DNA of 64,000 bases. Source: Dyella sp. 2HG41-7 (GTDB taxonomy: Bacteria > Pseudomonadota > Gammaproteobacteria > Xanthomonadales > Rhodanobacteraceae). Under the pieces are notes generated by a model. It saw nothing but the letters and a program-made list of their open reading frames with translations. It was not told the DNA's origin and made no database searches. The stretch is taken from assembly GCF_021390675.1 (NCBI RefSeq), contig NZ_JAJEJV010000004.1, positions 2,480,001-2,544,000 of the forward strand. Reading direction: 5' to 3'. Positions 1 through 64,000 of this stretch are shown piece after piece. A program made the translations under genes and the position numbers. Numbering within the stretch: the first letter of the stretch is position 1; each line of letters starts with the position of its first letter.

Positions 1-10
1 GGCGGGCTTG

Positions 11-34
11 ATAGTGAACCATATGGTTCACTAT
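11..34. promoter_or_regulatory. 24-bp perfect palindrome, probable repressor operator
   Basis: The half site ATAGTGAACCAT is followed directly by its exact reverse complement, with no spacer. Perfect palindromes of this form around AACCATATGGTT are typical operators of small winged-helix or TetR-like dimeric repressors; ArsR-type regulators of AHSA1/SRPBCC genes often have similar AACC-NNN-GGTT boxes, and DUF1801 genes such as the one at 271-699 are often found near those. The gene it controls probably lies left of the window, because the nearest gene inside ends, rather than starts, on this side. Confidence 0.55.
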
Positions 35-270
35 AAAACTCGCATGAGGGATTTGCAACCAGATGGCGCCACGGGCGCAAATCGCACGCAGCTCCGCTAC
101 CGCTTTGAACTCAAACTGCGCATGCCGAGCGAGGGTAAAGTTCCGACCCATAACTTTGTGGAAGCCGGATCAAGAGGCCGGATGACCCCTCTGCCAACGG
201 GATACAGGCTAGATAAAAGCAGGCGCTTATTTTCGAAACACGAAACTTTCTCGAAAGCGCGCTTAACTTG
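35..270. other. Non-coding stretch, no gene recognised
   Basis: Open frames cross this segment, but their translations resemble no protein family, have no ribosome binding site and overlap the DUF1801 gene antisense. It holds the 3' side of that reverse-strand gene and the flank of the palindrome at 11-34. Confidence 0.4.
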
Positions 271-699
271 TCAGGCGCGCGTGTGGTCAACCCCATATCG
301 CATCGCATCGACGAGAACATCAACGTCTATATTTTTTAGCGCGCGGAATTTGATGCAATATCCTGTAACGCTTGCTTGGCCGATCTTTTTTCCATATTTC
401 TCGGCCAAGTATTTTTTGTCTTTTATGCCCATAACGTAGACGGATATGCCTGTTGTGTTTGCGCTCAAGCCGATCTGATAGAACTCCCTGCTTTGCCCGT
501 CGGCATACTTTATAGTCCGCGCCCCATAACCGATGTTCGGATTGGAAACCACCTTGCCGGTTTCATCGCGGCCATCGAGAAACCATAATTTGCAGTCCGG
601 CATGATTCCAAGAATGACGCCGTGAAGCTCTTGCATGTCACTACGCTTTGGCTCTGCCTGAGCCGCGATATAGTTCTTGATTTGGCTCTGCACGTTCAT
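271..699 (-). CDS. DUF1801 domain protein
   Basis: A 142-residue soluble protein with no signal peptide or membrane segment. The motifs KLWFLDG, NPNIGYG, REFYQIGLSANTTG, YLAEKYGKKIG and the closing YCIKF are those of the compact DUF1801 (YdhG-like) proteins. This fold is related to the frataxin-like IscX/YdhG group, and its biochemical role is not established. The start at 699 was chosen over the longer frame to 744 because AGGGA lies a suitable distance upstream and family members start MNVQ or similar. It stands alone. DUF1801 genes are often linked to ArsR/SRPBCC pairs, which fits the operator-like palindrome at 11-34, but no such partner lies within the window. Confidence 0.85.
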   Translation of the reverse strand: MNVQSQIKNYIAAQAEPKRSDMQELHGVILGIMPDCKLWFLDGRDETGKVVSNPNIGYGARTIKYADGQSREFYQIGLSANTTGISVYVMGIKDKKYLAEKYGKKIGQASVTGYCIKFRALKNIDVDVLVDAMRYGVDHTRA

Positions 700-1160
700 A
701 TGAAAATCCCTGCCTGGTGGCCACTTAGCCAATCCTACGCCCAATAATCAGCCTTAATCACCCCAATTAATTATTGAAGTTTCGCACTAAACGCAGCGCA
801 GCCTTGCGCTATTTGTGTATCCATACTATCGCCACCGTGCCACGCCTATCCGCGCTCGTAACACGTACTGCGCGTGAAGGGCGCGTCGATCCAAACAAAT
901 ACGTATTCCCGTCGATTCGCAGGGATCCAAATCGGCTCGAACTTCGTGCCTTATTTTGAGCTGCGATGCGAGACACAAGGCATTCGCCAATCTGACGAAG
1001 CCGCATTGGATCTTCGCAATGGCTTCGGTCGCCCTTCCGTTTTACGGTGTGCGATTTGAACACGCCATCTGCGCGCGTTCAGCGAGTTCCGTGCGACACG
1101 CGCCATTCGCTCCAATAAGAAAGCATCTCCCTTTTAAACCCCTTTCCTTGGAGACTCGAC
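700..1160. other. Intergenic region between divergent genes
   Basis: About 460 bases separate the reverse DUF1801 gene from the forward secreted-protein gene, so both promoters should lie here. Several short open frames on both strands (for example 809-1063 reverse) show no family resemblance. The only clear signal is TTGGAG at 1148-1153, the ribosome binding site of the next gene. No convincing promoter boxes, tRNA or repeat was seen. Confidence 0.4.
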
Positions 1161-1766
1161 ATGAAACTAACTCGGTACGCGATTCCCTTGGCAATGGCGC
1201 TTTCACTCGCCGCCGTCGCCGCACCTGTTTCCGCGGCGCATATCGTCACGACGTTTGCCGGCAATACGACCGTCGCGTTGTCGTCTACCCTGCTGTCCGC
1301 CTTGCAAACATTGCACGTCAGCGCGAGCCCTGAATTCCCAGCGTCGCTCAGTGGCAGCACAGCGCGCTTTCCGATTCCAAATGGCCAGATCGACCTCGCC
1401 AATGCTCACGGGGAAATCGACCACGGAGGCGGCCTGAACCTGACGGCCGGCAAGACGACCGTGACGCTTTCGGAATTTGTGATCGACACCATCGGAGCGC
1501 AGCCTGTCCTGACCGGACTTGTGCTGGCGAACGGTAACCTCGTCGGCCGGGTCCCGCTTTTCAATATTGCGCTGACCGAGGGACCGCAAGTGCAGTTCGG
1601 CGGCTACGTGGGTCGCCTTTCCATTCATGGCGCGAACTTGACGCTGACCGCACAAGCGGCGGCAGCGTTGAACCACGCTTTTAATGTGTCCGCCTTCGCC
1701 GCGGGAATTCCTATCGGCACCGCGTCGGTCGATGCGGATATCTATAACCCCACCATTTTTAGATAG
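1161..1766 (+). CDS. Small secreted protein, HtaA-like pattern
   Basis: A 201-residue protein with a clear Sec signal peptide: a basic start MKLTRY, a hydrophobic core and an AXA-type cleavage site (VSA-A) near residue 25. The mature part is rich in small residues and beta-prone. It contains GEIDHGGGLNL followed by TVTLSEFVID, which resembles the H-GGL pattern of HtaA-type domains in exported proteins; the match is weak and only by eye. TTGGAG 8 bases upstream supports the start. The gene is monocistronic, ending just before the hairpin terminator at 1838-1871. Its role is unknown. The likely location is the periplasm or outside the cell. Confidence 0.7.
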   Translation: MKLTRYAIPLAMALSLAAVAAPVSAAHIVTTFAGNTTVALSSTLLSALQTLHVSASPEFPASLSGSTARFPIPNGQIDLANAHGEIDHGGGLNLTAGKTTVTLSEFVIDTIGAQPVLTGLVLANGNLVGRVPLFNIALTEGPQVQFGGYVGRLSIHGANLTLTAQAAAALNHAFNVSAFAAGIPIGTASVDADIYNPTIFR

Positions 1767-1837
1767 ACCTGGGAAATCCGTTCTCCCCTAGGGACGTCGC
1801 GATCGCGCCCTCCCGCCGGATCGCGACAATCTCCCTG

Positions 1838-1871
1838 CCGCCTCCTGCCATCGTCAGGAGGCGGTTCTTTT
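1838..1871 (+). terminator. Rho-independent terminator after secreted-protein gene
   Basis: The stem CCGCCTCCTG pairs with CAGGAGGCGG across a 7-base loop and is followed by TTCTTTT. The ten-base GC-rich stem and T-rich tail make it a strong intrinsic terminator separating the secreted-protein gene from the sigma-factor operon. Confidence 0.85.
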
Positions 1872-1937
1872 CGCCAGGCCCACTGAAGCCCATCCAGACG
1901 AGCCGCCGGATGCGGAACGTCAAACCTTCAAAACGGG

Positions 1938-1966
1938 TGCATCCAATCTCATCCACATTCCGTAGA
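1938..1966 (+). promoter_or_regulatory. Candidate ECF promoter of the sigma/ChrR operon
   Basis: TGCATCCAATC, 12 bases, then CGTA. The same 11-mer with the same 12-base gap to CGTA recurs at 3458, ahead of the lipid operon. The arrangement fits a -35 element (GCATCC, close to TGATCC of RpoE/ChrR-type promoters) and a -10 starting CGTA, with a 16-base gap between ATCC and CGTA. Recurrence at both positions expected for an autoregulated ECF factor is the main support. Confidence 0.65.
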
Positions 1967-2080
1967 AGAGGTAAGCAAGGCCGGAGCGCGTGCGATGAAC
2001 GCCAGTCGGAAATGTCGGCTGCAAGGCCCCATTCGGTTGACGTCTCGAGTATGGCTATGATGATACGTAACGGGAACGCC

Positions 2081-2692
2081 ATGAAGGTAACGCCTCTCGA
2101 GGTTCGACGACGCGTGTCAAAAACTGCAAATCAACCGGTTGTCGACGCACGCGTCTGGTCCGACCAGATGATCTCAGTCGCCCAGCGCAGGGACGTCGAC
2201 AGTTTCATGCGCATCTACGATTATTTTGCGCCGCGTGTTCATCGGTATTTGATGAGCCTGGGCGTGAGCGATGAGCAAGGGCAGGAATTGATGCAAGAAG
2301 CGATGCTGCGCGTATGGCGTCGCGCGGATTTGTTCGATCCAGCACGCGCCAGCCTTTCGACCTGGCTGTTTCGTATTGCTCGCAACCTCTATATCGATCA
2401 TGTGCGCGGCGAACCTTCTTGGCTGCCGATTGCCGAAGGCATGGATTGGTTGGACGAGCAGGAACAGTGTGATCATGATTCCGTCCCGGAATCGTTTACC
2501 GACCAGGCGAGCCTCAAGAAGGCGATCGAAGGTCTTTCCGCCGTGCAAGCGCGCTTGGTTCGCATGTCCTATTTCGAAGCCAAAAGCCACAGCGAAATCG
2601 CAGCAGAACTGCAGATGCCGCTGGGCTCTGTCAAGTCGCACTTGCGCCGAGCGTTTAACACGCTGCAAAGCAGTATGAGGTCACCATCGTGA
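2081..2692 (+). CDS. rpoE: ECF sigma factor, RpoE/ChrR-type partner
   Basis: A 203-residue extracytoplasmic-function sigma factor. Region 2 is visible from FMRIYDYFAPRV through QELMQEAMLRVWRRADLF to STWLFRIARNLYIDHVR, and region 4 as VRMSYFEAKSHSEIAAELQ with the helix-turn-helix GSVKSHLRRAF. There is no region 3, as expected for the class. The frame is open upstream to 1910; ATG 2081 is preferred because GGGAA precedes it, and 2012 or 2051 are alternatives downstream of the proposed promoter. It is translationally coupled (TGATG) to a ChrR-like anti-sigma gene. In Rhodobacter the equivalent pair responds to singlet oxygen and organic hydroperoxides. By inference it controls the lipid-modifying operon from 3515. 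Confidence 0.92.
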   Translation: MKVTPLEVRRRVSKTANQPVVDARVWSDQMISVAQRRDVDSFMRIYDYFAPRVHRYLMSLGVSDEQGQELMQEAMLRVWRRADLFDPARASLSTWLFRIARNLYIDHVRGEPSWLPIAEGMDWLDEQEQCDHDSVPESFTDQASLKKAIEGLSAVQARLVRMSYFEAKSHSEIAAELQMPLGSVKSHLRRAFNTLQSSMRSPS

Positions 2693-3351
2693 TGCCGCAC
2701 CATCATCTCGACGAATCCACCCTGATGGGCTACTCGGCCGGCGCGTTATCCGACGCGTTCGCGGTTGTGGTGGCGGCACATCTTTCGATCTGCAGCGAGT
2801 GTCGTCAAACTTTGCGCGACGCCGACGCCATTGGCGGCTTGTTGCTAGCCCAGCAACAAGAGACCTCGCAGACATCCAGCGAGACGCGCGAGGCGATGCT
2901 CGCCAAATTGACCTCGACGCCGTCGGAACCACACCCTGCCCCGCCTACGGTCAAAATCGCGGATGACGGCGACACACTGCCGACGCCCTTGCATCCTTAT
3001 TTTGGTCAACGCTTCAGCGAGCTCCATTGGAAAACCGTGGCCCCGGGCATGCATCTCATCCGCGCCACGAATGTTTCAGGCGGCAACCTGATGTTGCTGC
3101 GCATTGCGCCGGGCAAAAGCGTACCCATGCACAGCCACGGCAATAACGAGCTCACGATGATCCTGCGTGGCTCTTACGCCGATTCGCTGGGGCATTTTGC
3201 GCCGGGCGATGTGGCGGACCTCGACAGCGATATCACCCACCAACCCGTGACGCTGCCCGGCGTACCCTGCATCTGCGTCGCCGCCACGGATGCCCCGTTG
3301 CGCTTCGAGGGTTGGGTGGCTCGCGTGCTGCAACCGTTGATTGGGCTTTGA
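2692..3351 (+). CDS. chrR: ChrR-type zinc anti-sigma factor with cupin domain
   Basis: A 219-residue cytoplasmic anti-sigma factor. The N-terminal zinc-binding anti-sigma domain carries the HLSICSEC signature (H-X3-C-X2-C) near residues 28-36 and begins with a His-rich stretch. The C-terminal half is a cupin with MHSHGNNELTMILRG and a later THQP, supplying the His/His/Glu/His metal set of the ChrR sensory domain. In the known ChrR the N-terminal domain binds the sigma factor and the cupin domain is needed for the response to singlet oxygen. The ATG overlaps the sigma stop codon (TGATG); a GTG three bases earlier is a possible alternative. Stoichiometric coexpression with the sigma factor is implied. 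Confidence 0.92.
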   Translation: MPHHHLDESTLMGYSAGALSDAFAVVVAAHLSICSECRQTLRDADAIGGLLLAQQQETSQTSSETREAMLAKLTSTPSEPHPAPPTVKIADDGDTLPTPLHPYFGQRFSELHWKTVAPGMHLIRATNVSGGNLMLLRIAPGKSVPMHSHGNNELTMILRGSYADSLGHFAPGDVADLDSDITHQPVTLPGVPCICVAATDAPLRFEGWVARVLQPLIGL

Positions 3352-3457
3352 GGTTTACCGGATACCCGCCGCCCGCGGCCGATAACTTTGCATGGCGAAA
3401 GCAAGCGCGTATGGCATTCGCGTCAGCGTGTCGATGACTTCCTAACTCGCTCGCCAC

Positions 3458-3486
3458 TGCATCCAATCGTTCGGCTCATGCGTATA
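3458..3486 (+). promoter_or_regulatory. Candidate ECF promoter of the lipid-modification operon
   Basis: A second copy of TGCATCCAATC followed after 12 bases by CGTA, identical in spacing to the copy at 1938. Transcription would start about 20 to 25 bases before the desaturase ATG at 3515. The intervening bases are unrelated to those of the other copy, so this is a conserved signal rather than a duplicated segment. Confidence 0.65.
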
Positions 3487-3514
3487 TACCGTATAAGAGC
3501 GATGGATATGCCTA

Positions 3515-4504
3515 ATGGCTACGACGAAGCAAGTCGACACTCCCCGTTTCACGCGCGAACAACTGCTCCCCAATCAGAGCCGAATAAAACGCAGCCTCAC
3601 CGCACTATGTCGTTGGGTTGACACCGGGTCTTCCGTCGATAACGGCGCACAGAAACAAGATGCGATCGATTGGGTGCGCGCCGTGCCGTTCGTCGCGTTG
3701 CATCTGGCCTGTTTCGGCGTTATCTGGGTAGGTGCATCGACAATCGCGGTGGTTGTCGCGGCTTTGCTTTATGCCATTCGCATGTTCGCACTCACCGGCT
3801 TTTATCACCGATACTTCTCACACCGCACCTTCCGCACATCGCGCGCCGTGCAAGGCGTGTTCGCGTTGATCGGCGCATCGTGCGTGCAGCGCGGCCCGCT
3901 CTGGTGGGCCGCGCATCATCGCAATCACCATCGTCACGCCGATACTGCGCTTGACCCGCATTCGCCCGGCATCTATGGCTTTCTCTGGAGCCATATGGGC
4001 TGGTTCCTCACAACGCGAGCCTTTGCCACGGACATGGCGCGCGTACCGGATTTGGCGACCTATCCCGAATTACGCTGGCTTGACCGCTACGACACGCTAG
4101 TCCCGATCGCCTTAGCAGGCTCCCTCTACGCGCTTGGCGCCTGGTTGCACCACGTCGCGCCGCAGTGGCACACCAGTGGCGGCCAAATGGTGATTTGGGG
4201 CTTCTTTATCTCCACGATTGTGCTGTTCCACGCCACGGTCACGATCAATTCGCTGGCGCATCGCTACGGCCGTCGTCGATTCGAAACGCGCGACGACAGT
4301 CGAAACAATCTATGGCTCGCCCTGCTGACGTTTGGCGAGGGCTGGCACAACAACCACCATTTTTTTCCCGGTTCGGCGCGGCAAGGTTTTCGCTGGTGGG
4401 AAATCGATATGACGTGGTACGGCCTTCGCCTGATGGCTGCGCTGGGTTTGATTCGCGACCTGAAACCCGTGCCCGCCTGGGTCCTCGCACGAGAGAGAAA
4501 GTAA
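3515..4504 (+). CDS. Membrane fatty acid (acyl-CoA/acyl-lipid) desaturase
   Basis: A 329-residue integral membrane di-iron desaturase. The three histidine boxes are HRYFSH (98-103), HHRNHH (134-139) and HNNHH (279-283), spaced as in delta-9 acyl-CoA desaturases. Hydrophobic stretches around 53-95, 195-215 and 225-245 would form the membrane pairs. It introduces a double bond in an acyl chain using oxygen and an electron donor. It is the first gene of an operon behind an ECF-type promoter and four bases upstream of the FAD oxidoreductase. It probably supplies unsaturated chains to the two CFA-type methyltransferases downstream, or restores fluidity after oxidative damage. Confidence 0.92.
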   Translation: MATTKQVDTPRFTREQLLPNQSRIKRSLTALCRWVDTGSSVDNGAQKQDAIDWVRAVPFVALHLACFGVIWVGASTIAVVVAALLYAIRMFALTGFYHRYFSHRTFRTSRAVQGVFALIGASCVQRGPLWWAAHHRNHHRHADTALDPHSPGIYGFLWSHMGWFLTTRAFATDMARVPDLATYPELRWLDRYDTLVPIALAGSLYALGAWLHHVAPQWHTSGGQMVIWGFFISTIVLFHATVTINSLAHRYGRRRFETRDDSRNNLWLALLTFGEGWHNNHHFFPGSARQGFRWWEIDMTWYGLRLMAALGLIRDLKPVPAWVLARERK

Positions 4505-4507
4505 ACC

Positions 4508-5800
4508 ATGCGCGTCGCCGTCGTCGGAGCAGGCATCGCGGGTTTGGCGTCAGCCTGGATGCTTTCGCGTCACCACGAAGTGACCTTGTTCGAGGCCAAC
4601 GATTATCTCGGTGGCCACACCCATACGCACGACGTGATGATGCGAGGGCATCGCTACGCGATCGACAGCGGTTTTATCGTGCATAACCCGGTGCACTATC
4701 CGTTGCTGACGCGCTTGCTCGAGGAATTGGACGTGCACTCGCAGCCGACTACGATGAGTTTCTCGGTGCAACACGAAGCAAGCGGTCGGGAATATAACGC
4801 CGCGACGCTGGACACGCTGTTCTGCCAGCGCCGCAATCTGTTTTCGCCGCGCTTCCATGGCATGGTGCGCGATCTGCTGCGCTTTTATCGCGAGGCGCCT
4901 TCGCTGTTGGCGAGCAATGAACCAGGCCCGACGCTTGGCGATTACCTGACGACGCATTGCTATGGGGACGCGTTTCGAGACGAGCATCTGGTGCCGATGG
5001 CTTCCGCCCTGTGGTCATCGCCGCCAGCGCAGATACTGTCGTTTCCAGCGCGTTACCTGGTGCAGTTTATGGCCAACCACCAGATGCTGCAGGTGAACGG
5101 GCGACCTGAGTGGCGCGTGGTGCGCGGTGGCTCGGCCAATTATGTGCGCGCCATGCGCTCACGCTGGCTCGTGTCCGAGCGCGTGCGTTGTCCGGTGCGA
5201 GCAATTGAACGTGATCGCGACGACATCACGATCCTCAGCGACCATGGTATCGATAAATTCGATCACGTAGTGCTTGCGTGTCACAGCGATCAAGCCTTAA
5301 AGCTATTGTCCGACGCCAGCGAAGGCGAACGCGACATTCTTGGCGCGATCGCGTATCAGCTCAACGACACGGTATTGCACACCGATGCATCGGTCTTGCC
5401 CAAGCAACGCAAGGCATGGGCGGCTTGGAACGCCTTTGTCCCCCGCAATGCGCGCGATGCCTGCACCGTGAGCTATTGCATGAACGTGCTGCAGGGCATC
5501 GAAACGCCGGAACCCTTCGTGGTGACCCTTAATCGTGCCGCAGCCATTGATCCGACCAAAGTCATCCGCCGCATGCGCTACCACCACCCGGTGTACTCGC
5601 ACGCCTCGGTTGCCGCGCAATCTCGCAAGGCTGAGATACAAGGCAAACGTAACACCTGGTTCGCCGGCGCTTATTGGGGTTGGGGATTTCACGAAGACGG
5701 CATGCGCAGCGCGTTGGAAGTGGCCGACGCGCTCGACGCCTCGTGGTCGATGCAAGCGCCTGCGTTTTCCTGGTCGCTTGATCGTGAGCCGGTTGCATGA
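4508..5800 (+). CDS. FAD-dependent amine oxidase-like oxidoreductase
   Basis: A 430-residue flavoprotein. The Rossmann dinucleotide motif VVGAGIAGLASAW at the N-terminus is followed by LFEANDYLGGHTHT, the second FAD contact of the amine oxidase/phytoene desaturase superfamily. The C-terminal GAYWGWGFHEDGMRSALE is the flavin-closing motif seen in the NAD(P)/FAD proteins that travel with DUF1365 and CFA synthase genes. Such genes belong to RpoE-ChrR regulons, including the group that makes methylated furan fatty acids in Rhodobacter sphaeroides. The substrate is probably an acyl chain in phospholipid (inference). Its stop overlaps the DUF1365 start (ATGA). Confidence 0.88.
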   Translation: MRVAVVGAGIAGLASAWMLSRHHEVTLFEANDYLGGHTHTHDVMMRGHRYAIDSGFIVHNPVHYPLLTRLLEELDVHSQPTTMSFSVQHEASGREYNAATLDTLFCQRRNLFSPRFHGMVRDLLRFYREAPSLLASNEPGPTLGDYLTTHCYGDAFRDEHLVPMASALWSSPPAQILSFPARYLVQFMANHQMLQVNGRPEWRVVRGGSANYVRAMRSRWLVSERVRCPVRAIERDRDDITILSDHGIDKFDHVVLACHSDQALKLLSDASEGERDILGAIAYQLNDTVLHTDASVLPKQRKAWAAWNAFVPRNARDACTVSYCMNVLQGIETPEPFVVTLNRAAAIDPTKVIRRMRYHHPVYSHASVAAQSRKAEIQGKRNTWFAGAYWGWGFHEDGMRSALEVADALDASWSMQAPAFSWSLDREPVA

Positions 5801-6603
5801 GTGAGATTCGCGCAACGAACGCGTTATCGGCGAGCGCCGTTTACGAAGGCGTCGTGAGGCATCGTCGGCATGCTCCGAACGCGCACGCGTTCACCTACCG
5901 GATGGCGCAGCTTTATCTGGATCTCGATGAGATCGAGCATATTTTCGACGAGCGGTGGCTTTGGTCAACGCGTCAACGCAATGTGGCCGAATTTCGGCGT
6001 AGCGATTACCTCGGACCCGCTGACATATCTCTCTCCGAAGCGGTGCGTCGCCGCATCGAGCAAGTCACCCACTACCGTCCATCCGGCCCGATTCGCCTGC
6101 TGACGCATCTGCGCTACGCGGGCGTGATCTTTAATCCAGTGAGTTTTTACTACTGCTACGAGGCGGACGGTAAGACGCTCGACACCATCGTGGCTGAAAT
6201 CACCAATACGCCATGGAAAGAGCGTCACGCGTATGTACTCCCCGTACGTCACGCGCGCGCCAACGGCCCCAATTTGCATTGGGATTTCGCCAAGACCTTT
6301 CACGTTTCGCCCTTTATGCCGATGAATCGGGATTACGCATGGCGCTTTACCGCGCCCAATAAAGATCTATTCGTGCATATGGACGTACTTCGCGATGGCG
6401 AGCGCGAATTTGATGCAAGCCTTGCACTGCATCGCCGACCGCTTTGCGGTGCTTCGCTAGCACGCGTACTGCTGCGCTATCCGTGGATGACCATGCAAGT
6501 GATTGGCGCCATCCACTGGCAGGCATTGCGGCTTTGGCTAAAGCGCAATCCCGTTTATGACCACCCGAAAACCTTTGAGACCACACATGAACGCGATTGC
6601 TGA
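5797..6603 (+). CDS. DUF1365 family protein
   Basis: A 268-residue member of DUF1365. Landmarks are VVRHRRHAPNAHAFTYR at the start, LRYAGVIFNPVSFYYCY in the middle, EITNTPWKERHAYVL, and KTFHVSPFMPMNRDYAWRF in the C-terminal half. The biochemical function is unknown. In many proteobacteria it lies between the FAD oxidoreductase and a CFA-type methyltransferase, exactly as here, so a role in acyl-chain modification is likely. It overlaps the upstream gene by 4 bases and the downstream gene by 17, indicating coupled translation. Confidence 0.9.
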   Translation: MSEIRATNALSASAVYEGVVRHRRHAPNAHAFTYRMAQLYLDLDEIEHIFDERWLWSTRQRNVAEFRRSDYLGPADISLSEAVRRRIEQVTHYRPSGPIRLLTHLRYAGVIFNPVSFYYCYEADGKTLDTIVAEITNTPWKERHAYVLPVRHARANGPNLHWDFAKTFHVSPFMPMNRDYAWRFTAPNKDLFVHMDVLRDGEREFDASLALHRRPLCGASLARVLLRYPWMTMQVIGAIHWQALRLWLKRNPVYDHPKTFETTHERDC

Positions 6604-7858
6604 TACCACGCCTGACACAAATGCTTCGTTCGGCGCTATGGACCGATGGCTACGGCAACGCCTGATCGCGCAACTTGGCGACCTTCGTCACGGGAAAGTC
6701 GTCCTGGCGGATGCGATGGGCCATGTGACACTTGGCGCGGGTCCTATCGAAGCCACCGATTTGATTGTGCATATGACCGTGCGCGATCCGCGCTTTTATC
6801 GGGACGTTGCGGCCAATGGCAGCGTCGGCGCGGGCGTGTCGTACATGAATGGCGCATGGGAATGCGATGACCTCGTGGGCTTGATTCGACTGCTGGTGCG
6901 CAACCGCGATCTGCTCGATGCGATGGAAACGGGGCCGGCGCGACTGGGAGGCGCAATGATGCGCGGCTGGCATGCGCTACGGCGCAATACCCTGGCGGGA
7001 AGTCGCCGAAACATCGCGGCTCATTATGACCTCGGCAACGCATTCTTCGGTCTCTTTCTTTCCAAAGACCTGATGTACTCCTCGGCGATGTGGGACGGCG
7101 AGTCCGATACGCTGGAGGCCGCTTCGGAACGAAAGCTGGAAACCATCTGCCGAAAGCTCGCACTGAAGCCGACGGATCGCGTGATCGAGATCGGCACCGG
7201 CTGGGGCGGCTTTGCGCTGTACGCAGCCAGGCACTACGGCTGTCATGTCACCACGACCACCATCTCGCGCGAGCAATACGCGCTTGCCAGCGAACGTGTC
7301 GCGGCGGCGGGACTGCAAGACCGCATCACACTTCTGCTCCACGACTATCGCGATTTGACCGGCCAATACGACAAGCTTGTATCCATCGAGATGATCGAGG
7401 CGATCGGTGCGGATTATCTCGAGACCTATTTTGCTCAATTGGGTGACCTCCTCAAACCGGACGGGCTCGCTGTGGTGCAAGCGATCACCATCGAAGACCA
7501 TCGCTATGTACAAGCTATCAATACCGTCGATTTCATCAAGCGCTATGTCTTTCCAGGCAGCTTTATTCCTTCAGTGACAGCGATGCTGGGCGCCAAAACG
7601 CGCGCCAGCGACCTATCTTTGATCGATATGCAGGATTTTGGCGACTCTTACGCGCGCACGCTGCACGCCTGGCGTCTGCGCTTTCTCGCCGCGGTGGACG
7701 ACGTTCGGCGCCAAGGTTTCGATGAAGCGTTCATACGGCTCTGGGAATTTTATCTCGCCTACTGCGAAGGCGGGTTTCGCGAGCGTTCGATTGGTGTCGC
7801 GCATCTGCGCTTTGCCAAGCCCGGGTATCGCTATGACGTCGCGGAGGGTTCTGCGTGA
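6587..7858 (+). CDS. cfa: Cyclopropane-fatty-acyl-phospholipid synthase (first copy)
   Basis: A 423-residue SAM-dependent methyltransferase of the CFA/mycolic acid family. After an N-terminal lipid-binding part come NIAAHYDLGNAFFGLFL, DLMYSSAMW, the SAM motif VIEIGTGWGGFAL, TTTISREQ and SIEMIEAIG, all characteristic of the family. The enzyme transfers a methyl (methylene) group to a cis double bond in membrane phospholipid. ATG 6587 was chosen over the frame start at 6557 because homologues begin close to this point and it shortens the overlap with DUF1365. A second, diverged methyltransferase follows at 9183, so the operon may make more than simple cyclopropanes. Confidence 0.92.
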   Translation: MNAIADTTPDTNASFGAMDRWLRQRLIAQLGDLRHGKVVLADAMGHVTLGAGPIEATDLIVHMTVRDPRFYRDVAANGSVGAGVSYMNGAWECDDLVGLIRLLVRNRDLLDAMETGPARLGGAMMRGWHALRRNTLAGSRRNIAAHYDLGNAFFGLFLSKDLMYSSAMWDGESDTLEAASERKLETICRKLALKPTDRVIEIGTGWGGFALYAARHYGCHVTTTTISREQYALASERVAAAGLQDRITLLLHDYRDLTGQYDKLVSIEMIEAIGADYLETYFAQLGDLLKPDGLAVVQAITIEDHRYVQAINTVDFIKRYVFPGSFIPSVTAMLGAKTRASDLSLIDMQDFGDSYARTLHAWRLRFLAAVDDVRRQGFDEAFIRLWEFYLAYCEGGFRERSIGVAHLRFAKPGYRYDVAEGSA

Positions 7859-8394
7859 TGTTCTGGGTCAACCTCGCCCTCTATCAAATGGTTTGGTTTG
7901 TATCGGTGATAGGTGCGGCACACGGAACCTGGTGGCCGGCGGGTGTCGGCGCCGTGGCGTTTGCGGCATGGCGCATAAAGGTATCGTCGGATGTCATGAC
8001 GGAATGCCGCTTGGTCGCCGTCGCATTGTTGCTTGGTTTTTTTATCGACGGCGCGCTGGTACGCAGCGGATTGGCAACCTATGCAGCGTCATGGCCCGCT
8101 GGGTTCGCGCCTGCGTGGATACTCGCCCTGTGGGCGGCCTTCGCGCTGAGCATCGTACCGTTGTTCGGTTATCTGCATGCTCGGCCTCACCTCGCAGCAG
8201 CGCTTGGCGCGATTGGCGGCCCTTTGGCGTATCTCGGCGCGGCGCGCGGATGGCATGTCGTGCAATTCGCGACACCGATGTGGCGTGGACTACTCGCATT
8301 GGCATGTGGCTGGGGTGTGGCGATGCCTCTGCTGGCGACGTTGGCGCGCCACTGGTTGCACAACGGCCCTAACGTGGCGCGGAGCGTGCCGTGA
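7858..8394 (+). CDS. DUF2878 membrane protein
   Basis: A 178-residue membrane protein with about five or six hydrophobic segments (FWVNLALYQMVWFVSVIG, then others around 25-40, 55-75, 85-110, 115-130 and 145-165). The opening NLALYQMVWF and GFFIDGAL are typical of DUF2878. The function is not established; it is a regular neighbour of DUF1365 and CFA synthase genes. GGAGG lies upstream, and the ATG overlaps the previous stop codon as TGATG; the GTG at 7855 is an alternative start. Confidence 0.85.
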   Translation: MFWVNLALYQMVWFVSVIGAAHGTWWPAGVGAVAFAAWRIKVSSDVMTECRLVAVALLLGFFIDGALVRSGLATYAASWPAGFAPAWILALWAAFALSIVPLFGYLHARPHLAAALGAIGGPLAYLGAARGWHVVQFATPMWRGLLALACGWGVAMPLLATLARHWLHNGPNVARSVP

Positions 8395-9182
8395 GCGCCT
8401 GGATAAGTTTGCTAGGGCTTTGGATCTTCGCCGCATGCCTGATGGCTCTGGGTTGGTTGTGGCAGAGACGTCACAGCAATACGGGCATCGTCGACGTCTT
8501 GTGGGCTGCCAGTCTTGGCATCGGAGCGATAGGACTCGCGGCGCGTGGCCACGGCGCCGCCGCGTCGCGTATCGCACTCGCCGTGTGCGGAGGTATTTGG
8601 GGTCTGCGCTTGGCGCTTCATTTGTGGGCGCGCGTGCGTCATGAATCCGAAGATGGTCGATACCGTCAACTGCGCGAGCGCTGGAAAGGCAATCAGGGCA
8701 AATTGGCGGCGTTCTTTCAGTTTCAAGCTTTGTTGGTCGTTCTTTTCGCTCTGCCGTTTACTGCCGTAGCCAGCAACGCAACGACGCATGATGGCTGGCT
8801 CGTATTCGGTTCGATCGTCTGGATCGTTAGCGTGCTGGGCGAATCCCACGCCGATCGTCAGCTTGCGCGCTTTCGCCAAGATCCCCTTAACCGCGGGAAA
8901 ACCTGCCGGATCGGCTTGTGGCGTGTATCGCGGCATCCGAATTATTTCTTCGAATGGTTGCACTGGTTCACCTATGTCTGCTTCGCGGTGGGATCGCCAC
9001 TCGCTTGGCTGGCGTGGATGGGACCTGTCGTTATGTACCTGTTTCTTCGTTTCGTCAGCGGCATCCCATGGACCGAGGCGCAGGCGCTGCGCACACGCGG
9101 CGACGACTACCGCGATTACCAGCGCCGCACGTCCATGCTGATTCCTTGGTTCCCCAAACACTCTCGCGATGGTCGAGGTTGA
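8391..9182 (+). CDS. DUF1295 (steroid 5-alpha-reductase-like) membrane protein
   Basis: A 263-residue polytopic membrane protein starting with GTG that overlaps the DUF2878 stop by four bases. The C-terminal part has GLWRVSRHPNYFFEWLHWF and a final YRDYQRRTSMLIPWFP, the NADPH-binding and closing motifs of DUF1295/isoprenylcysteine methyltransferase-like and steroid 5-alpha-reductase proteins. About six hydrophobic helices precede and surround them. By family analogy it may reduce a double bond or act on an alkyl chain in the membrane, but the substrate is unknown. It sits between two methyltransferases in the ECF-controlled operon. Confidence 0.88.
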   Translation: MSAWISLLGLWIFAACLMALGWLWQRRHSNTGIVDVLWAASLGIGAIGLAARGHGAAASRIALAVCGGIWGLRLALHLWARVRHESEDGRYRQLRERWKGNQGKLAAFFQFQALLVVLFALPFTAVASNATTHDGWLVFGSIVWIVSVLGESHADRQLARFRQDPLNRGKTCRIGLWRVSRHPNYFFEWLHWFTYVCFAVGSPLAWLAWMGPVVMYLFLRFVSGIPWTEAQALRTRGDDYRDYQRRTSMLIPWFPKHSRDGRG

Positions 9183-10277
9183 ATGATGAGCACGGTGGTT
9201 ATCCCTGACATTGAGCTGGCCGTCGATCGACCCGCTCGCGGTTTTCTTGGCTTGGCCGAACGCCGCATGATTCCTGATCGGCTGCTGCGCATCGGCATTC
9301 GACAGTTGTGCAAGAAGCGTCTGGACGAAGAAAACGCCGGCGGCGCTGGCACGCAGTCTTGGCGCTACGCCCGCCTTATCAGCGCATTGAAAGAGAGTCC
9401 GGTCGCGATCCATACCGATGCGGCCAATGCGCAACACTATGAGCTGCCGCCAGCATTCTTTAAGCAATGCCTTGGCGCGCGTCTGAAGTACTCCGGCTGC
9501 TACTACTCTCGCGGCGACGAATCACTGGACGAGGCCGAGCTGGCCATGTTGACGCTCTACGGAGAACGCGCGCAATTGCATGACGGTCAACATATCCTGG
9601 AACTCGGCTGCGGATGGGGATCGTTAACGCTATGGATGGCCGAAAAGTACCCAAACGCGCACATTACAGCTGTGTCCAATTCACACAGCCAACGCCGCCA
9701 TATCGAACAGCAATGCGTGGAGCGCGGATACGAAAACGTGAAAGTGCTGACACACGACGTCAACACGCTCTCCCTCCCTTCCGCCCAATACGACCGTTGC
9801 GTTTCAGTCGAGATGTTCGAGCACATGCGCAATTACTCGACGCTGCTTTCCCGTATTTCGCAGTGGTTGAAGACCGATGGGAAACTGTTCGTGCATATCT
9901 TTGCGCACCGAACATTGATGTACCCCTTCGAGACCACCGGTGAAAGCAACTGGATGGGGCGTCACTTCTTTACCGGGGGTCTGATGCCGTCCGCCGACAC
10001 CTTGCTGTGGTTTCAGGACCACTTGTCCATCGAGCAACGCTGGCTCGTCGATGGCACACATTATCAGCGCACCGCTAATCACTGGCTTCAAAAGCAAGAC
10101 GCGAACCATGCCGAGGTCATGCGCGAATTGCAAAGCGTTTACGGCGCCGCGGCGCAACTGTGGTGCCAGCGGTGGCGCATGTTCTGGATGGCTTGCGCGG
10201 AATTATTCGGCTACGACCAAGGTCGGGAGTGGCTGGTTGCGCACTATCGATTCGTCAATCGCCCCGAGGCGAGCTGA
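9183..10277 (+). CDS. CFA-type SAM methyltransferase (second copy)
   Basis: A 364-residue methyltransferase of the CFA superfamily, clearly diverged from the copy at 6587. It has LPPAFFKQCLGARLKYSGCY, the SAM motif ILELGCGWGSLTLW, AVSNSHSQRRHI in place of the usual TISREQ, SVEMFEHMRNY and a C-terminal WFQDHL. This version resembles the methyltransferases that act in pathways other than cyclopropane formation, such as methylation of an unsaturated chain before furan fatty acid synthesis (inference). It follows DUF1295 with no gap and is the last enzyme before the lipocalin. Confidence 0.88.
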   Translation: MMSTVVIPDIELAVDRPARGFLGLAERRMIPDRLLRIGIRQLCKKRLDEENAGGAGTQSWRYARLISALKESPVAIHTDAANAQHYELPPAFFKQCLGARLKYSGCYYSRGDESLDEAELAMLTLYGERAQLHDGQHILELGCGWGSLTLWMAEKYPNAHITAVSNSHSQRRHIEQQCVERGYENVKVLTHDVNTLSLPSAQYDRCVSVEMFEHMRNYSTLLSRISQWLKTDGKLFVHIFAHRTLMYPFETTGESNWMGRHFFTGGLMPSADTLLWFQDHLSIEQRWLVDGTHYQRTANHWLQKQDANHAEVMRELQSVYGAAAQLWCQRWRMFWMACAELFGYDQGREWLVAHYRFVNRPEAS

Positions 10278-10296
10278 TTTGCGAGGACGACGTACG

Positions 10297-10863
10297 ATGA
10301 AGATCAAACATCTAATCGCTTTTGCATCGCTCGGGCTTGCATCGGCTACCGCATCGGCCGGCAGCCTCCCCCCGATAAAACCCGTGGATCATGTGGACTT
10401 GCCGAGGTTTATGGGCAATTGGTATGTGATCGCCACCATTCCTACGCGCTACGAACGAAATGCGTGGAACGCAGTGGAAACGTATACGCTGAAGCCGGAC
10501 GGCACCGTCTACACGGCATTCCGTTTCAACAACGAATCGCAAAATGGGCCCCTGAAGCGTATTCATTCCACGGGCTTCGTACAGCCAAACAGTGGCAACG
10601 CCGTTTGGGGCGTGCAAGTATTTTGGCCGCTCAAGGCGCAATACATCGTGGCCTACCTGAGCCCCGACTACACCGAAACCATCGTGGCGCGCGATGCACG
10701 CGATTACACATGGGTGATGGCGCGCACGCCGACAGTCTCTCCTTCGGATTACTCCGCCTTGCTCGCTCGCGTTAAATCGCTGGGATACGACGTCTCGGAG
10801 ATTCGAAAGGTGCCACAAGTATGGCCGGTAGCGTCCGGATGCGGGATTGCATGTAACCATTAA
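10297..10863 (+). CDS. blc: Periplasmic lipocalin (Blc-like)
   Basis: A 188-residue exported lipocalin. A Sec signal peptide ends at about residue 22 (ASA-G); unlike Escherichia coli Blc there is no lipobox cysteine, so it should be soluble in the periplasm. The lipocalin signature MGNWYVIATIP is followed by TYTLKPDGTV and GVQVFWPLKAQYIVAYL, typical of bacterial Blc. It binds fatty acids or lysophospholipids. It lies 19 bases after the second methyltransferase, so it belongs to the ECF operon and probably carries damaged or modified lipids. GAGGA upstream supports ATG 10297. A hairpin terminator follows directly. Confidence 0.9.
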   Translation: MKIKHLIAFASLGLASATASAGSLPPIKPVDHVDLPRFMGNWYVIATIPTRYERNAWNAVETYTLKPDGTVYTAFRFNNESQNGPLKRIHSTGFVQPNSGNAVWGVQVFWPLKAQYIVAYLSPDYTETIVARDARDYTWVMARTPTVSPSDYSALLARVKSLGYDVSEIRKVPQVWPVASGCGIACNH

Positions 10864-10867
10864 CCGA

Positions 10868-10895
10868 GTCGGCATCCATGACGCCGACTTTTTTA
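10868..10895 (+). terminator. Rho-independent terminator of the lipid operon
   Basis: GTCGGC pairs with GCCGAC across a 9-base loop and is followed by TTTTTT. It lies 5 bases after the lipocalin stop and marks the end of the operon that starts at 3515. Confidence 0.8.
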
Positions 10896-10936
10896 CTGAC
10901 ACAGGTCGACTTGGTTCCATTCAACGGGAGCGGCAT

Positions 10937-12433
10937 ATGACCGTCGCCAGCATCGTGCGATGCCTGTCTGTTGCGGGACTTGCTGTGCTTACGTCGTGCA
11001 TCGCGACCAAGCCGGATCGATCAGCGCCTTCGTCGATACACGACATCATCCCTGCGGTAGCGTTACAAAACGACGTGACGATATTGGCGAAAGCCTATGG
11101 CGATCTTCATCCAGGGCTGTACCGTTACAACACGCCTTCGCAAATCGACGATGCGCTGAACGACTTGCGCCGGACCTTTGCGCACGATCAGACGCGCGCT
11201 TCGGCATTCCTCGCGCTCTCGCAATTCACCGCCACCGTAAAGTGCGGGCATACCTACGCCAATTTCTACAATCAAACACAGTCGGTCCAAAACAGCCTGT
11301 TTAAGAATGCCAATCGTGTTCCGTTCTACTTTCGCTGGATCGACGGAAAAATGATTGTGACTCGCAACTTCTCCGACGACACACGCATCGTACCAGGCAC
11401 GGAGATTCTGTCGATCGACGACATTCCGACTTCCGATATCTTGCGGCGGCTCATGACGATCGCACGCGCCGATGGCTCCAATGACGCAAAGCGCGTCGCC
11501 TATCTCGAGGTTCAAGGCCAGGATACCTACGAAGCATTCGATATCTTCTTGCCGCTGTTCTACCCCAAGATCAGGACAGAGCAGCGCTTACGACTACGCT
11601 CGCCGGACGGCTCGCAATGGTCGCGCACCGTCCGCGCCGTCAGTTATCAGGAGCGTCTATCTGAGCGCCCTGAAGATGGGGGCAAAGAAACATTGCCTTG
11701 GACGCTAAGCTTTCCGAACAAAAACGTCGCGCTGCTCAACATGCCTACTTGGGTGATGTACAACCGAAAGGTGGATTGGCATGCCTATATTCGAAAGGCG
11801 TTCGAGACAATAAGCGACAAACATAGTGAGTCGCTGATTATCGATTTGCGCGCGAATGAAGGTGGCGATGATGTAGGCGACGCCATTCTCAGCCACCTCA
11901 TCGACCGCGATCTCGTGCTACCGGGCTATCTTCGATTGGTCAGATACCGGAGAGTGCCGGACGATTTGCTTCCCTATCTCGACACGTGGGACAAGTCATT
12001 CGACGATTGGGGCGCAAACGCCGTACCTTACGATGATCGCTACTACCGATTGACGCGCTATGACGACGATGCGCGCGGGCATGTGGTAAAGAGCGAGGCG
12101 CCGGTCTTTAAAGGCCGGTTGATCGTGTTGATCGGCCCTACCAACAGCTCCGCTACCTTTCAATTTGCGCAGGAAGTCCGGACGCTGCACTTGGGCGCCT
12201 TGGTGGGTAGCGAAACTGGTGGCAACCTGAGAGGCATCAACGGCGGGGCGTTCTTTTTCTTGCGCTTGCCTGGCTCGGGGCTTGAAGTGGATTTGCCCCT
12301 CATAGGGACGTTTCCGACGACCCCGCAAAACGATGCGGGAATAACTCCTGATGTTCGTGTTCCAGTCACCGCTGACGACATCGCACAATCGCGTGACGCT
12401 GTATTGGACGACGCCCAACGCATTGCACGTTAA
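10937..12433 (+). CDS. S41 peptidase-family lipoprotein
   Basis: A 498-residue predicted lipoprotein. The signal peptide ends in the lipobox LTSC near residue 18. The C-terminal half contains LIIDLRANEGGDD and GPTNSSATFQFA followed by VGSETGGN, the catalytic-serine and oxyanion region of the tail-specific (S41) protease family. No PDZ domain is obvious, which is usual for the shorter S41 lipoproteins. It probably cleaves or binds exported peptides at the envelope, but the substrate is unknown. GGGAG upstream fixes ATG 10937; the longer frame runs through the terminator of the preceding operon. It appears monocistronic. Confidence 0.82.
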   Translation: MTVASIVRCLSVAGLAVLTSCIATKPDRSAPSSIHDIIPAVALQNDVTILAKAYGDLHPGLYRYNTPSQIDDALNDLRRTFAHDQTRASAFLALSQFTATVKCGHTYANFYNQTQSVQNSLFKNANRVPFYFRWIDGKMIVTRNFSDDTRIVPGTEILSIDDIPTSDILRRLMTIARADGSNDAKRVAYLEVQGQDTYEAFDIFLPLFYPKIRTEQRLRLRSPDGSQWSRTVRAVSYQERLSERPEDGGKETLPWTLSFPNKNVALLNMPTWVMYNRKVDWHAYIRKAFETISDKHSESLIIDLRANEGGDDVGDAILSHLIDRDLVLPGYLRLVRYRRVPDDLLPYLDTWDKSFDDWGANAVPYDDRYYRLTRYDDDARGHVVKSEAPVFKGRLIVLIGPTNSSATFQFAQEVRTLHLGALVGSETGGNLRGINGGAFFFLRLPGSGLEVDLPLIGTFPTTPQNDAGITPDVRVPVTADDIAQSRDAVLDDAQRIAR

Positions 12434-12790
12434 GGAAGCGGCACGCATGCCAATGCGTCCAACGGCCGCTTCACACGCCAAAAGGCAAATTTAACCCATT
12501 GATTTTTATCTGAATGGTAAAGACGCGTCACCCGAAGCCTAAAATTGCTGCGTCATAAAGCGCCCAGCCCATTTACTCTCTCCACCGGCACGCGGTGACC
12601 ACGCTCGTTCCCGCTCTAATTTTATGGCGCATAAGGATCGCGGTTCGCACGCGCCATGATGTCTAGCGCGAGGCCGTGGTGATGTATCAATCTGAAACAG
12701 TTGCGGGCGATTCGCTGCTAGTGTCAACTGCGCGGGTCGACGCAAGTCGCTCCATGTCCTATTGGAATTGGCAAGGATCAAGGGATTCGT
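12434..12790. other. Intergenic region ahead of the EPS locus
   Basis: No supported gene. AAGCGGC (12436-12442) pairs with GCCGCTT (12465-12471) around an inner ACGCA/TGCGT hairpin, a possible terminator-like structure for the S41 gene, but there is no T run. The rest should contain the promoter for the nucleotide-sugar dehydrogenase operon; no convincing boxes stand out. AAGGG at the end is that gene's ribosome binding site. Confidence 0.4.
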
Positions 12791-14068
12791 ATGCGGAAGC
12801 TGGAGAACACCAAACTCGCCATCATTGGACTGGGCTATGTAGGCCTTCCATTGGCCGTGGAATTTGGCAAGCACTACGACACCATCGGCTTTGACATCAA
12901 GAAAGGACGCATCGACGAGCTGCGTGTCGGCCAGGACAGCACGCTGGAAGTCAGCGCCGCCGAACTGGCGGAAGCCGCCCGATTGCGGTTCAGCGCCGAA
13001 TTGGCTGATCTGGCTGATCGCAACACGTACATCGTGACGGTGCCAACACCCATCGACAGCGCCAAGCGCCCCGACCTCACGCCGTTGATCAAGGCGAGCG
13101 AAGCCTTGGGCAAGGTGTTGTCGCCGGGCGATGTGGTGGTTTACGAATCGACGGTGTATCCGGGTTGTACCGAAGAAATCTGCATACCGATACTCGAAAA
13201 AGTATCGGGCCTGGTTTACAACCGCGATTTCTTTGCCGGTTACAGTCCCGAGCGCATCAATCCGGGCGATAAACAGCATCGTGTCACCAGCATTCTTAAA
13301 GTCACGTCCGGCTCGACGCCGGAGACGGCGGATTTTGTCGATAGCTTGTATAGCTCTGTCATCACCGCCGGCACGCACAAAGTGACCTCGCTGAAAGTCG
13401 CCGAAGCGGCCAAGGTGATCGAAAACACACAGCGCGATCTCAATATCGCGTTAGTCAACGATCTGGCGATCCTGTTCAACAAGCTGGGCATCGATACGCT
13501 GGAAGTTTTGCAAGCGGCTGGCACAAAGTGGAACTTTCTGCCCTTTCGCCCCGGCCTTGTCGGCGGCCATTGCATCAGCGTCGATCCTTACTATCTCACC
13601 CACAAAGCGCAAGAAGTTGGGCATCACCCCGATGTCATTCTCGCCGGACGACGCACCAACGACAGCATGGGGCCTTATGTCGCCAGCGAGGTAATCCGCT
13701 TGATGGTGCGCAAAGGCATCAACCCGGTGAATGCACGCATTCTGGTGCTGGGCTTGGCGTTCAAGGAAAACTGCCCCGATTTGCGTAACACGCGCGTGGT
13801 GGACATTCTGAAAGCGCTTTGCGGTTACAACGCGCAGGTCGATGTTCACGATCCCTGGGTCAGCGTCGCCGAGGCCGAACACGAATACGCGATTACGCCC
13901 GTGAGCAAGCCGAAAGATGGCGACTACGATGCGGTGATCATCGCCGTCGGACATCGGGAATTTGTCGCATTGGGCGCGGAAGGCATTCGCGCCTTTGGCA
14001 AGCCGTCGTCGGTCATTTACGACGTGAAATACGTACTCCCGCGCGAAGCGGTCGACGGACGCCTTTAA
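12791..14068 (+). CDS. tviB: UDP-N-acetyl-hexosamine 6-dehydrogenase (TviB/WbpO type)
   Basis: A 425-residue nucleotide-sugar dehydrogenase of the UDP-Glc/GDP-Man family. The NAD motif IIGLGYVGLPLAVEF is at the start, followed by the TVPTPID segment, YESTVYPGCTEE, FAGYSPERINPGD, LKVAEAAKVIENTQRDLNIAL, the catalytic-cysteine region GLVGGHCISVDPYYL and the C-terminal LGLAFKENCPDLRNTRV. The FxGYSPERINPGD and VYPGCTEE variants point to the TviB/WbpO subgroup, which oxidises UDP-GlcNAc or UDP-GalNAc to the uronic acid. It is followed 21 bases later by an epimerase, the arrangement used for Vi-antigen-type GalNAcA. It should supply an acidic sugar to the EPS. Confidence 0.9.
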   Translation: MRKLENTKLAIIGLGYVGLPLAVEFGKHYDTIGFDIKKGRIDELRVGQDSTLEVSAAELAEAARLRFSAELADLADRNTYIVTVPTPIDSAKRPDLTPLIKASEALGKVLSPGDVVVYESTVYPGCTEEICIPILEKVSGLVYNRDFFAGYSPERINPGDKQHRVTSILKVTSGSTPETADFVDSLYSSVITAGTHKVTSLKVAEAAKVIENTQRDLNIALVNDLAILFNKLGIDTLEVLQAAGTKWNFLPFRPGLVGGHCISVDPYYLTHKAQEVGHHPDVILAGRRTNDSMGPYVASEVIRLMVRKGINPVNARILVLGLAFKENCPDLRNTRVVDILKALCGYNAQVDVHDPWVSVAEAEHEYAITPVSKPKDGDYDAVIIAVGHREFVALGAEGIRAFGKPSSVIYDVKYVLPREAVDGRL

Positions 14069-14089
14069 GCAAATTAGGGATGCCATGCC

Positions 14090-15100
14090 ATGAAAGTGCT
14101 CGTTACCGGCACGGCCGGCTTTATCGGTTCGCACGTCGCGCTCAAGTTGCTTGAACGCGGCGACGAAGTCATTGGTTTCGACAACCTCAACGACTATTAC
14201 GATGTTCGCTTGAAGAAAGCGCGCCTGGCGCGGCTTGTCGAACATCCGCGCTACACGCATATACAAGGCGATCTTGCCGATCGCGATGCCGTGGAAAAAG
14301 CGTTCGCGTTGCACAAGCCGCAACGCGTCATCAATCTCGCAGCACAGGCAGGCGTGCGTTACGCCGCGGAAAATCCGCATGTTTACGCCACCAGCAACGT
14401 CATCGGTTTTTTGCACATTCTCGAAGGGTGCCGTCACCACCAAGTCGAACACCTGGTGTTCGCCTCGACCAGCTCCGTGTACGGCGCCAACACCGACATG
14501 CCCTTCTCCGAGCATCAATCCGCCGAACATCCGCTGACGCTTTACGCCGCCACCAAGAAAGCCAACGAGCAAATGGCGCACAGCTACGCGCATTTGTATG
14601 GCATTCCAAGCACTGGCCTGCGGTTCTTTACGGTTTACGGACCGTGGGGTCGCCCCGACATGGCGCTATTTCTCTTCACCAAAGCGATTCTTGCCGGCGA
14701 GCCTATTCGCGTTTTCAATCACGGCAAGCACAAGCGCAGCTTTACTTACATCGACGATATTGTCGAAGGCGTCGTTCGCACACTGGACAAGGTTCCCGGC
14801 AAAGATGCCGCATGGAACAGCAACGAACCGGATCCGGCGAGCAGCGGTGTCGCACCCTACCGCCTGTACAACATCGGTAACGAACAACCGGTGGAATTGC
14901 TTCGTTATATCGAGGTGCTGGAAGAATGCCTGGGCCGCAAGGCGAAGATGGAAATGCTTCCGTTGCAAGCAGGCGACGTACCCGATACCGAAGCAGATGT
15001 AACAGAACTGATACAGTCTGTTGGTTACGCGCCAAAAATTTCAGTAGCCACAGGCATCGCCAACTTCGTAAGCTGGTATAGGGAGTACTACGGCGAGTAG
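14090..15100 (+). CDS. NAD-dependent nucleotide-sugar (uronate) 4-epimerase
   Basis: A 336-residue extended short-chain dehydrogenase. The NAD motif [16 protein letters not shown] is followed by [33 protein letters not shown] and the catalytic YAATKKANE (YxxxK), then [17 protein letters not shown]. These motifs are diagnostic of the UDP-glucuronate/galacturonate 4-epimerase (CapI/LpsL) group. Paired with the upstream TviB-type dehydrogenase it likely interconverts UDP-GlcNAcA and UDP-GalNAcA, or GlcA and GalA; the acetamido state cannot be read from sequence alone. The locus has a separate GalE-type epimerase at 49377-50381. Confidence 0.88.
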
Positions 15101-15154
15101 TTCGTGTCGCTCGCAGTGGCATGCACGCATTAACGATGCGCACCTGGGGGCGAA

Positions 15155-16834
15155 GTGATCATCGACTATCTCGATAGTTCGGCCGTTTCCGACATTGACG
15201 CCGATTTGTGCATTATTGGCGCGGGCGCCGCGGGTATTGCGATCGCACGACACTTTATCGGCACCTCGATCACCGTGTGCCTGATCGAAGGCGGCGGCGC
15301 CACCGGCGAAGAGCAGAGCCAAGCGCTGTACGAAGGCATGTCCATCGGCACCGTACCTTTTGATGCCGGCACATCGCGCATGCGCGTCTTTGGCGGCAGC
15401 TGCAATTTGTGGGGCGGCGGCTGCATTCCTTTCGGCAGTCGCGATCTAACCGAGCGCGATTGGGTGCCGCACAGCGGCTGGCCGATCGCCTACGACGATT
15501 TGAAACCTTATTACGAGCGAGCGCGCGAGTATTGCCAGATCGAGGCGCACGAATTCGACGACGGATCGTTTTTGGCGCCGGTCACTCATAAGCCCATCGC
15601 ATTCGACGCCGACAAGTTGATCAACCAGGTTTTTGCGCGCAGCCCGATACTTTTCGGCAAGGCGTATCGCACCGAATTGGAACGAGCACCGAACATCACG
15701 GTCGTGTTGCACGCCAACCTGCTCGAACTTCATGCATCGGCGAGCGGCGCGTCGGTCCGCCACGCGCATATCGGTTCCGTCCAAGGACGCAAAGGCGTGG
15801 TGCGCGCGCAACATTACGTACTGGCCTGCGGCGGCATTGAAAATGCGCGCATGCTGCTGCTGTCCAAATCCGTGTCACCCAATGGCCTAGGTAATGAGCA
15901 CGATCTCGTCGGCCGCTATTTCATGGATCACCCCTGCGGCAGCATCGGTGCGGTGATTACCGATACGCCGGAGCGCGTTACCCGACCTTACGATCGAAAT
16001 CTTGGCAAAGGACACGCGCCGGCGTTTCCGGAAATCGGCTTATCGCATGCGTTTCAGGGTGCGCGCCGTATCTTGAATGGACGTGTTCATCCATTTGCTG
16101 TCGAAGGCGCTGTGCCACAAGGCATTCGATCCTTGCGCGATTTCCGCGCCGCGTTGCGGCCGTCCATGCAAGACGAAAATACGCTGCTGGAAGCACGTCT
16201 TTGCGCCGCCCTGAAAAACTCGCCCTCCAACGATGACGATATGCGCGTGCGTAGCACCAACCTCGCCATGCTGGCGTTGCGCGTCGGCCTTGGTTCCGGG
16301 GATATCGTCAAAGCGATGCTGCAAAAGCTGCGGCATAAACCTACCGTGCGCAGCAACCGGGTCGAATTGGTCGGCTATTTCGAGCAGGCGCCCAACCCGG
16401 ATAGCCGCATCACACTCGCCAACGAGCGCGACATCCTGGGTTTGCCCAAGGTCTGCGTCGACTGGCGGCTTACCGAGCTGGACCGTCATACCTACCGAAC
16501 CGCAGCGGCGCTGTTCGGCACCGAGCTTGCCCAGGCATGCGGCGGCACCTATCAGCCGGCTAGATGGCTGAACGAAGGCGACGAAGCCACCGCCGAAGTC
16601 CACACCACCGCGCACCATCTGGGCACGACGCGCATGTCGGACGACCCGCGACGCGGCGTCGTCGACCCACGCTGCCAGGTGCATGGCGTCGACAATCTGC
16701 ACGTCGCCGGAAGCTCGGTTTTTCCAACCGGCGGCTGGGCGTTTCCAACCTTTACCGTCGTCGCCCTCGCCTTACGCCTTGCCGATCAACTGCGCGGCAT
16801 GGTGCGTACTGCCGCGTTCTCCGAGGCGGTTTAG
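15155..16834 (+). CDS. GMC-family FAD oxidoreductase
   Basis: A 559-residue flavoprotein starting with GTG. The FAD motif is CIIGAGAAGIAIARHF, followed by the second signature RVFGGSCNLWGGGCIPF, GGIENARMLLLS, and a C-terminal AHHLGTTRMS with NLHVAGSSVFPTGGWAFPTF that carries the catalytic histidine region of the glucose-methanol-choline family. It oxidises an alcohol group; the substrate is unknown. Its position between the sugar epimerase and the initiating glycosyltransferase suggests it oxidises a sugar, or a precursor of a substituent, of the polysaccharide. No signal peptide, so it is cytoplasmic. Confidence 0.88.
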   Translation: MIIDYLDSSAVSDIDADLCIIGAGAAGIAIARHFIGTSITVCLIEGGGATGEEQSQALYEGMSIGTVPFDAGTSRMRVFGGSCNLWGGGCIPFGSRDLTERDWVPHSGWPIAYDDLKPYYERAREYCQIEAHEFDDGSFLAPVTHKPIAFDADKLINQVFARSPILFGKAYRTELERAPNITVVLHANLLELHASASGASVRHAHIGSVQGRKGVVRAQHYVLACGGIENARMLLLSKSVSPNGLGNEHDLVGRYFMDHPCGSIGAVITDTPERVTRPYDRNLGKGHAPAFPEIGLSHAFQGARRILNGRVHPFAVEGAVPQGIRSLRDFRAALRPSMQDENTLLEARLCAALKNSPSNDDDMRVRSTNLAMLALRVGLGSGDIVKAMLQKLRHKPTVRSNRVELVGYFEQAPNPDSRITLANERDILGLPKVCVDWRLTELDRHTYRTAAALFGTELAQACGGTYQPARWLNEGDEATAEVHTTAHHLGTTRMSDDPRRGVVDPRCQVHGVDNLHVAGSSVFPTGGWAFPTFTVVALALRLADQLRGMVRTAAFSEAV

Positions 16835-17008
16835 TTCAACGGTCGCCGGGTCGATTTCCCTCGTTCGAATTTCGAAAACGATGCTCGCCCGTACGGTCTT
16901 TAGGTGACGTCGCATCGTTGTATCAGGCTTGTCACGAGGCAAATGTATCAGCCGTGTAACACCTTGGATGCATTCGATTCTTCCCTCAAAAAAGTGATCT
17001 GGTCGGCA

Positions 17009-17037
17009 TCGACACCGATAAAAAAAGAGCGTAATTT
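17009..17037 (+). promoter_or_regulatory. Possible sigma-70 promoter
   Basis: TCGACA (5 of 6 bases of the -35 consensus), a 17-base A-rich spacer and TAATTT as a weak -10. It lies about 40 bases upstream of the sugar transferase gene, in a 241-base gap. Confidence 0.35.
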
Positions 17038-17075
17038 TAGATTCCCTTTCGGGGCATAGCGGTGGGGGAATCCAT

Positions 17076-18476
17076 ATGCTTCGCTTTTTGCGACGCCAGA
17101 CGGTGCGCTGGTTATTGCTATTCGGCTTGACCGAATTGCTGCTCCTTTCGTCTTCGCTTTACATAGCGATGCACCTTCGCTATTTGCGCAATGCCGATGA
17201 ATTGATCGATGTTTCGCATCACTTGATGCTGCGCGCTCTTATCTTCGCGTTGGTCATCATGCTAGGCATGGCTGCACTCGGCGAATACCGCACCCATTTG
17301 CGCACGACCTGGCAAGGCGCGGTAGCGCGCCAGGCCGTCGGCTTTGTCATCGGCGGCTTGTTACTGGCCGTCGGCTACTACGTTGTGCCGCAAGCGTATG
17401 TAGGCCGCGGCGTGCTGAGCATGGCGCTGGCATTGAGTTTTCTGGCCGTGATGATGTTTCGCCTGCTTTTTATGCGTGTGGTCGACATCGAGTCGCTCAA
17501 GCCGCGTCTCTTGATTCTCGGCACCGGTCAACGCGCCGCGCAGATCCATAACCGTATGCGCCGCCGCGCGGATCGCCGCGGCTTTACGGTCGTGGGATAC
17601 GTGCCCTGCCCTGGCGACGACATCGTCATTCCCGAAGATAAATTGATCCGGTTCGACGTTCCGCTGCCCGCCCTGGTCAAGCGCGAGCAAATCGACGAAA
17701 TCGTCGTCGGCGTCGATGATCGCCGCGGCCGGTTGCCGATGGACGGCTTGCTGCAATGCCGGCAGGCCGGCGTCCTGATTACCGACCTTACGACCTTTTT
17801 CGAACGCGAATCCGGTCGCGTGCAGTTGTCGTGGCTGGAGCCATCCTGGCTGGTATTTTCCGGCGGTTTTCAGGCTACGCCGATTCATCGCCTGACCAAG
17901 CGTTGCTTCGACATCGCGGCAGCAGCGGTGCTGTTGCTGCTGTGCTGGCCGTTGATGCTGGCTGTCGCCCTGGCGATTCGGCTCGAATCCGGCCCCAATC
18001 AACCGATTCTGTATCGGCAAGAGCGCGTCGGCGAAAACGGCAACACGTTTTGGTTGCTCAAATTCCGCAGCATGCGCACCGATGCCGAACGCGACGGTAT
18101 CGCACGTTGGGCTAGCAAGCACGACGACCGCGTTACGCGCGTCGGCCGTATTTGTCGCAAATTGCGCTTCGACGAACTGCCGCAGCTATGGAATGTGCTC
18201 AAGAGCGACATGAGCATTGTCGGTCCGCGTCCGGAACGCCCGCAATTCGTGGCCGATTTGGCGACGAAAATTCCGTTCTATAGCTTGCGTCATTGCTTGA
18301 AGCCCGGCCTCGCCGGATGGGCGCAATTGAGTTATCCGTACGGCGCATCGGAAGAAGATGCCGCCGAAAAGCTCAAATACGACCTTTTTTACGTCAAAAA
18401 CCACAACTTGCTGTTCGACATGCTGATTCTCATCGAAACCGTGGAGGTCGTTTTGTTCAGTCGCGGAGCGCGTTGA
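17076..18476 (+). CDS. EPS polyprenyl glycosylphosphotransferase (EpsB-2/WcaJ type)
   Basis: A 466-residue initiating transferase that moves a sugar-1-phosphate onto undecaprenyl phosphate at the inner membrane. Four hydrophobic helices occupy roughly residues 10-130, a Rossmann-like cytosolic domain (LLILGTGQRAAQIHNRM) follows, and the catalytic bacterial sugar transferase domain runs from a membrane helix near 275 to the end. Its motifs are RQERVGENGNTFWLLKFRSM, KLRFDELPQLWNVLKSDMS, IVGPRPERP and GLAGWAQLSYPYGAS. The overall form is close to the PEP-CTERM-associated transferase family (TIGR03013). GGGGGAA precedes ATG 17076. It commits the EPS pathway served by the rest of the locus. Confidence 0.93.
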   Translation: MLRFLRRQTVRWLLLFGLTELLLLSSSLYIAMHLRYLRNADELIDVSHHLMLRALIFALVIMLGMAALGEYRTHLRTTWQGAVARQAVGFVIGGLLLAVGYYVVPQAYVGRGVLSMALALSFLAVMMFRLLFMRVVDIESLKPRLLILGTGQRAAQIHNRMRRRADRRGFTVVGYVPCPGDDIVIPEDKLIRFDVPLPALVKREQIDEIVVGVDDRRGRLPMDGLLQCRQAGVLITDLTTFFERESGRVQLSWLEPSWLVFSGGFQATPIHRLTKRCFDIAAAAVLLLLCWPLMLAVALAIRLESGPNQPILYRQERVGENGNTFWLLKFRSMRTDAERDGIARWASKHDDRVTRVGRICRKLRFDELPQLWNVLKSDMSIVGPRPERPQFVADLATKIPFYSLRHCLKPGLAGWAQLSYPYGASEEDAAEKLKYDLFYVKNHNLLFDMLILIETVEVVLFSRGAR

Positions 18477-18517
18477 AGTACGCGTTCGCGACTATTTGGT
18501 GCAAGGGGATAAATCGA

Positions 18518-19213
18518 TCAGTTGCGCGCGCCGGATGGCCGTGTTTGAGCCGCCTTCAACGAATGCAGCGGCGAGCTGTACCAATCGACGACCGAACCGT
18601 GGTCGAACCGTACCCACGATGGTCCGTACTCCCAAACATCATCACGAATCACAACAGGATTGCCCTCGATGGCGCGCACGTTTTCGGTCGACATCCCCAA
18701 CGCAAGCGTCGGCGTCGCCGGCGCCTCGACGGAGCTCGTGTCGCCGTCGTGCGTCGGGTTGTCGTTGGCGCCATCCGATGAAGGCGCCACGGCGGACGCA
18801 CCCCAAAACAGAAATGCGATCGCGACTACCGCAATCGGAATCAACCATTTGACGTTTGTACGCCGTGGCGCGCTGGAAGTGCGCCGTGCCGCGCTGATGG
18901 TTTCCCGAACGGGCGGATGCGGCGAAGGCGTGGCCCTCGGCGGCGCGACCGTCGCGGTGGACGTGGCCGGCAACGCGCCAGGCAGGCGCCCATGAAGCCG
19001 CTGGAACGCCATCGCTGCCTCGTACTGGACATTGAGCTGCTGCAGCCGCTGCGCGCCGCGCGGGCTGGAATAGCCGATATAGCCCGGCGGTTTGCGGTCG
19101 GGATGAAGTCTGGACACGCAGCGGCGGTAGGCCTGCTTGAATTCGTTCAAATCGCAATCAGGACCCACCCTCAACTGTCGGTACAAGTCGAGAAAATCGA
19201 CCTCGTTACCCAT
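18518..19213 (-). CDS. Membrane-anchored J-domain protein
   Basis: A 231-residue protein in opposite orientation to its neighbours. Residues 6-70 form a DnaJ-like J domain (LYRQLRVGPDCDLNEFKQAYRR then LHPDRK, keeping the HPD motif that stimulates DnaK). A Pro/Ala/Thr-rich linker follows, then a single transmembrane helix (WLIPIAVVAIAFLFWGAS, about residues 124-141) and a C-terminal domain of about 90 residues with LALGMSTENVRAIEGNP and VWEYGPSWVRF, which resembles SmpA/BamE-like or outer-membrane assembly repeats (weak). The J domain should be cytosolic and the tail periplasmic. It is an odd insertion in the EPS locus, perhaps recruiting DnaK to envelope or megasynthase assembly (inference). 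Confidence 0.8.
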   Translation of the reverse strand: MGNEVDFLDLYRQLRVGPDCDLNEFKQAYRRCVSRLHPDRKPPGYIGYSSPRGAQRLQQLNVQYEAAMAFQRLHGRLPGALPATSTATVAPPRATPSPHPPVRETISAARRTSSAPRRTNVKWLIPIAVVAIAFLFWGASAVAPSSDGANDNPTHDGDTSSVEAPATPTLALGMSTENVRAIEGNPVVIRDDVWEYGPSWVRFDHGSVVDWYSSPLHSLKAAQTRPSGARN

Positions 19214-19327
19214 ACCGTTTTCCCCTGTTGCATGGTGGCGATTCTGTACGCCTGACCGCTGTAGCGGTCACGGTGGAACGTCACTAGCCTCGCGCAGGTT
19301 TAGGGCTTTCGCAAGCACATTTTTCAC

Positions 19328-19356
19328 TTGACTTGGTGTGACCCAGTTCTCAAAAT
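19328..19356 (+). promoter_or_regulatory. Sigma-70-like promoter of the secreted-protein gene
   Basis: TTGACT and CAAAAT are separated by 17 bases; five of six and four of six positions match consensus. Transcription would start near 19363, about 20 bases before ATG 19385. Confidence 0.5.
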
Positions 19357-19384
19357 CTGGCATACATGGATGGGGGGATTTCCC

Positions 19385-20155
19385 ATGCAGGGCCGTCGCG
19401 AGTACTTAGCTGCTTGTTGCCGCTGTGTCCCGGCTGCCGTGCTTTTGGCCGCAGCCGCCGGCGCCGTGTTGGCCCAGGAAGCGCCAGGCGGCCCCGTTCC
19501 GGCCTCCTCGCTGGGCGCCCATACCCTGCAGACCCAGTCCGAAGGTCTCGGAACCAGCCCGGTCGTCACCGATCCCATCACAACACAGGCTCGTGGCAGT
19601 TCGTTGATCGTTTTCAACGGCGGCTACTTGAGCAACGCGTCCGGTCCCGGCGATAGCTACGGCAACCGCTGGAAACAACTGGGCAACGATGTCCCGTTCG
19701 GCAACGGCTACGGCGACCGATTCAACGTCAAAGCCTATGTGGCGCTCGACGCCAAAGGCGGCGCCGACCATACCGTGAGCTTCGTTAAAAACGGCAACGC
19801 GGAAGGCGAAATCTCCGTGCCGTTTATCGAAATCAAAAACGCGGGCGTTCTCAAGGACGTCAGCCAGAACTACGCACCGACCGGGCTGGTGATGACCAGC
19901 GGCAACGTCACAACGACCGGCCCGGCGACACTGATCGCCGTGTGGTGGGGCGATGGCGGCGTCAAACGCATGTCGGCCGTACCGGATAACGGATTCTCGG
20001 TTATCGATAGCTTCCTGAAGCTTCCCGATAACAGTGGCGTGCAATGCGCGGTGGCGTTCAAGCAAGTCGCCGCCGCAGGCACTTATCACGTCAATTGGCG
20101 CGGCGTTCCTGCGCAAGGCGCCATTTTGTGGTTGTTGGCGTTCCAGTCGAAATAG
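19385..20155 (+). CDS. Secreted protein of unknown function
   Basis: A 256-residue exported protein. The signal peptide has a basic start (MQGRREYLAACCR), a long Ala/Leu core and cleavage near residue 31 (VLA-Q). The mature part is Gly/Asn/Thr-rich and beta-prone, with GGYLSNASGPGDSYGNRWKQ, PFGNGYGDRF and a C-terminal NWRGVPAQGAILWLLAFQ. It resembles a jelly-roll or carbohydrate-binding sandwich, but no family was recognised. There is no PEP-CTERM or LPXTG-type sorting tail. It lies between the EPS-initiating genes and the megasynthase genes, with its own promoter candidate, so it may be an exported matrix or polysaccharide-binding protein (inference). Confidence 0.7.
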   Translation: MQGRREYLAACCRCVPAAVLLAAAAGAVLAQEAPGGPVPASSLGAHTLQTQSEGLGTSPVVTDPITTQARGSSLIVFNGGYLSNASGPGDSYGNRWKQLGNDVPFGNGYGDRFNVKAYVALDAKGGADHTVSFVKNGNAEGEISVPFIEIKNAGVLKDVSQNYAPTGLVMTSGNVTTTGPATLIAVWWGDGGVKRMSAVPDNGFSVIDSFLKLPDNSGVQCAVAFKQVAAAGTYHVNWRGVPAQGAILWLLAFQSK

Positions 20156-20242
20156 ATCGTGTTGGGGCGATGCGCCTTGCGATGCTCGGCGCACCGGCAA
20201 GTTGAACGGCAAGGGGAATCACAGCGGGGAATCCGTTGAGGA

Positions 20243-20260
20243 CTGACGTATCCACGTCAG
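20243..20260. repeat. Inverted repeat upstream of the megasynthase operon
   Basis: CTGACGT and ACGTCAG are separated by ATCC. The 7-base arms are perfect and lie about 125 bases before the cupin gene at 20385. There is no T run, so it may be an operator for a dimeric regulator rather than a terminator of the upstream gene. Confidence 0.45.
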
Positions 20261-20384
20261 CATGCGTATCAATCGACCGTTGCGACCAGTAACGACGACG
20301 TGACGGACGGCGTACTCAAAGTGTCGGCGCAATCAACATTTATGTCTTGCGCAAACGCATTGGTACGACGAGAGGGCTCGAACC

Positions 20385-21302
20385 ATGAACAATCGTGCGA
20401 CGACACTTATCGACCTTGACTGGGACACTTTCGATCCATCGCGCATCCAAGGCGTGCGCCACCGTTTGTCCGATCATCCGTTGTTGCAGCCCGATCAACT
20501 TGTAGCGCTGGGCAAGCGCTTCCAGGGCAGCACGCGGCTATTTACGTTCAACAACGAAGCCGGCGCCGATGCGAACTTCGACGACGTCGGTCGTCTGTAT
20601 CCCAATCGCAAATCCGCGGCCGATACGGTGCAAGGTATCAACGACGCCAAGGCGTGGATGCTGCTGCGTCATGTGCAAGACGACCCCACCTACCGCAGCT
20701 TGGTGGATATGGCGATGAGCCCGATCCAACCGTTGATCGAGCGCAAGGATCCCGGCATGCATTACCGCGCGGGATGGATTTTCGTGGCGTCGCCGCACAC
20801 CACCACGCCGTTTCATATCGACCGTAATCACGGCATCTTGCTGCAGATTCGCGGCACCAAAAAAGTGTACGTCTGGGACGCCGAAGACATCGAGGTATGC
20901 AGCGAGCACGCGCGCGATGTGTTCCATGCCCGTCACGATCTCAGCCTGGTGAAGTGGAACGAAGCCTTCCGCGAACGCGCGCACGTATTCACCGTTGGCC
21001 CTGGTATGGGCGTCTATATGCCCATCACCAGCCCGCATATGGTCGAAACGGGCGACGAGCCTTCCATCACCATCAGCTTCACGTACAGCACGGCGGCGAC
21101 GCGACGGAATGCCATGCGTCATGTCGTCAACGACCTGCTTTATCGCAAAGGCATCCGGCCGACGCCGGTGGGCAAGCATCAACTCGTCGACACGCTGACC
21201 TATGCCACCGCGTCCGTCATGGTCGCGGCGCATGGTGTCGGCAGCCGACCTCCCGCCTGTCCATCGCTGGCGCATCCAAGCGCCTATGCGGTGGCCGATT
21301 AA
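20385..21302 (+). CDS. Cupin-8/JmjC-like oxygenase
   Basis: A 305-residue protein of the JmjC-like cupin superfamily. The double-stranded beta-helix is visible in the middle: MHYRAGWIFVASPHTTTPFHID supplies the HxD pair of iron ligands (FHID), GILLQIRGTKKVYVWD the strand with a 2-oxoglutarate-binding region, and MPITSPHMVETGDEPSITIS the distal histidine. Family members are Fe(II)/2-oxoglutarate hydroxylases, several of which act on amino acids bound to NRPS carrier proteins. It is 36 bases upstream of the first megasynthase gene, so hydroxylation of an amino acid or polyketide unit is the likely job (inference). No signal peptide. Confidence 0.82.
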   Translation: MNNRATTLIDLDWDTFDPSRIQGVRHRLSDHPLLQPDQLVALGKRFQGSTRLFTFNNEAGADANFDDVGRLYPNRKSAADTVQGINDAKAWMLLRHVQDDPTYRSLVDMAMSPIQPLIERKDPGMHYRAGWIFVASPHTTTPFHIDRNHGILLQIRGTKKVYVWDAEDIEVCSEHARDVFHARHDLSLVKWNEAFRERAHVFTVGPGMGVYMPITSPHMVETGDEPSITISFTYSTAATRRNAMRHVVNDLLYRKGIRPTPVGKHQLVDTLTYATASVMVAAHGVGSRPPACPSLAHPSAYAVAD

Positions 21303-21338
21303 AGCTGTCACCACACGCACGGAGATCGCGAAAGCATT

Positions 21339-24300
21339 ATGAATGCCAGTGTCGCCAAGCCCCAGGACGGAATGGCTGAAGGCAGCACGCTTTTCGACGT
21401 ACTGCCATCCCAAACCGACATCAGCGCAAACGGCTGGACGCGCCGTGAGTACGCGCTCGAAGGATCGATGATTGCAGCATTGCGCGACACCTCGCAGCGA
21501 TGCGGAAGTAACGAATCCACCCTCTTTTGCGCAGCGTTGGCGCTCACCGAATCGCGACTCACCGGTGCGCAGAATGTCGTAGTCAGTTGTGTCGATGCGA
21601 ACGGATCGAAGCAGCTGTCGATCGATCTATCGCGTGATGGAAGCCGCGACGCATGGCTGCAAGTGTTCTGCATCTCGCTAGACCATGCAGCGCCCATCGC
21701 ATGCCGCACCGCCTGGGCCATTGGCAATGACATTTATTCGCGCGATGTCGAGCATGAGGGCGACACATCGGCCAGCAGCTCCTGGAACATACAAGCTACC
21801 GCTGCGCGCATCGAAGTAACCTTCCGCGCGCCACTCAATGCCGCTGCGATCGACTTGCTCCATGCCGGCGTGATGCGCGCCTTGGCCTGGTTATGCGCGC
21901 CAAGCGATAGCGACTTGTCGTCCTTCGACGTGTGCGATCCCGACGAACGCCATCGCATGTTGGTCGAATGGAATGCCACTGCCGTAACGCGCCGCGAGGC
22001 CGATTCGGTCCACGACCTTTTTGCAGCGCAAGCTCTTCAGCATCCGCATTCGTTGGCGATCGAATCGCCTACGCTCCATCTGTCCTACGCCGAACTCGAT
22101 GCGCGCGCCAATCGCGTGGCGGCAGGCTTGATCGCCGCCGGCGTCAATGTCGGCGCACCGGTCGCCCTATTGCTCGAACGCTCACCGGAAGCGCTGATCG
22201 CCGTACTTGGCATCCTCAAAGCCGGCGCCGCCTATCTGCCGCTCGATCCGAGTTATCCGGCGGAGCGTCTCGCCTTTGTGATCAACGACGCGCGTGCCGC
22301 ACTGATCATTGCCGGCGCGCAATCACCGGCGATTCCCGGTGTCGAATTACCCGTTGTGCAGCTTGAGCAATTGCAAGGCGATGCGACGACGACCGGCCTT
22401 CCTACCGTCGACGGTAGCGCGCTCGCCTATGTGATGTACACGTCCGGCTCGACCGGCACGCCCAAAGGCGTTGAGATCACGCATCGATCCATCATTCGCT
22501 TGGTGCGCGATGTCACGTATGTGGACCTGAGCGGTGAGCCCTGCGTACTGCATGCCGCCCCGCTCGGTTTCGATGCGTCCACGCTGGAAATTTGGGGAGC
22601 CTTGCTCAACGGCGGCGCGTGCATCGTGCACGACGAAAAAATTCCTACCGGTGCCGGGCTGAAAAACACCATCGAGAGCCGCGGCGCCCGCATCGCCTGG
22701 CTGACGGCGGCGCTGTTCAACGCCATCGTCGACGAAGACGCGCAGAACTTACGCGGTCTCAAGCAGCTTCTGATCGGGGGCGAAGCCTTATCGGTCGCGC
22801 ATGTGCACAAAGCCTACGCCGCATTGCCCGATATCACCATTATCAACGGCTACGGCCCGACCGAGTGCACGACCTTCGCTGCGACGTATCGCATTCCACG
22901 CGACCTCGACGCGCACGATCGGTCGGTGCCGATTGGCGCACCGATTGCCGACACCACGCTGTACGTGTTGAACGGCTACCGCGAACCGGTGCCGGTCGGC
23001 GTCATCGGCGAGTTGTTTATCGGCGGCGGCGGCCTGGCGCGCGGTTATTTGGCGCGCGTTGAATTGACGGCCGAGCGATTCGTAGCGCATCCCTTCGGCG
23101 CCGCTGGTGAGCGTCTATATCGCACCGGCGATCTCGTACGCTGGTTGTCGACGGGTGTAATCGAATTCGTCGGCAGAGCCGATGGCCAGATCAAGATTCG
23201 CGGCTACCGGATCGAAATCGGTGAAATCGAAGCGGCTCTGCAACGCTTGCCTGGCGTGCGCGCATGCGCGGTGCTGGCGCGCGAAGATCGGCCAGGGCAA
23301 AAGCAGCTGGTAGCGTATTACGTTGCCGAGGATGCATCGATCAACGCGCGCGCCTTGCGCGATCAGTTGACGCATGCCTTACCGGAATTCATGGTGCCAG
23401 CCATCTTTATCGCGATGGAGTCGCTACCCGTAACGGCAAACGGAAAACTCGACCGTCGCGCCCTGCCCGCACCGGACAACGATCGTCCAGAGCTGGCCGG
23501 CGTCTATGTTCCGGCGGCGGGGAAAACCGAACAACGCCTCTGCGAAGTGTTCGCCGACTTGCTCGGTCTGGATCGCGTCGGTCGCAACGATCATTTCTTC
23601 GAGCTTGGCGGCAACTCGCTGCTGGCCGTGCGCACGGTAACGCGCATTCATACCGAGCTGGCAACGAAAATACCGACGATCGCAGCGTTCTTTGGCACGC
23701 CGACGCCCGTCGCGCTCGCCGCGATGATCGATCAAGGCGACGCGCGCGCCGCACTCGCATCGCGCCTTTCCCATCACCGCTCACCGACCGATGCCGAACC
23801 CGTCGCCATCATCGCGATGGCCGGACGCTTCCCCGGCGCGAACGATGTCGAGACGTTCTGGGACAACCTCTGCGCCGGCCGCGAGTCGATCACCTTTTTC
23901 GGCGCGGACCAACTCGACCCGAGCATCCCGACCGAACAACGCAAAGACCCGGCGTACGTCGCGGCGCGTGGCGTGATCGACGGCGTGGAAAATTTCGATG
24001 CAGCTTTTTTCGGCATTTCACCGCGCGAAGCGGAGCTGATGGACCCGCAGCAACGGATCTTCCTCGAGCTGTGCTGGGAATGCCTAGAGCGCGGCGGTTA
24101 TACGCCGGATGAGCAAAAAGTGCCCGTAGGCGTCTTCGGCGGCATGCATAACGCCACCTATTTCCAGCGCCATATCAGCATGCGCCCCGACTTGGTCGAC
24201 AAGTTTGGTGCGTTCCAGGTGATGCTGGCCAACGAAAAGGATTACCTCGCCACACGCATCGCTCACAAACTCAATCTGACCGGCCCGGCAATCAGCATGA

Positions 24301-27300
24301 ATACCGCATGCTCGACGTCGCTGGTCGCGATTTGCCAAGCGTTCGATGCGTTGCGCGCCGGTCACTGCGATATGGCGCTTGCCGGCGGCTCGTCGATTTC
24401 GTGTCCGCCGCGCAGCGGCTATCTCTCGCAAGAAGGCTCGATGCTGTCGCCCGATGGGCACACCCGCAGTTTCGATGCGGATGCGCGCGGCACGGTGTTC
24501 AGCGACGGCGCCGCAGTCGTGCTGTTGAAACGCCTCTCGGATGCCTTGCGCGACGGTGATCCGATCTACGCCGTGATTCGTGGCGGCGCCGTCAATAACG
24601 ATGGCGGCGCCAAGGCGAGCTTCACCGCGCCCAGCAGCGCGGGGCAAGCCGCCGTGATCACCATGGCGCTGGAAAACGCTGGCGTGCAGGCCAATTCGAT
24701 TTCCTACGTGGAAACGCACGGCACCGCGACACCCCTGGGCGATCCCATCGAAATCGAAGGATTGGCGCAGGTCTTTCGTCAAAGCACGAACGAGCGCGGC
24801 GTTTGCGCAATCGGTTCGGTGAAAAGCAATGTCGGCCATCTCGTGATGGCGGCCGGCGCAACCGGCGTGATCAAGACGGCGCTGTCCTTGGCCGAACGCC
24901 GACTGCCACCGTCGCTGCATTTCCGCGCCAACAACCCGAAGCTCGATCTCGCCAACTCGCCGTTCTTCGTCAACGACTCGGTGCGTGCATGGCGTTTCGA
25001 CGGCGGCCCGCTGCGCGCCGGCGTAAGTTCGTTTGGCGTGGGCGGCACGAACGCGCATGTCGTGCTCGAAGAACCGCCGCAACGCGAACCTTCCGATGCC
25101 GCCGAAGGCCCGCAGCTGTTGTTGCTATCCGCGCGTACCGATGCGGCGCTCGGCCATGCGGTAGAGCAACTGGGCGCACACCTCTCAACGCAACCAGATG
25201 CTCAGTTGGCCGATGTTGCCTGGACCCTGTGCAAGGGTCGCAAGGTGTTTGCGCATCGCGTCTACGTCGTCGCAGAAAGCACCGAAGACGCTGCGAAGCG
25301 ACTGCAGGAGCTGGCCGTATCAGCCTCTGGAAAAACCGCCCTCAATCCTGCACCGGGCGTGGTCTTTATGTTCCCCGGCCAGGGATCTCAATACGCCGGC
25401 ATGGGGCGCGCGTTATACGAATCGGAACCCGCATTCGGCGAAGCGCTTGACGAATGCACAGAGATCCTTCGCGAGGAACTCGGGTTCGACTTGCGCGAAC
25501 GATTGTTTGCGGACGACGCCGACGCGCTGCGTGCAACCGCGCTGACGCAGCCAGCCATCTTTGCCATCGAATATTCGCTCGCGCGCTTGTGGATGAGCTA
25601 CGGCGTGAAGCCCGTCGCCATGATCGGCCACAGCGTAGGCGAGTTCGTCGCGGCCGTGATCGCCGGTGTGATGGATCTTGCCGACGGCGCACGCCTGATC
25701 GCCCGCCGCGGACGCCTGATGCAGGCGCTGCCGGCCGGATCGATGTTGTCCGTGCGCATGGACGCGACGCAACTGGCGAGTCGCCTGCCGGCCACCTTGT
25801 CGCTCGCCGCCGAAAACGCGCCGAACGCGTGCGTTGTCTCGGGCGAAACACCGCTAGTTCAGGCGTTTCAGACGGAACTCGAACAAGCCGGCGTTGCGTG
25901 CCGGCTGCTGCACACGTCGCACGCGTTCCACTCATCGATGATGGACCCAGCGCTGCCGTCGTTCCGTCAGGAAGTAGAACATATCGCATTGTCGGCGCCG
26001 CGCATCCCGATCGCCTCTACGTTGACGGGTAACATGCTTAGCAACGACGAAGCGACATCGCCGGCTTATTGGACACGGCATCTGCGCGGCACCGTACGTT
26101 TTTCGATGGCGCTGCAAACGCTGCTTGCCGAACCGCAACACGCGTTCCTCGAAGTAGGCCCGCGCACCACGCTCAGTCTGTTGGCGCGCCAACACACACA
26201 AAGCCGTGGCCGCGTGGTGCTCGCCTCGCTGGCCGACAGCCCATCGAACGAACGCGCCACATGGCTCGATGCGGTTGGCCAGAGTTGGTCGCAGGGCGTC
26301 GATGTTGCGGTTGATCGATTGGATCGCCGTCAACGCAAATTCCGCGTGCGCCTGCCGACGTATCCGTTCGAGCGCAAGCGCCACTGGATCGACGCACCAC
26401 CGGCCTCCGACGCATTGCCGACGGCAACCGTATCGAACGTCGTCACGCTTCCCGTGCGCACCGAACCTGCCGTAGCGGCCGCCACACCTATCAACCTTAT
26501 TCCGGAGGCCACCATGGCCCCTGCTCCGACCTCTACGTCCTCGCGCGCCACGCGCCTGATCGCTCAACTCAGCGCGCTCTTCGAAGACGTCGCCGGCACC
26601 GAATTCGAAGGTGTGGACCCGGCCACGCATTTCGTCGAACTCGGTCTCGATTCGCTGTCGCTGACGCAAGTAGCGCTGCAGCTGCAGAAGACCTTCGCGC
26701 TGAAGATCACGTTCCGCGAACTGATGGAATCGCATTCCTCGTTCGGCAGCCTGGCCCAGCATATCGACCGGCTACTGCCGCCCGAAACCGAAGCCGTCGT
26801 CGCAGCGGCCGAATCGACCGTCGTCGCCGCACCCGCGGCACCTGTCGTTACGACAAATCAGGTATCTGCTATGTCCATACCAGCCAATGGCGGATTGATA
26901 CAGGACGTGATCCAGCAGCAAATGCTGATCATGCAGCAGCAGTTGGCGTTGCTCGCGAGCGCGGGCAACGCGGCGCCGGCAGCCGCGCCCGCTGTCGTTG
27001 CACCAGCAGTAGCCGCGCCACCCGCACCAACACCCGTCGCGACTGCGCCGATGCCGCCACTCGCCGCGCAACCGGCTACCGACACACCGCCCGATGAAGA
27101 AGCGGCGCTCGCGCACACGACGTACGACGTCAAAAAAGCGTTCGGCGCGATTGCACGCATTCACTCAGGCTCGACCGAACTGACGGGTCGGCAGCGCGTT
27201 CGCCTCGACGCTTTCATGCGCCGATACATCGAGCGCACGCGGAAATCGAAAGCCTATACCGAAGAAAATCGGGCACATCTGGCCGATCCGCGCGTCGTCA

Positions 27301-28667
27301 ACGGATTCCGTCCGCTGCTGAAAGAAATCATCTATCAAATCGTCGTCGAACGCTCCAAGGGCTCAAAGGTATGGGACCTGGACGGCAACGAATACGTCGA
27401 CGCGCTAAACGGCTTCGGCATGAATTTGTTCGGCTGGCAACCCGATTTCGTGCTCGACGCTGTACGCAAACAACTCGATACCGGTTACGAAATCGGACCA
27501 CAACATCCGCTGGCCGGCGTCGTCGCCAAACAAATCTGCGACATCACCGGATTCGATCGTGCCGCGCTATGCAACACCGGATCGGAAGCGGTGATGGGTA
27601 CAGTTCGCGTGGCGCGTACGGTTACCGGTCGCGACACGTTGGTGATTTTTACCGGCTCGTACCACGGCATTTTCGATGAAGTGATCGTGCGCGGCACGAA
27701 GAAATTGCGCTCGGTGCCGGCTGCGCCGGGAATTTTGCGCAACACGTCCGAGCATGTGCTTGTGCTCGACTACGGCACACCCGAATCGCTCGCCATCATC
27801 CGCGAGCGCGCCTCGTCGATTGCCGCCGTGCTGGTCGAACCCGTGCAAAGCCGTCGCCCCGATTTCCAGCCGCGCGAGTTCCTACAGGAACTGCGCGCGA
27901 TTACCGCCGATGCGGGCGCGTTATTGATCTTCGATGAAGTGGTCACCGGTTTCCGCTCGCATCCGCGTGGTGCGCAAGCGGTGCTCGGCATCGATGCCGA
28001 TCTGGCCTCGTACGGCAAGGTCGTCGGCGGCGGTTTCCCGATTGGTGTGATCGCGGGCAAACGCAAATTTATGGATGCGCTCGACGGCGGTGGCTGGCAA
28101 TTCGGCGACGCGTCGATTCCGACGGTCGGCGTTACGTATTTCGCCGGCACGTTTGTGCGCCATCCGCTTGCGCTCGCCGCCGCGCACGCGGTGCTCGATC
28201 ATCTCAAGACGTCGGGCGCCGCCCTGCAGGAGCGCCTCAATGCGCGCACGACCTCGCTAGCCAAAGAATTGAATACCTTCTGCGGCGATGTAGGCGCACC
28301 GATCAAGGTGACGCACTTTGCGTCCGTGTGGAAGACGAATTTCCTCGAAGATCATCCGCTGCAGGATTTGTTGTTCGCGATGATGCGCAGCCGTGGCATT
28401 CATATTCTCGACAACTTCCCGTGCTTCTTTACCACTGCGCATGGCGAAGAAGATTTTGTGGCGATCGCCAAGGCTTTCAAGGAATCCGTACTCGAATTGC
28501 AGGAAGCCGAGTTCTTGCCCCGTCGCGTCAAGACCGAAGCGCGTCCGCTCGATGCCGCCAACCCGCCTGTCGCCGGCGCACGCCTGGGCAAGGACGAGGA
28601 AGGCAAACCGACGTGGTTCGTGCCCAATCCCGATGTTCCGGGCAAGTACATGAAATTGAGCGCTTGA
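21339..28667 (+). CDS. Hybrid NRPS/PKS megasynthase (A-PCP-KS-AT-ACP-aminotransferase)
   Basis: A 2442-residue megasynthase. Residues 1-210 resemble the second half of a condensation domain, without HHxxxDG. The adenylation domain has TSGSTGTPKG (about 367), NGYGPTE and NGK with the catalytic Lys703. My reading of its pocket is D-A-L-W-I-G-G-T-F-K, one change from a known valine code. The first carrier has GGNS with Ser760. The ketosynthase (822-1240) keeps Cys991, His1127 and His1167. The acyltransferase has GHSVGE (Ser1432) and HAFH (1528), predicting malonyl-CoA. The ACP serine is Ser1772. An Ala/Pro linker with IQQQMLIMQQQLALL precedes a GSA-type PLP aminotransferase (Lys2227 in SYGKVVGGG). 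It should extend an aminoacyl starter once and aminate the beta carbon. Confidence 0.95.
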   Translation: MNASVAKPQDGMAEGSTLFDVLPSQTDISANGWTRREYALEGSMIAALRDTSQRCGSNESTLFCAALALTESRLTGAQNVVVSCVDANGSKQLSIDLSRDGSRDAWLQVFCISLDHAAPIACRTAWAIGNDIYSRDVEHEGDTSASSSWNIQATAARIEVTFRAPLNAAAIDLLHAGVMRALAWLCAPSDSDLSSFDVCDPDERHRMLVEWNATAVTRREADSVHDLFAAQALQHPHSLAIESPTLHLSYAELDARANRVAAGLIAAGVNVGAPVALLLERSPEALIAVLGILKAGAAYLPLDPSYPAERLAFVINDARAALIIAGAQSPAIPGVELPVVQLEQLQGDATTTGLPTVDGSALAYVMYTSGSTGTPKGVEITHRSIIRLVRDVTYVDLSGEPCVLHAAPLGFDASTLEIWGALLNGGACIVHDEKIPTGAGLKNTIESRGARIAWLTAALFNAIVDEDAQNLRGLKQLLIGGEALSVAHVHKAYAALPDITIINGYGPTECTTFAATYRIPRDLDAHDRSVPIGAPIADTTLYVLNGYREPVPVGVIGELFIGGGGLARGYLARVELTAERFVAHPFGAAGERLYRTGDLVRWLSTGVIEFVGRADGQIKIRGYRIEIGEIEAALQRLPGVRACAVLAREDRPGQKQLVAYYVAEDASINARALRDQLTHALPEFMVPAIFIAMESLPVTANGKLDRRALPAPDNDRPELAGVYVPAAGKTEQRLCEVFADLLGLDRVGRNDHFFELGGNSLLAVRTVTRIHTELATKIPTIAAFFGTPTPVALAAMIDQGDARAALASRLSHHRSPTDAEPVAIIAMAGRFPGANDVETFWDNLCAGRESITFFGADQLDPSIPTEQRKDPAYVAARGVIDGVENFDAAFFGISPREAELMDPQQRIFLELCWECLERGGYTPDEQKVPVGVFGGMHNATYFQRHISMRPDLVDKFGAFQVMLANEKDYLATRIAHKLNLTGPAISMNTACSTSLVAICQAFDALRAGHCDMALAGGSSISCPPRSGYLSQEGSMLSPDGHTRSFDADARGTVFSDGAAVVLLKRLSDALRDGDPIYAVIRGGAVNNDGGAKASFTAPSSAGQAAVITMALENAGVQANSISYVETHGTATPLGDPIEIEGLAQVFRQSTNERGVCAIGSVKSNVGHLVMAAGATGVIKTALSLAERRLPPSLHFRANNPKLDLANSPFFVNDSVRAWRFDGGPLRAGVSSFGVGGTNAHVVLEEPPQREPSDAAEGPQLLLLSARTDAALGHAVEQLGAHLSTQPDAQLADVAWTLCKGRKVFAHRVYVVAESTEDAAKRLQELAVSASGKTALNPAPGVVFMFPGQGSQYAGMGRALYESEPAFGEALDECTEILREELGFDLRERLFADDADALRATALTQPAIFAIEYSLARLWMSYGVKPVAMIGHSVGEFVAAVIAGVMDLADGARLIARRGRLMQALPAGSMLSVRMDATQLASRLPATLSLAAENAPNACVVSGETPLVQAFQTELEQAGVACRLLHTSHAFHSSMMDPALPSFRQEVEHIALSAPRIPIASTLTGNMLSNDEATSPAYWTRHLRGTVRFSMALQTLLAEPQHAFLEVGPRTTLSLLARQHTQSRGRVVLASLADSPSNERATWLDAVGQSWSQGVDVAVDRLDRRQRKFRVRLPTYPFERKRHWIDAPPASDALPTATVSNVVTLPVRTEPAVAAATPINLIPEATMAPAPTSTSSRATRLIAQLSALFEDVAGTEFEGVDPATHFVELGLDSLSLTQVALQLQKTFALKITFRELMESHSSFGSLAQHIDRLLPPETEAVVAAAESTVVAAPAAPVVTTNQVSAMSIPANGGLIQDVIQQQMLIMQQQLALLASAGNAAPAAAPAVVAPAVAAPPAPTPVATAPMPPLAAQPATDTPPDEEAALAHTTYDVKKAFGAIARIHSGSTELTGRQRVRLDAFMRRYIERTRKSKAYTEENRAHLADPRVVNGFRPLLKEIIYQIVVERSKGSKVWDLDGNEYVDALNGFGMNLFGWQPDFVLDAVRKQLDTGYEIGPQHPLAGVVAKQICDITGFDRAALCNTGSEAVMGTVRVARTVTGRDTLVIFTGSYHGIFDEVIVRGTKKLRSVPAAPGILRNTSEHVLVLDYGTPESLAIIRERASSIAAVLVEPVQSRRPDFQPREFLQELRAITADAGALLIFDEVVTGFRSHPRGAQAVLGIDADLASYGKVVGGGFPIGVIAGKRKFMDALDGGGWQFGDASIPTVGVTYFAGTFVRHPLALAAAHAVLDHLKTSGAALQERLNARTTSLAKELNTFCGDVGAPIKVTHFASVWKTNFLEDHPLQDLLFAMMRSRGIHILDNFPCFFTTAHGEEDFVAIAKAFKESVLELQEAEFLPRRVKTEARPLDAANPPVAGARLGKDEEGKPTWFVPNPDVPGKYMKLSA

Positions 28668-28677
28668 GGATCAAGCC

Positions 28678-31600
28678 ATGAATGCCAATGACGTCAACGT
28701 GGTCACTACGGCCGTCGACTACGATCCGTTCGCCGACGCCGCACTCGCGCGCGTCGTGCCCGCAACGGCATCACAACGCGAGATTTGGCTGGCCGCGAAA
28801 CTGGAGCAGGAAGCTTCGCTCGCCTATAACGAATCGGTGTCGATACGCTTCACCGGCGAGCTCGATGTCGCCGCGTTGCAAGCGGCATTGCAAAGCGTCG
28901 TCGATCGGCATGAAGCGCTGCGCGCCACGCTCAGCGCGGACGGCAACGAGCTTTGCATCGCCACCCATGTGGAGTTGGACTACGTCGTACACGATTTGTC
29001 CAGTCTGGATGAAACCGATCGTAGCGAGAAAATTTCCGCAGCGCTGGCGTCGGCCGTCGGCACGCCGTTCGATCTGGAACACGGCCCGTTGGTGCGCGCC
29101 CATTTGCTAAGGTTATCGGCGCAAGATCATTTGTTGATTTTTACCGCGCACCACATCGTTTGCGATGGCTGGTCCTTCGGCGTGATCGTGAACGATCTTG
29201 CCGCGCTGTACGCGCAGAGCCTGGGTCAAGGCGACGGCCCTGCGCCGGCGAATGCGTTTACGGACTACGCCATCGCCGAAACGACACGCGCACAAACCGA
29301 TAGCGGTCACGACGACGAACAATACTGGTTGAACCGATTCTGCGGCGCATTGCCGTCGCTGGATCTTCCCACCGACAACCCACGCCGTCGTCATCGCACA
29401 TTCGCCTCGCAACGCGAAGATCGCACGCTGGACGCGACCCTCGTCGCAGATATCAAGCGCCTTGGCGCACAACGCGGCGCGAGCTTCTATGCAACGCTCT
29501 TGACCGCCTTCAGCACGCTGCTGCATCGATTGACTGGCCAGGACGACGTCGTAGTCGGCATTCCAAGCGCTGGACAAGCGGTCGATGGACAAACCAATCT
29601 TGTCGGTCACTGTGTAAATGTGTTGCCATTGCGCACGGAAATAGATGCGCAAGCATCGTTTGCCAAGTTGCTTGGCCATGTGCGCAGCGACTTGCTGGAT
29701 GCATTCGAGCATCGGCAATACACGCTCGGCAGCCTGCTTGCGCGCTTGGCGATGCCGCGCGATCCAAGCCGGCTTCCGCTGGTCAGCGTACTCTTCAACC
29801 TCGATCAGGCGCTGGACGAGCGTACGGTCGCCTTTCCCGGCCTACGCTTCGAATTCTCCGGCAATGCACGCGTCTTCGAGAATTTCGAGCTGTTCGTCAA
29901 TGCCGTGCAAGTCGACGGCGGCCTGCGCTTGGAGTGTCAATACAACAGCGATTTGTTCCATGGTGAAACGGTACGCTGCTGGCTCGACGCATACGAAACC
30001 TTGTTACGAAGCGCCGTCGCGACACCCGACATGGCGGTACAGGAACTGGGACTTCTTTCGAACGCCGCACAGCGCGAAATCGCATCGCTGCAACCCGAAA
30101 GTACGCCGTATCCGGAGCAAAAGCTCGCACACGAATATTTCGAAAAACAAGTCGACCGCGTTCCGAACAACGCCTCAGTACGAAGCGGCGCGACGCGACT
30201 GAGCTACGCCGAACTGGAGGCGCGCGCCAATCGGCTCGCTCACGTGCTGCGCGAACGCGGCGTCGGCCGCGGCAACTTGGTGGGCATCGCGCTGTCGCGC
30301 AGCGCGGATATGGTGGCTGCGGTACTAGCCGTACACAAATCGGGCGCTGGCTACGTACCGCTCGATCCGCAATTTCCAGCCGACCGATTGGCCTTTATGG
30401 CCGATGATGCCGCCTTGGCCGCGTTGATCGTCGATGACGCCGTACCGGCCGCTTTCGATTTTCCCGCATCGCGCGTTCTGTCGTTGAAAGGCGATGCCGC
30501 CGCCATCGACTCAGCGTCACCCGCGCGTTTTGCGCGCGACGATGCAGCGGCAACGCCCGAATCCGTGGCCTACGTGATATTCACATCCGGCTCGACGGGC
30601 CGCCCCAAGGGGGTGCGTGTTCCTCATCGCACTACATCGAATTTTCTGACCAGCATGCGACGCGTTCCAGGCATCGCCGAAGACGACCGGCTGGTCGCCG
30701 TGACGACGCTTTCGTTCGATATCGCGTTTATGGAAGTGATGTTGCCGCTAAGCGCCGGCGCCGAAATCGTCATCGCCGATCGCGACGATGTTCGCGACGG
30801 CGCCGCCTTGCGCAAGCTGGTGGAGCAAAGCGACGCCACCATGATGCAGGCCACGCCTTCGGGCTGGCGCATTCTGATCGAGGCGGGCTGGAATGGTCGC
30901 GAACGCTTTCGCGCGGTATCCGGCGGCGAACCGTTGGCGGTCGATCTCGCCGAAGCGCTTATGCAGCGCTGCTCCGAAGTGTGGAACGGATACGGCCCCA
31001 CCGAAACCACCGTTTATTCGACCTATTGGCGCGTTGCGAATCCGCGCTCCGGTATTTTTATCGGTCGGCCGATCGCCAATACGCAGATTCATATATTGGA
31101 CGAGCAGCGTGCGCCCTGCCCGCTCGGCGTGCCTGGCGAAATCTATATTGGCGGCGCAGGCGTCACGCTGGGCTATTTGAATCGGCCGGAGCTCGATACC
31201 GAACGCTTCCTGCCCGATCCTTTCTCGGCGCGTAGCGATGCACGCATGTATCGCACCGGCGATCGCGGCCGTTGGCTGGCCAACGGCATGATCGAGCATC
31301 TGGGGCGGCTGGATTTCCAGGTGAAAGTGCGCGGCTATCGCATCGAATTGGGCGAAATCGAATGCGTGCTTGTCGACGTGCCCGACGTCGACCGCGCCGT
31401 TGTGATGGCGCGTGAAGATCGCCCGGGCGATGTCCGACTCGTTGCCTATGTGGTGATGCACGAAGGCGCCGGTTTCGACGAAACGAAACTACGCGATCAG
31501 CTCAAGCAGCGACTACCAGACTACATGGTGCCGCAGCACATTATTCAGCTCAGTGCGATCCCTTTGCTGCCAAATGGCAAGACCGATCGCAAGGAACTGC

Positions 31601-34600
31601 CGGCCCCGCAAATCCATTCGGTTGCGGCGGACACCGCACGCATCGCGCCACGCAACGACGACGAGCGTCGCGTGGCGGCGGCCATGGAAGGCATATTATC
31701 GTTGCCGGACCTCGACGTACGCGACGACTTCTTCGCACTCGGCGGCCACTCGTTGTTAGCCGCGCAACTCACCGCGCGCCTGAATCGCGAATTCGGCATC
31801 ACGTTGTCGTTCCGCACCTTGTTCGATGCGCCCACGATCGCAGCGCTTGCCGCCGCGATCCAGACACAGAAAGCCAGCGGCGCAGCGCCCGCAGCGCAAC
31901 CCATAGCGCAGCGGGCTGATCAAAGTCGCGCACCGCTGTCCTTGATGCAGAGCCGCTTGTGGTCGCTGGAAGAACTGCAACCGGGCCGCGTCACGTACAA
32001 CGCACCTTCCGCGCATCGGTTGCGCGGGCCGCTCGACGCGGCGGCGTTCCATCTGGCGTTGCAGGCGTTGATCCAGCGTCAACCGATCTTGCGCACGGCG
32101 TTCCGCCGCGAAGGCAATACGGTCGAACAGATCGTCACCCCGTATATCGAGGTGCCGCTGTTCCCCGCCGAAGATCTTTCTGGCTTACCGGAAAACGAAC
32201 GCGAATCCGCGCTGATGCAGCGCCTTCAAACACTCACCGATACGCCGTTCGATCTCACCCAGGCGCCGCTTTTCAGCGCACGCATGTTCCGCATGGGCGA
32301 GGACGACCACGTCTTTTTCTTTATGCCCCATCACATCATCTGGGATGGGTGGTCGTTCGATATTCTTTACGCCGAACTGTCGTCGCTCTATCGCGCCTTC
32401 GTCGATGGCGCGCCATCGCCCTTGGCGCCGCTGCCTGTCACGTACGGCGATTTCGCGGCGTGGCATACGCAATGGCTGGAAGGCCCGCAGTTTCAGACGC
32501 AGCTCGCGTTTTGGCGCGAGCGCCTCGCGACGATGGCGAACATTCGCGCGTTGCCCACCGATCAGCCCAGGCGTCCGGGCATGTCCGGCATCGGTCGCAC
32601 CGAGTGGATCCGCGTGACCAAGGAAGCGACCGACGCGATGCACGACGTCGCACGCGCCGCCGACGCCACGCTCAATATGACGCTGCTGGCGCTGTATTAC
32701 GTGTTGCTCAGCGGCATGGCGAGTGAAAGCGATCTGGTGGTCGGCACGCCGGTGCGTGCGCGCAATCAGACCGAAGTCGAATCGGTGATGGGTTATTTCA
32801 ATAATCTTCTGCCATTGCATATCACCGTCGACACTACGCTTTCGTTTGTCGAATTCGTTCGTTACGTCAAACGTGCAGCTATCGAAAGCTTCGGCCATCC
32901 CGACGTGCCGCTCGAATATTTGCAACGCGAGTTGCGTGTGGGTGCGGGCAGCGGCGCGGTGCTTTATCAGGCGCTCTTTTCATTCCAGGATGCGCGTCAA
33001 CGCATCGTGGATTGGGGTGGCCTGGCGCACGAACAGATTTTGTTGTTCCAGAGCGGCGCCACGGAAGACCTGGGACTTTGGTTCCTGGAGAGCAACAAAG
33101 GCATGGTTGGCGGCGTCACGTATAACGCCGACATCTTGCAAGCCGAAACAGCGCGCCTGCTGCGCGACCGCTACCTCGCCATGATGGTGCGCGTCAGCGA
33201 AGATCCGCACCAACGCGTCGGTACGCTCACCGCGATCAGCCAGGCCGAATTGACGCAAGAGCAAACCTGGAACGCGACCTCGACGGCTATAACGTTGCCG
33301 AGCAACGTCACCGCCATGTTCGAGCAGCAAGCCGACCGCGCGCCCGAAAAGACCGCACTGACATTCGGCAGCTGGAGCACGCGTTACAACGAGATCGAGC
33401 AACAGGCCAATCGAATCGCGCATTGTTTGCGTGCGCGCGGCGCAAGCATAGGCACACCCATCGGCCTCGCTGCGGCACCGGGCGCCAATCGTTTGGCCGG
33501 CATGCTGGGAATACTCAAGACGGGCAGCGTATGCGTGTTGCTCGACCCCACCGATCCGGCGCCGCGCTTGAAGGAGATCATCGCCGACGCGCGAATCACC
33601 CTGCTGGTAGGCGACAGCGCACTGGAAAATCCGCTTCAATGGCCGCGTACGCAAGCATTGTGGTTCGATGCGGACACGGTCGAAATCATCGACGTCGGGA
33701 ACGACCGCCACACGGTGGAGATAAACGGCGACGACATCGCAATGGTCGTCTACGTACCCGACCACGAAGGTCGCCCCAGTGGTGCAGGGTTTACGCATCA
33801 CGCGATCGCCAATGCGCTACAGGGACTCCAGGACTCCATCGGCTTGTCAGCCGACGATCGCATCCTTGCGACAGCCTCGCCGGCCACGAGCGACGCGATC
33901 ATCGAAACGCTGCTACCGATAGCGCTGGGCGCCGAATTGATTCTCGCCAATCAACGCGAGTCGCGCGAAGGCGAAGCGCTGATCAAATTGACGCAAAACC
34001 ATCATGCGAGCGCGATGTTTGCGGCTCCCGATGCATGGCAATCCATGTTCTCCGCGTCATGGACAGGGCGCGAGGAAATGAAAGCCGTTTGTGTCGGCGG
34101 GCTGCCGACGCCCGAGCTGGCGCAAAAATTGGCCGAATGCAGCGCCGGCGTCTGGAGCGTATCGGGCGCTGCCGACAACTCGCTCGCCGCGTCTTGCGGT
34201 CGCATCGAACGGCCGGTGGAAAGCCTTCACAGCGGCCGTCCGCTCGGCAATACCGCCGTCTGGATTCTCGATAGTCAACAGCATCCCTGCCCCATCGGCG
34301 CCATCGGTGAAATTCATGTCGGCGGTGCATCGCTAAGCCAACCGTTCGGCGTGCGCGCCACGGCGCAAGACCATAGCGTCGCGACGGCATCGGGCGTTTC
34401 GACCGATAACCGTCTGCAACGCACGCATCGTCGCGGACGGTGGCTGGTGAGCGGCCATATCCAGGAAATGGGTCGCACCGATCGTCGCGAGCGTATTCAC
34501 GGTCGCGAGATCGACCTGGCGACCGTCGAAGCCGAACTGCTCAGTCAATTGGGCGTGATGCGCGCCGTCGCGGTAGCGCGGATGAACCAAGCTGGCAGCG

Positions 34601-35103
34601 CATACATCGACGCCTATGCCGTCGCCGCATCCGGACATGCGCTCGACGCCAATCACCTGATCGCCGCATTGGCTGCCGCATTGCCTGCTCACGAGGTGCC
34701 GCAGCGCCTGATGTTTCTCGATACCTTGCCGTTGTCGGCCAACGGTGACGTGGATATCGCTGCGTTGCCGCTGCCTGGCGAGTCATTGGACGATGGCGTC
34801 GAAGACATTGCGACGCAGCCGAAAACCGCCAACGAACAAATGCTGGCCGCCTTGTGGAAGGAATTGCTTGGCGTCGCGCGTGTTCGCACCAGCGACAATT
34901 TCTTCGACATCGGCGGTCATTCGTTGATGGCGGTGGATATGGCTGCACGCGTGCAACGCCAGACCGGCATGTCGCTGAACTTGCTGGATATCGCCAACGG
35001 CACCTTGGGCACGTTGGCGGCAGGATTGTCCGAGAGCGTGGTCGCGGAGACACCGCGCGCGAATATCGGCTCGCGTCTACGCAATTTGTTCGGGCGGCGC
35101 TGA
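28678..35103 (+). CDS. NRPS (C-A-PCP-C-A*-PCP), last A domain degenerate
   Basis: A 2141-residue two-module NRPS starting 10 bases after the first megasynthase. The first condensation domain has HHIVCDG (158-164); its adenylation domain has FTSGSTGRPKG (about 635), NGYGPTETT, YRTGD and Lys968 in NGKTDR; the carrier serine is Ser1025. The pocket residues read about D-I-M-Q-V-G-G-V-Y-K, which I cannot assign (faintly glycine-like). The second condensation domain is intact (HHIIWDG, 1218-1224). The following adenylation domain (about 1540-2040) has lost its motifs: the P-loop reads VYVPDHEGRPSG, the GYGPTE motif is gone and the catalytic lysine position is Asp2024. The final carrier keeps GGHS (Ser2082). 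No epimerase, reductase or thioesterase domain follows. Confidence 0.95.
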   Translation: MNANDVNVVTTAVDYDPFADAALARVVPATASQREIWLAAKLEQEASLAYNESVSIRFTGELDVAALQAALQSVVDRHEALRATLSADGNELCIATHVELDYVVHDLSSLDETDRSEKISAALASAVGTPFDLEHGPLVRAHLLRLSAQDHLLIFTAHHIVCDGWSFGVIVNDLAALYAQSLGQGDGPAPANAFTDYAIAETTRAQTDSGHDDEQYWLNRFCGALPSLDLPTDNPRRRHRTFASQREDRTLDATLVADIKRLGAQRGASFYATLLTAFSTLLHRLTGQDDVVVGIPSAGQAVDGQTNLVGHCVNVLPLRTEIDAQASFAKLLGHVRSDLLDAFEHRQYTLGSLLARLAMPRDPSRLPLVSVLFNLDQALDERTVAFPGLRFEFSGNARVFENFELFVNAVQVDGGLRLECQYNSDLFHGETVRCWLDAYETLLRSAVATPDMAVQELGLLSNAAQREIASLQPESTPYPEQKLAHEYFEKQVDRVPNNASVRSGATRLSYAELEARANRLAHVLRERGVGRGNLVGIALSRSADMVAAVLAVHKSGAGYVPLDPQFPADRLAFMADDAALAALIVDDAVPAAFDFPASRVLSLKGDAAAIDSASPARFARDDAAATPESVAYVIFTSGSTGRPKGVRVPHRTTSNFLTSMRRVPGIAEDDRLVAVTTLSFDIAFMEVMLPLSAGAEIVIADRDDVRDGAALRKLVEQSDATMMQATPSGWRILIEAGWNGRERFRAVSGGEPLAVDLAEALMQRCSEVWNGYGPTETTVYSTYWRVANPRSGIFIGRPIANTQIHILDEQRAPCPLGVPGEIYIGGAGVTLGYLNRPELDTERFLPDPFSARSDARMYRTGDRGRWLANGMIEHLGRLDFQVKVRGYRIELGEIECVLVDVPDVDRAVVMAREDRPGDVRLVAYVVMHEGAGFDETKLRDQLKQRLPDYMVPQHIIQLSAIPLLPNGKTDRKELPAPQIHSVAADTARIAPRNDDERRVAAAMEGILSLPDLDVRDDFFALGGHSLLAAQLTARLNREFGITLSFRTLFDAPTIAALAAAIQTQKASGAAPAAQPIAQRADQSRAPLSLMQSRLWSLEELQPGRVTYNAPSAHRLRGPLDAAAFHLALQALIQRQPILRTAFRREGNTVEQIVTPYIEVPLFPAEDLSGLPENERESALMQRLQTLTDTPFDLTQAPLFSARMFRMGEDDHVFFFMPHHIIWDGWSFDILYAELSSLYRAFVDGAPSPLAPLPVTYGDFAAWHTQWLEGPQFQTQLAFWRERLATMANIRALPTDQPRRPGMSGIGRTEWIRVTKEATDAMHDVARAADATLNMTLLALYYVLLSGMASESDLVVGTPVRARNQTEVESVMGYFNNLLPLHITVDTTLSFVEFVRYVKRAAIESFGHPDVPLEYLQRELRVGAGSGAVLYQALFSFQDARQRIVDWGGLAHEQILLFQSGATEDLGLWFLESNKGMVGGVTYNADILQAETARLLRDRYLAMMVRVSEDPHQRVGTLTAISQAELTQEQTWNATSTAITLPSNVTAMFEQQADRAPEKTALTFGSWSTRYNEIEQQANRIAHCLRARGASIGTPIGLAAAPGANRLAGMLGILKTGSVCVLLDPTDPAPRLKEIIADARITLLVGDSALENPLQWPRTQALWFDADTVEIIDVGNDRHTVEINGDDIAMVVYVPDHEGRPSGAGFTHHAIANALQGLQDSIGLSADDRILATASPATSDAIIETLLPIALGAELILANQRESREGEALIKLTQNHHASAMFAAPDAWQSMFSASWTGREEMKAVCVGGLPTPELAQKLAECSAGVWSVSGAADNSLAASCGRIERPVESLHSGRPLGNTAVWILDSQQHPCPIGAIGEIHVGGASLSQPFGVRATAQDHSVATASGVSTDNRLQRTHRRGRWLVSGHIQEMGRTDRRERIHGREIDLATVEAELLSQLGVMRAVAVARMNQAGSAYIDAYAVAASGHALDANHLIAALAAALPAHEVPQRLMFLDTLPLSANGDVDIAALPLPGESLDDGVEDIATQPKTANEQMLAALWKELLGVARVRTSDNFFDIGGHSLMAVDMAARVQRQTGMSLNLLDIANGTLGTLAAGLSESVVAETPRANIGSRLRNLFGRR

Positions 35104-35133
35104 CATGAACGCGTCGGTCCGGGGGGAACCGAT

Positions 35134-35247
35134 ATGAAAAACCTGGCCATTGCCGGTAAGTCGTCGAGCGTGCCGTCGAACGGCTGCGCTCGGCACGTCT
35201 TTCTCATCGTCGTCGCGCGCGGAACGGTCCGCCGCGCGGATCACTGA
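35134..35247 (+). CDS. Possible 37-residue small ORF after the NRPS
   Basis: GGGGGAA followed by ATG 35134 gives a 37-codon frame ending at TGA 35245-35247: a short peptide with MKNLAIAGKSSS at its start and a hydrophobic HVFLIVVA in the middle. A ten-codon frame (35105-35137, beginning MNASV like the first megasynthase) overlaps its start as ATGA. The strong ribosome binding site is the only support; there is no recognisable family. It could be a leader that couples translation to the deacetylase gene at 35258, or chance. Confidence 0.3.
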   Translation: MKNLAIAGKSSSVPSNGCARHVFLIVVARGTVRRADH

Positions 35248-35257
35248 GGATCTTTCC

Positions 35258-36358
35258 ATGTTGACTCAGGAAGAAGGTCAAGGCAGAGCATCCGGTATCC
35301 GCGGACGCATGGCGGAGCTGTGCTACACCACTGGCGCGTTGCAACCCTTGCAGCGCGTGCGCTCGTGGCTGCAAAAAGATCTGCGCATTCTGGCGTATCA
35401 CCGCATTATGCCGCTTCCCGATTCGGCCAGTTTCGACTTCGATCTGGAATTGATCAGCACGACGCCCGAACGATTCCGTGCGCAAATGCTGCACGTCAAG
35501 CAACACTTCGTGCCGGTCCGCCTGAGCGACGTTGCCGCCGCCATAAACTCCGGCGCCGCACTTCCGCCCGATGCCGTGGCGATTACTTTCGACGATGGCT
35601 ACGACGACAACTACCGCATCGCCTACCCCATCCTGCGCGAACTGAACATTCCTGCGACGTTTTTCGTCTCGACCGGCCACATCGACACTGGCAAGCCATA
35701 CGGGTACGACTGGCTTGTACACATGATCCTGCTCACCAACGCGCCGCGCCTGGTGCTGCCGGAAATAGACATGGACGTGCCCATGCCGCGCGACCGCGAA
35801 CTGCGGCGTTCGCTTGCAGGCACCGTGCTGAAGAACATGAAAAGCATCGACGCCATGGCGCAGGAAGCAATGATCGGGCGACTGGAGCACGAATGGAACA
35901 TGCCGAGCAACGTTCGGCCTGACGATTGCCGTCCGATGACCTGGAACCAAGTGCGTGAAATGCACGCAGCAGGATTTGAAATCGGTTCGCACGGCGTCTA
36001 CCACCGCATGCTGGCAAAGTTACAGCACGATCTGATGGTGGACGAAATACGGCAATCCAAAGCGACGCTGGATCGCGAGCTCGACGCACCCGCCACCTTG
36101 ATGTCGTACCCGGTCGGTGGCGACCGCGCGTTCGACGATGCCGTGATGAACGCCACGCGCGACGCCGGCTTCGATTTGGCTGTCTGCTACATCTGCGGCA
36201 CCAATCCGCGGGCGGCGTCCCATCGTTACGCCCTTCGACGTCTCCCGGTCGAACGCATGATGAGTCCGGGCTGGTTCGCCGCCATGCTGACCTTGCCGAG
36301 CCTGGTGAGTTATCCGACCGCACATCACGAATCTCCGCGCGAGCAGGCCCACGTCTGA
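35258..36358 (+). CDS. Polysaccharide deacetylase family protein (NodB fold)
   Basis: A 366-residue carbohydrate esterase 4-like protein. Motifs in order: LRILAYHRIMP, VAITFDDGYDDNYRIAYPIL (the TFDDG metal and base motif), IPATFFVSTGHID, GFEIGSHGVYHRMLAKL (the HxxxH metal ligands as SHGVYH) and LMSYPVGG. It resembles the deacetylases linked to exosortase-type EPS clusters. It should remove N-acetyl groups from the polymer or its lipid-linked precursor. There is no clear signal peptide, so cytosolic action on a precursor is possible. GAGGA precedes ATG 35258. Its stop overlaps the O-antigen ligase start (TGATG), the first of a chain of coupled genes. Confidence 0.88.
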   Translation: MLTQEEGQGRASGIRGRMAELCYTTGALQPLQRVRSWLQKDLRILAYHRIMPLPDSASFDFDLELISTTPERFRAQMLHVKQHFVPVRLSDVAAAINSGAALPPDAVAITFDDGYDDNYRIAYPILRELNIPATFFVSTGHIDTGKPYGYDWLVHMILLTNAPRLVLPEIDMDVPMPRDRELRRSLAGTVLKNMKSIDAMAQEAMIGRLEHEWNMPSNVRPDDCRPMTWNQVREMHAAGFEIGSHGVYHRMLAKLQHDLMVDEIRQSKATLDRELDAPATLMSYPVGGDRAFDDAVMNATRDAGFDLAVCYICGTNPRAASHRYALRRLPVERMMSPGWFAAMLTLPSLVSYPTAHHESPREQAHV

Positions 36359-37623
36359 TGTTTCCGCTGATCATTCTCTATTTGATTTTGACCATCATCC
36401 GCCCGCAGGAATACATGGCGGCGTTTACCGGCATTCCGATATTGCCGGTGGTCCTGATCTCGGCGTTTCTGTGCTGGCTGATCTCTAGCGCCAAAACGTT
36501 CGCGGCGCCGCAGTTCGTGATACTCCCCGTGTTTCTGCTGATTTTAATGGTCTCGGTGGTCGTCAACGGCTGGTTCGGCGGTGCGCTGGATCAGCTGGAG
36601 AAGTTCGGTCCGATCATGATCGCGTTTTTCGTGCTAGCCGCGTCGTGCAATACGCAACGACGCGTCGTGATCACGATGGCTGTCTTCGTGTTGTGTTCGG
36701 TGGTCTTGGTCGCGCACGGCATTCAACAGGCCAGAGACGGCGTGGGCTGGACGGGCGTGCCCATTTCCGAAGACGGGCGCATCCAGTACGTCGGCATCTT
36801 CAACGACCCGAACGATCTGGGCCTTTTGTTCGCCAGTACGCTTCCCATGGCGGTCTATCTCAGCGGTTCGCGCGGATTTCTAATGCGCCTGTTTTGGTTG
36901 GCATGCGCGGCGATGCTGTTCTACGGAACGTATCTCACCAATTCGCGCGGCGCCCTGCTGGCCGTGCTTGTCGTGGCGGGCGTGTACGTTTGGTACAAGC
37001 GCGGTTTCGTCACCGCCGGTACGCTGGGCGTCGTCGGCCTCGCCTGCATGAAGCTGATGTCGTCGCGCATGCAGGAGCTGGACCCAGACGAAGAATCCGC
37101 ATTCGGCCGCGTGGATGCGTGGTATTCGGGTTTGCATATGTTTTTGTCGCACCCGGTATTCGGCGTCGGCGCCGGCAACTTCACCGAATACAACGACCTC
37201 ACCGCGCATAACTCCTTCGTGTTGGTGCTGGCCGAGACCGGTTTTGTCGGTTACATGCTGTGGCTGGCGTTTGTCGGCTACAGCTTCTGGATGATGCTGA
37301 CGGTCATTCGCTTCAAACCCGAGGGCCTCGAAGACCCTGCACGCGCCAAAGCCTGGCAGAGCGAGCAGCGCATGGCGCTGACATTACTGCTGTCGCTATG
37401 CGGCTTATTCGCGTCCGCCTTTTTCCTCAGCCGCAGCTATACGGTGGTGATGTATCTGATAGCCGCGATGGTGGTGGGCTATTACGTCAGCGCGCGGAAA
37501 CGCTTTCCTGGCCTGCGCCTGTTTACGGCCACCGATAGCCTTGGACGCTGGTTTACGGCATCAGTGGGCAGCATCGCCGGCTTTTTCGTTCTCGTCGCCA
37601 TTCTGCTGCATGTCTCCGCATGA
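36358..37623 (+). CDS. O-antigen ligase/polymerase family membrane protein
   Basis: A 421-residue polytopic membrane protein with about ten to twelve hydrophobic helices. The O-antigen ligase (Wzy/WaaL) region is seen in GIFNDPNDLGLLFASTLPMA, YLTNSRGALLAVL and the large periplasmic loop FGVGAGNFTEYNDLTAHNSF, whose AHNSFV motif is typical. It is close in form to the exosortase A-associated O-glycosylation ligase family (TIGR03097). It may polymerise the EPS repeat units or ligate glycan to an acceptor; no other Wzy candidate is in the window, so polymerisation is the simplest role. Confidence 0.87.
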   Translation: MFPLIILYLILTIIRPQEYMAAFTGIPILPVVLISAFLCWLISSAKTFAAPQFVILPVFLLILMVSVVVNGWFGGALDQLEKFGPIMIAFFVLAASCNTQRRVVITMAVFVLCSVVLVAHGIQQARDGVGWTGVPISEDGRIQYVGIFNDPNDLGLLFASTLPMAVYLSGSRGFLMRLFWLACAAMLFYGTYLTNSRGALLAVLVVAGVYVWYKRGFVTAGTLGVVGLACMKLMSSRMQELDPDEESAFGRVDAWYSGLHMFLSHPVFGVGAGNFTEYNDLTAHNSFVLVLAETGFVGYMLWLAFVGYSFWMMLTVIRFKPEGLEDPARAKAWQSEQRMALTLLLSLCGLFASAFFLSRSYTVVMYLIAAMVVGYYVSARKRFPGLRLFTATDSLGRWFTASVGSIAGFFVLVAILLHVSA

Positions 37624-37693
37624 ACAACTATCGCGCCGCTCCTCACCGTTTAGTCGCCGCTTCGCATCGATGGCGGCTCAGGAGGCATATCGT

Positions 37694-39052
37694 ATGAGTG
37701 GGTTATACGAAACGGCCTTTCGACGCGTATTGTTTCCAGCCTATGAGACGGGCTTGCGGCGGCGTCGTACGTTGATTTATCTCGACACATACCGGCGCGA
37801 TCAATGGCTGGCCCGGGAGCAGATCGAAGCGCTGCAATGGGAACGATTGCAACGCTTGCTCGAGCATTGCTATCGCGACGTGCCCTATTACCGCACGCGG
37901 TGGCGCGGGCTGGGCATCACGCCCAAGGACATTCGCAATCTCGACGATTACGCCAAGCTTCCCACCTTGACCAAAGCGGATATTCGCGAGCATTTCGACG
38001 AACTCAAAGCCGACTCCTGGCGCGATCGTCTGTTATTCAAAGCGACGGGTGGATCGACCGGCGAGCCGATGCGCTTCGGCTTTACACGCGAGAGCAACGA
38101 CCGACGCACAGCGGTGATGTGGCGCGGCTATGAATGGGCCGGCTCGCGCATGGGGCGTCGCACGCTGTTTCTGTGGGGCGGACCGGTCGGCGATCCTACA
38201 CGTGCGCATCAGCTCAAAGATCGCATCTACAACACCGTTTTCTCGCGCCGCATTCTCAACAGCTTCAAGATGACCGAAGCGAACATGGCCGAATACGCCG
38301 ACGCGATCGACCGCTATCGTCCAGACATCATCGTCGCCTACGTTGGACCGCTGGTGCAGCTTGCGCAATGGTTGATCGCCAGCGGTCGCACCATCTGGCA
38401 ACCGCAAGCCATTATCGGCGGCGCCGAAGCGATGCACGAATTTCAGCGCAATGCGATCCAGCAAGCGTTCGGGGCGCCCGCGTTCAACACCTATGGTTGC
38501 CGCGAATTTATGCTGATTGCCGCCGAATGCGAGCAGCGCCACGGTTTGCATATCAATAGCGATCATCTCGTGGTGGAGCTGTGCACGCCGCATGGCGCCG
38601 CGCGCGACGGCCAGACCGGCGACGTCGTCATCACCGATCTCTTCAATTACGGCATGCCGTTTATTCGCTACGCCAACGGCGATCTCGCCACGGCGTCTTC
38701 CGAACAATGCCCGTGCGGGCGCGGCCTGCCGTTACTGACGCGCGTCGAGGGTCGCACGCTCGACGCGATTCGCACGCCGAGCGGACACGTTCTGCCTGGC
38801 GAATTCTTTCCGCATATGCTCAAGGACGTCCCAGGCTTGCAGCGTTTTCAATTGGTGCAACGACGCCTCGACCGCCTCGATCTCTCCATCGTGCGCGGCG
38901 CCGGCTTCGACGAGGCCTCGCTGGAATACATCTACCGCGAGGTCGACAAAGTGCTTGGCGACAGCGTGGAACTGCATTGCCATTTCGTCGACGATATTCC
39001 GCTTACGCGCAGCGGAAAGCTTCGCGTCACGGTCTCGGAGCTGACACCGTGA
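37694..39052 (+). CDS. PaaK/CapK-like adenylate-forming enzyme
   Basis: A 452-residue member of the phenylacetate-CoA ligase-like (PaaK/CapK) family. LEHCYRDVPYYRTRW at the start, FKATGGSTGEPMRFGFTRE (the P-loop), NTYGCREFMLIAAEC and DLFNYGMPFIRYANGD, with a cysteine-rich CPCGRGLPLL, are all typical. A C-terminal domain ending LTRSGKLRV provides the mobile lysine. GGAGG lies 8 bases before ATG 37694, so the longer frame from 37541 is rejected. Such proteins recur in capsule and exosortase-type EPS clusters, where they probably activate a carboxylic acid for transfer to the polymer. In this locus it might supply an acyl or amino acid substituent, or load the orphan NRPS carrier (inference). 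Confidence 0.88.
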   Translation: MSGLYETAFRRVLFPAYETGLRRRRTLIYLDTYRRDQWLAREQIEALQWERLQRLLEHCYRDVPYYRTRWRGLGITPKDIRNLDDYAKLPTLTKADIREHFDELKADSWRDRLLFKATGGSTGEPMRFGFTRESNDRRTAVMWRGYEWAGSRMGRRTLFLWGGPVGDPTRAHQLKDRIYNTVFSRRILNSFKMTEANMAEYADAIDRYRPDIIVAYVGPLVQLAQWLIASGRTIWQPQAIIGGAEAMHEFQRNAIQQAFGAPAFNTYGCREFMLIAAECEQRHGLHINSDHLVVELCTPHGAARDGQTGDVVITDLFNYGMPFIRYANGDLATASSEQCPCGRGLPLLTRVEGRTLDAIRTPSGHVLPGEFFPHMLKDVPGLQRFQLVQRRLDRLDLSIVRGAGFDEASLEYIYREVDKVLGDSVELHCHFVDDIPLTRSGKLRVTVSELTP

Positions 39053-40158
39053 ATATCACGCATTTCGTCGAAAGCCTGGATCGCGGCGGCCTCGAGCGCA
39101 TGGTGCTGGAGTTGGTGAAATATCAGCATCGGCAAGGTCATTCGTGCCAAGTGGTTTGCCTGTACACATCTGGCTCATTGGCGCATGAGCTTGACGAGTT
39201 CGGTATTGCGGTAAAGGTATGCGGAAAACGCCAGGGTCTGGATCTGTCGGCACTGGCTCAAGCGCGCCGCATGATCAGCAATCACGAGACCGAGGTGCTG
39301 CACACCCATAACGCAGTCGCGCATTACCAGGCCGTGCTGGCGACCTGCGGCCTCCCCGTGCGCGTGGTGATCAACACGCGCCACGGCATGGGCGTCAATC
39401 GTCGTGCGCGCCGCAGGGAATGGCTGTATCGCGGCGCACTTGCGCGCACCGACACCGTGGTCACCGTCTGCGAAGCGGCACGCAGCGATGCGATTATGCG
39501 CGGCATCATTCCGCTCTCTAAGGCGTGCGTGGTGCCAAATGGCATTCGCGTCGATGCGTTCGACACCGCTTCATCGTCGGCGCGCGGCCGCGTCGCGCGC
39601 CTGCTGAATCTGCCGGAACAGACCCGCATCATCGGCACGGTCGGGCGCTTGAACTGGGCCAAGGATCAACACAGCCTCATCCGCGCATTCAAACTTGTGC
39701 ACGAACAAGACGTCCGGACCGCCCTCGTGCTGATTGGGGACGGCGAACTCCGCGCGTCACTGCAGCAATCCGCGGTCGACGAAGGCATCGCCGATTGCGT
39801 GCATTTTCTTGGCGACCGCAGCGATGTGCGCGAATTGCTGCAAGGCTTGGATATGTTCGTGCTTTCGTCGCTGAGCGAGGGCTACTCGATGGCGCTTTTG
39901 GAAGCAAGCGCCGTCGCGCTTCCGATCGTCGCCACCGACGTGGGCGGCAACGGCGAAATTGTGCGCAATGGGATCACCGGTCGCCTGGTGCCTGCGCACG
40001 ATCACACGGCCCTCGCGGAAGCGATGATTTCGCTCCTGCGAAACCCGCAACACGCAGCAGCGCTGGGTCAGTCGGCTCGCGCATGGGTAGAACGCTACGG
40101 ATCGCTGGAAACGATGGCGATGCGCTACGCGCAACTTTACGACGGCTCAAAGGACTGA
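39049..40158 (+). CDS. Glycosyltransferase family 4 (PEP-CTERM/EPS-associated type)
   Basis: A 369-residue GT-B glycosyltransferase starting with GTG that overlaps the ligase stop by 4 bases. FVESLDRGGLERMVLELV at the N-terminus is the usual opening of the Stp2 type (TIGR03088-like). The donor-binding part has GTVGRLNWAKDQHSLI and SSLSEGYSMALLEASAVALPIVATDVGGNGEIV with the E-x7-E motif. It adds a sugar to the lipid-linked EPS unit at the cytosolic face. Which linkage it makes cannot be read from the sequence. Confidence 0.9.
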   Translation: MNITHFVESLDRGGLERMVLELVKYQHRQGHSCQVVCLYTSGSLAHELDEFGIAVKVCGKRQGLDLSALAQARRMISNHETEVLHTHNAVAHYQAVLATCGLPVRVVINTRHGMGVNRRARRREWLYRGALARTDTVVTVCEAARSDAIMRGIIPLSKACVVPNGIRVDAFDTASSSARGRVARLLNLPEQTRIIGTVGRLNWAKDQHSLIRAFKLVHEQDVRTALVLIGDGELRASLQQSAVDEGIADCVHFLGDRSDVRELLQGLDMFVLSSLSEGYSMALLEASAVALPIVATDVGGNGEIVRNGITGRLVPAHDHTALAEAMISLLRNPQHAAALGQSARAWVERYGSLETMAMRYAQLYDGSKD

Positions 40159-40166
40159 CAAAGGCA

Positions 40167-41342
40167 ATGAAAGTATTGATCCTGACCAACCTGTTTCCGA
40201 CACCTTGGGATCCGCTGCGCGGCGCCTTCAATCGCCAGCAGTTCGAGCGCCTGGGACAACGCCATGAGGTGGACGTCATCACGGCCATCGATTTTCGGGA
40301 GCGGCTCGGCGCTCGCCGCGGCGACGTCAAATCCGCCCATGTGCGCACCGACTATTTCGTGTTTTTGTTCCTACCTCTTATCGGTCGCTCGCTGCTTGCC
40401 GTCTGTTGGTTCTTGTCGTTGTTATGGCAACGCGGCCTGAAAATTCGCAAAGCGCACTATGACTGCATGCTGGTCAGTTGGGCCTATCCCGACGCCGTCG
40501 CGGTCGGCTGGCTGGCGCGCTGGCTGGGCATTCCTTATGTCGTCAAAGTGCACGGCAGCGATCTCAACGTGCAGGCCAATCATGCGCTTCGCCGTATACA
40601 GATTCGTTCGGCGCTGACCGGCGCCGCAGGCGTTGTCGCGGTCAGCCGCGCACTCGCGACCAAGGCGGTCGAATTGGGGACTCGACCCGCGAACGTCCAT
40701 GTCATCTACAACGGCGTGGACTCATCGATTTTTTCTCCTGAATCGCGCGCCGAATCGCGAGCACGACTGGGCCTTTCCACGTATTCGCCGCTGCTCTTGT
40801 TCGTCGGCAATCTGAAGGCTTCGAAAGGTTGTCTCGATTTGCTCGAAGCCTTTCCGGCATTGCTCGCCGCGCAACCCAATGCGCGCCTGATCTACGTCGG
40901 CACAGGCGCCGCACGCAACATCCTGCTTGCGCGCGCCAAAGAGCTCGGCTGTCTGGATCATGTCGAATTTGCAGGCGCCGTCGCGCACACGGATCTGGGC
41001 GAGTGGTTTCGCGCCGCCGATCTTCTATGTCTGCCCAGCCACAACGAAGGCGTGCCGAATGTCGTGCTCGAAGCGATGGCCTGCGGCACGCCGATCGTCG
41101 CCACGCGCGTAGGCGGCATACCGGAAGTCGTGCCGCTTTACGCCGGCATGCTGGTGCCGCCTCATCAACGCGCTGCGTTATCTGAAGCATTGGTCGAAGC
41201 CAGCATGCGCCCTTGGAGCCATAAGCACATCGCCGCGCACGCGCGCGGCTATCGTTGGGAGGACAATATCGCGGAGCTGGACGCAATCTTGCACGCCGCC
41301 GTCGAATCGCACGCGAGCGCCGGCGCAGGAGCCTCTGCATGA
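40167..41342 (+). CDS. Glycosyltransferase family 4
   Basis: A 391-residue GT-B retaining glycosyltransferase. The start MKVLILTNLFPTPWDPLRG is typical of family 4; the C-terminal half has FVGNLKASKGCLDLLEAF and LPSHNEGVPNVVLEAMACGTP with IVATRVGGIPEVV, carrying the E-x7-E catalytic motif. It begins 8 bases after the previous transferase and its stop overlaps the next gene (ATGA). ATG 40167 is chosen because the upstream part of the frame overlaps the preceding gene out of frame. It is one of four glycosyltransferases in the coupled block, consistent with a repeat unit of about five sugars including the initiating one (inference). Confidence 0.9.
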   Translation: MKVLILTNLFPTPWDPLRGAFNRQQFERLGQRHEVDVITAIDFRERLGARRGDVKSAHVRTDYFVFLFLPLIGRSLLAVCWFLSLLWQRGLKIRKAHYDCMLVSWAYPDAVAVGWLARWLGIPYVVKVHGSDLNVQANHALRRIQIRSALTGAAGVVAVSRALATKAVELGTRPANVHVIYNGVDSSIFSPESRAESRARLGLSTYSPLLLFVGNLKASKGCLDLLEAFPALLAAQPNARLIYVGTGAARNILLARAKELGCLDHVEFAGAVAHTDLGEWFRAADLLCLPSHNEGVPNVVLEAMACGTPIVATRVGGIPEVVPLYAGMLVPPHQRAALSEALVEASMRPWSHKHIAAHARGYRWEDNIAELDAILHAAVESHASAGAGASA

Positions 41343-41980
41343 ACATGAGGCCGAAAAAACAGCATTGGCTGAATCTGTTCCCGGATGCGTTGGTGCAGAC
41401 CAAAGGCGCGCGCGAAGGTACGGTTCGTTATCTCACGTTCGATGACGGCCCCGATCCCATTTACACGCCGCCGCTATTGGATCTTCTGGCGAAGCATGGC
41501 GTCAAAGCGAGCTTCTTCCTGGTGGGGCAAAAGGTCGAGCAATACCCGGACCTGGTGCAACGCATCCTGGCCGAGGGCCACATGCTGGGCAACCACTCCT
41601 ATAGCCACTGGTCGTTCAAACGCATGACGACCCGCAAGAAACTCAATGAAATTCTTCGCACCGATGCATTGCTGAGCGCCTTCGACGGACGGCTTCATCA
41701 TCGTATGCGCCCGCCGCACGGATACGTCGGCGCAGATATTTTGGCGTATTTCGCGATGCGCCGGCGCACCTTTGTCTATTGGTCTTACGACACCCTCGAT
41801 TATCAAATCGAGCCGACGCGTGAATTGGTCGACAGGCTACGCGCCGATCCACCGCTTCCCGGTGAAATCGTATTGATGCACGACGACAGCGACCGTGCAC
41901 GCGAGGCGCTCGCCGTGATGTTGCCGGAATGGCTGTCCAATGGATTCACTTTCAGCGCACTGCCACAGGGTGCGTTATGA
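41339..41980 (+). CDS. Small polysaccharide deacetylase (NodB domain)
   Basis: A 213-residue protein that is essentially a bare NodB domain: RYLTFDDGPDPIYTPPLLDLL (TFDDGP), VKASFFLVGQKV, GHMLGNHSYSHWSFKRM (the HSYSH metal ligands), RMRPPHGYVG and a C-terminal EIVLMHDD. All metal and catalytic residues of CE4 enzymes are present. No signal peptide is visible, so it may act on a lipid-linked sugar in the cytosol. It is the second deacetylase of the locus and overlaps both neighbours by four bases. Confidence 0.9.
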   Translation: MNMRPKKQHWLNLFPDALVQTKGAREGTVRYLTFDDGPDPIYTPPLLDLLAKHGVKASFFLVGQKVEQYPDLVQRILAEGHMLGNHSYSHWSFKRMTTRKKLNEILRTDALLSAFDGRLHHRMRPPHGYVGADILAYFAMRRRTFVYWSYDTLDYQIEPTRELVDRLRADPPLPGEIVLMHDDSDRAREALAVMLPEWLSNGFTFSALPQGAL

Positions 41981-43143
41981 GAATCCTGTATCACCATCGC
42001 ACGCGCGGTCGCCATGTCGAAGGCGTACATATCCGCGGCATCGTGCACGCCTTGCGCGTCTTGGGGCACAACGTCTCGATCATGTCGTTTCCCGGAGCCG
42101 ACCCCGAACATGAGGCGACCGCGCAAGGCAGTTCGAAACGCGGTCGCCTCGCCACTGCTATTACGCGATTGCCCGGCGTCTTGTTCGAATGCTTCGAACT
42201 GGCCTACAACATCGTCACCTTCTTCCGCGTCGGCGCCGCGATTCGCCGGCAGCGGCCCCAGCTTATCTACGAGCGCTATTCATTGTTTCTGTTCGCCACG
42301 GTCTGGCTGGCGCGGCGGCGCGGCATTCCGCTGGTGCTGGAAATCAACGATTCGGCCTTGGTGGATCGGGTACGGCCGTTGCGTTTGAAAGGTTTGGCAA
42401 AGCGCATCGAAGGCTGGTGCCTGCGTCATTGCACCGGACTGGTGTTCATATCCAGCTACTTCCGCGATCAGGCGCAAGCCGCGTACGGACAGATCGCACC
42501 ATCGGTGGTGACACCCAACGCGGTCGACCTTTCCCGGTTCGATCCTTCGCGTTATGACGTTGCGGCGTTGCGCGCCGAGCGTGGACTGACGGGCCGCATC
42601 GTTTGCGGACATATCGGCGTTTTCGCACATTGGCACGGCGTCGATGCGTTTGTCGAAGCCATTGCCGCACGTTTGGCCGAAGTGCCCCAACTGGCCTTGG
42701 TGTTTGTCGGCGACGGGCGAACATTGCCGGCGGTGCGCGAGCTCGTCGCGGAACGCGGATTATCGGACCGCGTGCTGCTACCCGGCCGCGTTGCGCACGA
42801 CGAGATCGCAAGCTGGATCGCCTGCATGGATTACGCCGTGCTGCCCAACTCCAACCACTACGGCTCGCCGATGAAGCTGTTCGAATTGATGGGCATGGGT
42901 GTCGCGGTAGTTGCGCCCGATTACGCGCCTGTCGCCGAAGTGATCGGCGATGGCGATACCGGCTGGCTGTTCCCGCGCGGCGAGATAGCCGCTTGCGTGC
43001 AGCGCGTGCTCGACTTGGCCACCCAGCAGGACGAGCACCGCAGAGTGGGCGACGCCGCGCGACGCTACATCCAGCGCGAACGCCAATGGCGCAACAATGC
43101 GGAGCAATTGCTGACGCTTTTACCGGCGGAGGGTGCACGCTGA
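41977..43143 (+). CDS. Glycosyltransferase family 4
   Basis: A 388-residue GT-B glycosyltransferase. MRILYHHRTRGRHVEGVHI opens the N-terminal domain; the C-terminal part has GHIGVFAHWHGVDAFVEAI, FVGDGRTLPAVRELV and YGSPMKLFELMGMGVAVVAPDYAPVAEVI. The GSPMKLFELM segment is typical of transferases in EPS clusters. Translation is coupled on both sides (ATGA with the deacetylase, TGATG with the next gene). The linkage is unknown. Confidence 0.9.
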   Translation: MRILYHHRTRGRHVEGVHIRGIVHALRVLGHNVSIMSFPGADPEHEATAQGSSKRGRLATAITRLPGVLFECFELAYNIVTFFRVGAAIRRQRPQLIYERYSLFLFATVWLARRRGIPLVLEINDSALVDRVRPLRLKGLAKRIEGWCLRHCTGLVFISSYFRDQAQAAYGQIAPSVVTPNAVDLSRFDPSRYDVAALRAERGLTGRIVCGHIGVFAHWHGVDAFVEAIAARLAEVPQLALVFVGDGRTLPAVRELVAERGLSDRVLLPGRVAHDEIASWIACMDYAVLPNSNHYGSPMKLFELMGMGVAVVAPDYAPVAEVIGDGDTGWLFPRGEIAACVQRVLDLATQQDEHRRVGDAARRYIQRERQWRNNAEQLLTLLPAEGAR

Positions 43144-44327
43144 TGTGGACGATCGCACTACTGACCGCGCTTGCGCTGGTGTTGATGCTGGCGATTTCCA
43201 TCGCCTTCGCCTTGCGTGCACGCAATATGCAAATCTGGATCGGAAGTTATCTTCGACGCCGGCCGCCACGTGTGACCGATAAGCCGGTCCATGTGATGTT
43301 CTGCTTTGTCGATCATTTCGAACCGGCCTGGGGCAAGGCGGATCTGGCTACGCAACGCGCGCGTGTCGATCGCTGGTGCAACGATTACCGCAAACTAGCC
43401 AACACGCATCGCGACGCCGACGGACGTCCGCCACAACACACCTTCTTTTATCCCGAGGAAGAATACCTCGAGGAACATTTGCAAAAGCTCGCAACGTTGT
43501 GCGCAGACGGCTTCGGCGAAATCGAAGTTCACCTGCATCACGACAATGACACACCCGACAACTTTCGCGTGACGATCGACCGCTTCAACAAGGTTTTGCA
43601 CGAGCGCCACCATGCTCTGCCGCGCGATCCCAAAACCGGTGAATTGCGATTCGGCTTTATTCACGGCAACTGGTGCCTGGATAATTCGCGCGCCGACGGG
43701 CGTTGGTGTGGCATCAACAACGAGTTGATCCTGCTGCGCGAACTGGGTTGTTACGCCGACTTCACCCTGCCCTCCGCGCCGAGCGAAACGCAGACACGTA
43801 TGATCAACGCGATCTATTACGCCAAGGACGATCCTACCCGACCTAAGTCGCACAACACCGGCGAGCTTGTCCGCGTTGGCGGCAAGCCAAGCGGCGACCT
43901 GATGATCGTGCAAGGTCCGCTTGGCTTGAACTGGCGCAGTCGTCGTTTTGGCATCATTCCGCGTATCGAGAATGCCGATATTCGTCACGCCTGTCCGCCT
44001 ACGCCGGATCGCGTGGATGCATGGATCGACACCAGCGTGCACGTCGAAGGACGTCCCGAATGGATCTTCGTCAAGATACACACGCACGGCACGCAGGAGC
44101 GCGACATGGATACGCTGCTCGGCGACGCCACCGATCGCATGCACCGTTACCTGGAAAACACGTACAACGACAGACGGCGCTACGTGCTGCACTACGTCAC
44201 CGCGCGCGAGGTTTACAACATTATCAAAGCCGCGGAAGCAGGCTTGACCGGAAATCCGCACGACTATCGCGATTACGAACTGCCGCGCCCCGGCACCGTA
44301 ATCGCCGCCCAAGCGCAAACCGCGTGA
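43143..44327 (+). CDS. Membrane-anchored deacetylase-like protein of unknown function
   Basis: A 394-residue protein with a single N-terminal membrane helix (IALLTALALVLMLAISIAFAL). Conserved-looking clusters rich in metal-ligand residues follow: VMFCFVDHFEPAWGKA, HTFFYPEEEYLEEHL, EIEVHLHHDNDT, FGFIHGNWCLDNS and EWIFVKIHTHGTQE. Their order (Asp/His early, HLHHD, HGNW, HTHG late) recalls a circularly related polysaccharide deacetylase or PHP-like fold, but I recognise no named family. Its place in the coupled block, between a family 4 and a family 2 transferase, suggests action on EPS or its lipid-linked precursor. It is the least understood enzyme of the cluster. Confidence 0.75.
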   Translation: MWTIALLTALALVLMLAISIAFALRARNMQIWIGSYLRRRPPRVTDKPVHVMFCFVDHFEPAWGKADLATQRARVDRWCNDYRKLANTHRDADGRPPQHTFFYPEEEYLEEHLQKLATLCADGFGEIEVHLHHDNDTPDNFRVTIDRFNKVLHERHHALPRDPKTGELRFGFIHGNWCLDNSRADGRWCGINNELILLRELGCYADFTLPSAPSETQTRMINAIYYAKDDPTRPKSHNTGELVRVGGKPSGDLMIVQGPLGLNWRSRRFGIIPRIENADIRHACPPTPDRVDAWIDTSVHVEGRPEWIFVKIHTHGTQERDMDTLLGDATDRMHRYLENTYNDRRRYVLHYVTAREVYNIIKAAEAGLTGNPHDYRDYELPRPGTVIAAQAQTA

Positions 44328-44336
44328 CGTAACGCC

Positions 44337-45092
44337 ATGAGCAACGACCTCGTCAGCGTGATCATGCCGGTCTACAACGCCGACGCCTGGCTGCAACGCG
44401 CCATCAACTCCGTACTCGTACAAAGCTACACTCGTCTGGAGCTGATCGCCGTCGACGATGGGTCTAGCGATCGCTCACCGGAACTGTTGGCAGCCTTTGC
44501 AGACATCGACGCACGGGTGCGTGTTTTGCGCCAACCGTCCAACGGCGGCGTAGCGGCGGCGCGCAACGCCGGCATCCTTGCCGCGCATGGCGACTATATT
44601 TCGTTTCTCGACGCCGACGACTGGTGGCATCCGGCCAAGTTGGAGCGCCAATTGGTCACGATGCGCAAATCGGATGCCCTGATCAGTTACGCCTCGTACT
44701 GGCGCGTCGCCGAAGATGGCCACGTGCTCAGTAAGGTGACGCCACCTGCCGAAGTGGATTGGCAGGATATGCTCGCGAGCAACTTCATCGGCAATTTGAC
44801 CGGCATGTACGCGCGACGGCTTGGCGACGCGACGTTTCAGCGCATCGGTCATGAGGACTATGTGTTTTGGCTCGAGCAGGTTAGGCGCGCCGGCCGCGCT
44901 GTGTGTGTGGAATCGCCCGAGCCATTGGCGTGGTATCTGGTGCGCGAAAGTTCGCTATCGGCCAATAAATTGCGCGCCGCGTCCTGGCAATGGGATATCT
45001 ATCGCAACGTCGCAAAGCTGGGAATGATGCAATCGGCATACTTTATGGCCCGATACGTGCAACACGCAGTGCTAAAACGTCGCGCCATCTAA
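44337..45092 (+). CDS. Glycosyltransferase family 2
   Basis: A 251-residue GT-A glycosyltransferase. VSVIMPVYNADAWLQRAI, LIAVDDGSSDRSPELL and GYISFLDADDWW-type sequence (here YISFLDADDWWHP) give the nucleotide-binding aspartates and the DXD motif. The length is that of a minimal inverting family 2 enzyme. It is the last gene of the forward block and meets the reverse-strand methyltransferase gene only 18 bases later. No terminator was found in the gap. Confidence 0.9.
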   Translation: MSNDLVSVIMPVYNADAWLQRAINSVLVQSYTRLELIAVDDGSSDRSPELLAAFADIDARVRVLRQPSNGGVAAARNAGILAAHGDYISFLDADDWWHPAKLERQLVTMRKSDALISYASYWRVAEDGHVLSKVTPPAEVDWQDMLASNFIGNLTGMYARRLGDATFQRIGHEDYVFWLEQVRRAGRAVCVESPEPLAWYLVRESSLSANKLRAASWQWDIYRNVAKLGMMQSAYFMARYVQHAVLKRRAI

Positions 45093-45110
45093 ACACACGC
45101 AGGAGCGCTA

Positions 45111-46061
45111 TCAAGCGGCCGCCTTCTCCGACTTGGCGCAAACAATCCACGATTCCGTCGTCGCCAATACTTCGTCCGTCTTTCCACCGAACCGCGCGTC
45201 TACGGCCATTCGCCCGTTGCGCAGCAATTGCAGCGACGGCTCATCGATCGTCGGCTCGGCTGCCAAAATGCTGTGGCGCGCCGATTTGAACAGCGCCAGG
45301 AAATCGTCGTGGCGCAAACGGTTCATGTACATATAGCGATTTCCCGCGTAGCGATCCCACTGCGCGTCGGAATATTGCAGGAAATTAATCGGCGATATCC
45401 GCATATCCGAGTGCGAAAAATGATCGGAGTAATCGACGCGATGAACAAATAATCCGGTATTGCTGATGATCCGATTGCCTTCGAGAAGGATCGCAAACAA
45501 CACGTCGCGCGGAATATGCTCGAATACGTTGAAGGACGTATGAAAATCGATCGCCCCAGCGTCCAGGCCGGTTCGCGTCGCATCGCCGGGCGCGATATAA
45601 ACGATCTGGCAAAGATCGAGCAGATGTTGTAGCTCAAAAACATCCTGACGCTGCAAGTCGAGCAAGGCTTCGAATCGATTTCGATTAAGTCTCGGACCGA
45701 ACAGCACCTGCATTTCCTGAGCGTGGCTGGCGATGTATTGCAGACACTCCTTTGTCAGCTCTTCTTTCATATAGGGATTCAGATCGATGGTCACGACACG
45801 CTTGGCGCCCATCAACCAATACGCCAAGGGAGTCATGGGTACGCGCCCTGTCCCCACTTCAAAAAACGTTCTATCGAATGGATCGCGGCCAAGCTTTTCG
45901 ATTTGTCGCCACGTTTCAATCCCCGCCCTCAACCGCGCCACCGGATTGATACGGCGCAATCCACCGAAATGACGCTGGAGCCAATAGTACGTCGCGTACG
46001 AAGACTCCGACGGCAAACGCGATACCGCGTTTTGAAGTGTTGCTTTGGCCTTCCAATGCAT
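45111..46061 (-). CDS. SAM-dependent methyltransferase-like protein
   Basis: A 316-residue protein with a class I methyltransferase core. FFEVGTGRVPMTPLAYWLMGA is the glycine-rich SAM-binding motif I, VVTIDLNPYM ends strand 2 with the acidic ribose ligand, and FHTSFNVFEHIPRDVL corresponds to motif IV onwards. The C-terminal part has an FSHSDMRISPINFLQY insertion. Methyltransferases of this kind in EPS loci cap or decorate sugars, but the substrate cannot be told from the sequence. It is the last gene of the reverse-strand operon that begins with the Wza homologue at 56421, and starts 25 bases after the flippase stop. Confidence 0.75.
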   Translation of the reverse strand: MHWKAKATLQNAVSRLPSESSYATYYWLQRHFGGLRRINPVARLRAGIETWRQIEKLGRDPFDRTFFEVGTGRVPMTPLAYWLMGAKRVVTIDLNPYMKEELTKECLQYIASHAQEMQVLFGPRLNRNRFEALLDLQRQDVFELQHLLDLCQIVYIAPGDATRTGLDAGAIDFHTSFNVFEHIPRDVLFAILLEGNRIISNTGLFVHRVDYSDHFSHSDMRISPINFLQYSDAQWDRYAGNRYMYMNRLRHDDFLALFKSARHSILAAEPTIDEPSLQLLRNGRMAVDARFGGKTDEVLATTESWIVCAKSEKAAA

Positions 46062-46086
46062 GACAGGACCCCTGTGTCCGCGCCGA

Positions 46087-47634
46087 TCAGGAAGACGCCT
46101 TTGCGGTCGCGCCGTGCAGGCTGCTTAAGCCTCGCATCAACGTGCGCCCCGCAGGACCGAGACGATTGGTAACCATCGTCATCAACTCATAATCTTCGTC
46201 GCTCCAATACCGCACCAGAAAACTCGCGGGCAGGAAAATACCCACGAAGATCAAGCCACCGGCGATAAAGCCGAAACGACTATGGATCACATCCACCACC
46301 AGCCACGCGGTAGCCGTTGCGACCAGTGCGGCGGCAAACAAGCGTGCCATCGGTACAACGGGCAATCGGCCACTGGTGGCTTTGCGCAGATAGAAAATCG
46401 CCAAGCCGAACTCGGCGAAGCGCGTGCCTGCGTAAGTGATCATCGCGCCGGCCAGGCCGAAGCTTGGCACCAGTGCGATGCCGAGCAACGCGTTGACGGC
46501 CAACGCAAGTATCGAGATGCGCACACGATCGTCCTGGCGATCGACGACGATCTGAAAAGCGCCGATGCTGTTGCTGACCAACAGCAACCCGGCAAGCACG
46601 AGCATGGCTTCAATGGTTGGAATCGCCCCGACATAACGGTTGCCGTACATCAAGGTGACGATTTCGGGCGTAGTGACCAGACCGATACCGGCGATGATCA
46701 AACCCATGGCCCAGTAAAACCGCGCCGCCTCCGTAAGCAGGCGCGCGGCCTGCTCCGTGCCGCCCTTGCCGAACGACTTGGCCATATAAGGCAGCAACGT
46801 GGTGGTGAGACCAACGGAAAGTAGTTCGACCGCGCCACGCGTCAGGGTGGTGGCAATGGCGAAAAACCCGACCGCGGTAGACGTCGCGAACGTATTCAGC
46901 AGAAACACTTCGATCGTGCTCGAGCGCAGCGAAATCAGCAAGACCAGCGCCGCTGTCAAACGCAGATGCCGCGTGAGCCGCTTGCTGACGTCCTCCGGAA
47001 TGGGGCCCTTGGAAAACGGCCTGCAATACCGATGAAAGGCGAGTCGATTGATCAAGTTCAGCATCAGGCACGCTACGGCAAACAGCGCGAAGAACGACAC
47101 CATATCCGCGTGCGCCATGGTCGCCGCGGTAATCAGGGCGACATTGATCACGCCGGAAAGCACGGTCGCAATCGATACGGGCTCGAAACTCTCCTGCCCT
47201 TTTTCGATACCCACCAGCATGGCGTAGTTTGCTTTGGAAACGACTGCGACAATCACCAGGACAATAATCGGCCAAAGCGGTTGCTGCCATTCGGAGGGGC
47301 GAATCATCAGCACCGAGGCGACGAACAGCACCACGACGATAAGCGAACTCAGATTCTGGTATCGACTCAATCGATAAGCGATATGCGACGCCAGATCGGG
47401 CCTACTTGCCCCATCCGCCTCGGCGATAAACTTCGTCGACGACGTCGTCAACGCATGATTGCTGCAAGTCATCAACCAACCGCTCAACCAGACGGTAAAG
47501 GCGTACCGACCGAAGTTCGCCGGACCGAGCGTGCGCGCGATCCAGATGCTGACGACCAGACCCAACGCGTATTCGACGTAGGTGGAAACCGAGACCAGGG
47601 TGACGCTTCGCAATACCGCTAATCGCTGCTTCAT
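46087..47634 (-). CDS. Wzx-type polysaccharide flippase
   Basis: A 515-residue multidrug/oligosaccharidyl-lipid/polysaccharide exporter with about twelve to fourteen hydrophobic helices. VTLVSVSTYVEYALGLVVSI begins the first helix, and ARTLGPANFGRYAFTVWLSG is the typical loop of Wzx/RfbX proteins. It should flip undecaprenyl-linked EPS units across the inner membrane. ATG 47634 is chosen because the longer frame to 47763 overlaps the upstream gene; the start overlaps that gene's stop (ATGA). Confidence 0.9.
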   Translation of the reverse strand: MKQRLAVLRSVTLVSVSTYVEYALGLVVSIWIARTLGPANFGRYAFTVWLSGWLMTCSNHALTTSSTKFIAEADGASRPDLASHIAYRLSRYQNLSSLIVVVLFVASVLMIRPSEWQQPLWPIIVLVIVAVVSKANYAMLVGIEKGQESFEPVSIATVLSGVINVALITAATMAHADMVSFFALFAVACLMLNLINRLAFHRYCRPFSKGPIPEDVSKRLTRHLRLTAALVLLISLRSSTIEVFLLNTFATSTAVGFFAIATTLTRGAVELLSVGLTTTLLPYMAKSFGKGGTEQAARLLTEAARFYWAMGLIIAGIGLVTTPEIVTLMYGNRYVGAIPTIEAMLVLAGLLLVSNSIGAFQIVVDRQDDRVRISILALAVNALLGIALVPSFGLAGAMITYAGTRFAEFGLAIFYLRKATSGRLPVVPMARLFAAALVATATAWLVVDVIHSRFGFIAGGLIFVGIFLPASFLVRYWSDEDYELMTMVTNRLGPAGRTLMRGLSSLHGATAKASS

Positions 47635-49325
47635 GGCGTCACGCTTTTGGCCAATGTCGAGGTTGCGCCGCTGCCAGCCGGCTGCCGGATCAACCACGCG
47701 ACGACGCCGCTGCCGCGATTGTTCCAATTGAATCGCCGCAAGGGATCGGCAGCTTTTGCGCACTCGATGTTGTAAGACGACGCCAGCGCGTCAAGCCGAT
47801 GTTTCAATGCCGCGCTTTGCTTGGGATCTTGTTCGAAGTAATACGCCGCGGCGACCGGCAATGCGATCTCAACCGTATGCGCGTCGCTATACCAGCCGTC
47901 CGTTTCCTCGATATGCGACAGTGCTTTGGTGTCCGCATGCGACGACGACCAGTACCAAGCAATCTGGCCATCCGGTCCGGAACACGGATTGCGCCAGTCG
48001 TGTTCGAAATGCAGCAGCTCCGGTTTGATCCAGCCGTATTGCTCCAAATAACGACCAAATCCGGTGATCATGGTCGGAATGCGCGAATCGCCGGTAACCA
48101 GCCACGCGTGCCATAAACCATCGACGATATTTTCCGTCATCCATGGCGACGTGCCGCGAACGTCTTTCGACGGATTCCACGTATCGTCTTCGTGAACGTC
48201 CCAACTGTTGCGCCAAGAACCATCGTTGCCCAGACCGTCCGGATTGCTGCGTTGATGGTCATAGAGCCACCCGATGCGATCGTTGACGCGCTCCAGATAA
48301 CGGTGATCGCCTGTCAACTCATAGGCGCTGACGGTCTCAAGCAAGCCCAGACCCGTCATGCGCTCGGTGAAGTGTTGCGACGGAGCGGTATAAGGTCCCG
48401 GCTCGTTGCCCCAGCCGCCGTTCTTCCACAGCGTCATCATTTTATCGACGGTTTCAAGATCGTGTTCGCTGTCGTCGCCCGTTAGCGCGAGCGCTAGCAA
48501 AATAGGCTCGACATAAACGTATTTCACGTCGCACGGTTTTTTGTTGTAAGTCCATCCGCCGGCGCAAAACGGGCTTATCGCCAAGCCATCCCGGCGGATG
48601 TACTTCATATAAAAGTGATAACTGAGGTCGGCCGCCTGCAGATAATCAAAACGACCCGTGCGGATATAGGCTTTGAAAAGCGTCGACGGCCGGTCGAACA
48701 GCCATGCCGTCGGATCGTTTACCGGCAACGGCTTGGCCCATTCGAATTGCGTCGAAACGTAATTGGCGTAAGCCTCATTCGGCGGCGCCGGAATCTGAGG
48801 ACCGGCAATCAACGAATTGCACAGCCATACGGGACTCAACGTCGCCAACGCCGCAGCAACCTTCAAACCGTGTTCGCCCACGACCAGGCCGTTCGCATAT
48901 GGCCAGCCAGGCAGATCCTGTTGTCGAGGCTTGCCGATAGAAAAATAAAACGTTTGCGCAGCGTCGCCCGGGTGCGCATGAAATTGTGCGCGTACTGCAC
49001 GAATGCTGTCGTCTTTGGCATACCACAGCAAGGTCGTTTGCACGGCCGCAGGCACTTCGGCGCCACTCTCATCGAGAATGCGCAATTGATGTGGGTCGCG
49101 CAATACGCCGGGCGAAAAAGGAATCCCGACGGACACGAGCACATCATCGTCCTTGCCAGCATTCCGCTGCACGACAATCCGTTGATCCGGCGTTGTGTCC
49201 ACTGGCGCTTTGTGCGGAGCCGCTGCTACATGGCGCGCACCGGCAGCGAACGATGTACCGCTTGTCAGAATGATCGCCATACCCATCATGACCAAGGTCA
49301 AGCAGCGGCGAGCAGGCACGATCAT
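47631..49325 (-). CDS. Secreted glycan lyase/hydrolase-like protein (YetA/PcRGLX-like)
   Basis: A 564-residue exported protein. From ATG 49325 a normal Sec signal peptide (MIVPARRCLTLVMMG to SFAAG) follows a GGGAG ribosome binding site; ATG 49376 is an alternative. The N-terminal domain, with LRILDESGAEVPAAVQ and KDDSIRAVRAQFHAH, resembles the beta-sandwich of YetA/exo-rhamnogalacturonan lyase-like proteins. The rest is helical with aromatic clusters (HFYMKYIRRDG, GGWGNEPGPY, WSSSHADTKALSHIEETDGWY), like an (alpha/alpha)6 barrel of polysaccharide lyases and unsaturated glucuronyl hydrolases. It probably trims or recycles the EPS in the periplasm, as lyases do in alginate and similar loci (inference). 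Confidence 0.7.
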   Translation of the reverse strand: MIVPARRCLTLVMMGMAIILTSGTSFAAGARHVAAAPHKAPVDTTPDQRIVVQRNAGKDDDVLVSVGIPFSPGVLRDPHQLRILDESGAEVPAAVQTTLLWYAKDDSIRAVRAQFHAHPGDAAQTFYFSIGKPRQQDLPGWPYANGLVVGEHGLKVAAALATLSPVWLCNSLIAGPQIPAPPNEAYANYVSTQFEWAKPLPVNDPTAWLFDRPSTLFKAYIRTGRFDYLQAADLSYHFYMKYIRRDGLAISPFCAGGWTYNKKPCDVKYVYVEPILLALALTGDDSEHDLETVDKMMTLWKNGGWGNEPGPYTAPSQHFTERMTGLGLLETVSAYELTGDHRYLERVNDRIGWLYDHQRSNPDGLGNDGSWRNSWDVHEDDTWNPSKDVRGTSPWMTENIVDGLWHAWLVTGDSRIPTMITGFGRYLEQYGWIKPELLHFEHDWRNPCSGPDGQIAWYWSSSHADTKALSHIEETDGWYSDAHTVEIALPVAAAYYFEQDPKQSAALKHRLDALASSYNIECAKAADPLRRFNWNNRGSGVVAWLIRQPAGSGATSTLAKSVTP

Positions 49326-49376
49326 CGCTCCCGGTTCGAACCGCGCCGCGATGGCCATTGATCGCACTGTATCCAT

Positions 49377-50381
49377 TCAAGCCACCGATGAAAGCGGCGC
49401 ACGCCGGTACAGCAGCTGCTGCTCCCAGCGCAGCGCCGTCTCGACGATAAAATCCAGATCGTCGTAATGCGGCTGCCAGTGCATCACGTGTTTGAGTCGG
49501 TCGCTACAGGCGATCAGCCTGGGAATGTCGCCAGGACGACGCGGCAGCTCGATGACGTTAAGCGGCTTGCCACCTACCCGCGCGACCGCGTTAATCACTT
49601 CGCGCACGCTGTAGCCATGCCCATAGCCGCAATTCAGCGTTAGCGAATGGCCGCCACCGCGCAAATAATCGAGCGCGCATAAATGCGCAGCCGCAAGATC
49701 GTCAACATGGATATAGTCGCGAATACCCGTGCCATCCGGCGTGTCGTAATCGGTGCCAAAAATCGACAAACTTTCACGGAGTCCCACAGCATGCTCGCAG
49801 CACACCTTGATCAGCAGCGTCGCGTTCGGCGTGGAATGGCCGATACGCCCCTCCGGATCGCAACCGGCCACATTGAAATAGCGAAGAATCACATGCCGCA
49901 TCGCGCCGGTGGCGCTGTGATCGCGTAGCATGGTCTCGGACATCAACTTGGATGTCCCATAGGGATTGATCGGACGGGTCGGCGTGTCTTCATCGGCGAC
50001 GCCGTTGTCTGTGACGCCGTAGACGGCCGCTGTGGACGAGAAAATGAAATTTTCAATGCCCGCGTCCGCGCAGCAGGCAAGCAAGTTGCGCGTATTGCAA
50101 GTGTTGTTGCCGTAGTATTTAAGCGGATCGCAAACGGATTCGGGCACCACGGTGTGCGCTGCAAAATGCAGCACCGCATCCACGTGATGGACCGCCATCA
50201 CATGGCTGACTAAACCTTGGTCGCCGACATTCCCGATCACCAATTCGGCGCCCCGCACGGCTTCGCGAAAACCGGTGCTTAGATTGTCGATCACGACGAC
50301 ATGTTCGCCCCGCGCCACCAATTGCTGGACAACATGACTGCCGATATAGCCGGCGCCGCCGGTAACCAAGACTGTATTCAT
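49377..50381 (-). CDS. galE: UDP-glucose 4-epimerase
   Basis: A 334-residue extended short-chain dehydrogenase. The NAD motif VTGGAGYIGSHVVQQLV, IDNLSTGFREAV, HFAAHTVVPESV, FSSTAAVYG, the catalytic YGTSKLMSE (YxxxK), RYFNVAGCDPEGRIG and TGIRDYIHVDDLA are all diagnostic of GalE. It interconverts UDP-glucose and UDP-galactose for EPS synthesis. Its start overlaps the stop of the upstream hydrolase (ATGA); the secreted lyase follows after about 50 bases. Confidence 0.93.
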   Translation of the reverse strand: MNTVLVTGGAGYIGSHVVQQLVARGEHVVVIDNLSTGFREAVRGAELVIGNVGDQGLVSHVMAVHHVDAVLHFAAHTVVPESVCDPLKYYGNNTCNTRNLLACCADAGIENFIFSSTAAVYGVTDNGVADEDTPTRPINPYGTSKLMSETMLRDHSATGAMRHVILRYFNVAGCDPEGRIGHSTPNATLLIKVCCEHAVGLRESLSIFGTDYDTPDGTGIRDYIHVDDLAAAHLCALDYLRGGGHSLTLNCGYGHGYSVREVINAVARVGGKPLNVIELPRRPGDIPRLIACSDRLKHVMHWQPHYDDLDFIVETALRWEQQLLYRRAPLSSVA

Positions 50382-51202
50382 GACGACCCATCCGCTGTGA
50401 CGGGAAAATTCTGGGAAAGCCAATGCTCGACGCTGTCCAGCAGACGACTGCGATCGCCGGCGAAGATGTACGTGTGATCGGCTTCCTTCAGAAAACGCGT
50501 AAAAACGTCGGGATGCCGCACGACCCGACCGAAACATTCGCGAAACTGCCGCGCATGATTGAAATACTGGCTGATGCCGCCGCTATAGATCAGACACAAC
50601 TTGAGTCCGCGTTCGAGCATGCCGGCGAAATCGGCCCGTACGACCGCTTGCGGCAAGGGCGCCACCGTAAAGGCAGGCTCCGCGCTACCGGCCTGCTGCG
50701 CGTTACGACGCGAAAGCATGCGCACCCAACGTTTCACGTCCAACACTCGCGGAACGTAATAGCGCAGCCGATAGCCCAGCGTGCGGTAGGCATAGCCGTC
50801 GAGAAACACCGCGCCGACGACATGGGGATCGGTGCACGCCACCATATGCGCGCTTTGCGAACCGGAGCAAAGCCCAATCAACACGAATTGCTTGCACGCC
50901 GTCTGCTCGCCGAGCAACGTCATGGCATCGGCGACGTCGGCGCAAATTTGCTGCTTGCGCGTCTGTGATTCGCCGCTGGAAGCACTATCGCCGATCGTCG
51001 AAAGATCGAAGCGCAACGTGGGATAACCGTACGCATTCAGTCGTCGAGTCATCTCGACGTGAAGTCGAAACGGACCGATCCGGTGCACCAACCCGGCATT
51101 CAGCACGATCACGCCCACCGTCTTGGGCTCGGTCGACGGCGGCAATCCCGCGATGCCGACCAAATGCCGCGCACGTCCAAAGCGGAAGGCTTGTTCCTCC
51201 AT
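50378..51202 (-). CDS. Alpha/beta hydrolase, exosortase A-associated type 1 (TIGR03100-like)
   Basis: A 274-residue alpha/beta hydrolase. GVIVLNAGLVHRIGPFRLHVEM, LNAYGYPTLRFDLSTIGDS and FVLIGLCSGSQSAHMVA (the nucleophile elbow GLCSGS) match the hydrolases that accompany exosortase A EPS loci. The catalytic acid and histidine are likely in YSGG and EADHTYIF. In those loci the hydrolases sit near an acyl carrier protein and an acyl ligase, so they may act as acyltransferases or thioesterases on carrier-bound groups (inference). ATG 51202 overlaps the stop of the second hydrolase. Confidence 0.85.
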   Translation of the reverse strand: MEEQAFRFGRARHLVGIAGLPPSTEPKTVGVIVLNAGLVHRIGPFRLHVEMTRRLNAYGYPTLRFDLSTIGDSASSGESQTRKQQICADVADAMTLLGEQTACKQFVLIGLCSGSQSAHMVACTDPHVVGAVFLDGYAYRTLGYRLRYYVPRVLDVKRWVRMLSRRNAQQAGSAEPAFTVAPLPQAVVRADFAGMLERGLKLCLIYSGGISQYFNHARQFRECFGRVVRHPDVFTRFLKEADHTYIFAGDRSRLLDSVEHWLSQNFPVTADGSS

Positions 51203-51984
51203 CACGCCGCCTCCCGCACGTGCTGCGTCACGGCTTGAATCAGCGGATGCGAGAGAATCGCCACCTCGAGCCGGCGTGAGTCGTTCCAAGGCGTGTGAAT
51301 ATCCAGCGACCGGGTCATCGCGGCGTCGACCATAAAACCGTTCAAGCGACGCGGCGCATCGGGCGAAAGCGAGTCGAGCAGAAGCGTCGGCACGGTCGGG
51401 CCGTCGACATGCATAGTCGTGATCTGCTGGCGAAGCCGTTCGCTGATTGCAAAGCCAAGCCATTGCGCGGCAGCGTCGGCGGCTTCGCGCGGCACCATAA
51501 AGCGCTTGTCGTCGAAGCACAGCGCCGATTGCATGATGTCGAGCTGCGCGGCGTACGTGCGGCCGTCCAAGACGGGGTCCCATGCCACCACACCGGCAAA
51601 GCGGGCTTGCAACGCCGCGGCCAGCGCAATGCTTCCGCCCAAGCGCGCGCCAAACGCAAACACGCGATCGGCGCCGCTACGCGCGCGCAACTCGTCGGCC
51701 GCCACAACGGTGTCGGCCAGACAACGCTGCCAGTCCATATCCACGCTGTCCCCAGCCGAATCGCCCGTGCCGTAATAGTCGAAACGCAAAACGGCGATGC
51801 CCTCGGTCGCCAGCGCCTGCGCCAACTGCCGATACAGGCGATGGCATCGAATCTGGTCCTGGCCAAACGGCGGACACAACAGCACCGCCTTCCGCGCCGT
51901 CGCGCCGGATGCATGGAATAAACCAAACAGCGCACGCTCAGGCCCGAAGAAAAACGGCAACTCGGCCTCGTTACGCGCGCTCAT
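51202..51984 (-). CDS. Alpha/beta hydrolase, exosortase A-associated type 2 (TIGR03101-like)
   Basis: A 260-residue alpha/beta hydrolase. KAVLLCPPFGQDQIRCHRLYRQ, IAVLRFDYYGTGDSAGDS and VFAFGARLGGSIAL (where the usual GxSxG nucleophile elbow reads GARLGG) are the recognisable parts; the YYGTGDSAGD motif is typical of the second exosortase A-associated hydrolase. The elbow has Arg in place of the nucleophilic serine, so it may be catalytically altered. It pairs with the downstream hydrolase, each overlapping by a few bases, and it overlaps the beta-barrel gene stop. Confidence 0.85.
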   Translation of the reverse strand: MSARNEAELPFFFGPERALFGLFHASGATARKAVLLCPPFGQDQIRCHRLYRQLAQALATEGIAVLRFDYYGTGDSAGDSVDMDWQRCLADTVVAADELRARSGADRVFAFGARLGGSIALAAALQARFAGVVAWDPVLDGRTYAAQLDIMQSALCFDDKRFMVPREAADAAAQWLGFAISERLRQQITTMHVDGPTVPTLLLDSLSPDAPRRLNGFMVDAAMTRSLDIHTPWNDSRRLEVAILSHPLIQAVTQHVREAA

Positions 51985-53351
51985 CGCCGGAATACCACGC
52001 TAAAGAACACTTCGTTCTCGTGATAACTCTGCGCGACCGCATCGCTATTTCGGATCTGACGAATATAGGAGACGTGCCAGCTCCAATGCGGCGTCATCTG
52101 ATGTCCAAGATCGACGCCGTAGCGATAAGTTTTGTCGGTACGCACAAACGACGTGTATTTCAATTTCTCTGCATTGATAAAGCCGGTAAGCGCCGTGTTG
52201 GGCGTCAGGCGATAATTGAGACTGATCGTGCCGCCGCGCGTGGATTGATCGAACGTTGGATTATTCAGATACCCGAGCTTGTCGTACGACGGTGTCACCG
52301 ACAATTGAAGACGTTCGTCGTGATACGTATAGGTCGCCTGAAGCGTCCGCTCCAGGTAAACCTCCGAATCGATCACCAGATTGCCCGTGCTGATGCCGCC
52401 GCCGGGGTTGTAGAGGAAATCGGTCGGATTTTCGTCCAGCACATTGACGACGCTTTGCCCTGGCTGCAGAAACATGTCTTGCGCGGCGTCCGAAAACTGA
52501 TATGCGCCGTAAGCAGTCAACGATTGATGTGGACTGAATTGCCACTGCACATTGACCTTACCCATGGGCTTGGAGTCGCCGTGCGCATGATCGAAGTCGA
52601 TCCGCGACCAGCCGCCCAACACATCGATATCGAGGTGCGCCAACGTACTCGTATATCGCGCATACGCCTCGTCGCGCGTGTAGTTGGGAGTCGGAATCGT
52701 TTCGGAGACGCCATCGACCGATTCGACAGAAAAGCCGTTGTCGAATCTCACCCGCTCCGATTCGGCATTCAGCGAAAGCGTATCGGTGGGATTGAGGTCG
52801 CGAAACAAGCGAAACGCCGCCGAGCCCCGGCTCGAATTGAAATCCTTAACCTTCGACGCGTAACTGTTGAGATAGTGCAGCTCTACCTGCGCGCGCATGA
52901 CGGTACCGAACTGCAAATGCAAAGTCGGACCGAGCGACAGCACATTGGTCTGCTGCCGGTTGTTCGGCGCATTGCTTGCCAACGAATCGACGGGCTCGAC
53001 GCCGGCATAATCCTCGACGGTAAAGTCCAAACGCTTCGGCAGCACGGTCCAATTGGCCTGTCCTGCCAATTGTGTCTGCGTCTGATTGGCGAACTGATTT
53101 CCCAGGTAATCGTTGTACTGAAAAGTGCCGCTTACGTTGGCCTGCAATATCGAACCCAACTGCGAATAGCTGAAGTTGAAGCCGGGCGTAAAAACGTTCT
53201 GGCTGACTGGGTTGTTGTCGCTCAACGTAATGTTGTCGCTGTGCTCGATGCTTCCAAAGATCGAGTAATTGAACTGCGACGCCCACAGCGCACCCGGCAC
53301 AGCGGCAAGCGCAAGCGTCATAGCGCGAGCGAGCGTGATGGATGCCGGCAT
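51981..53351 (-). CDS. EPS outer-membrane beta-barrel protein (TIGR03016-like)
   Basis: A 456-residue outer-membrane protein. A signal peptide ends at about residue 24 (LWAS). The remainder alternates polar and hydrophobic residues with many aromatic girdle positions, for instance VSGTFQYNDYLGNQF, LHYLNSYASKVKDFN, TLQATYTYHDERLQLSV and GGTISLNYRLTPNTALTGFI, as in an 18- to 22-strand barrel. It matches in size, composition and context the PEP-CTERM-associated outer-membrane barrels. It probably serves as the outer-membrane exit channel for the EPS together with the Wza-like protein. The final residues (VVFRR) end in Arg rather than the usual aromatic. Confidence 0.82.
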   Translation of the reverse strand: MPASITLARAMTLALAAVPGALWASQFNYSIFGSIEHSDNITLSDNNPVSQNVFTPGFNFSYSQLGSILQANVSGTFQYNDYLGNQFANQTQTQLAGQANWTVLPKRLDFTVEDYAGVEPVDSLASNAPNNRQQTNVLSLGPTLHLQFGTVMRAQVELHYLNSYASKVKDFNSSRGSAAFRLFRDLNPTDTLSLNAESERVRFDNGFSVESVDGVSETIPTPNYTRDEAYARYTSTLAHLDIDVLGGWSRIDFDHAHGDSKPMGKVNVQWQFSPHQSLTAYGAYQFSDAAQDMFLQPGQSVVNVLDENPTDFLYNPGGGISTGNLVIDSEVYLERTLQATYTYHDERLQLSVTPSYDKLGYLNNPTFDQSTRGGTISLNYRLTPNTALTGFINAEKLKYTSFVRTDKTYRYGVDLGHQMTPHWSWHVSYIRQIRNSDAVAQSYHENEVFFSVVFRR

Positions 53352-53409
53352 GTTTTCCCTCCGGTGATTGCGGTCCGTTGAATACGCTGGAAGTCAGTCG
53401 CGCGTGGTG

Positions 53410-54189
53410 TTACGTCGACTGATTGAAAACCACCCCTGCCAACTTGCTCGCATCGAAATTGGCGACAGCCTGATTGACGGCGGCCGGCGTATCGCGCCCA
53501 TAGCCCACGACGACAACCACGAAGTCGGCAACATCCGACAGAATGCGTGCGTCCGGCGACCCCTTGATGGCCGGACCATCCAGAAACAAATAGCGATCGG
53601 TGTAGCGGCAGCGCAGCGAATCGAGCATCGCGCGCATGCGGAACGAAGAGAAATATTCGCCGCCGTTTTCGCGCGACGTGCCGGCCGGAACCAGGCGAAG
53701 GCGCGGAATGCCGGTCTGATAAATAATCGATTTGAGTCCGCGAATGGGATGCTCGAGATAATCGATCAAGCCGCCCTTCGCAGGATCTACGCTCAGCGCC
53801 TTGTGCTGATTCGGATAACGCAAATTGCAATCGATCAGCAAACTCGTTTTCGCTTCATCAAACGCGAATGCCGCTGCCAAATTACGTGCCACGAAACTGC
53901 CGCCCGAATGCGGACTGACCGATACCACCAGGGTGATGAAATTTTGCGTGCCCGCCAGCTCCAGCAAGCGCGTGCGAATCTCGCGAAACGCATCGGACTG
54001 GCGACGCACCGAGTCTTCGCGATGGATCAAACGTCGCTGTTCCAGCTGCGCCGGCGCCAGCGCGCGGCCGCCTTCCGTCATCAACGCAATCGAATGACCG
54101 GCCGAAGACGGATCTTCGGCATGGCGCGCAGCGGCCTCGAGCATCTCGTCGCGGCGGTGGGTAAAAATACTTTCGTCCTTGGCGCTCAT
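53410..54189 (-). CDS. BY-kinase-like ATPase with altered Walker A
   Basis: A 259-residue cytosolic protein of the CpsD/CapB tyrosine kinase family, resembling TIGR03018. FREIRTRLLELAG leads to the P-loop position, which reads SPHSGGS (92-98) where functional kinases have SxxPGEGKS, so the phosphate-binding lysine is missing. Walker A-prime (LLIDCNLRYP, 117-126) and Walker B (YLFLDGPA, 200-207) remain, and the final FDASKLAGVVFNQ matches the family. There is no C-terminal tyrosine cluster. It may be a pseudokinase that modulates the Wzz-like partner encoded just upstream. ATG 54189 is preferred; a TTG at 54195 would overlap that gene. Confidence 0.83.
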   Translation of the reverse strand: MSAKDESIFTHRRDEMLEAAARHAEDPSSAGHSIALMTEGGRALAPAQLEQRRLIHREDSVRRQSDAFREIRTRLLELAGTQNFITLVVSVSPHSGGSFVARNLAAAFAFDEAKTSLLIDCNLRYPNQHKALSVDPAKGGLIDYLEHPIRGLKSIIYQTGIPRLRLVPAGTSRENGGEYFSSFRMRAMLDSLRCRYTDRYLFLDGPAIKGSPDARILSDVADFVVVVVGYGRDTPAAVNQAVANFDASKLAGVVFNQST

Positions 54190-54191
54190 AC

Positions 54192-55736
54192 TCAACCCTT
54201 GTGCCGGATCCAGAACAGAATCAGGTAAAACGCGGCGACGCCGACGACGATCAAGATCAACGTCGCGTTATGCAGACGGTCGCGTCGACGATCGCGCGGG
54301 GTTGGATAGAACGGAACCGTCGCCAGCACGCCCGAACCGATCGCGCGCTCCAACTGGGCGAGTGAACGCACCCGCGGATCGAAGCGAACCAACGCGAACA
54401 ACAATCCGAACGGGATGGCGAGCGACAACACCAAACCCGCCGCGCCGAAATGGATAAAACGCAAGCCAGACGGCACCAGCGGCATCACTGCAGGATTTTG
54501 TACGAAGAACGCCAGGCCGCGTTGCTCGGCGTCGAGATTCATCGACACGCGCGCGTTTTCGCGACGCTTCAACAGATCTTGGTAGACATCGCGATTGACG
54601 TCGTAGTCGCGCGTCAGCTCGGCGGTGACGTTTTCCGAATTGGAAATGCGTTTGCTGCGATCGAGCTCAGTAGCCAGCATCGACTCGCTGGCGCCGATGC
54701 GCGCCTGAGCTGCTGCGGCATCGCCTTCGGTGGCGGCCAGCTGAATCTTCAGCTGCTGATACAGCGGATTCATTTGCACCGTGCTATCCAACGGGATCGG
54801 CGTACCGGCCGCTTGCGCCGCCTGTTTGCGCTGATCGGACAAGGCCATTTGCTGGCGCAAATCCTGTATCTGGTGACGGATGCGAATCACATCCGGATAT
54901 TGATCGGTGTAGGTGAGCAGCAACTTGTCGAGCTGACTCTGCAGATCGGCTAGCTGAGTGTCGTAGATACCCTGCGTGGTGTGCACCGCATTGACCTCCG
55001 ATTCACCCGACAGCTGCGCCTGCAACGCGGCGGCCTGCGAGCGCTTTTCGGTCAACTCCAATTGCGTATTTTCGATTTGCGTGCGCAACTGGCTGATGCG
55101 CGAATTGGTGTCGGCATCGCTGCCCGGCCGCGCGTCCGCATTGGATTCCCGATACGTTTTGAGTTTGTCTTCGGCGTCCGTCAATTTGTGGCGGTAGGTT
55201 TCCACCTGGCTGTTGATGAACTCGTAGGCGTCGCGGCTTTCGCGCTGTTTCGAAGCGAGGCTTTCGCTGATGAATAGACGCCCAAACTCCTGCGTCACCA
55301 CGAACGCGCGCCGCGGGTCGGAATCGGAATAACTGATCGTGATCAGATTGCCGTGCGAGGTCTGCACCTTGGTGCGAGAGCGAATGCCCTCGATGATCTG
55401 ATCCTGTTGAATCGGCGTGGGATGCGCCGCCATCCAACCGCCTGTCACCAGGATCTGATCGAGCACCTTGCGGCTGAAAATCACGTTGTTCGCGATGCCG
55501 GCGCGATTGGCGTTGGCGGTCGCGGAAGCCGCGCCTTCCATCAGCGGCGTGATGATGCTGCTTTCCTGCGCCAGGATGGTGATGGACGCTTCGTATTTCT
55601 TCGGCCAGAACATGCCGACCACCAAAGCGGCGACGGCAATCACGGCAAAAGCGATGCCCAAGGCCATGCGTCGCCGACGCGCCTCGGTCACCAACGCAGG
55701 CAGCATGCCGCCTAGAGGTGCAAGTTCTCCAACCAT
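54192..55736 (-). CDS. Wzz-type chain-length determinant (TIGR03007-like)
   Basis: A 514-residue polysaccharide co-polymerase. One transmembrane helix near residues 27-45 (ALGIAFAVIAVAALVVGMF) and a second pair near the C-terminus (IHFGAAGLVLSLAIPFGLLF, then LILIVVGVAAFYLILFW) flank a large periplasmic part. That part has long heptad-rich coiled coils (about 160-250 and 280-400) and the closing PAVMPLVPSGLRFIHFG, the Pro/Gly-rich motif of the family. It controls polymer length and couples to the BY-kinase-like protein. It follows the Wza-like gene after 61 bases. Confidence 0.9.
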   Translation of the reverse strand: MVGELAPLGGMLPALVTEARRRRMALGIAFAVIAVAALVVGMFWPKKYEASITILAQESSIITPLMEGAASATANANRAGIANNVIFSRKVLDQILVTGGWMAAHPTPIQQDQIIEGIRSRTKVQTSHGNLITISYSDSDPRRAFVVTQEFGRLFISESLASKQRESRDAYEFINSQVETYRHKLTDAEDKLKTYRESNADARPGSDADTNSRISQLRTQIENTQLELTEKRSQAAALQAQLSGESEVNAVHTTQGIYDTQLADLQSQLDKLLLTYTDQYPDVIRIRHQIQDLRQQMALSDQRKQAAQAAGTPIPLDSTVQMNPLYQQLKIQLAATEGDAAAAQARIGASESMLATELDRSKRISNSENVTAELTRDYDVNRDVYQDLLKRRENARVSMNLDAEQRGLAFFVQNPAVMPLVPSGLRFIHFGAAGLVLSLAIPFGLLFALVRFDPRVRSLAQLERAIGSGVLATVPFYPTPRDRRRDRLHNATLILIVVGVAAFYLILFWIRHKG

Positions 55737-55797
55737 GACATCCCTACCCCCTTACTCGTCCCTAATATCCAACGTTCCAAAAACACTGAGCGCGCGA

Positions 55798-56421
55798 TCA
55801 GAACGCGCGTTGCGGCACCGTAATCACATCGCCCGGTTGCACCGGATAGTTGTTAGCGAGATCGCCTTGCTGCAGGATTTTTTCCAGATGCACGGAATAG
55901 GAAACCGGGCTCCCGGCCTCGCCTTTGCGATACAGCTCGGTACGGTCGGGCGCGGCAAATTCGGTAATGCCGCCGGCGGCCAACACCGCATCGAGCACGG
56001 TCATGCCTTGGCGATATGGAATCGAAATCGGCGTGCGCACCGCACCGGTGACTCGCACCCGCGACAGGTATTCGTTGCTGCGCAACGCAATAAGAATGAC
56101 CGCCACTTGCGGGTCGCGCACATACGACTGCAGCCGGTCCTTGATCTCGGCGGAAACCTCGTCCGAGGTCTTGCCGCCGGCCACGACATCGCCAATCAGG
56201 GGCACCGTGATCTTGCCGTCCGGGCGGACCGGAACGCTCACGCTAAGGTCCGGATTGTGCCAAACCGTGATTTGTAACTGATCGTCCACACCGATGTGGT
56301 ACGTGGTTACAGCCTGCACGTCCGGGTTGAGCTTAGGGGGGTCGCCAGACCCGCCCGTCGTCGCGCAGGCGGCGAGCAGTAAAGGTAGGAACAGCGAAAA
56401 ACAACGACTGAGGCTCTTCAT
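55798..56421 (-). CDS. Wza-type polysaccharide export lipoprotein (TIGR03027-like)
   Basis: A 207-residue lipoprotein. The signal peptide ends with the lipobox LLAAC (Cys about residue 19). The poly_export domain begins YHIGVDDQLQITVWHNPDLS and continues VPVRPDGKITVPLIGDV, typical of Wza/KpsD; a SLBB-like domain follows (RVRVTGAVRTPISIPYRQG to QPGDVITVPQ). It forms the outer-membrane export pore or its periplasmic collar. It is the first gene of the ten-gene reverse-strand operon 56421 to 45111. Confidence 0.92.
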   Translation of the reverse strand: MKSLSRCFSLFLPLLLAACATTGGSGDPPKLNPDVQAVTTYHIGVDDQLQITVWHNPDLSVSVPVRPDGKITVPLIGDVVAGGKTSDEVSAEIKDRLQSYVRDPQVAVILIALRSNEYLSRVRVTGAVRTPISIPYRQGMTVLDAVLAAGGITEFAAPDRTELYRKGEAGSPVSYSVHLEKILQQGDLANNYPVQPGDVITVPQRAF

Positions 56422-56446
56422 AGCTCTCTCGGCCGATGATCAAAAG

Positions 56447-56462
56447 TGTGATCCCTGTCTCA
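56447..56462. promoter_or_regulatory. Possible Clp/CRP-type site in the EPS export promoter region
   Basis: TGTGA, six bases, TCTCA, one mismatch from the TGTGA-N6-TCACA site used by Clp/CRP regulators. It lies about 26 bases upstream of the Wza-like gene start. A reverse-strand TATTAT (56464-56469) next to it could be the -10 box. Clp controls EPS genes in xanthomonads, which is the reason to note it. Confidence 0.3.
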
Positions 56463-56540
56463 TAATATGCTATTGACAAGTGACCAAAGCAATACACAGC
56501 CTTCACAAAAAGGTGACTTTATTTTTTCAAAGCTGTCGAT

Positions 56541-56556
56541 TTGGCACGCTTTTTGA
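56541..56556 (+). promoter_or_regulatory. Sigma-54 (RpoN) promoter candidate
   Basis: TTGGCACG, four bases, TTGA. This matches the TTGGCACG-N4-TTGC consensus except for A in place of C in the -12 element. It lies about 110 bases before the YdcF-like gene at 56665. Exosortase-type EPS systems are controlled by the RpoN-dependent PrsK/PrsR pair, so the site fits the locus. Confidence 0.5.
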
Positions 56557-56664
56557 GCTTTCCTTAGCCGGCTTCACCCCGCCGCCTGGGCATTCCCTGG
56601 CGACCACGCCGAATACACGAAAGCGGTGCATGGACGATTTGGAAGTTGAAGATCGAGGACGTCG

Positions 56665-57396
56665 ATGGATCTGTTTGAAAGCCTGGTCTATCCGATCAAT
56701 CAAGCGGCGATTCTTGCCGCCGTCGGTCTTTGCGTTTTATGGCGCCGACGCTACCGCGCCGCCTTCGCGATATTTGCGTTCGGCATTTGCTGGCTATGGT
56801 TGTGCGCCACGCCTGTCGTGGCCACACGCTTGCGCGATTCGCTGGAACGCAGCTATCCGCAACGCGACGCATCCACGTACGCCAAGGCTGATGCAATCGT
56901 GATTCTGGGTGGTGGCAACTTGCCGCGATACGACTTGGACTCGAATGCGGACGAAACATTTAGCCTGGCGACGCGAATCGGTTTCGGCTTGCAGTTGTTC
57001 CGCGACGCGCGCGCGGACATGGTGCTGCTTTCCGGCAGCGACCAGGCGTTGCGCATGGCGCGAAGGCTGCAATCGCAAGGCGTACCGGTCAACGCCATGC
57101 AGACCGAATGCGCCAGCACCAATACCCATGAAAACGCGGTACTTTCCGCCGCCCTGCTCAAGCAGGCGAAGCGGCCTCGCATCTTGTTGGTGACATCGGG
57201 TTTTCATATGCCGCGCGCGGCAGCCGCGTTCGCCAATCAGGGGCTCGACGTGATTCCCGCGCCCGCGTTCGACCCGGTTTATCCTTCTTGGCAAGCCCAT
57301 CCTTGGTGGCCGAAACGATCCGCTTTGCGATTGAGCGGTCGCTGCCTGCGCGAATATGCGGGAATGTGGTGGTATCGGCTACGCGGGTGGACCTGA
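56665..57396 (+). CDS. YdcF/DUF218 family membrane protein
   Basis: A 243-residue protein with two N-terminal hydrophobic helices (INQAAILAAVGLCVLW and AAFAIFAFGICWLWLCATP) and a periplasmic DUF218 domain. The motifs AIVILGGGN, MVLLSGSD, ECASTNTHENAVLSAALL and LLVTSGFHMPRAAAAF are those of the YdcF/ElyC/SanA family. ElyC acts in lipid carrier and envelope metabolism in Escherichia coli; the chemistry of the family is not settled. GAGGA precedes ATG 56665. It is divergent from the Wza-led operon, behind a sigma-54 promoter candidate. Confidence 0.9.
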   Translation: MDLFESLVYPINQAAILAAVGLCVLWRRRYRAAFAIFAFGICWLWLCATPVVATRLRDSLERSYPQRDASTYAKADAIVILGGGNLPRYDLDSNADETFSLATRIGFGLQLFRDARADMVLLSGSDQALRMARRLQSQGVPVNAMQTECASTNTHENAVLSAALLKQAKRPRILLVTSGFHMPRAAAAFANQGLDVIPAPAFDPVYPSWQAHPWWPKRSALRLSGRCLREYAGMWWYRLRGWT

Positions 57397-57405
57397 CCTA
57401 TCCAG

Positions 57406-58164
57406 TCAGCGCGGCTCACCGACAAACATCGCAACCACTCCCCGCACCGAGGGGTTTAGCGCCAGCGCAATCGTCGCGTCGTCTTGGTCCGTCGCCAGAT
57501 GCATTACACGCAACGGCATCGGCTGATCGAGCACCGGCTCGTTTTGCGCAAGATTTACATCAATGGTTTGCAGGTTGTCGCGTAAACCTTCACCGGTGGC
57601 TTTCAAGACCGCCTCCTTGCGTGTCCAGCAGCGCTTAAACAACGCCAATCGATGCTCCGTTGGCGCCTGCTCGATGTAGCGACGTTCGGTTGGATGCGTA
57701 ATAACCTCGATAAGGTCGCGATAGTTCTTCATCCGTACAAAGGTTTCGACATCGATTCCGACCGAATCATCGCGATGGACGATGCATGCGACCCAGCGCC
57801 CCGAGTGCGACACGTTGTATGCGTGCGCGTCGGGCAGAAAAGGCTTGCCACGCGCACCAACGGAGATCTCGCACGGCGTCGATATACCGCACGGGCGAAC
57901 GAAGTGATGAACAAGATTGCGCCCTAACACAAAGTTGTGGCGATCCCCAGGTTGGCGGTAACGCGCAGCGCGTTCGCGATCTTTATCAGTCAATATCTGA
58001 TCGTCGGCGAATGCTTCCATGCCATGCAAAATCGCCACGAAAGCATAGTCTCGCGCTAGTGCGTCGTCGCAGGCATCCCGCGCCTCCTGCCATAGCGCAG
58101 ACGGCGCTGCTCTAACGATATGAATCGGGCACGTTTCGCCGTACGTATTGGCCGGATCGTTCAT
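57406..58164 (-). CDS. Sfp-type 4'-phosphopantetheinyl transferase
   Basis: A 252-residue PPTase of the Sfp/Gsp class. GRNLVHHFV, GKPFLPDAHAYNVSHSG (the conserved FN-SHS region), the metal-binding SVGIDVE and FKRCWTRKEAVLKATGEGL are all present. It attaches the phosphopantetheine arm to carrier domains and should serve the four carriers of the two megasynthases at 21339-35103. ATG 58164 is used; the longer frame to 58311 overlaps the thioesterase gene. It is cotranscribed with the type II thioesterase 8 bases upstream. Confidence 0.93.
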   Translation of the reverse strand: MNDPANTYGETCPIHIVRAAPSALWQEARDACDDALARDYAFVAILHGMEAFADDQILTDKDRERAARYRQPGDRHNFVLGRNLVHHFVRPCGISTPCEISVGARGKPFLPDAHAYNVSHSGRWVACIVHRDDSVGIDVETFVRMKNYRDLIEVITHPTERRYIEQAPTEHRLALFKRCWTRKEAVLKATGEGLRDNLQTIDVNLAQNEPVLDQPMPLRVMHLATDQDDATIALALNPSVRGVVAMFVGEPR

Positions 58165-58172
58165 GGGCGCGC

Positions 58173-58961
58173 CTAACCCATTCCAGGCATAACGCAATCG
58201 TTCCAGCGCGCCAGCACATGGCCGATCAACGCCGAGCGCTGCGTGTTGAGATAAAAGTGATCGCCGACAAAGCTGTGACATGTGAAACCCGGCGTCGACC
58301 ATCGCTCCCATTCCTTCATCAATTCCGGCGGGATATGCGGATCGCTTAAGCCGGCATACGCCGTGATCGGAAATCGAAGCTCGCTGTTTTCAGGCGCTGC
58401 GTAAGTGTCGATGACATTGAAGTCTGCACGCAGCACCGCAAGCACCATGTCCAAATATTCGGGATATTCGAGCAATTCTTTCGGCGTGCCGCCGAAACCT
58501 TCCAGCGCGCGCAACAACTCGGCATCGCTCAATGTCGCACGCGACCGTTCCTTTAAACACAACTGCGGCGCAAGGCACGCCGAAACGAAGAGACGTGCCG
58601 GCTCAGGAAGACCGCGACTGCGCAACTGCGAGGCCACTTCAAAACCGATCACCGCGCCAAGACTGTGACCGAAAAAAGCAAATGGCAGATCCAGCGGCAT
58701 AACCTCCACCAGCATCGCGGCCAACTCGTCCATGCGATCGAGCGGCGCTTCCGCAAAGCGCGTTTCCCGACCCGGCAAGACAACCGCCCACACTTCCGTC
58801 GTCAACGTGATATGCCGATGCCAATCCGCGAATAACGACGGACTGCCACCAGCGTGGTGAAAACAAATCAGGCGGCGGCGTGCGCCGGAGTTCGCGCCGA
58901 AACGCCGAAACCATCGGCCTGTATCTGCCGCACTTGCCCGCCTATTCACCGTCACGGTCAA
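58173..58961 (-). CDS. Type II (editing) thioesterase, GrsT-like
   Basis: A 262-residue alpha/beta hydrolase of the type II thioesterase family. RLICFHHAGGSPSLFADW, VVLPGRETRFAEAP, FAFFGHSLGAVIGFEVA (nucleophile elbow GHSLG) and FVGDHFYLNTQ (catalytic His) match GrsT/SrfAD enzymes that remove wrong or stalled acyl groups from carrier domains. Together with the adjacent PPTase it equips the hybrid synthase, although it lies about 23 kb away at the far end of the EPS genes. It does not resemble a chain-releasing type I domain, but release in trans cannot be excluded. Confidence 0.92.
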   Translation of the reverse strand: MTVTVNRRASAADTGRWFRRFGANSGARRRLICFHHAGGSPSLFADWHRHITLTTEVWAVVLPGRETRFAEAPLDRMDELAAMLVEVMPLDLPFAFFGHSLGAVIGFEVASQLRSRGLPEPARLFVSACLAPQLCLKERSRATLSDAELLRALEGFGGTPKELLEYPEYLDMVLAVLRADFNVIDTYAAPENSELRFPITAYAGLSDPHIPPELMKEWERWSTPGFTCHSFVGDHFYLNTQRSALIGHVLARWNDCVMPGMG

Positions 58962-59025
58962 AGTCGCCCTGTTCCCGCCTCACCGAGGCTACGCGCGCAT
59001 CTTAATCCCCAGTCGGCATTGCGCG

Positions 59026-60756
59026 TTAAGGCATTGCGTTGCTGACGACGTCGTGAGCGCTGCCATGCTCTCGCAAGATTTTCAGCACATGCTCAATCGC
59101 CTCCGGCCGATCCGGCACTTTGTGATCGGAGCGAACGATCAACGTGGTCGTGGAGCCTGGAAACAGTGCGCTGCTCAATGGCACATAGCCATCGCCGGGC
59201 GGCTTTACGCCTGGAAGCACACCGGCAATGGTGTCGTAGCGGATGCCGGGTGCCGGCATCAACTTTTCATCCGCCAACGTGACGGGCTCCTCGGGCCGCA
59301 AACTGGTAATGCTGGTGATATGACCGGTCCGGAAAATCGCTTCTAGCGCCGGCTGAATAGCTTTCGGATTATCGGCGACGATGCGCATCAGCCCCGTCAT
59401 TTCTTCGATATGTCGCCAGGCTAACAACCCAACCAAACGTCCCAGCAAACCCTCTGCCGAAGGACTCCCGCGTTGCGGCGCGGCCATAAAGATAATTTCG
59501 TCGACGCCTGGATACGGCTTGAACTGAAAGACATTCTTGAGCGTCGCCAGATCTCTGGCATTCGCGTGCAGGCTTTCGAACGGCGCGGAAAACGCCGCAT
59601 TCCACACCTCCGGCGTACTCTGCGCGCACAACAATCGTGCGATCACGCCGCCCATGCTGTGCCCGATCAATACGACACCCTGTCGCGCTGGCGCGTGGCC
59701 GTCCGGATCGACCACGCTCCACGCGTTATCGATGTAATGCTGAACGCGATAGCGCTCCACCAGCAACGGCGCATTGCTTTGATACACGATATGCCATATC
59801 TGATAGCGCCGATGAAGTTCGGGATCGCCCATGATCGCGTTGCTCAATCGCGCCCAGATCAGCGGACTCCCAGCGACGCCGTGGATCATGATGATGGGCG
59901 TTTTGTTCGGATCATAATCGTCTAGCAGAAACAATCCCGATCGCTTCCCAACCTCCGCACCGCCGATCATGCCCCACCACGCCAGTCGCTTCAGGGCTGT
60001 TCGCTCCAGCAATTGGGCGAATGGCGCCGACATGTCCTCGGCTAGCGCATAGCTATTGTTTCCAGTCACGTGATCGGGCTGCAGCACGGGATTTTGCAGC
60101 ACCAGAATCGGCACGTTGTCATGAGCATCGCCACCCGACGGCGCTTCCAGCCACATCGTCTCCGGTCGAAACACGCCTTCCGGCGGATAAAGTCGGCAGA
60201 TAGGGCGATCGGTGCACGGCAACGCGAACGCCACGATCGGCACGCCAAAACCCGGATGCTGATGACGAGCGCCATCCAAGGCGTCCATCTGCACTTGGTC
60301 GGCCGGTTCGATATAGAAGCTTTTGCCAAGGCTTTCGGGCATGCCCCGTAATTCGACGCGCACGGCGATATTGTCGACCGACACCTGCCCCATCGATACC
60401 CTGATCGGACCGCCCTGCGCCACGAGATCGAAAAACGCGCGACTGCATTGCGTCGCAAGCAAACCTGCCGCCGTGTTCGTCGCAGCCTCGCTCGCGGCCA
60501 TGGCCTGATGCGCGAGCGTTGCGCAATGCAGCCACGCCTCCGCTTGAATCCGAGTCGATTGCCCTCGAATCGCATCCGTTTGCCATTGCTGCGCTTTATC
60601 GATAAGCGCCTGTGCGGAAACGCTGGATGCCCGTTCTCCGCCGCTCGATGCGCACCCCAACAGGCACGCCGCCAAAATCATCCAGACAACGCACGCCAGC
60701 CTGCGCAGGACGGATTGCCGGTAAACCAAGCGGCATCGATTCATACGAATCGTCAT
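59026..60756 (-). CDS. Lipoprotein with alpha/beta hydrolase (lipase-like) domain
   Basis: A 576-residue predicted lipoprotein with the lipobox CLLGC near residue 35. The N-terminal 230 residues have no recognised family. From about residue 285 a serine hydrolase fold follows: PIIMIHGVAGSPLIWARL (oxyanion region) and GVVLIGHSMGGVIARLL (nucleophile elbow), then DEIIFMAAPQRGSP, with a histidine in VRSDHKVPDRP. It resembles PGAP1/lecithin:cholesterol acyltransferase-like lipases of the envelope. AAAGGA supports ATG 60756. The link to the EPS or megasynthase genes is only positional. Confidence 0.85.
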   Translation of the reverse strand: MTIRMNRCRLVYRQSVLRRLACVVWMILAACLLGCASSGGERASSVSAQALIDKAQQWQTDAIRGQSTRIQAEAWLHCATLAHQAMAASEAATNTAAGLLATQCSRAFFDLVAQGGPIRVSMGQVSVDNIAVRVELRGMPESLGKSFYIEPADQVQMDALDGARHQHPGFGVPIVAFALPCTDRPICRLYPPEGVFRPETMWLEAPSGGDAHDNVPILVLQNPVLQPDHVTGNNSYALAEDMSAPFAQLLERTALKRLAWWGMIGGAEVGKRSGLFLLDDYDPNKTPIIMIHGVAGSPLIWARLSNAIMGDPELHRRYQIWHIVYQSNAPLLVERYRVQHYIDNAWSVVDPDGHAPARQGVVLIGHSMGGVIARLLCAQSTPEVWNAAFSAPFESLHANARDLATLKNVFQFKPYPGVDEIIFMAAPQRGSPSAEGLLGRLVGLLAWRHIEEMTGLMRIVADNPKAIQPALEAIFRTGHITSITSLRPEEPVTLADEKLMPAPGIRYDTIAGVLPGVKPPGDGYVPLSSALFPGSTTTLIVRSDHKVPDRPEAIEHVLKILREHGSAHDVVSNAMP

Positions 60757-60777
60757 CGTCCTTTGCTAAAAACCGCG

Positions 60778-62079
60778 TTATCTTCGCGAGGCCACATCCG
60801 AAGCGCTCAACGTACCATTCTGGCCACCAAAATGACTAACGACGTAGTTTGAAAGCGCCGCAATCTCGGCATCCGAATAAGCACTGCCGAACGACGGCAT
60901 AAACACGCGTTGACTGCCAACCTGCAATTGCGAGCCATGAAGAATGATCTGCGTGGCATTGACGGCGTGCGGATCGCGCACGCCACGCGTACCCGCCAAC
61001 GTCGCGTAATCCGACTCCCGCCCTTGACCGCTGTCGAGATGGCAACCTGAACATGAACCTGCAAACAGTTGCTCGCCAAGACTTGCCTGCGCGCTTGCGT
61101 TCGGCTGATTTGCTTCCGATGGCGCGCCGGACGACACGGAAATGCCGTTGGATTGTGGTTTGACATCTCTCAAATACGTCACCAACGCCGTAACATCGGA
61201 TGGCGTCAGATATTGAAGACTGTTCTGCACGACCTCGCCCATCGGTCCGGAAGCGGTGCCGCGACCCGCGGCATGCCCTTTCGATAAATAATCGGCAAGC
61301 TGCTGATCGCTCCAATCGCCGATGCCGTGTTCTTTATCGGACGTGATGTTGTACGCCCTCCAGCCCTGCAATTCTTCGCCGGCAAACACCTCGCTCGAAC
61401 TCATGGCGAAAGCGACATTGCGAGGCGTATGACATTCGCCGCAATGACCTAGCGCGGTCGCGAGATACGCACCGCGATTCCAAGCCTCGGACTTGCCTTC
61501 TTCAGGCTGGAAGCGCTGCTTCTTGAGGAACAACGCGTTCCACATGCTGAGCGTCCAGCGTTGATTGAACGGGAACGACAGCTCGTTCTTGCGTGCGGGC
61601 GCTTGCACCGCCGGAAGACTGAAAAGATATGCCTTGATCGCCAGAATATCGTCGCGACTCAATGCCGAGTACGACGTATAGGGAAACGCCGGATATAAAG
61701 GATGACCGTCCTTGTCGACGCCTGCGTGCATGGCGCGAACGAAGTCGTCGTCACTCCAACTACCGATGCCGGTGTCCTTGTCCGCCGTGATATTGGGCGA
61801 ATAAATGGTGCCGAATGGCAAGGTAAAGGCTAAGCCACCGGCAAATGGAGCGCCTCCCGGCGTCGTGTGGCACGCCACGCAATCCGCTGCGCGCGCGAGA
61901 TATTCGCCGCGAGCCACGACGCCCTTGTCCGCTAAATCGATCGGAGTCCCCGCCACTTTCGGTTGCGCTGCCTGCTCGTCGCCCGTGTGGGTAACGGTCA
62001 ACAGCGCGTACGCGCTGAAAAGAATCGCCACGACCACGACAACGCCAATAAGCCTGATTAGCAGGCGTCCTATTTTCAT
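60778..62079 (-). CDS. Three-haem cytochrome c subunit of a membrane dehydrogenase
   Basis: A 433-residue protein with an N-terminal membrane anchor (about residues 9-28) and three c-type haem motifs, CVACH, CGECH and CSGCH, one per domain. This is the arrangement of the cytochrome subunit of acetic-acid-bacteria-type alcohol and aldehyde dehydrogenases. It passes electrons from the molybdopterin subunit (encoded next) to the quinone pool. Its start overlaps the upstream gene's stop by 4 bases, so the two are made together. Confidence 0.93.
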   Translation of the reverse strand: MKIGRLLIRLIGVVVVVAILFSAYALLTVTHTGDEQAAQPKVAGTPIDLADKGVVARGEYLARAADCVACHTTPGGAPFAGGLAFTLPFGTIYSPNITADKDTGIGSWSDDDFVRAMHAGVDKDGHPLYPAFPYTSYSALSRDDILAIKAYLFSLPAVQAPARKNELSFPFNQRWTLSMWNALFLKKQRFQPEEGKSEAWNRGAYLATALGHCGECHTPRNVAFAMSSSEVFAGEELQGWRAYNITSDKEHGIGDWSDQQLADYLSKGHAAGRGTASGPMGEVVQNSLQYLTPSDVTALVTYLRDVKPQSNGISVSSGAPSEANQPNASAQASLGEQLFAGSCSGCHLDSGQGRESDYATLAGTRGVRDPHAVNATQIILHGSQLQVGSQRVFMPSFGSAYSDAEIAALSNYVVSHFGGQNGTLSASDVASRR

Positions 62080-64000
62080 GACACCCTCCCTGCTTGCGGA
62101 GCGATATCGGCGGGAGCATTGCTCTCTGGCGAAACGGCCGACAGCACGGCTTTGAGGGCATCCTTGTCTTGCACCAGCATCGACGTATCGATCGGCAATT
62201 GCCTGATACGCACGCCCGTGGCTGCAAATATCGCATTCGTCAGCGCGGGCATCGCCATCACCGTGCCAGTTTCGCCAATACCGCCGGGCTGTTCTTTGCT
62301 CGGCACAATATGCACTTCGATCGGCGGCGTCTGGTTGATGCGCATAACGCGGTAGTCGTTGAAATTGCGCTGCACGACGGCGCCCTGCTTCAGCGTAATG
62401 CCGCTATAAAGCGCCGCGCTCCAGCCAAACACCAAGCCGCCCTGAATTTGCGCCTCGACCGTATTCGGATTAATCACCGTGCCGCAATCGACCGCCGCGA
62501 CGGCGCGCTTGAGGCTGATCTCACCTTGCGGCGACACTTCGACATCGACGATCACGCACAGATAACTGCCGAAAGGCGCCGCGAGCGCGATGCCGCGTCC
62601 TTGCCGCGCAGGCAGCGCTCCCTGTCCCCAGCCCGCTTTTTGCGTCGCCAGATCGAGCACGCCGCGCACGCGTGGATCGTTACCCAACATATCGCGGCGA
62701 TAACTCACCGGATCTTGTCCAGCCGCGTGCGCGAGTTCGTCCACAAAGCTCTCGACCACAAACACGTTATGCGTGGGACCGACGCCCCGCCACCAGCCAA
62801 CCTTCATGCCTTCCGGAAAATCGTGTCGCACCCATTCGGAGCGTAAATTGGGAATGTTGTACGGCAACTCCGCCGCGCATTCGACCAAGTCGGGATCGAG
62901 TCCATTCTTGCCCATGGCGACAGGCGCGAACGAAGCCAACACCGATGCGCCCGTCGTGCGATCGATCCAAGCTTGCGGCTTGCCCTTGTCGTCGACCGTC
63001 GCCGAAATGCGGTCGTAATACGCCGGACGATAGCAATCCTGCGCAATATCTTCTTCGCGCGTCCAGATCACCTTGATCGGATAATCGACCTGCTTGGCGA
63101 ACGCGACCGCCTGCCCCACCGATTCTTCAAATAGGCGCCGCCCGAAAGCGCCGCCGATGTATTGATTGTTGACAGTGATTTTTTCCGGCGGCAGTCCCGT
63201 TACCTTCGCCGCGATATCCGCGCAGCGCGCCACGACTTGCGAGCCCACCCAGATTTCACAGCTGTCGGGTTGAACGTGCACGAGCGTGTTGATGGGTTCC
63301 ATCGGCGCATGCGCGAGCAGCGGAAGCTGATAGGTCGCCGAGATCGTTTTTCCTTTCACGTCATCCGGGTGACCGATTTCTTTCGCCACGATGGGCGTGC
63401 CGTGCTCGGAAGCATTCGCCAGATCGGCGAACATCTGCTCCGTGGTGAAGTTTGCGTTGACGCCACGATCCCATTGGATATCCAGCGCATCGAGCCCCAA
63501 TTTCGCTGCCCAAAAATGCTCGCCGACCACGGCAACTGCATTGTCGATCTTCAATACTTTGACGACGCCAGGGATGCGAAGCGCGCGTGCATCGTCGACC
63601 GAGACGACACGACCGCCAAAGGCGGGACATGCACGCACGGTGGCGATCTTCATGCCGGGCACGCGCACATCCATACCAAATTGCAGCGAACCGTCCACTT
63701 TGCCGGGCGTGTCCACGCGGCGCAGCGATTTGCCGATCAGCTGAAAATCCTTGGGGTCTTTCAACGGCGCTTTCGACGGCGGCGTCACCTTTGCCGCGGC
63801 GTCGACAAGCTCACCATAGTGCAGCGTGCGGCCGGTCGGCGCATGTGTCACCACACCTCGCGCCACAGTGCATTGCGCCGGATCGACTTTCCAACGTTGC
63901 GCGGCTGCGTTGACCAACATATAGCGCGCCGCAGCGCCGGCATCGCGCATCGACGTCCAGCAATAGCGGACGGTTGTCGATCCGCCCGTGGCCTGCTCGC
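62076..64000 (-). CDS. Molybdopterin aldehyde dehydrogenase large subunit (IorB-like), partial
   Basis: The gene is cut by the window end: the frame stays open from 63950 to 64000 and reads a typical family stretch (ATGGSTTVRYCWTSM), so ATG 63950 is not the start. The visible part is more than 640 residues of the xanthine oxidase family, isoquinoline 1-oxidoreductase beta type: DFQLIGKSLRRVDTPGKVDG, YQLPLLAHAPMEPIN, GGAFGRRLFEESVGQAV, WWRGVGPTHNVFVVESFVDE and PGGIGETGTV with the active-site Glu. With the cytochrome subunit it forms a periplasm-facing aldehyde dehydrogenase. The small iron-sulfur subunit is expected beyond the window. Confidence 0.92.
   Translation of the reverse strand, partial: EQATGGSTTVRYCWTSMRDAGAAARYMLVNAAAQRWKVDPAQCTVARGVVTHAPTGRTLHYGELVDAAAKVTPPSKAPLKDPKDFQLIGKSLRRVDTPGKVDGSLQFGMDVRVPGMKIATVRACPAFGGRVVSVDDARALRIPGVVKVLKIDNAVAVVGEHFWAAKLGLDALDIQWDRGVNANFTTEQMFADLANASEHGTPIVAKEIGHPDDVKGKTISATYQLPLLAHAPMEPINTLVHVQPDSCEIWVGSQVVARCADIAAKVTGLPPEKITVNNQYIGGAFGRRLFEESVGQAVAFAKQVDYPIKVIWTREEDIAQDCYRPAYYDRISATVDDKGKPQAWIDRTTGASVLASFAPVAMGKNGLDPDLVECAAELPYNIPNLRSEWVRHDFPEGMKVGWWRGVGPTHNVFVVESFVDELAHAAGQDPVSYRRDMLGNDPRVRGVLDLATQKAGWGQGALPARQGRGIALAAPFGSYLCVIVDVEVSPQGEISLKRAVAAVDCGTVINPNTVEAQIQGGLVFGWSAALYSGITLKQGAVVQRNFNDYRVMRINQTPPIEVHIVPSKEQPGGIGETGTVMAMPALTNAIFAATGVRIRQLPIDTSMLVQDKDALKAVLSAVSPESNAPADIAPQAGRVS

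Follow-up and report, generated by a model that had tools for sequence, protein, structure and literature searches.

An NRPS/PKS assembly line as a putative exopolysaccharide-decorating cassette in Dyella sp. 2HG41-7

Two megasynthases within an EPS locus

On balance, the two megasynthase genes of the window, i.e. the whole stretch of 64,000 nucleotides that we analyzed, appear to form a cassette that decorates an exopolysaccharide (EPS), with the product being off-loaded by a pair made of a pseudo-hydrolase and a Cys acyltransferase. The attachment to EPS is what we infer from the sequence. Megasynthase 1 (21339..28667, plus strand, 2442 residues) and megasynthase 2 (28678..35103, plus strand, 2141 residues) are intact open reading frames (ORFs), placed as in an earlier, sequence-only reading of this DNA. 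The first consists of an N-terminal region without a Pfam match, followed by A1, T, KS, AT, T and aminotransferase domains, with strong matches to AMP-binding, PP-binding (twice), ketoacyl-synt, Acyl_transf_1 and Aminotran_3. The second is ordered C, A2, T, C, degenerate A3 and T, ends in a 31-residue tail and strongly matches Condensation, AMP-binding and PP-binding, each twice; no further Condensation domain was found in the 4.26-Mb genome of this soil bacterium. The cupin oxygenase that had been read before the megasynthases was confirmed. This cupin/JmjC-like protein (20385..21302, plus strand), a probable tailoring enzyme, matches PF13621 (Cupin_8) with 34.2 bits (cut-off 27.4) and ends 36 bases before megasynthase 1.

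The megasynthases lie, as had been proposed, between EPS-initiating genes and a glycosyltransferase/polymerase block. Upstream, on the plus strand, are a UDP-sugar dehydrogenase for an EPS precursor (12791..14068; PF03721, PF00984 and PF03720), an NAD-dependent sugar epimerase (14090..15100; PF01370), a GMC-type oxidoreductase (15155..16834; PF05199) and the XrtA-type polyprenyl glycosylphosphotransferase that starts the EPS unit (17076..18476; TIGR03013, 563.8 bits, cut-off 393.35). The single orientation with short gaps claimed for this region is only approximately right: the 1.9-kb interval from the glycosylphosphotransferase to the cupin contains a minus-strand gene for a DnaJ-like protein (18518..19213; PF00226 just below cut-off), which is found in the same place in relatives. 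Downstream, again on the plus strand, follow a polysaccharide deacetylase that could expose amino groups (35258..36358; PF01522; the ORF opens at 35150, and the start is that of the sequence-only reading), a Wzy/O-antigen-ligase-type protein (36358..37623; PF04932), a PaaK-like adenylate-forming enzyme of the EPS core (37541..39052, the ORF start being too early; NF045666 and TIGR02155 below cut-offs), three family-4 glycosyltransferases (38581..43143; PF00534/PF13692), a conserved EPS-core protein of unknown family (43119..44327; no Pfam or PDB sequence match) and a family-2 glycosyltransferase (44337..45092; PF00535). The conserved protein, which served as the EPS-core marker, has matches in 44 of the 117 genomes of the family, including this one.

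The minus strand carries a flippase of the Polysacc_synt/MurJ type (46087..47763; PF01943), the outer-membrane beta-barrel of XrtA-type EPS systems (51981..53351; TIGR03016 below cut-off, PF10082 above), an XrtA-associated tyrosine autokinase (53410..54195; TIGR03018, 174.9 bits, below the cut-off of 230.65), an XrtA-type chain length determinant (54192..55736; TIGR03007, 382.4 bits, cut-off 278.85) and an XrtA-type polysaccharide export protein (55798..56421; TIGR03027, 205 bits, cut-off 180). The initiating, chain-length and export genes are all above their cut-offs, but the exosortase itself (PF09721) has no match anywhere in the genome, so the description of the locus as exosortase-type fits the export machinery only; within the family, 16 of the 117 genomes match, 4 of those strongly. 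Beyond the export gene lie a 4'-phosphopantetheinyl transferase (PPTase; 57406..58311, minus strand; PF01648) and a free-standing type II thioesterase, probably for editing (58173..58961, minus strand; PF00975). The idea that these two mark a conserved boundary of the locus was rejected, as of the 12 relatives in which the stretch beyond the export gene was read (L109-L120), only L109 was found to have both. In other relatives, a PPTase match stands beside the initiating transferase.

Predicted product and the end of the assembly line

A1 belongs to the amino acid adenylation domains (TIGR01733, 426.8 against a cut-off of 317.4), not to the fatty acyl ligases. Its code, DALWLGGTFK, is Val-type and that of A2, DIMQVGGVYK, is Gly-type; the predicted amino acids are thus Val and Gly, respectively. 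The AT motif, HAFH, is of the malonyl type. The aminotransferase has mycosubtilin MycA as its nearest PDB sequence (E 4e-121), and megasynthase 1 shows both the KS-AT-T-aminotransferase order and the active-site motifs of a MycA-type hybrid. In the proposed pathway, A1 would load valine, KS-AT would add one malonate unit, the aminotransferase would convert the beta-ketone into an amine and A2 would add glycine. The second C domain would probably add another glycine, placed on the last T by A2, which presumably loads this domain in trans because A3 is degenerate. The predicted product is thus a Val-derived beta,gamma-diamino acid, Gly and, probably, a second Gly. Across the loci compared, 4 relatives have an intact A3 with a Gly code; the domain is degenerate in 11 loci (window counted), unrecognizable in one (L076, with 478 residues between C and T) and deleted in 11, including L052, where a 153-residue remnant remains.

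Only 31 residues follow the last T of megasynthase 2, and no terminal thioesterase is present, as is mostly the case for EPS-linked megasynthases. A C-terminal amphipathic helix serving as a membrane anchor was considered and abandoned. The hydrophobic moment in the window compared to shuffles gave p 0.06, many relatives were also not clearly above shuffles, and thioesterase tails scored equally high; we thus report only the basic charge of the tail (+5 net over the last 15 residues). In all 38 relatives, mostly Bacteroidetes, that have a long C-terminal tail and a flank without a hydrolase 1 match, this tail matches a thioesterase, with the Pfam-confirmed thioesterase of L024 serving as reference. 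These 38 include L059, which has a reversed synthase order and a 279-residue thioesterase-like tail. The sole long-tailed NRPS with a hydrolase pair is that of L026, where the tail is hydrolase 2 itself. The release counts left out 13 of 81 loci, cut at an edge or without an NRPS ORF. Eighteen loci were short-tailed with no pair in the flank, one being the misassigned L059, 5 having a pair farther on and 12 being scored on the flank only. Without a release domain but with the hydrolase pair, the assembly line is more in keeping with a bound product than with a free one. Other counts speak against decoration: 7 of 29 thioesterase-less loci have no EPS marker in the flank, some thioesterase-type loci in Maribacter also adjoin EPS export genes and, outside Xanthomonadales, the marker accompanies 6/13 thioesterase-less vs 7/38 thioesterase loci, a weak contrast (p 0.07).

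Hydrolase pair and linkage to EPS genes

Hydrolase 1 (50378..51274, minus strand; the ORF opens at 51583 and its start was trimmed) is an alpha/beta hydrolase with a Cys nucleophile (GLCSG) and a conserved His, and is a putative acyltransferase. Hydrolase 2 (51202..51984, minus strand) is a pseudo-hydrolase with Arg in the nucleophile elbow and is the putative partner that accepts the last T domain. C136 and H267 of hydrolase 1 are found in 32/32 sequences and R119 of hydrolase 2 in 29/32 (Gly in two, Gln in one), while class-wide, in mostly canonical pairs, the same Cys occurs in 31/31 and the same Arg in 30/30 (window counted). The predicted models have pLDDT values of 85.0 and 89.2, respectively, and fold searches with both returned general esterases and lipases, a result that says nothing for or against acyl transfer. 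The matches to TIGR03100 (hydrolase 1; E 3.7e-22, 78.9 bits) and TIGR03101 (hydrolase 2; E 5.5e-26, 91.7 bits) are below the curated cut-offs of 168.45 and 202.75. In the proposed mechanism, hydrolase 2 as scaffold and hydrolase 1 as Cys acyltransferase would take over the peptidyl thioester from the final T domain and, ahead of flipping and export, transfer the acyl group to an acceptor. The likeliest acceptor would be an amino or hydroxyl group on the lipid-linked EPS repeat. The Cys nucleophile could also hydrolyze, which would count against decoration.

In four loci (L026, L157, L159 and L162), hydrolase 2 is fused to the NRPS directly behind the last T, and in three others a fused hydrolase 2-hydrolase 1 lies near an amino acid-[acyl-carrier-protein] ligase; the common partner of the pair thus seems to be an aminoacyl carrier. 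The hydrolases had been read as retained from the EPS system. They are indeed present but track the assembly line and not the EPS core: among the 44 genomes with the core marker, 40 have both megasynthase and hydrolase match and 4 have neither, with no hydrolase in the stretch read at these four core loci. This joint absence indicates that the hydrolases belong with the assembly line, and a place for them in the EPS core is rejected (40/40 core genomes with megasynthase, 0/4 without). A family-wide hydrolase search at E 1e-10 gave less agreement, with 6 megasynthase genomes lacking a match and 8 megasynthase-less genomes having one, which speaks against decoration.

The suggested comparison across the family, made here with 117 genomes, did reveal co-occurrence: 51 of 55 megasynthase genomes carry the TIGR03007 chain-length gene (Fisher p 1.6e-16, kinship ignored), although this association is confounded by shared ancestry. 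In 43 of the 51, both are on one contig, 9-91 kb apart and always on opposite strands, with 41 pairs being convergent and two divergent (G050 and G103, the farthest apart of all 43). EPS genes without a megasynthase, which the sequence-only reading had named as evidence against itself, do occur, in 12 of 63 TIGR03007 genomes and 4 of 44 orthologous-core genomes. The megasynthase is thus an optional add-on to the EPS genes, and decoration is not thereby refuted.

A different reading is that a free small molecule is secreted, with hydrolase 1 being a trans-acting thioesterase and the EPS genes being neighbours through co-regulation or shared export. This we consider unlikely, even though a free product is probable for the thioesterase-ended relatives, a type II thioesterase and a PPTase are encoded separately at 57406-58961 and the EPS core occurs without the megasynthase. 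Against it stand the conserved linkage and convergence described above, the fact that the hydrolase pair is common to canonical EPS loci, and the 40 window ORFs scanned, in which we recognized neither a receptor nor a resistance gene, nor any exporter other than the EPS machinery.

The peptide might also be bound to an envelope component other than the repeat unit, such as a membrane lipid, an outer-membrane protein or the undecaprenyl carrier as anchor. The short megasynthase tail with its basic end would suit this, as would the fused pairs near amino acid-[acyl-carrier-protein] ligases, where no A domain was found in the fetched stretch; however, it is with genes for EPS assembly and export that the linkage is seen, and we find such an acceptor improbable. 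The loss of the A3 core motifs in the window and 10 other loci could be taken as the mark of a decaying assembly line that is a relic or passive hitch-hiker. This is very improbable, as every other active-site motif tested is intact, many species share the decay or deletion of A3 while keeping the motif of the second C domain, and the predicted specificity of A2 about equals that of the intact A3 of relatives.

Comparison with known systems

Canonical exosortase-A EPS loci hold a small carrier module of TIGR03098 ligase, ACP, TIGR03099 decarboxylase and TIGR03100/TIGR03101 hydrolases. The Dyella locus shares their XrtA-type initiating transferase, chain-length and export genes and a pair with the same Cys/Arg signature, but has a full NRPS/PKS, no exosortase match, hydrolases far below the family cut-offs and no TIGR03099 match above cut-off (best in the genome, 161.6 bits against 478.45). 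The proposal that the NRPS/PKS stands in for the small module did not survive: only 4 of 117 family genomes have TIGR03099 above cut-off, and all four also carry a megasynthase, which rules out replacement as a rule. In the two such loci that were read (G059 and G086), the decarboxylase is ~3-4 kb from the megasynthase, beside a single hydrolase pair. Among six canonical loci fetched, ligase and decarboxylase were seen near the pair in only three, which counts against decoration.

MycA has the order acyl ligase-ACP-KS-AT-ACP-aminotransferase. Mycosubtilin/iturin-type synthases share the KS-AT-T-aminotransferase core, whereas the Dyella line is loaded with an amino acid in place of a fatty acid, lacks a thioesterase end and lies in an EPS locus. 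In the Dlt system for D-alanylation of teichoic acids, an adenylation domain and a carrier supply an aminoacyl group to a surface polymer. The proposed decoration would work alike, and DltA is among the relatives of the A domains, but a multi-step peptide-polyketide would replace one amino acid, and the Cys hydrolase/pseudo-hydrolase pair would replace the MBOAT protein DltB; no MBOAT match was found among the 40 window ORFs scanned. The amino acid-[acyl-carrier-protein] ligase loci resemble the Dyella locus in their fused pair near an aminoacyl-carrier ligase, but differ in presumably handling a single amino acid, in having an acyl-CoA dehydrogenase and DUF1839, and in having no NRPS in the fetched stretch. 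It is a tentative generalization, which we hold with less than even confidence, that the pair is an off-loading machine transferring aminoacyl or peptidyl groups from carriers to envelope polysaccharides in three types of locus, namely the canonical XrtA small module, the amino acid-[acyl-carrier-protein] ligase loci and NRPS/PKS, the last case here putting Val-C2(beta-amino)-Gly-Gly onto EPS.

By name only, the thiopeptidoglycan sheath of Sphaerotilus/Leptothrix, known here from the title of Kondo 2011 as cited by PMC11087309, is a comparable glycoconjugate, the name hinting at a polysaccharide-borne peptide. Among the matches listed in the open-licence literature, we found no description of an EPS-linked NRPS; PMC7293339 matches 'exosortase', 'nonribosomal peptide' and 'exopolysaccharide' together as search terms, and the main text of PMC8205485 was not found to contain 'exosortase', though the phrase 'exosortase A system-associated' was counted for it. 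A plasmid search gave no match. If decoration is true, a role would have been found for the two 'exosortase-associated hydrolases' and a genetic route opened to polysaccharides with assembly-line peptides; supernatant screens of such NRPS/PKS clusters may also come up empty, as their product would be bound. In NCBIfam, the 'exosortase-associated hydrolases' have names that come from context only.

Architecture and predicted product

The two megasynthases (21339-28667 and 28678-35103, both on the plus strand) are intact and adjoin with a 10-base gap in a host genome of 4.26 Mb. Their arrangement inside an EPS locus, as claimed in the sequence-only reading, is real and conserved in relatives; its sense had been guessed well, partly for the wrong reasons. 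Megasynthase 1 has the order N-A1-T-KS-AT-T-AMT (A, adenylation; T, carrier; KS, ketosynthase; AT, acyltransferase; AMT, aminotransferase), with active-site motifs present in A1, both T domains, KS, AT and the PLP-lysine region of AMT; the N region (200 residues) has no Pfam match. Megasynthase 2 has the order C-A2-T-C-A3-T, with HHxxxDG in both condensation (C) domains. The A3 domain of the window is without the motifs tested: the phosphate loop is replaced by VVYVPDHEGRPSGAG, NGYGPTE by SVSGAADNS, YRTGD by QRTHRRG and NGK by SANGDVDI.

The A-domain specificity codes were read off by alignment and assigned to the valine, glycine and proline types that we assume for them. The A1 code, DALWLGGTFK, is presumably of the valine type, and in Bacteroidetes relatives a code taken as proline-type is common instead. 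The A2 code, DIMQVGGVYK, is close to DILQLGMIWK and DILQIGAVWK, which are present at the same site in many relatives, while A3, where intact (L011, L012, L014 and L061), carries DILQLGMVWK; we take these three codes of relatives to be glycine codes. A3 is degenerate in 11 loci, the window among them, and deleted in 11, where C-T remains; in locus L076 the region retains 478 residues, which none of the A domain queries recognised. Should glycine be the substrate of A2 as well as A3, A2 could load both T domains of megasynthase 2, and A3 would be dispensable. As the closest match of AMT is the aminotransferase of mycosubtilin synthase MycA (6kfm, E 4e-121), the beta-ketone of the chain is probably aminated, and the predicted chain is 3,4-diamino-5-methylhexanoyl-Gly-Gly.

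Linkage to the EPS genes

Co-occurrence was analyzed in 117 genomes of the family, an even draw from a larger group, with a KS-AT-T-AMT match at E 1e-100 counted as a megasynthase and TIGR03007 (XrtA-type chain length determinant) over its cut-off as the EPS marker. The megasynthase was found in 55 genomes and TIGR03007 in 63; 51 had both, 4 the megasynthase alone, 12 TIGR03007 alone and 50 neither (p = 1.6e-16, which overstates independence, as the genomes are related). The co-occurrence to be checked was found (51 of 55). Among the 55 matches are some fragments and some distant ones (38-56 per cent identity); at 60 per cent identity or more, TIGR03007 is present in 40 of 41 megasynthase genomes. 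The two share a contig in 43 of these 51 genomes, on opposite strands with 9-91 kb between them: 41 pairs are convergent, and the 2 that diverge are the most distant ones, at 43 and 45 per cent identity. The other 8 genomes have them on separate contigs.

EPS genes without the megasynthase, named beforehand as evidence against a product made on or exported with the polysaccharide, do occur, in 12 of the 63 TIGR03007 genomes and 4 of the 44 genomes with the orthologous EPS core, which was marked by a match to the protein at 43119-44324. They mark the megasynthase as an optional addition and do not refute decoration of the polysaccharide. The proposal that the NRPS/PKS stands in for the canonical small carrier module did not hold as a rule: the module's decarboxylase, TIGR03099, exceeds its cut-off in only 4 of 117 genomes (G059, G073, G086 and G110, all of one genus, g5), and all four also have the megasynthase, so the two systems can coexist. 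For the ligase of G086 the best profile is TIGR03098, although the score is below cut-off, and a carrier-protein-like ORF lies next to this gene.

The hydrolase pair

The strongest new points concern the hydrolase pair (50378-51274 and 51202-51984, both on the minus strand): its absence, together with the assembly line, from EPS loci that are complete in other respects, its exchange with a thioesterase, its Cys/Arg signature and its fusions. The sequence-only reading regarded the pair as kept from the canonical locus; it tracks the megasynthase instead. A hydrolase 1-type match (TIGR03100, E 1e-10) is present in all 40 core genomes with the megasynthase and in none of the 4 without (G004, G026, G030 and G099, two genera), where the epimerase and beta-barrel genes, which have the pair between them in the window, adjoin directly. 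In genus g5 (G059, G086 and G110) the pair directly follows the NRPS. The hydrolases belong with the assembly line rather than the EPS core. Among all 117 genomes, 49 have both, 6 the megasynthase only and 8 the hydrolase 1 match only; 4 of these 8 (G042, G061, G083 and G111) have fused pairs (L163-L166), with no A domain found nearby.

Between kinds of relative loci (80 kept of 379, from Xanthomonadales, Burkholderiales, Bacteroidetes, cyanobacteria, Planctomycetes and others), the pair is exchanged for a thioesterase. In 37 loci, or 38 with L059, which had been misassigned to the short-tailed ones, the tail is 240 residues or longer and the flank has no hydrolase 1 match; all 38 tails match that of L024 (E 4e-19 or better), a thioesterase by Pfam. 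The pair is present in 11 short-tailed loci, including the window, and in L025 (89-residue tail). Of 18 loci scored as short-tailed without the pair in a flank of at most 10 kb, L059 included, 5 have it farther out (G104, G080, G115, G035 and G011), which leaves 12. L026 has both a long tail and the pair, the tail being hydrolase 2 itself (TIGR03101, E 3.3e-19) with no match to the L024 thioesterase. Three further fusions (L157, L159 and L162, in G355, G216 and G310, the first two genomes of one genus) carry hydrolase 2 immediately behind the last T. EPS markers flank 22 of 29 thioesterase-less versus 7 of 38 thioesterase-type loci (p 4e-6), or 6 of 13 versus 7 of 38 when Xanthomonadales are excluded (p 0.07). 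Three Maribacter loci (L036, L049 and L059) have a thioesterase-like tail and also neighbouring export, chain-length and flippase matches, confirmed by Pfam in L036 (Poly_export, Wzz and Polysacc_synt).

In all of the 32 pairs compared, the nucleophile elbow of hydrolase 1 holds a Cys, and a His of the same protein is likewise invariant; hydrolase 2 has Arg (29), Gly (2) or Gln (1) at the nucleophile position and invariant W140 and W238. In predicted models, C136 and R119, respectively, sit between the expected strand and helix. Class-wide matches, mostly canonical, show Cys in 31/31 and Arg in 30/30, window included. Hydrolases 2 and 1 are fused into one protein in L132, L148, L150, L154, L156 and L163-L166 (both profiles on one long ORF; L148 also by NCBIfam). 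An amino acid-[ACP] ligase exceeds its cut-off near L156, L158 and L164, and no NRPS was found in the stretches fetched for these loci and L163; the four represent a carrier system using the same pair. The fused protein was also seen near an acyl-CoA dehydrogenase (L158, L163 and L164) or DUF1839 (L158 and L164). Ligase and decarboxylase lie within 20 kb in 3 of 6 canonical loci fetched. As the pair's common partner is apparently a carrier of aminoacyl or peptidyl groups, we read the pair as a putative transferase unit. We lean slightly towards EPS as the acceptor of the assembly-line product.

Further genes of the window

The label "exosortase-type" stood in part: the initiating transferase, the chain length determinant and the export protein are all of the XrtA type by scores over curated cut-offs, but no exosortase match was found anywhere in the genome. 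The XrtA-type tyrosine autokinase scores below its cut-off. The core protein at 43119-44324, present at 59-89 per cent identity in 43 further genomes of the family, has no Pfam or PDB sequence match. The 581-aa protein at 47631-49376 has no Pfam match; relatives keep it, with 51-54 per cent identity in G059, G086 and G030. A PaaK-like adenylate-forming enzyme within the EPS core (37541-39052), which may have a separate role as acyl donor, was matched in 3 of the 4 megasynthase-less core genomes and not seen in the G004 stretch read. A run at 1910-10277 resembles a stress-induced cluster for modifying fatty acids; it encodes a sigma-70-type factor with a ChrR-like cupin, a desaturase, a flavin amine oxidase, two cyclopropane-synthase-like methyltransferases and proteins with DUF1365 and DUF2878.
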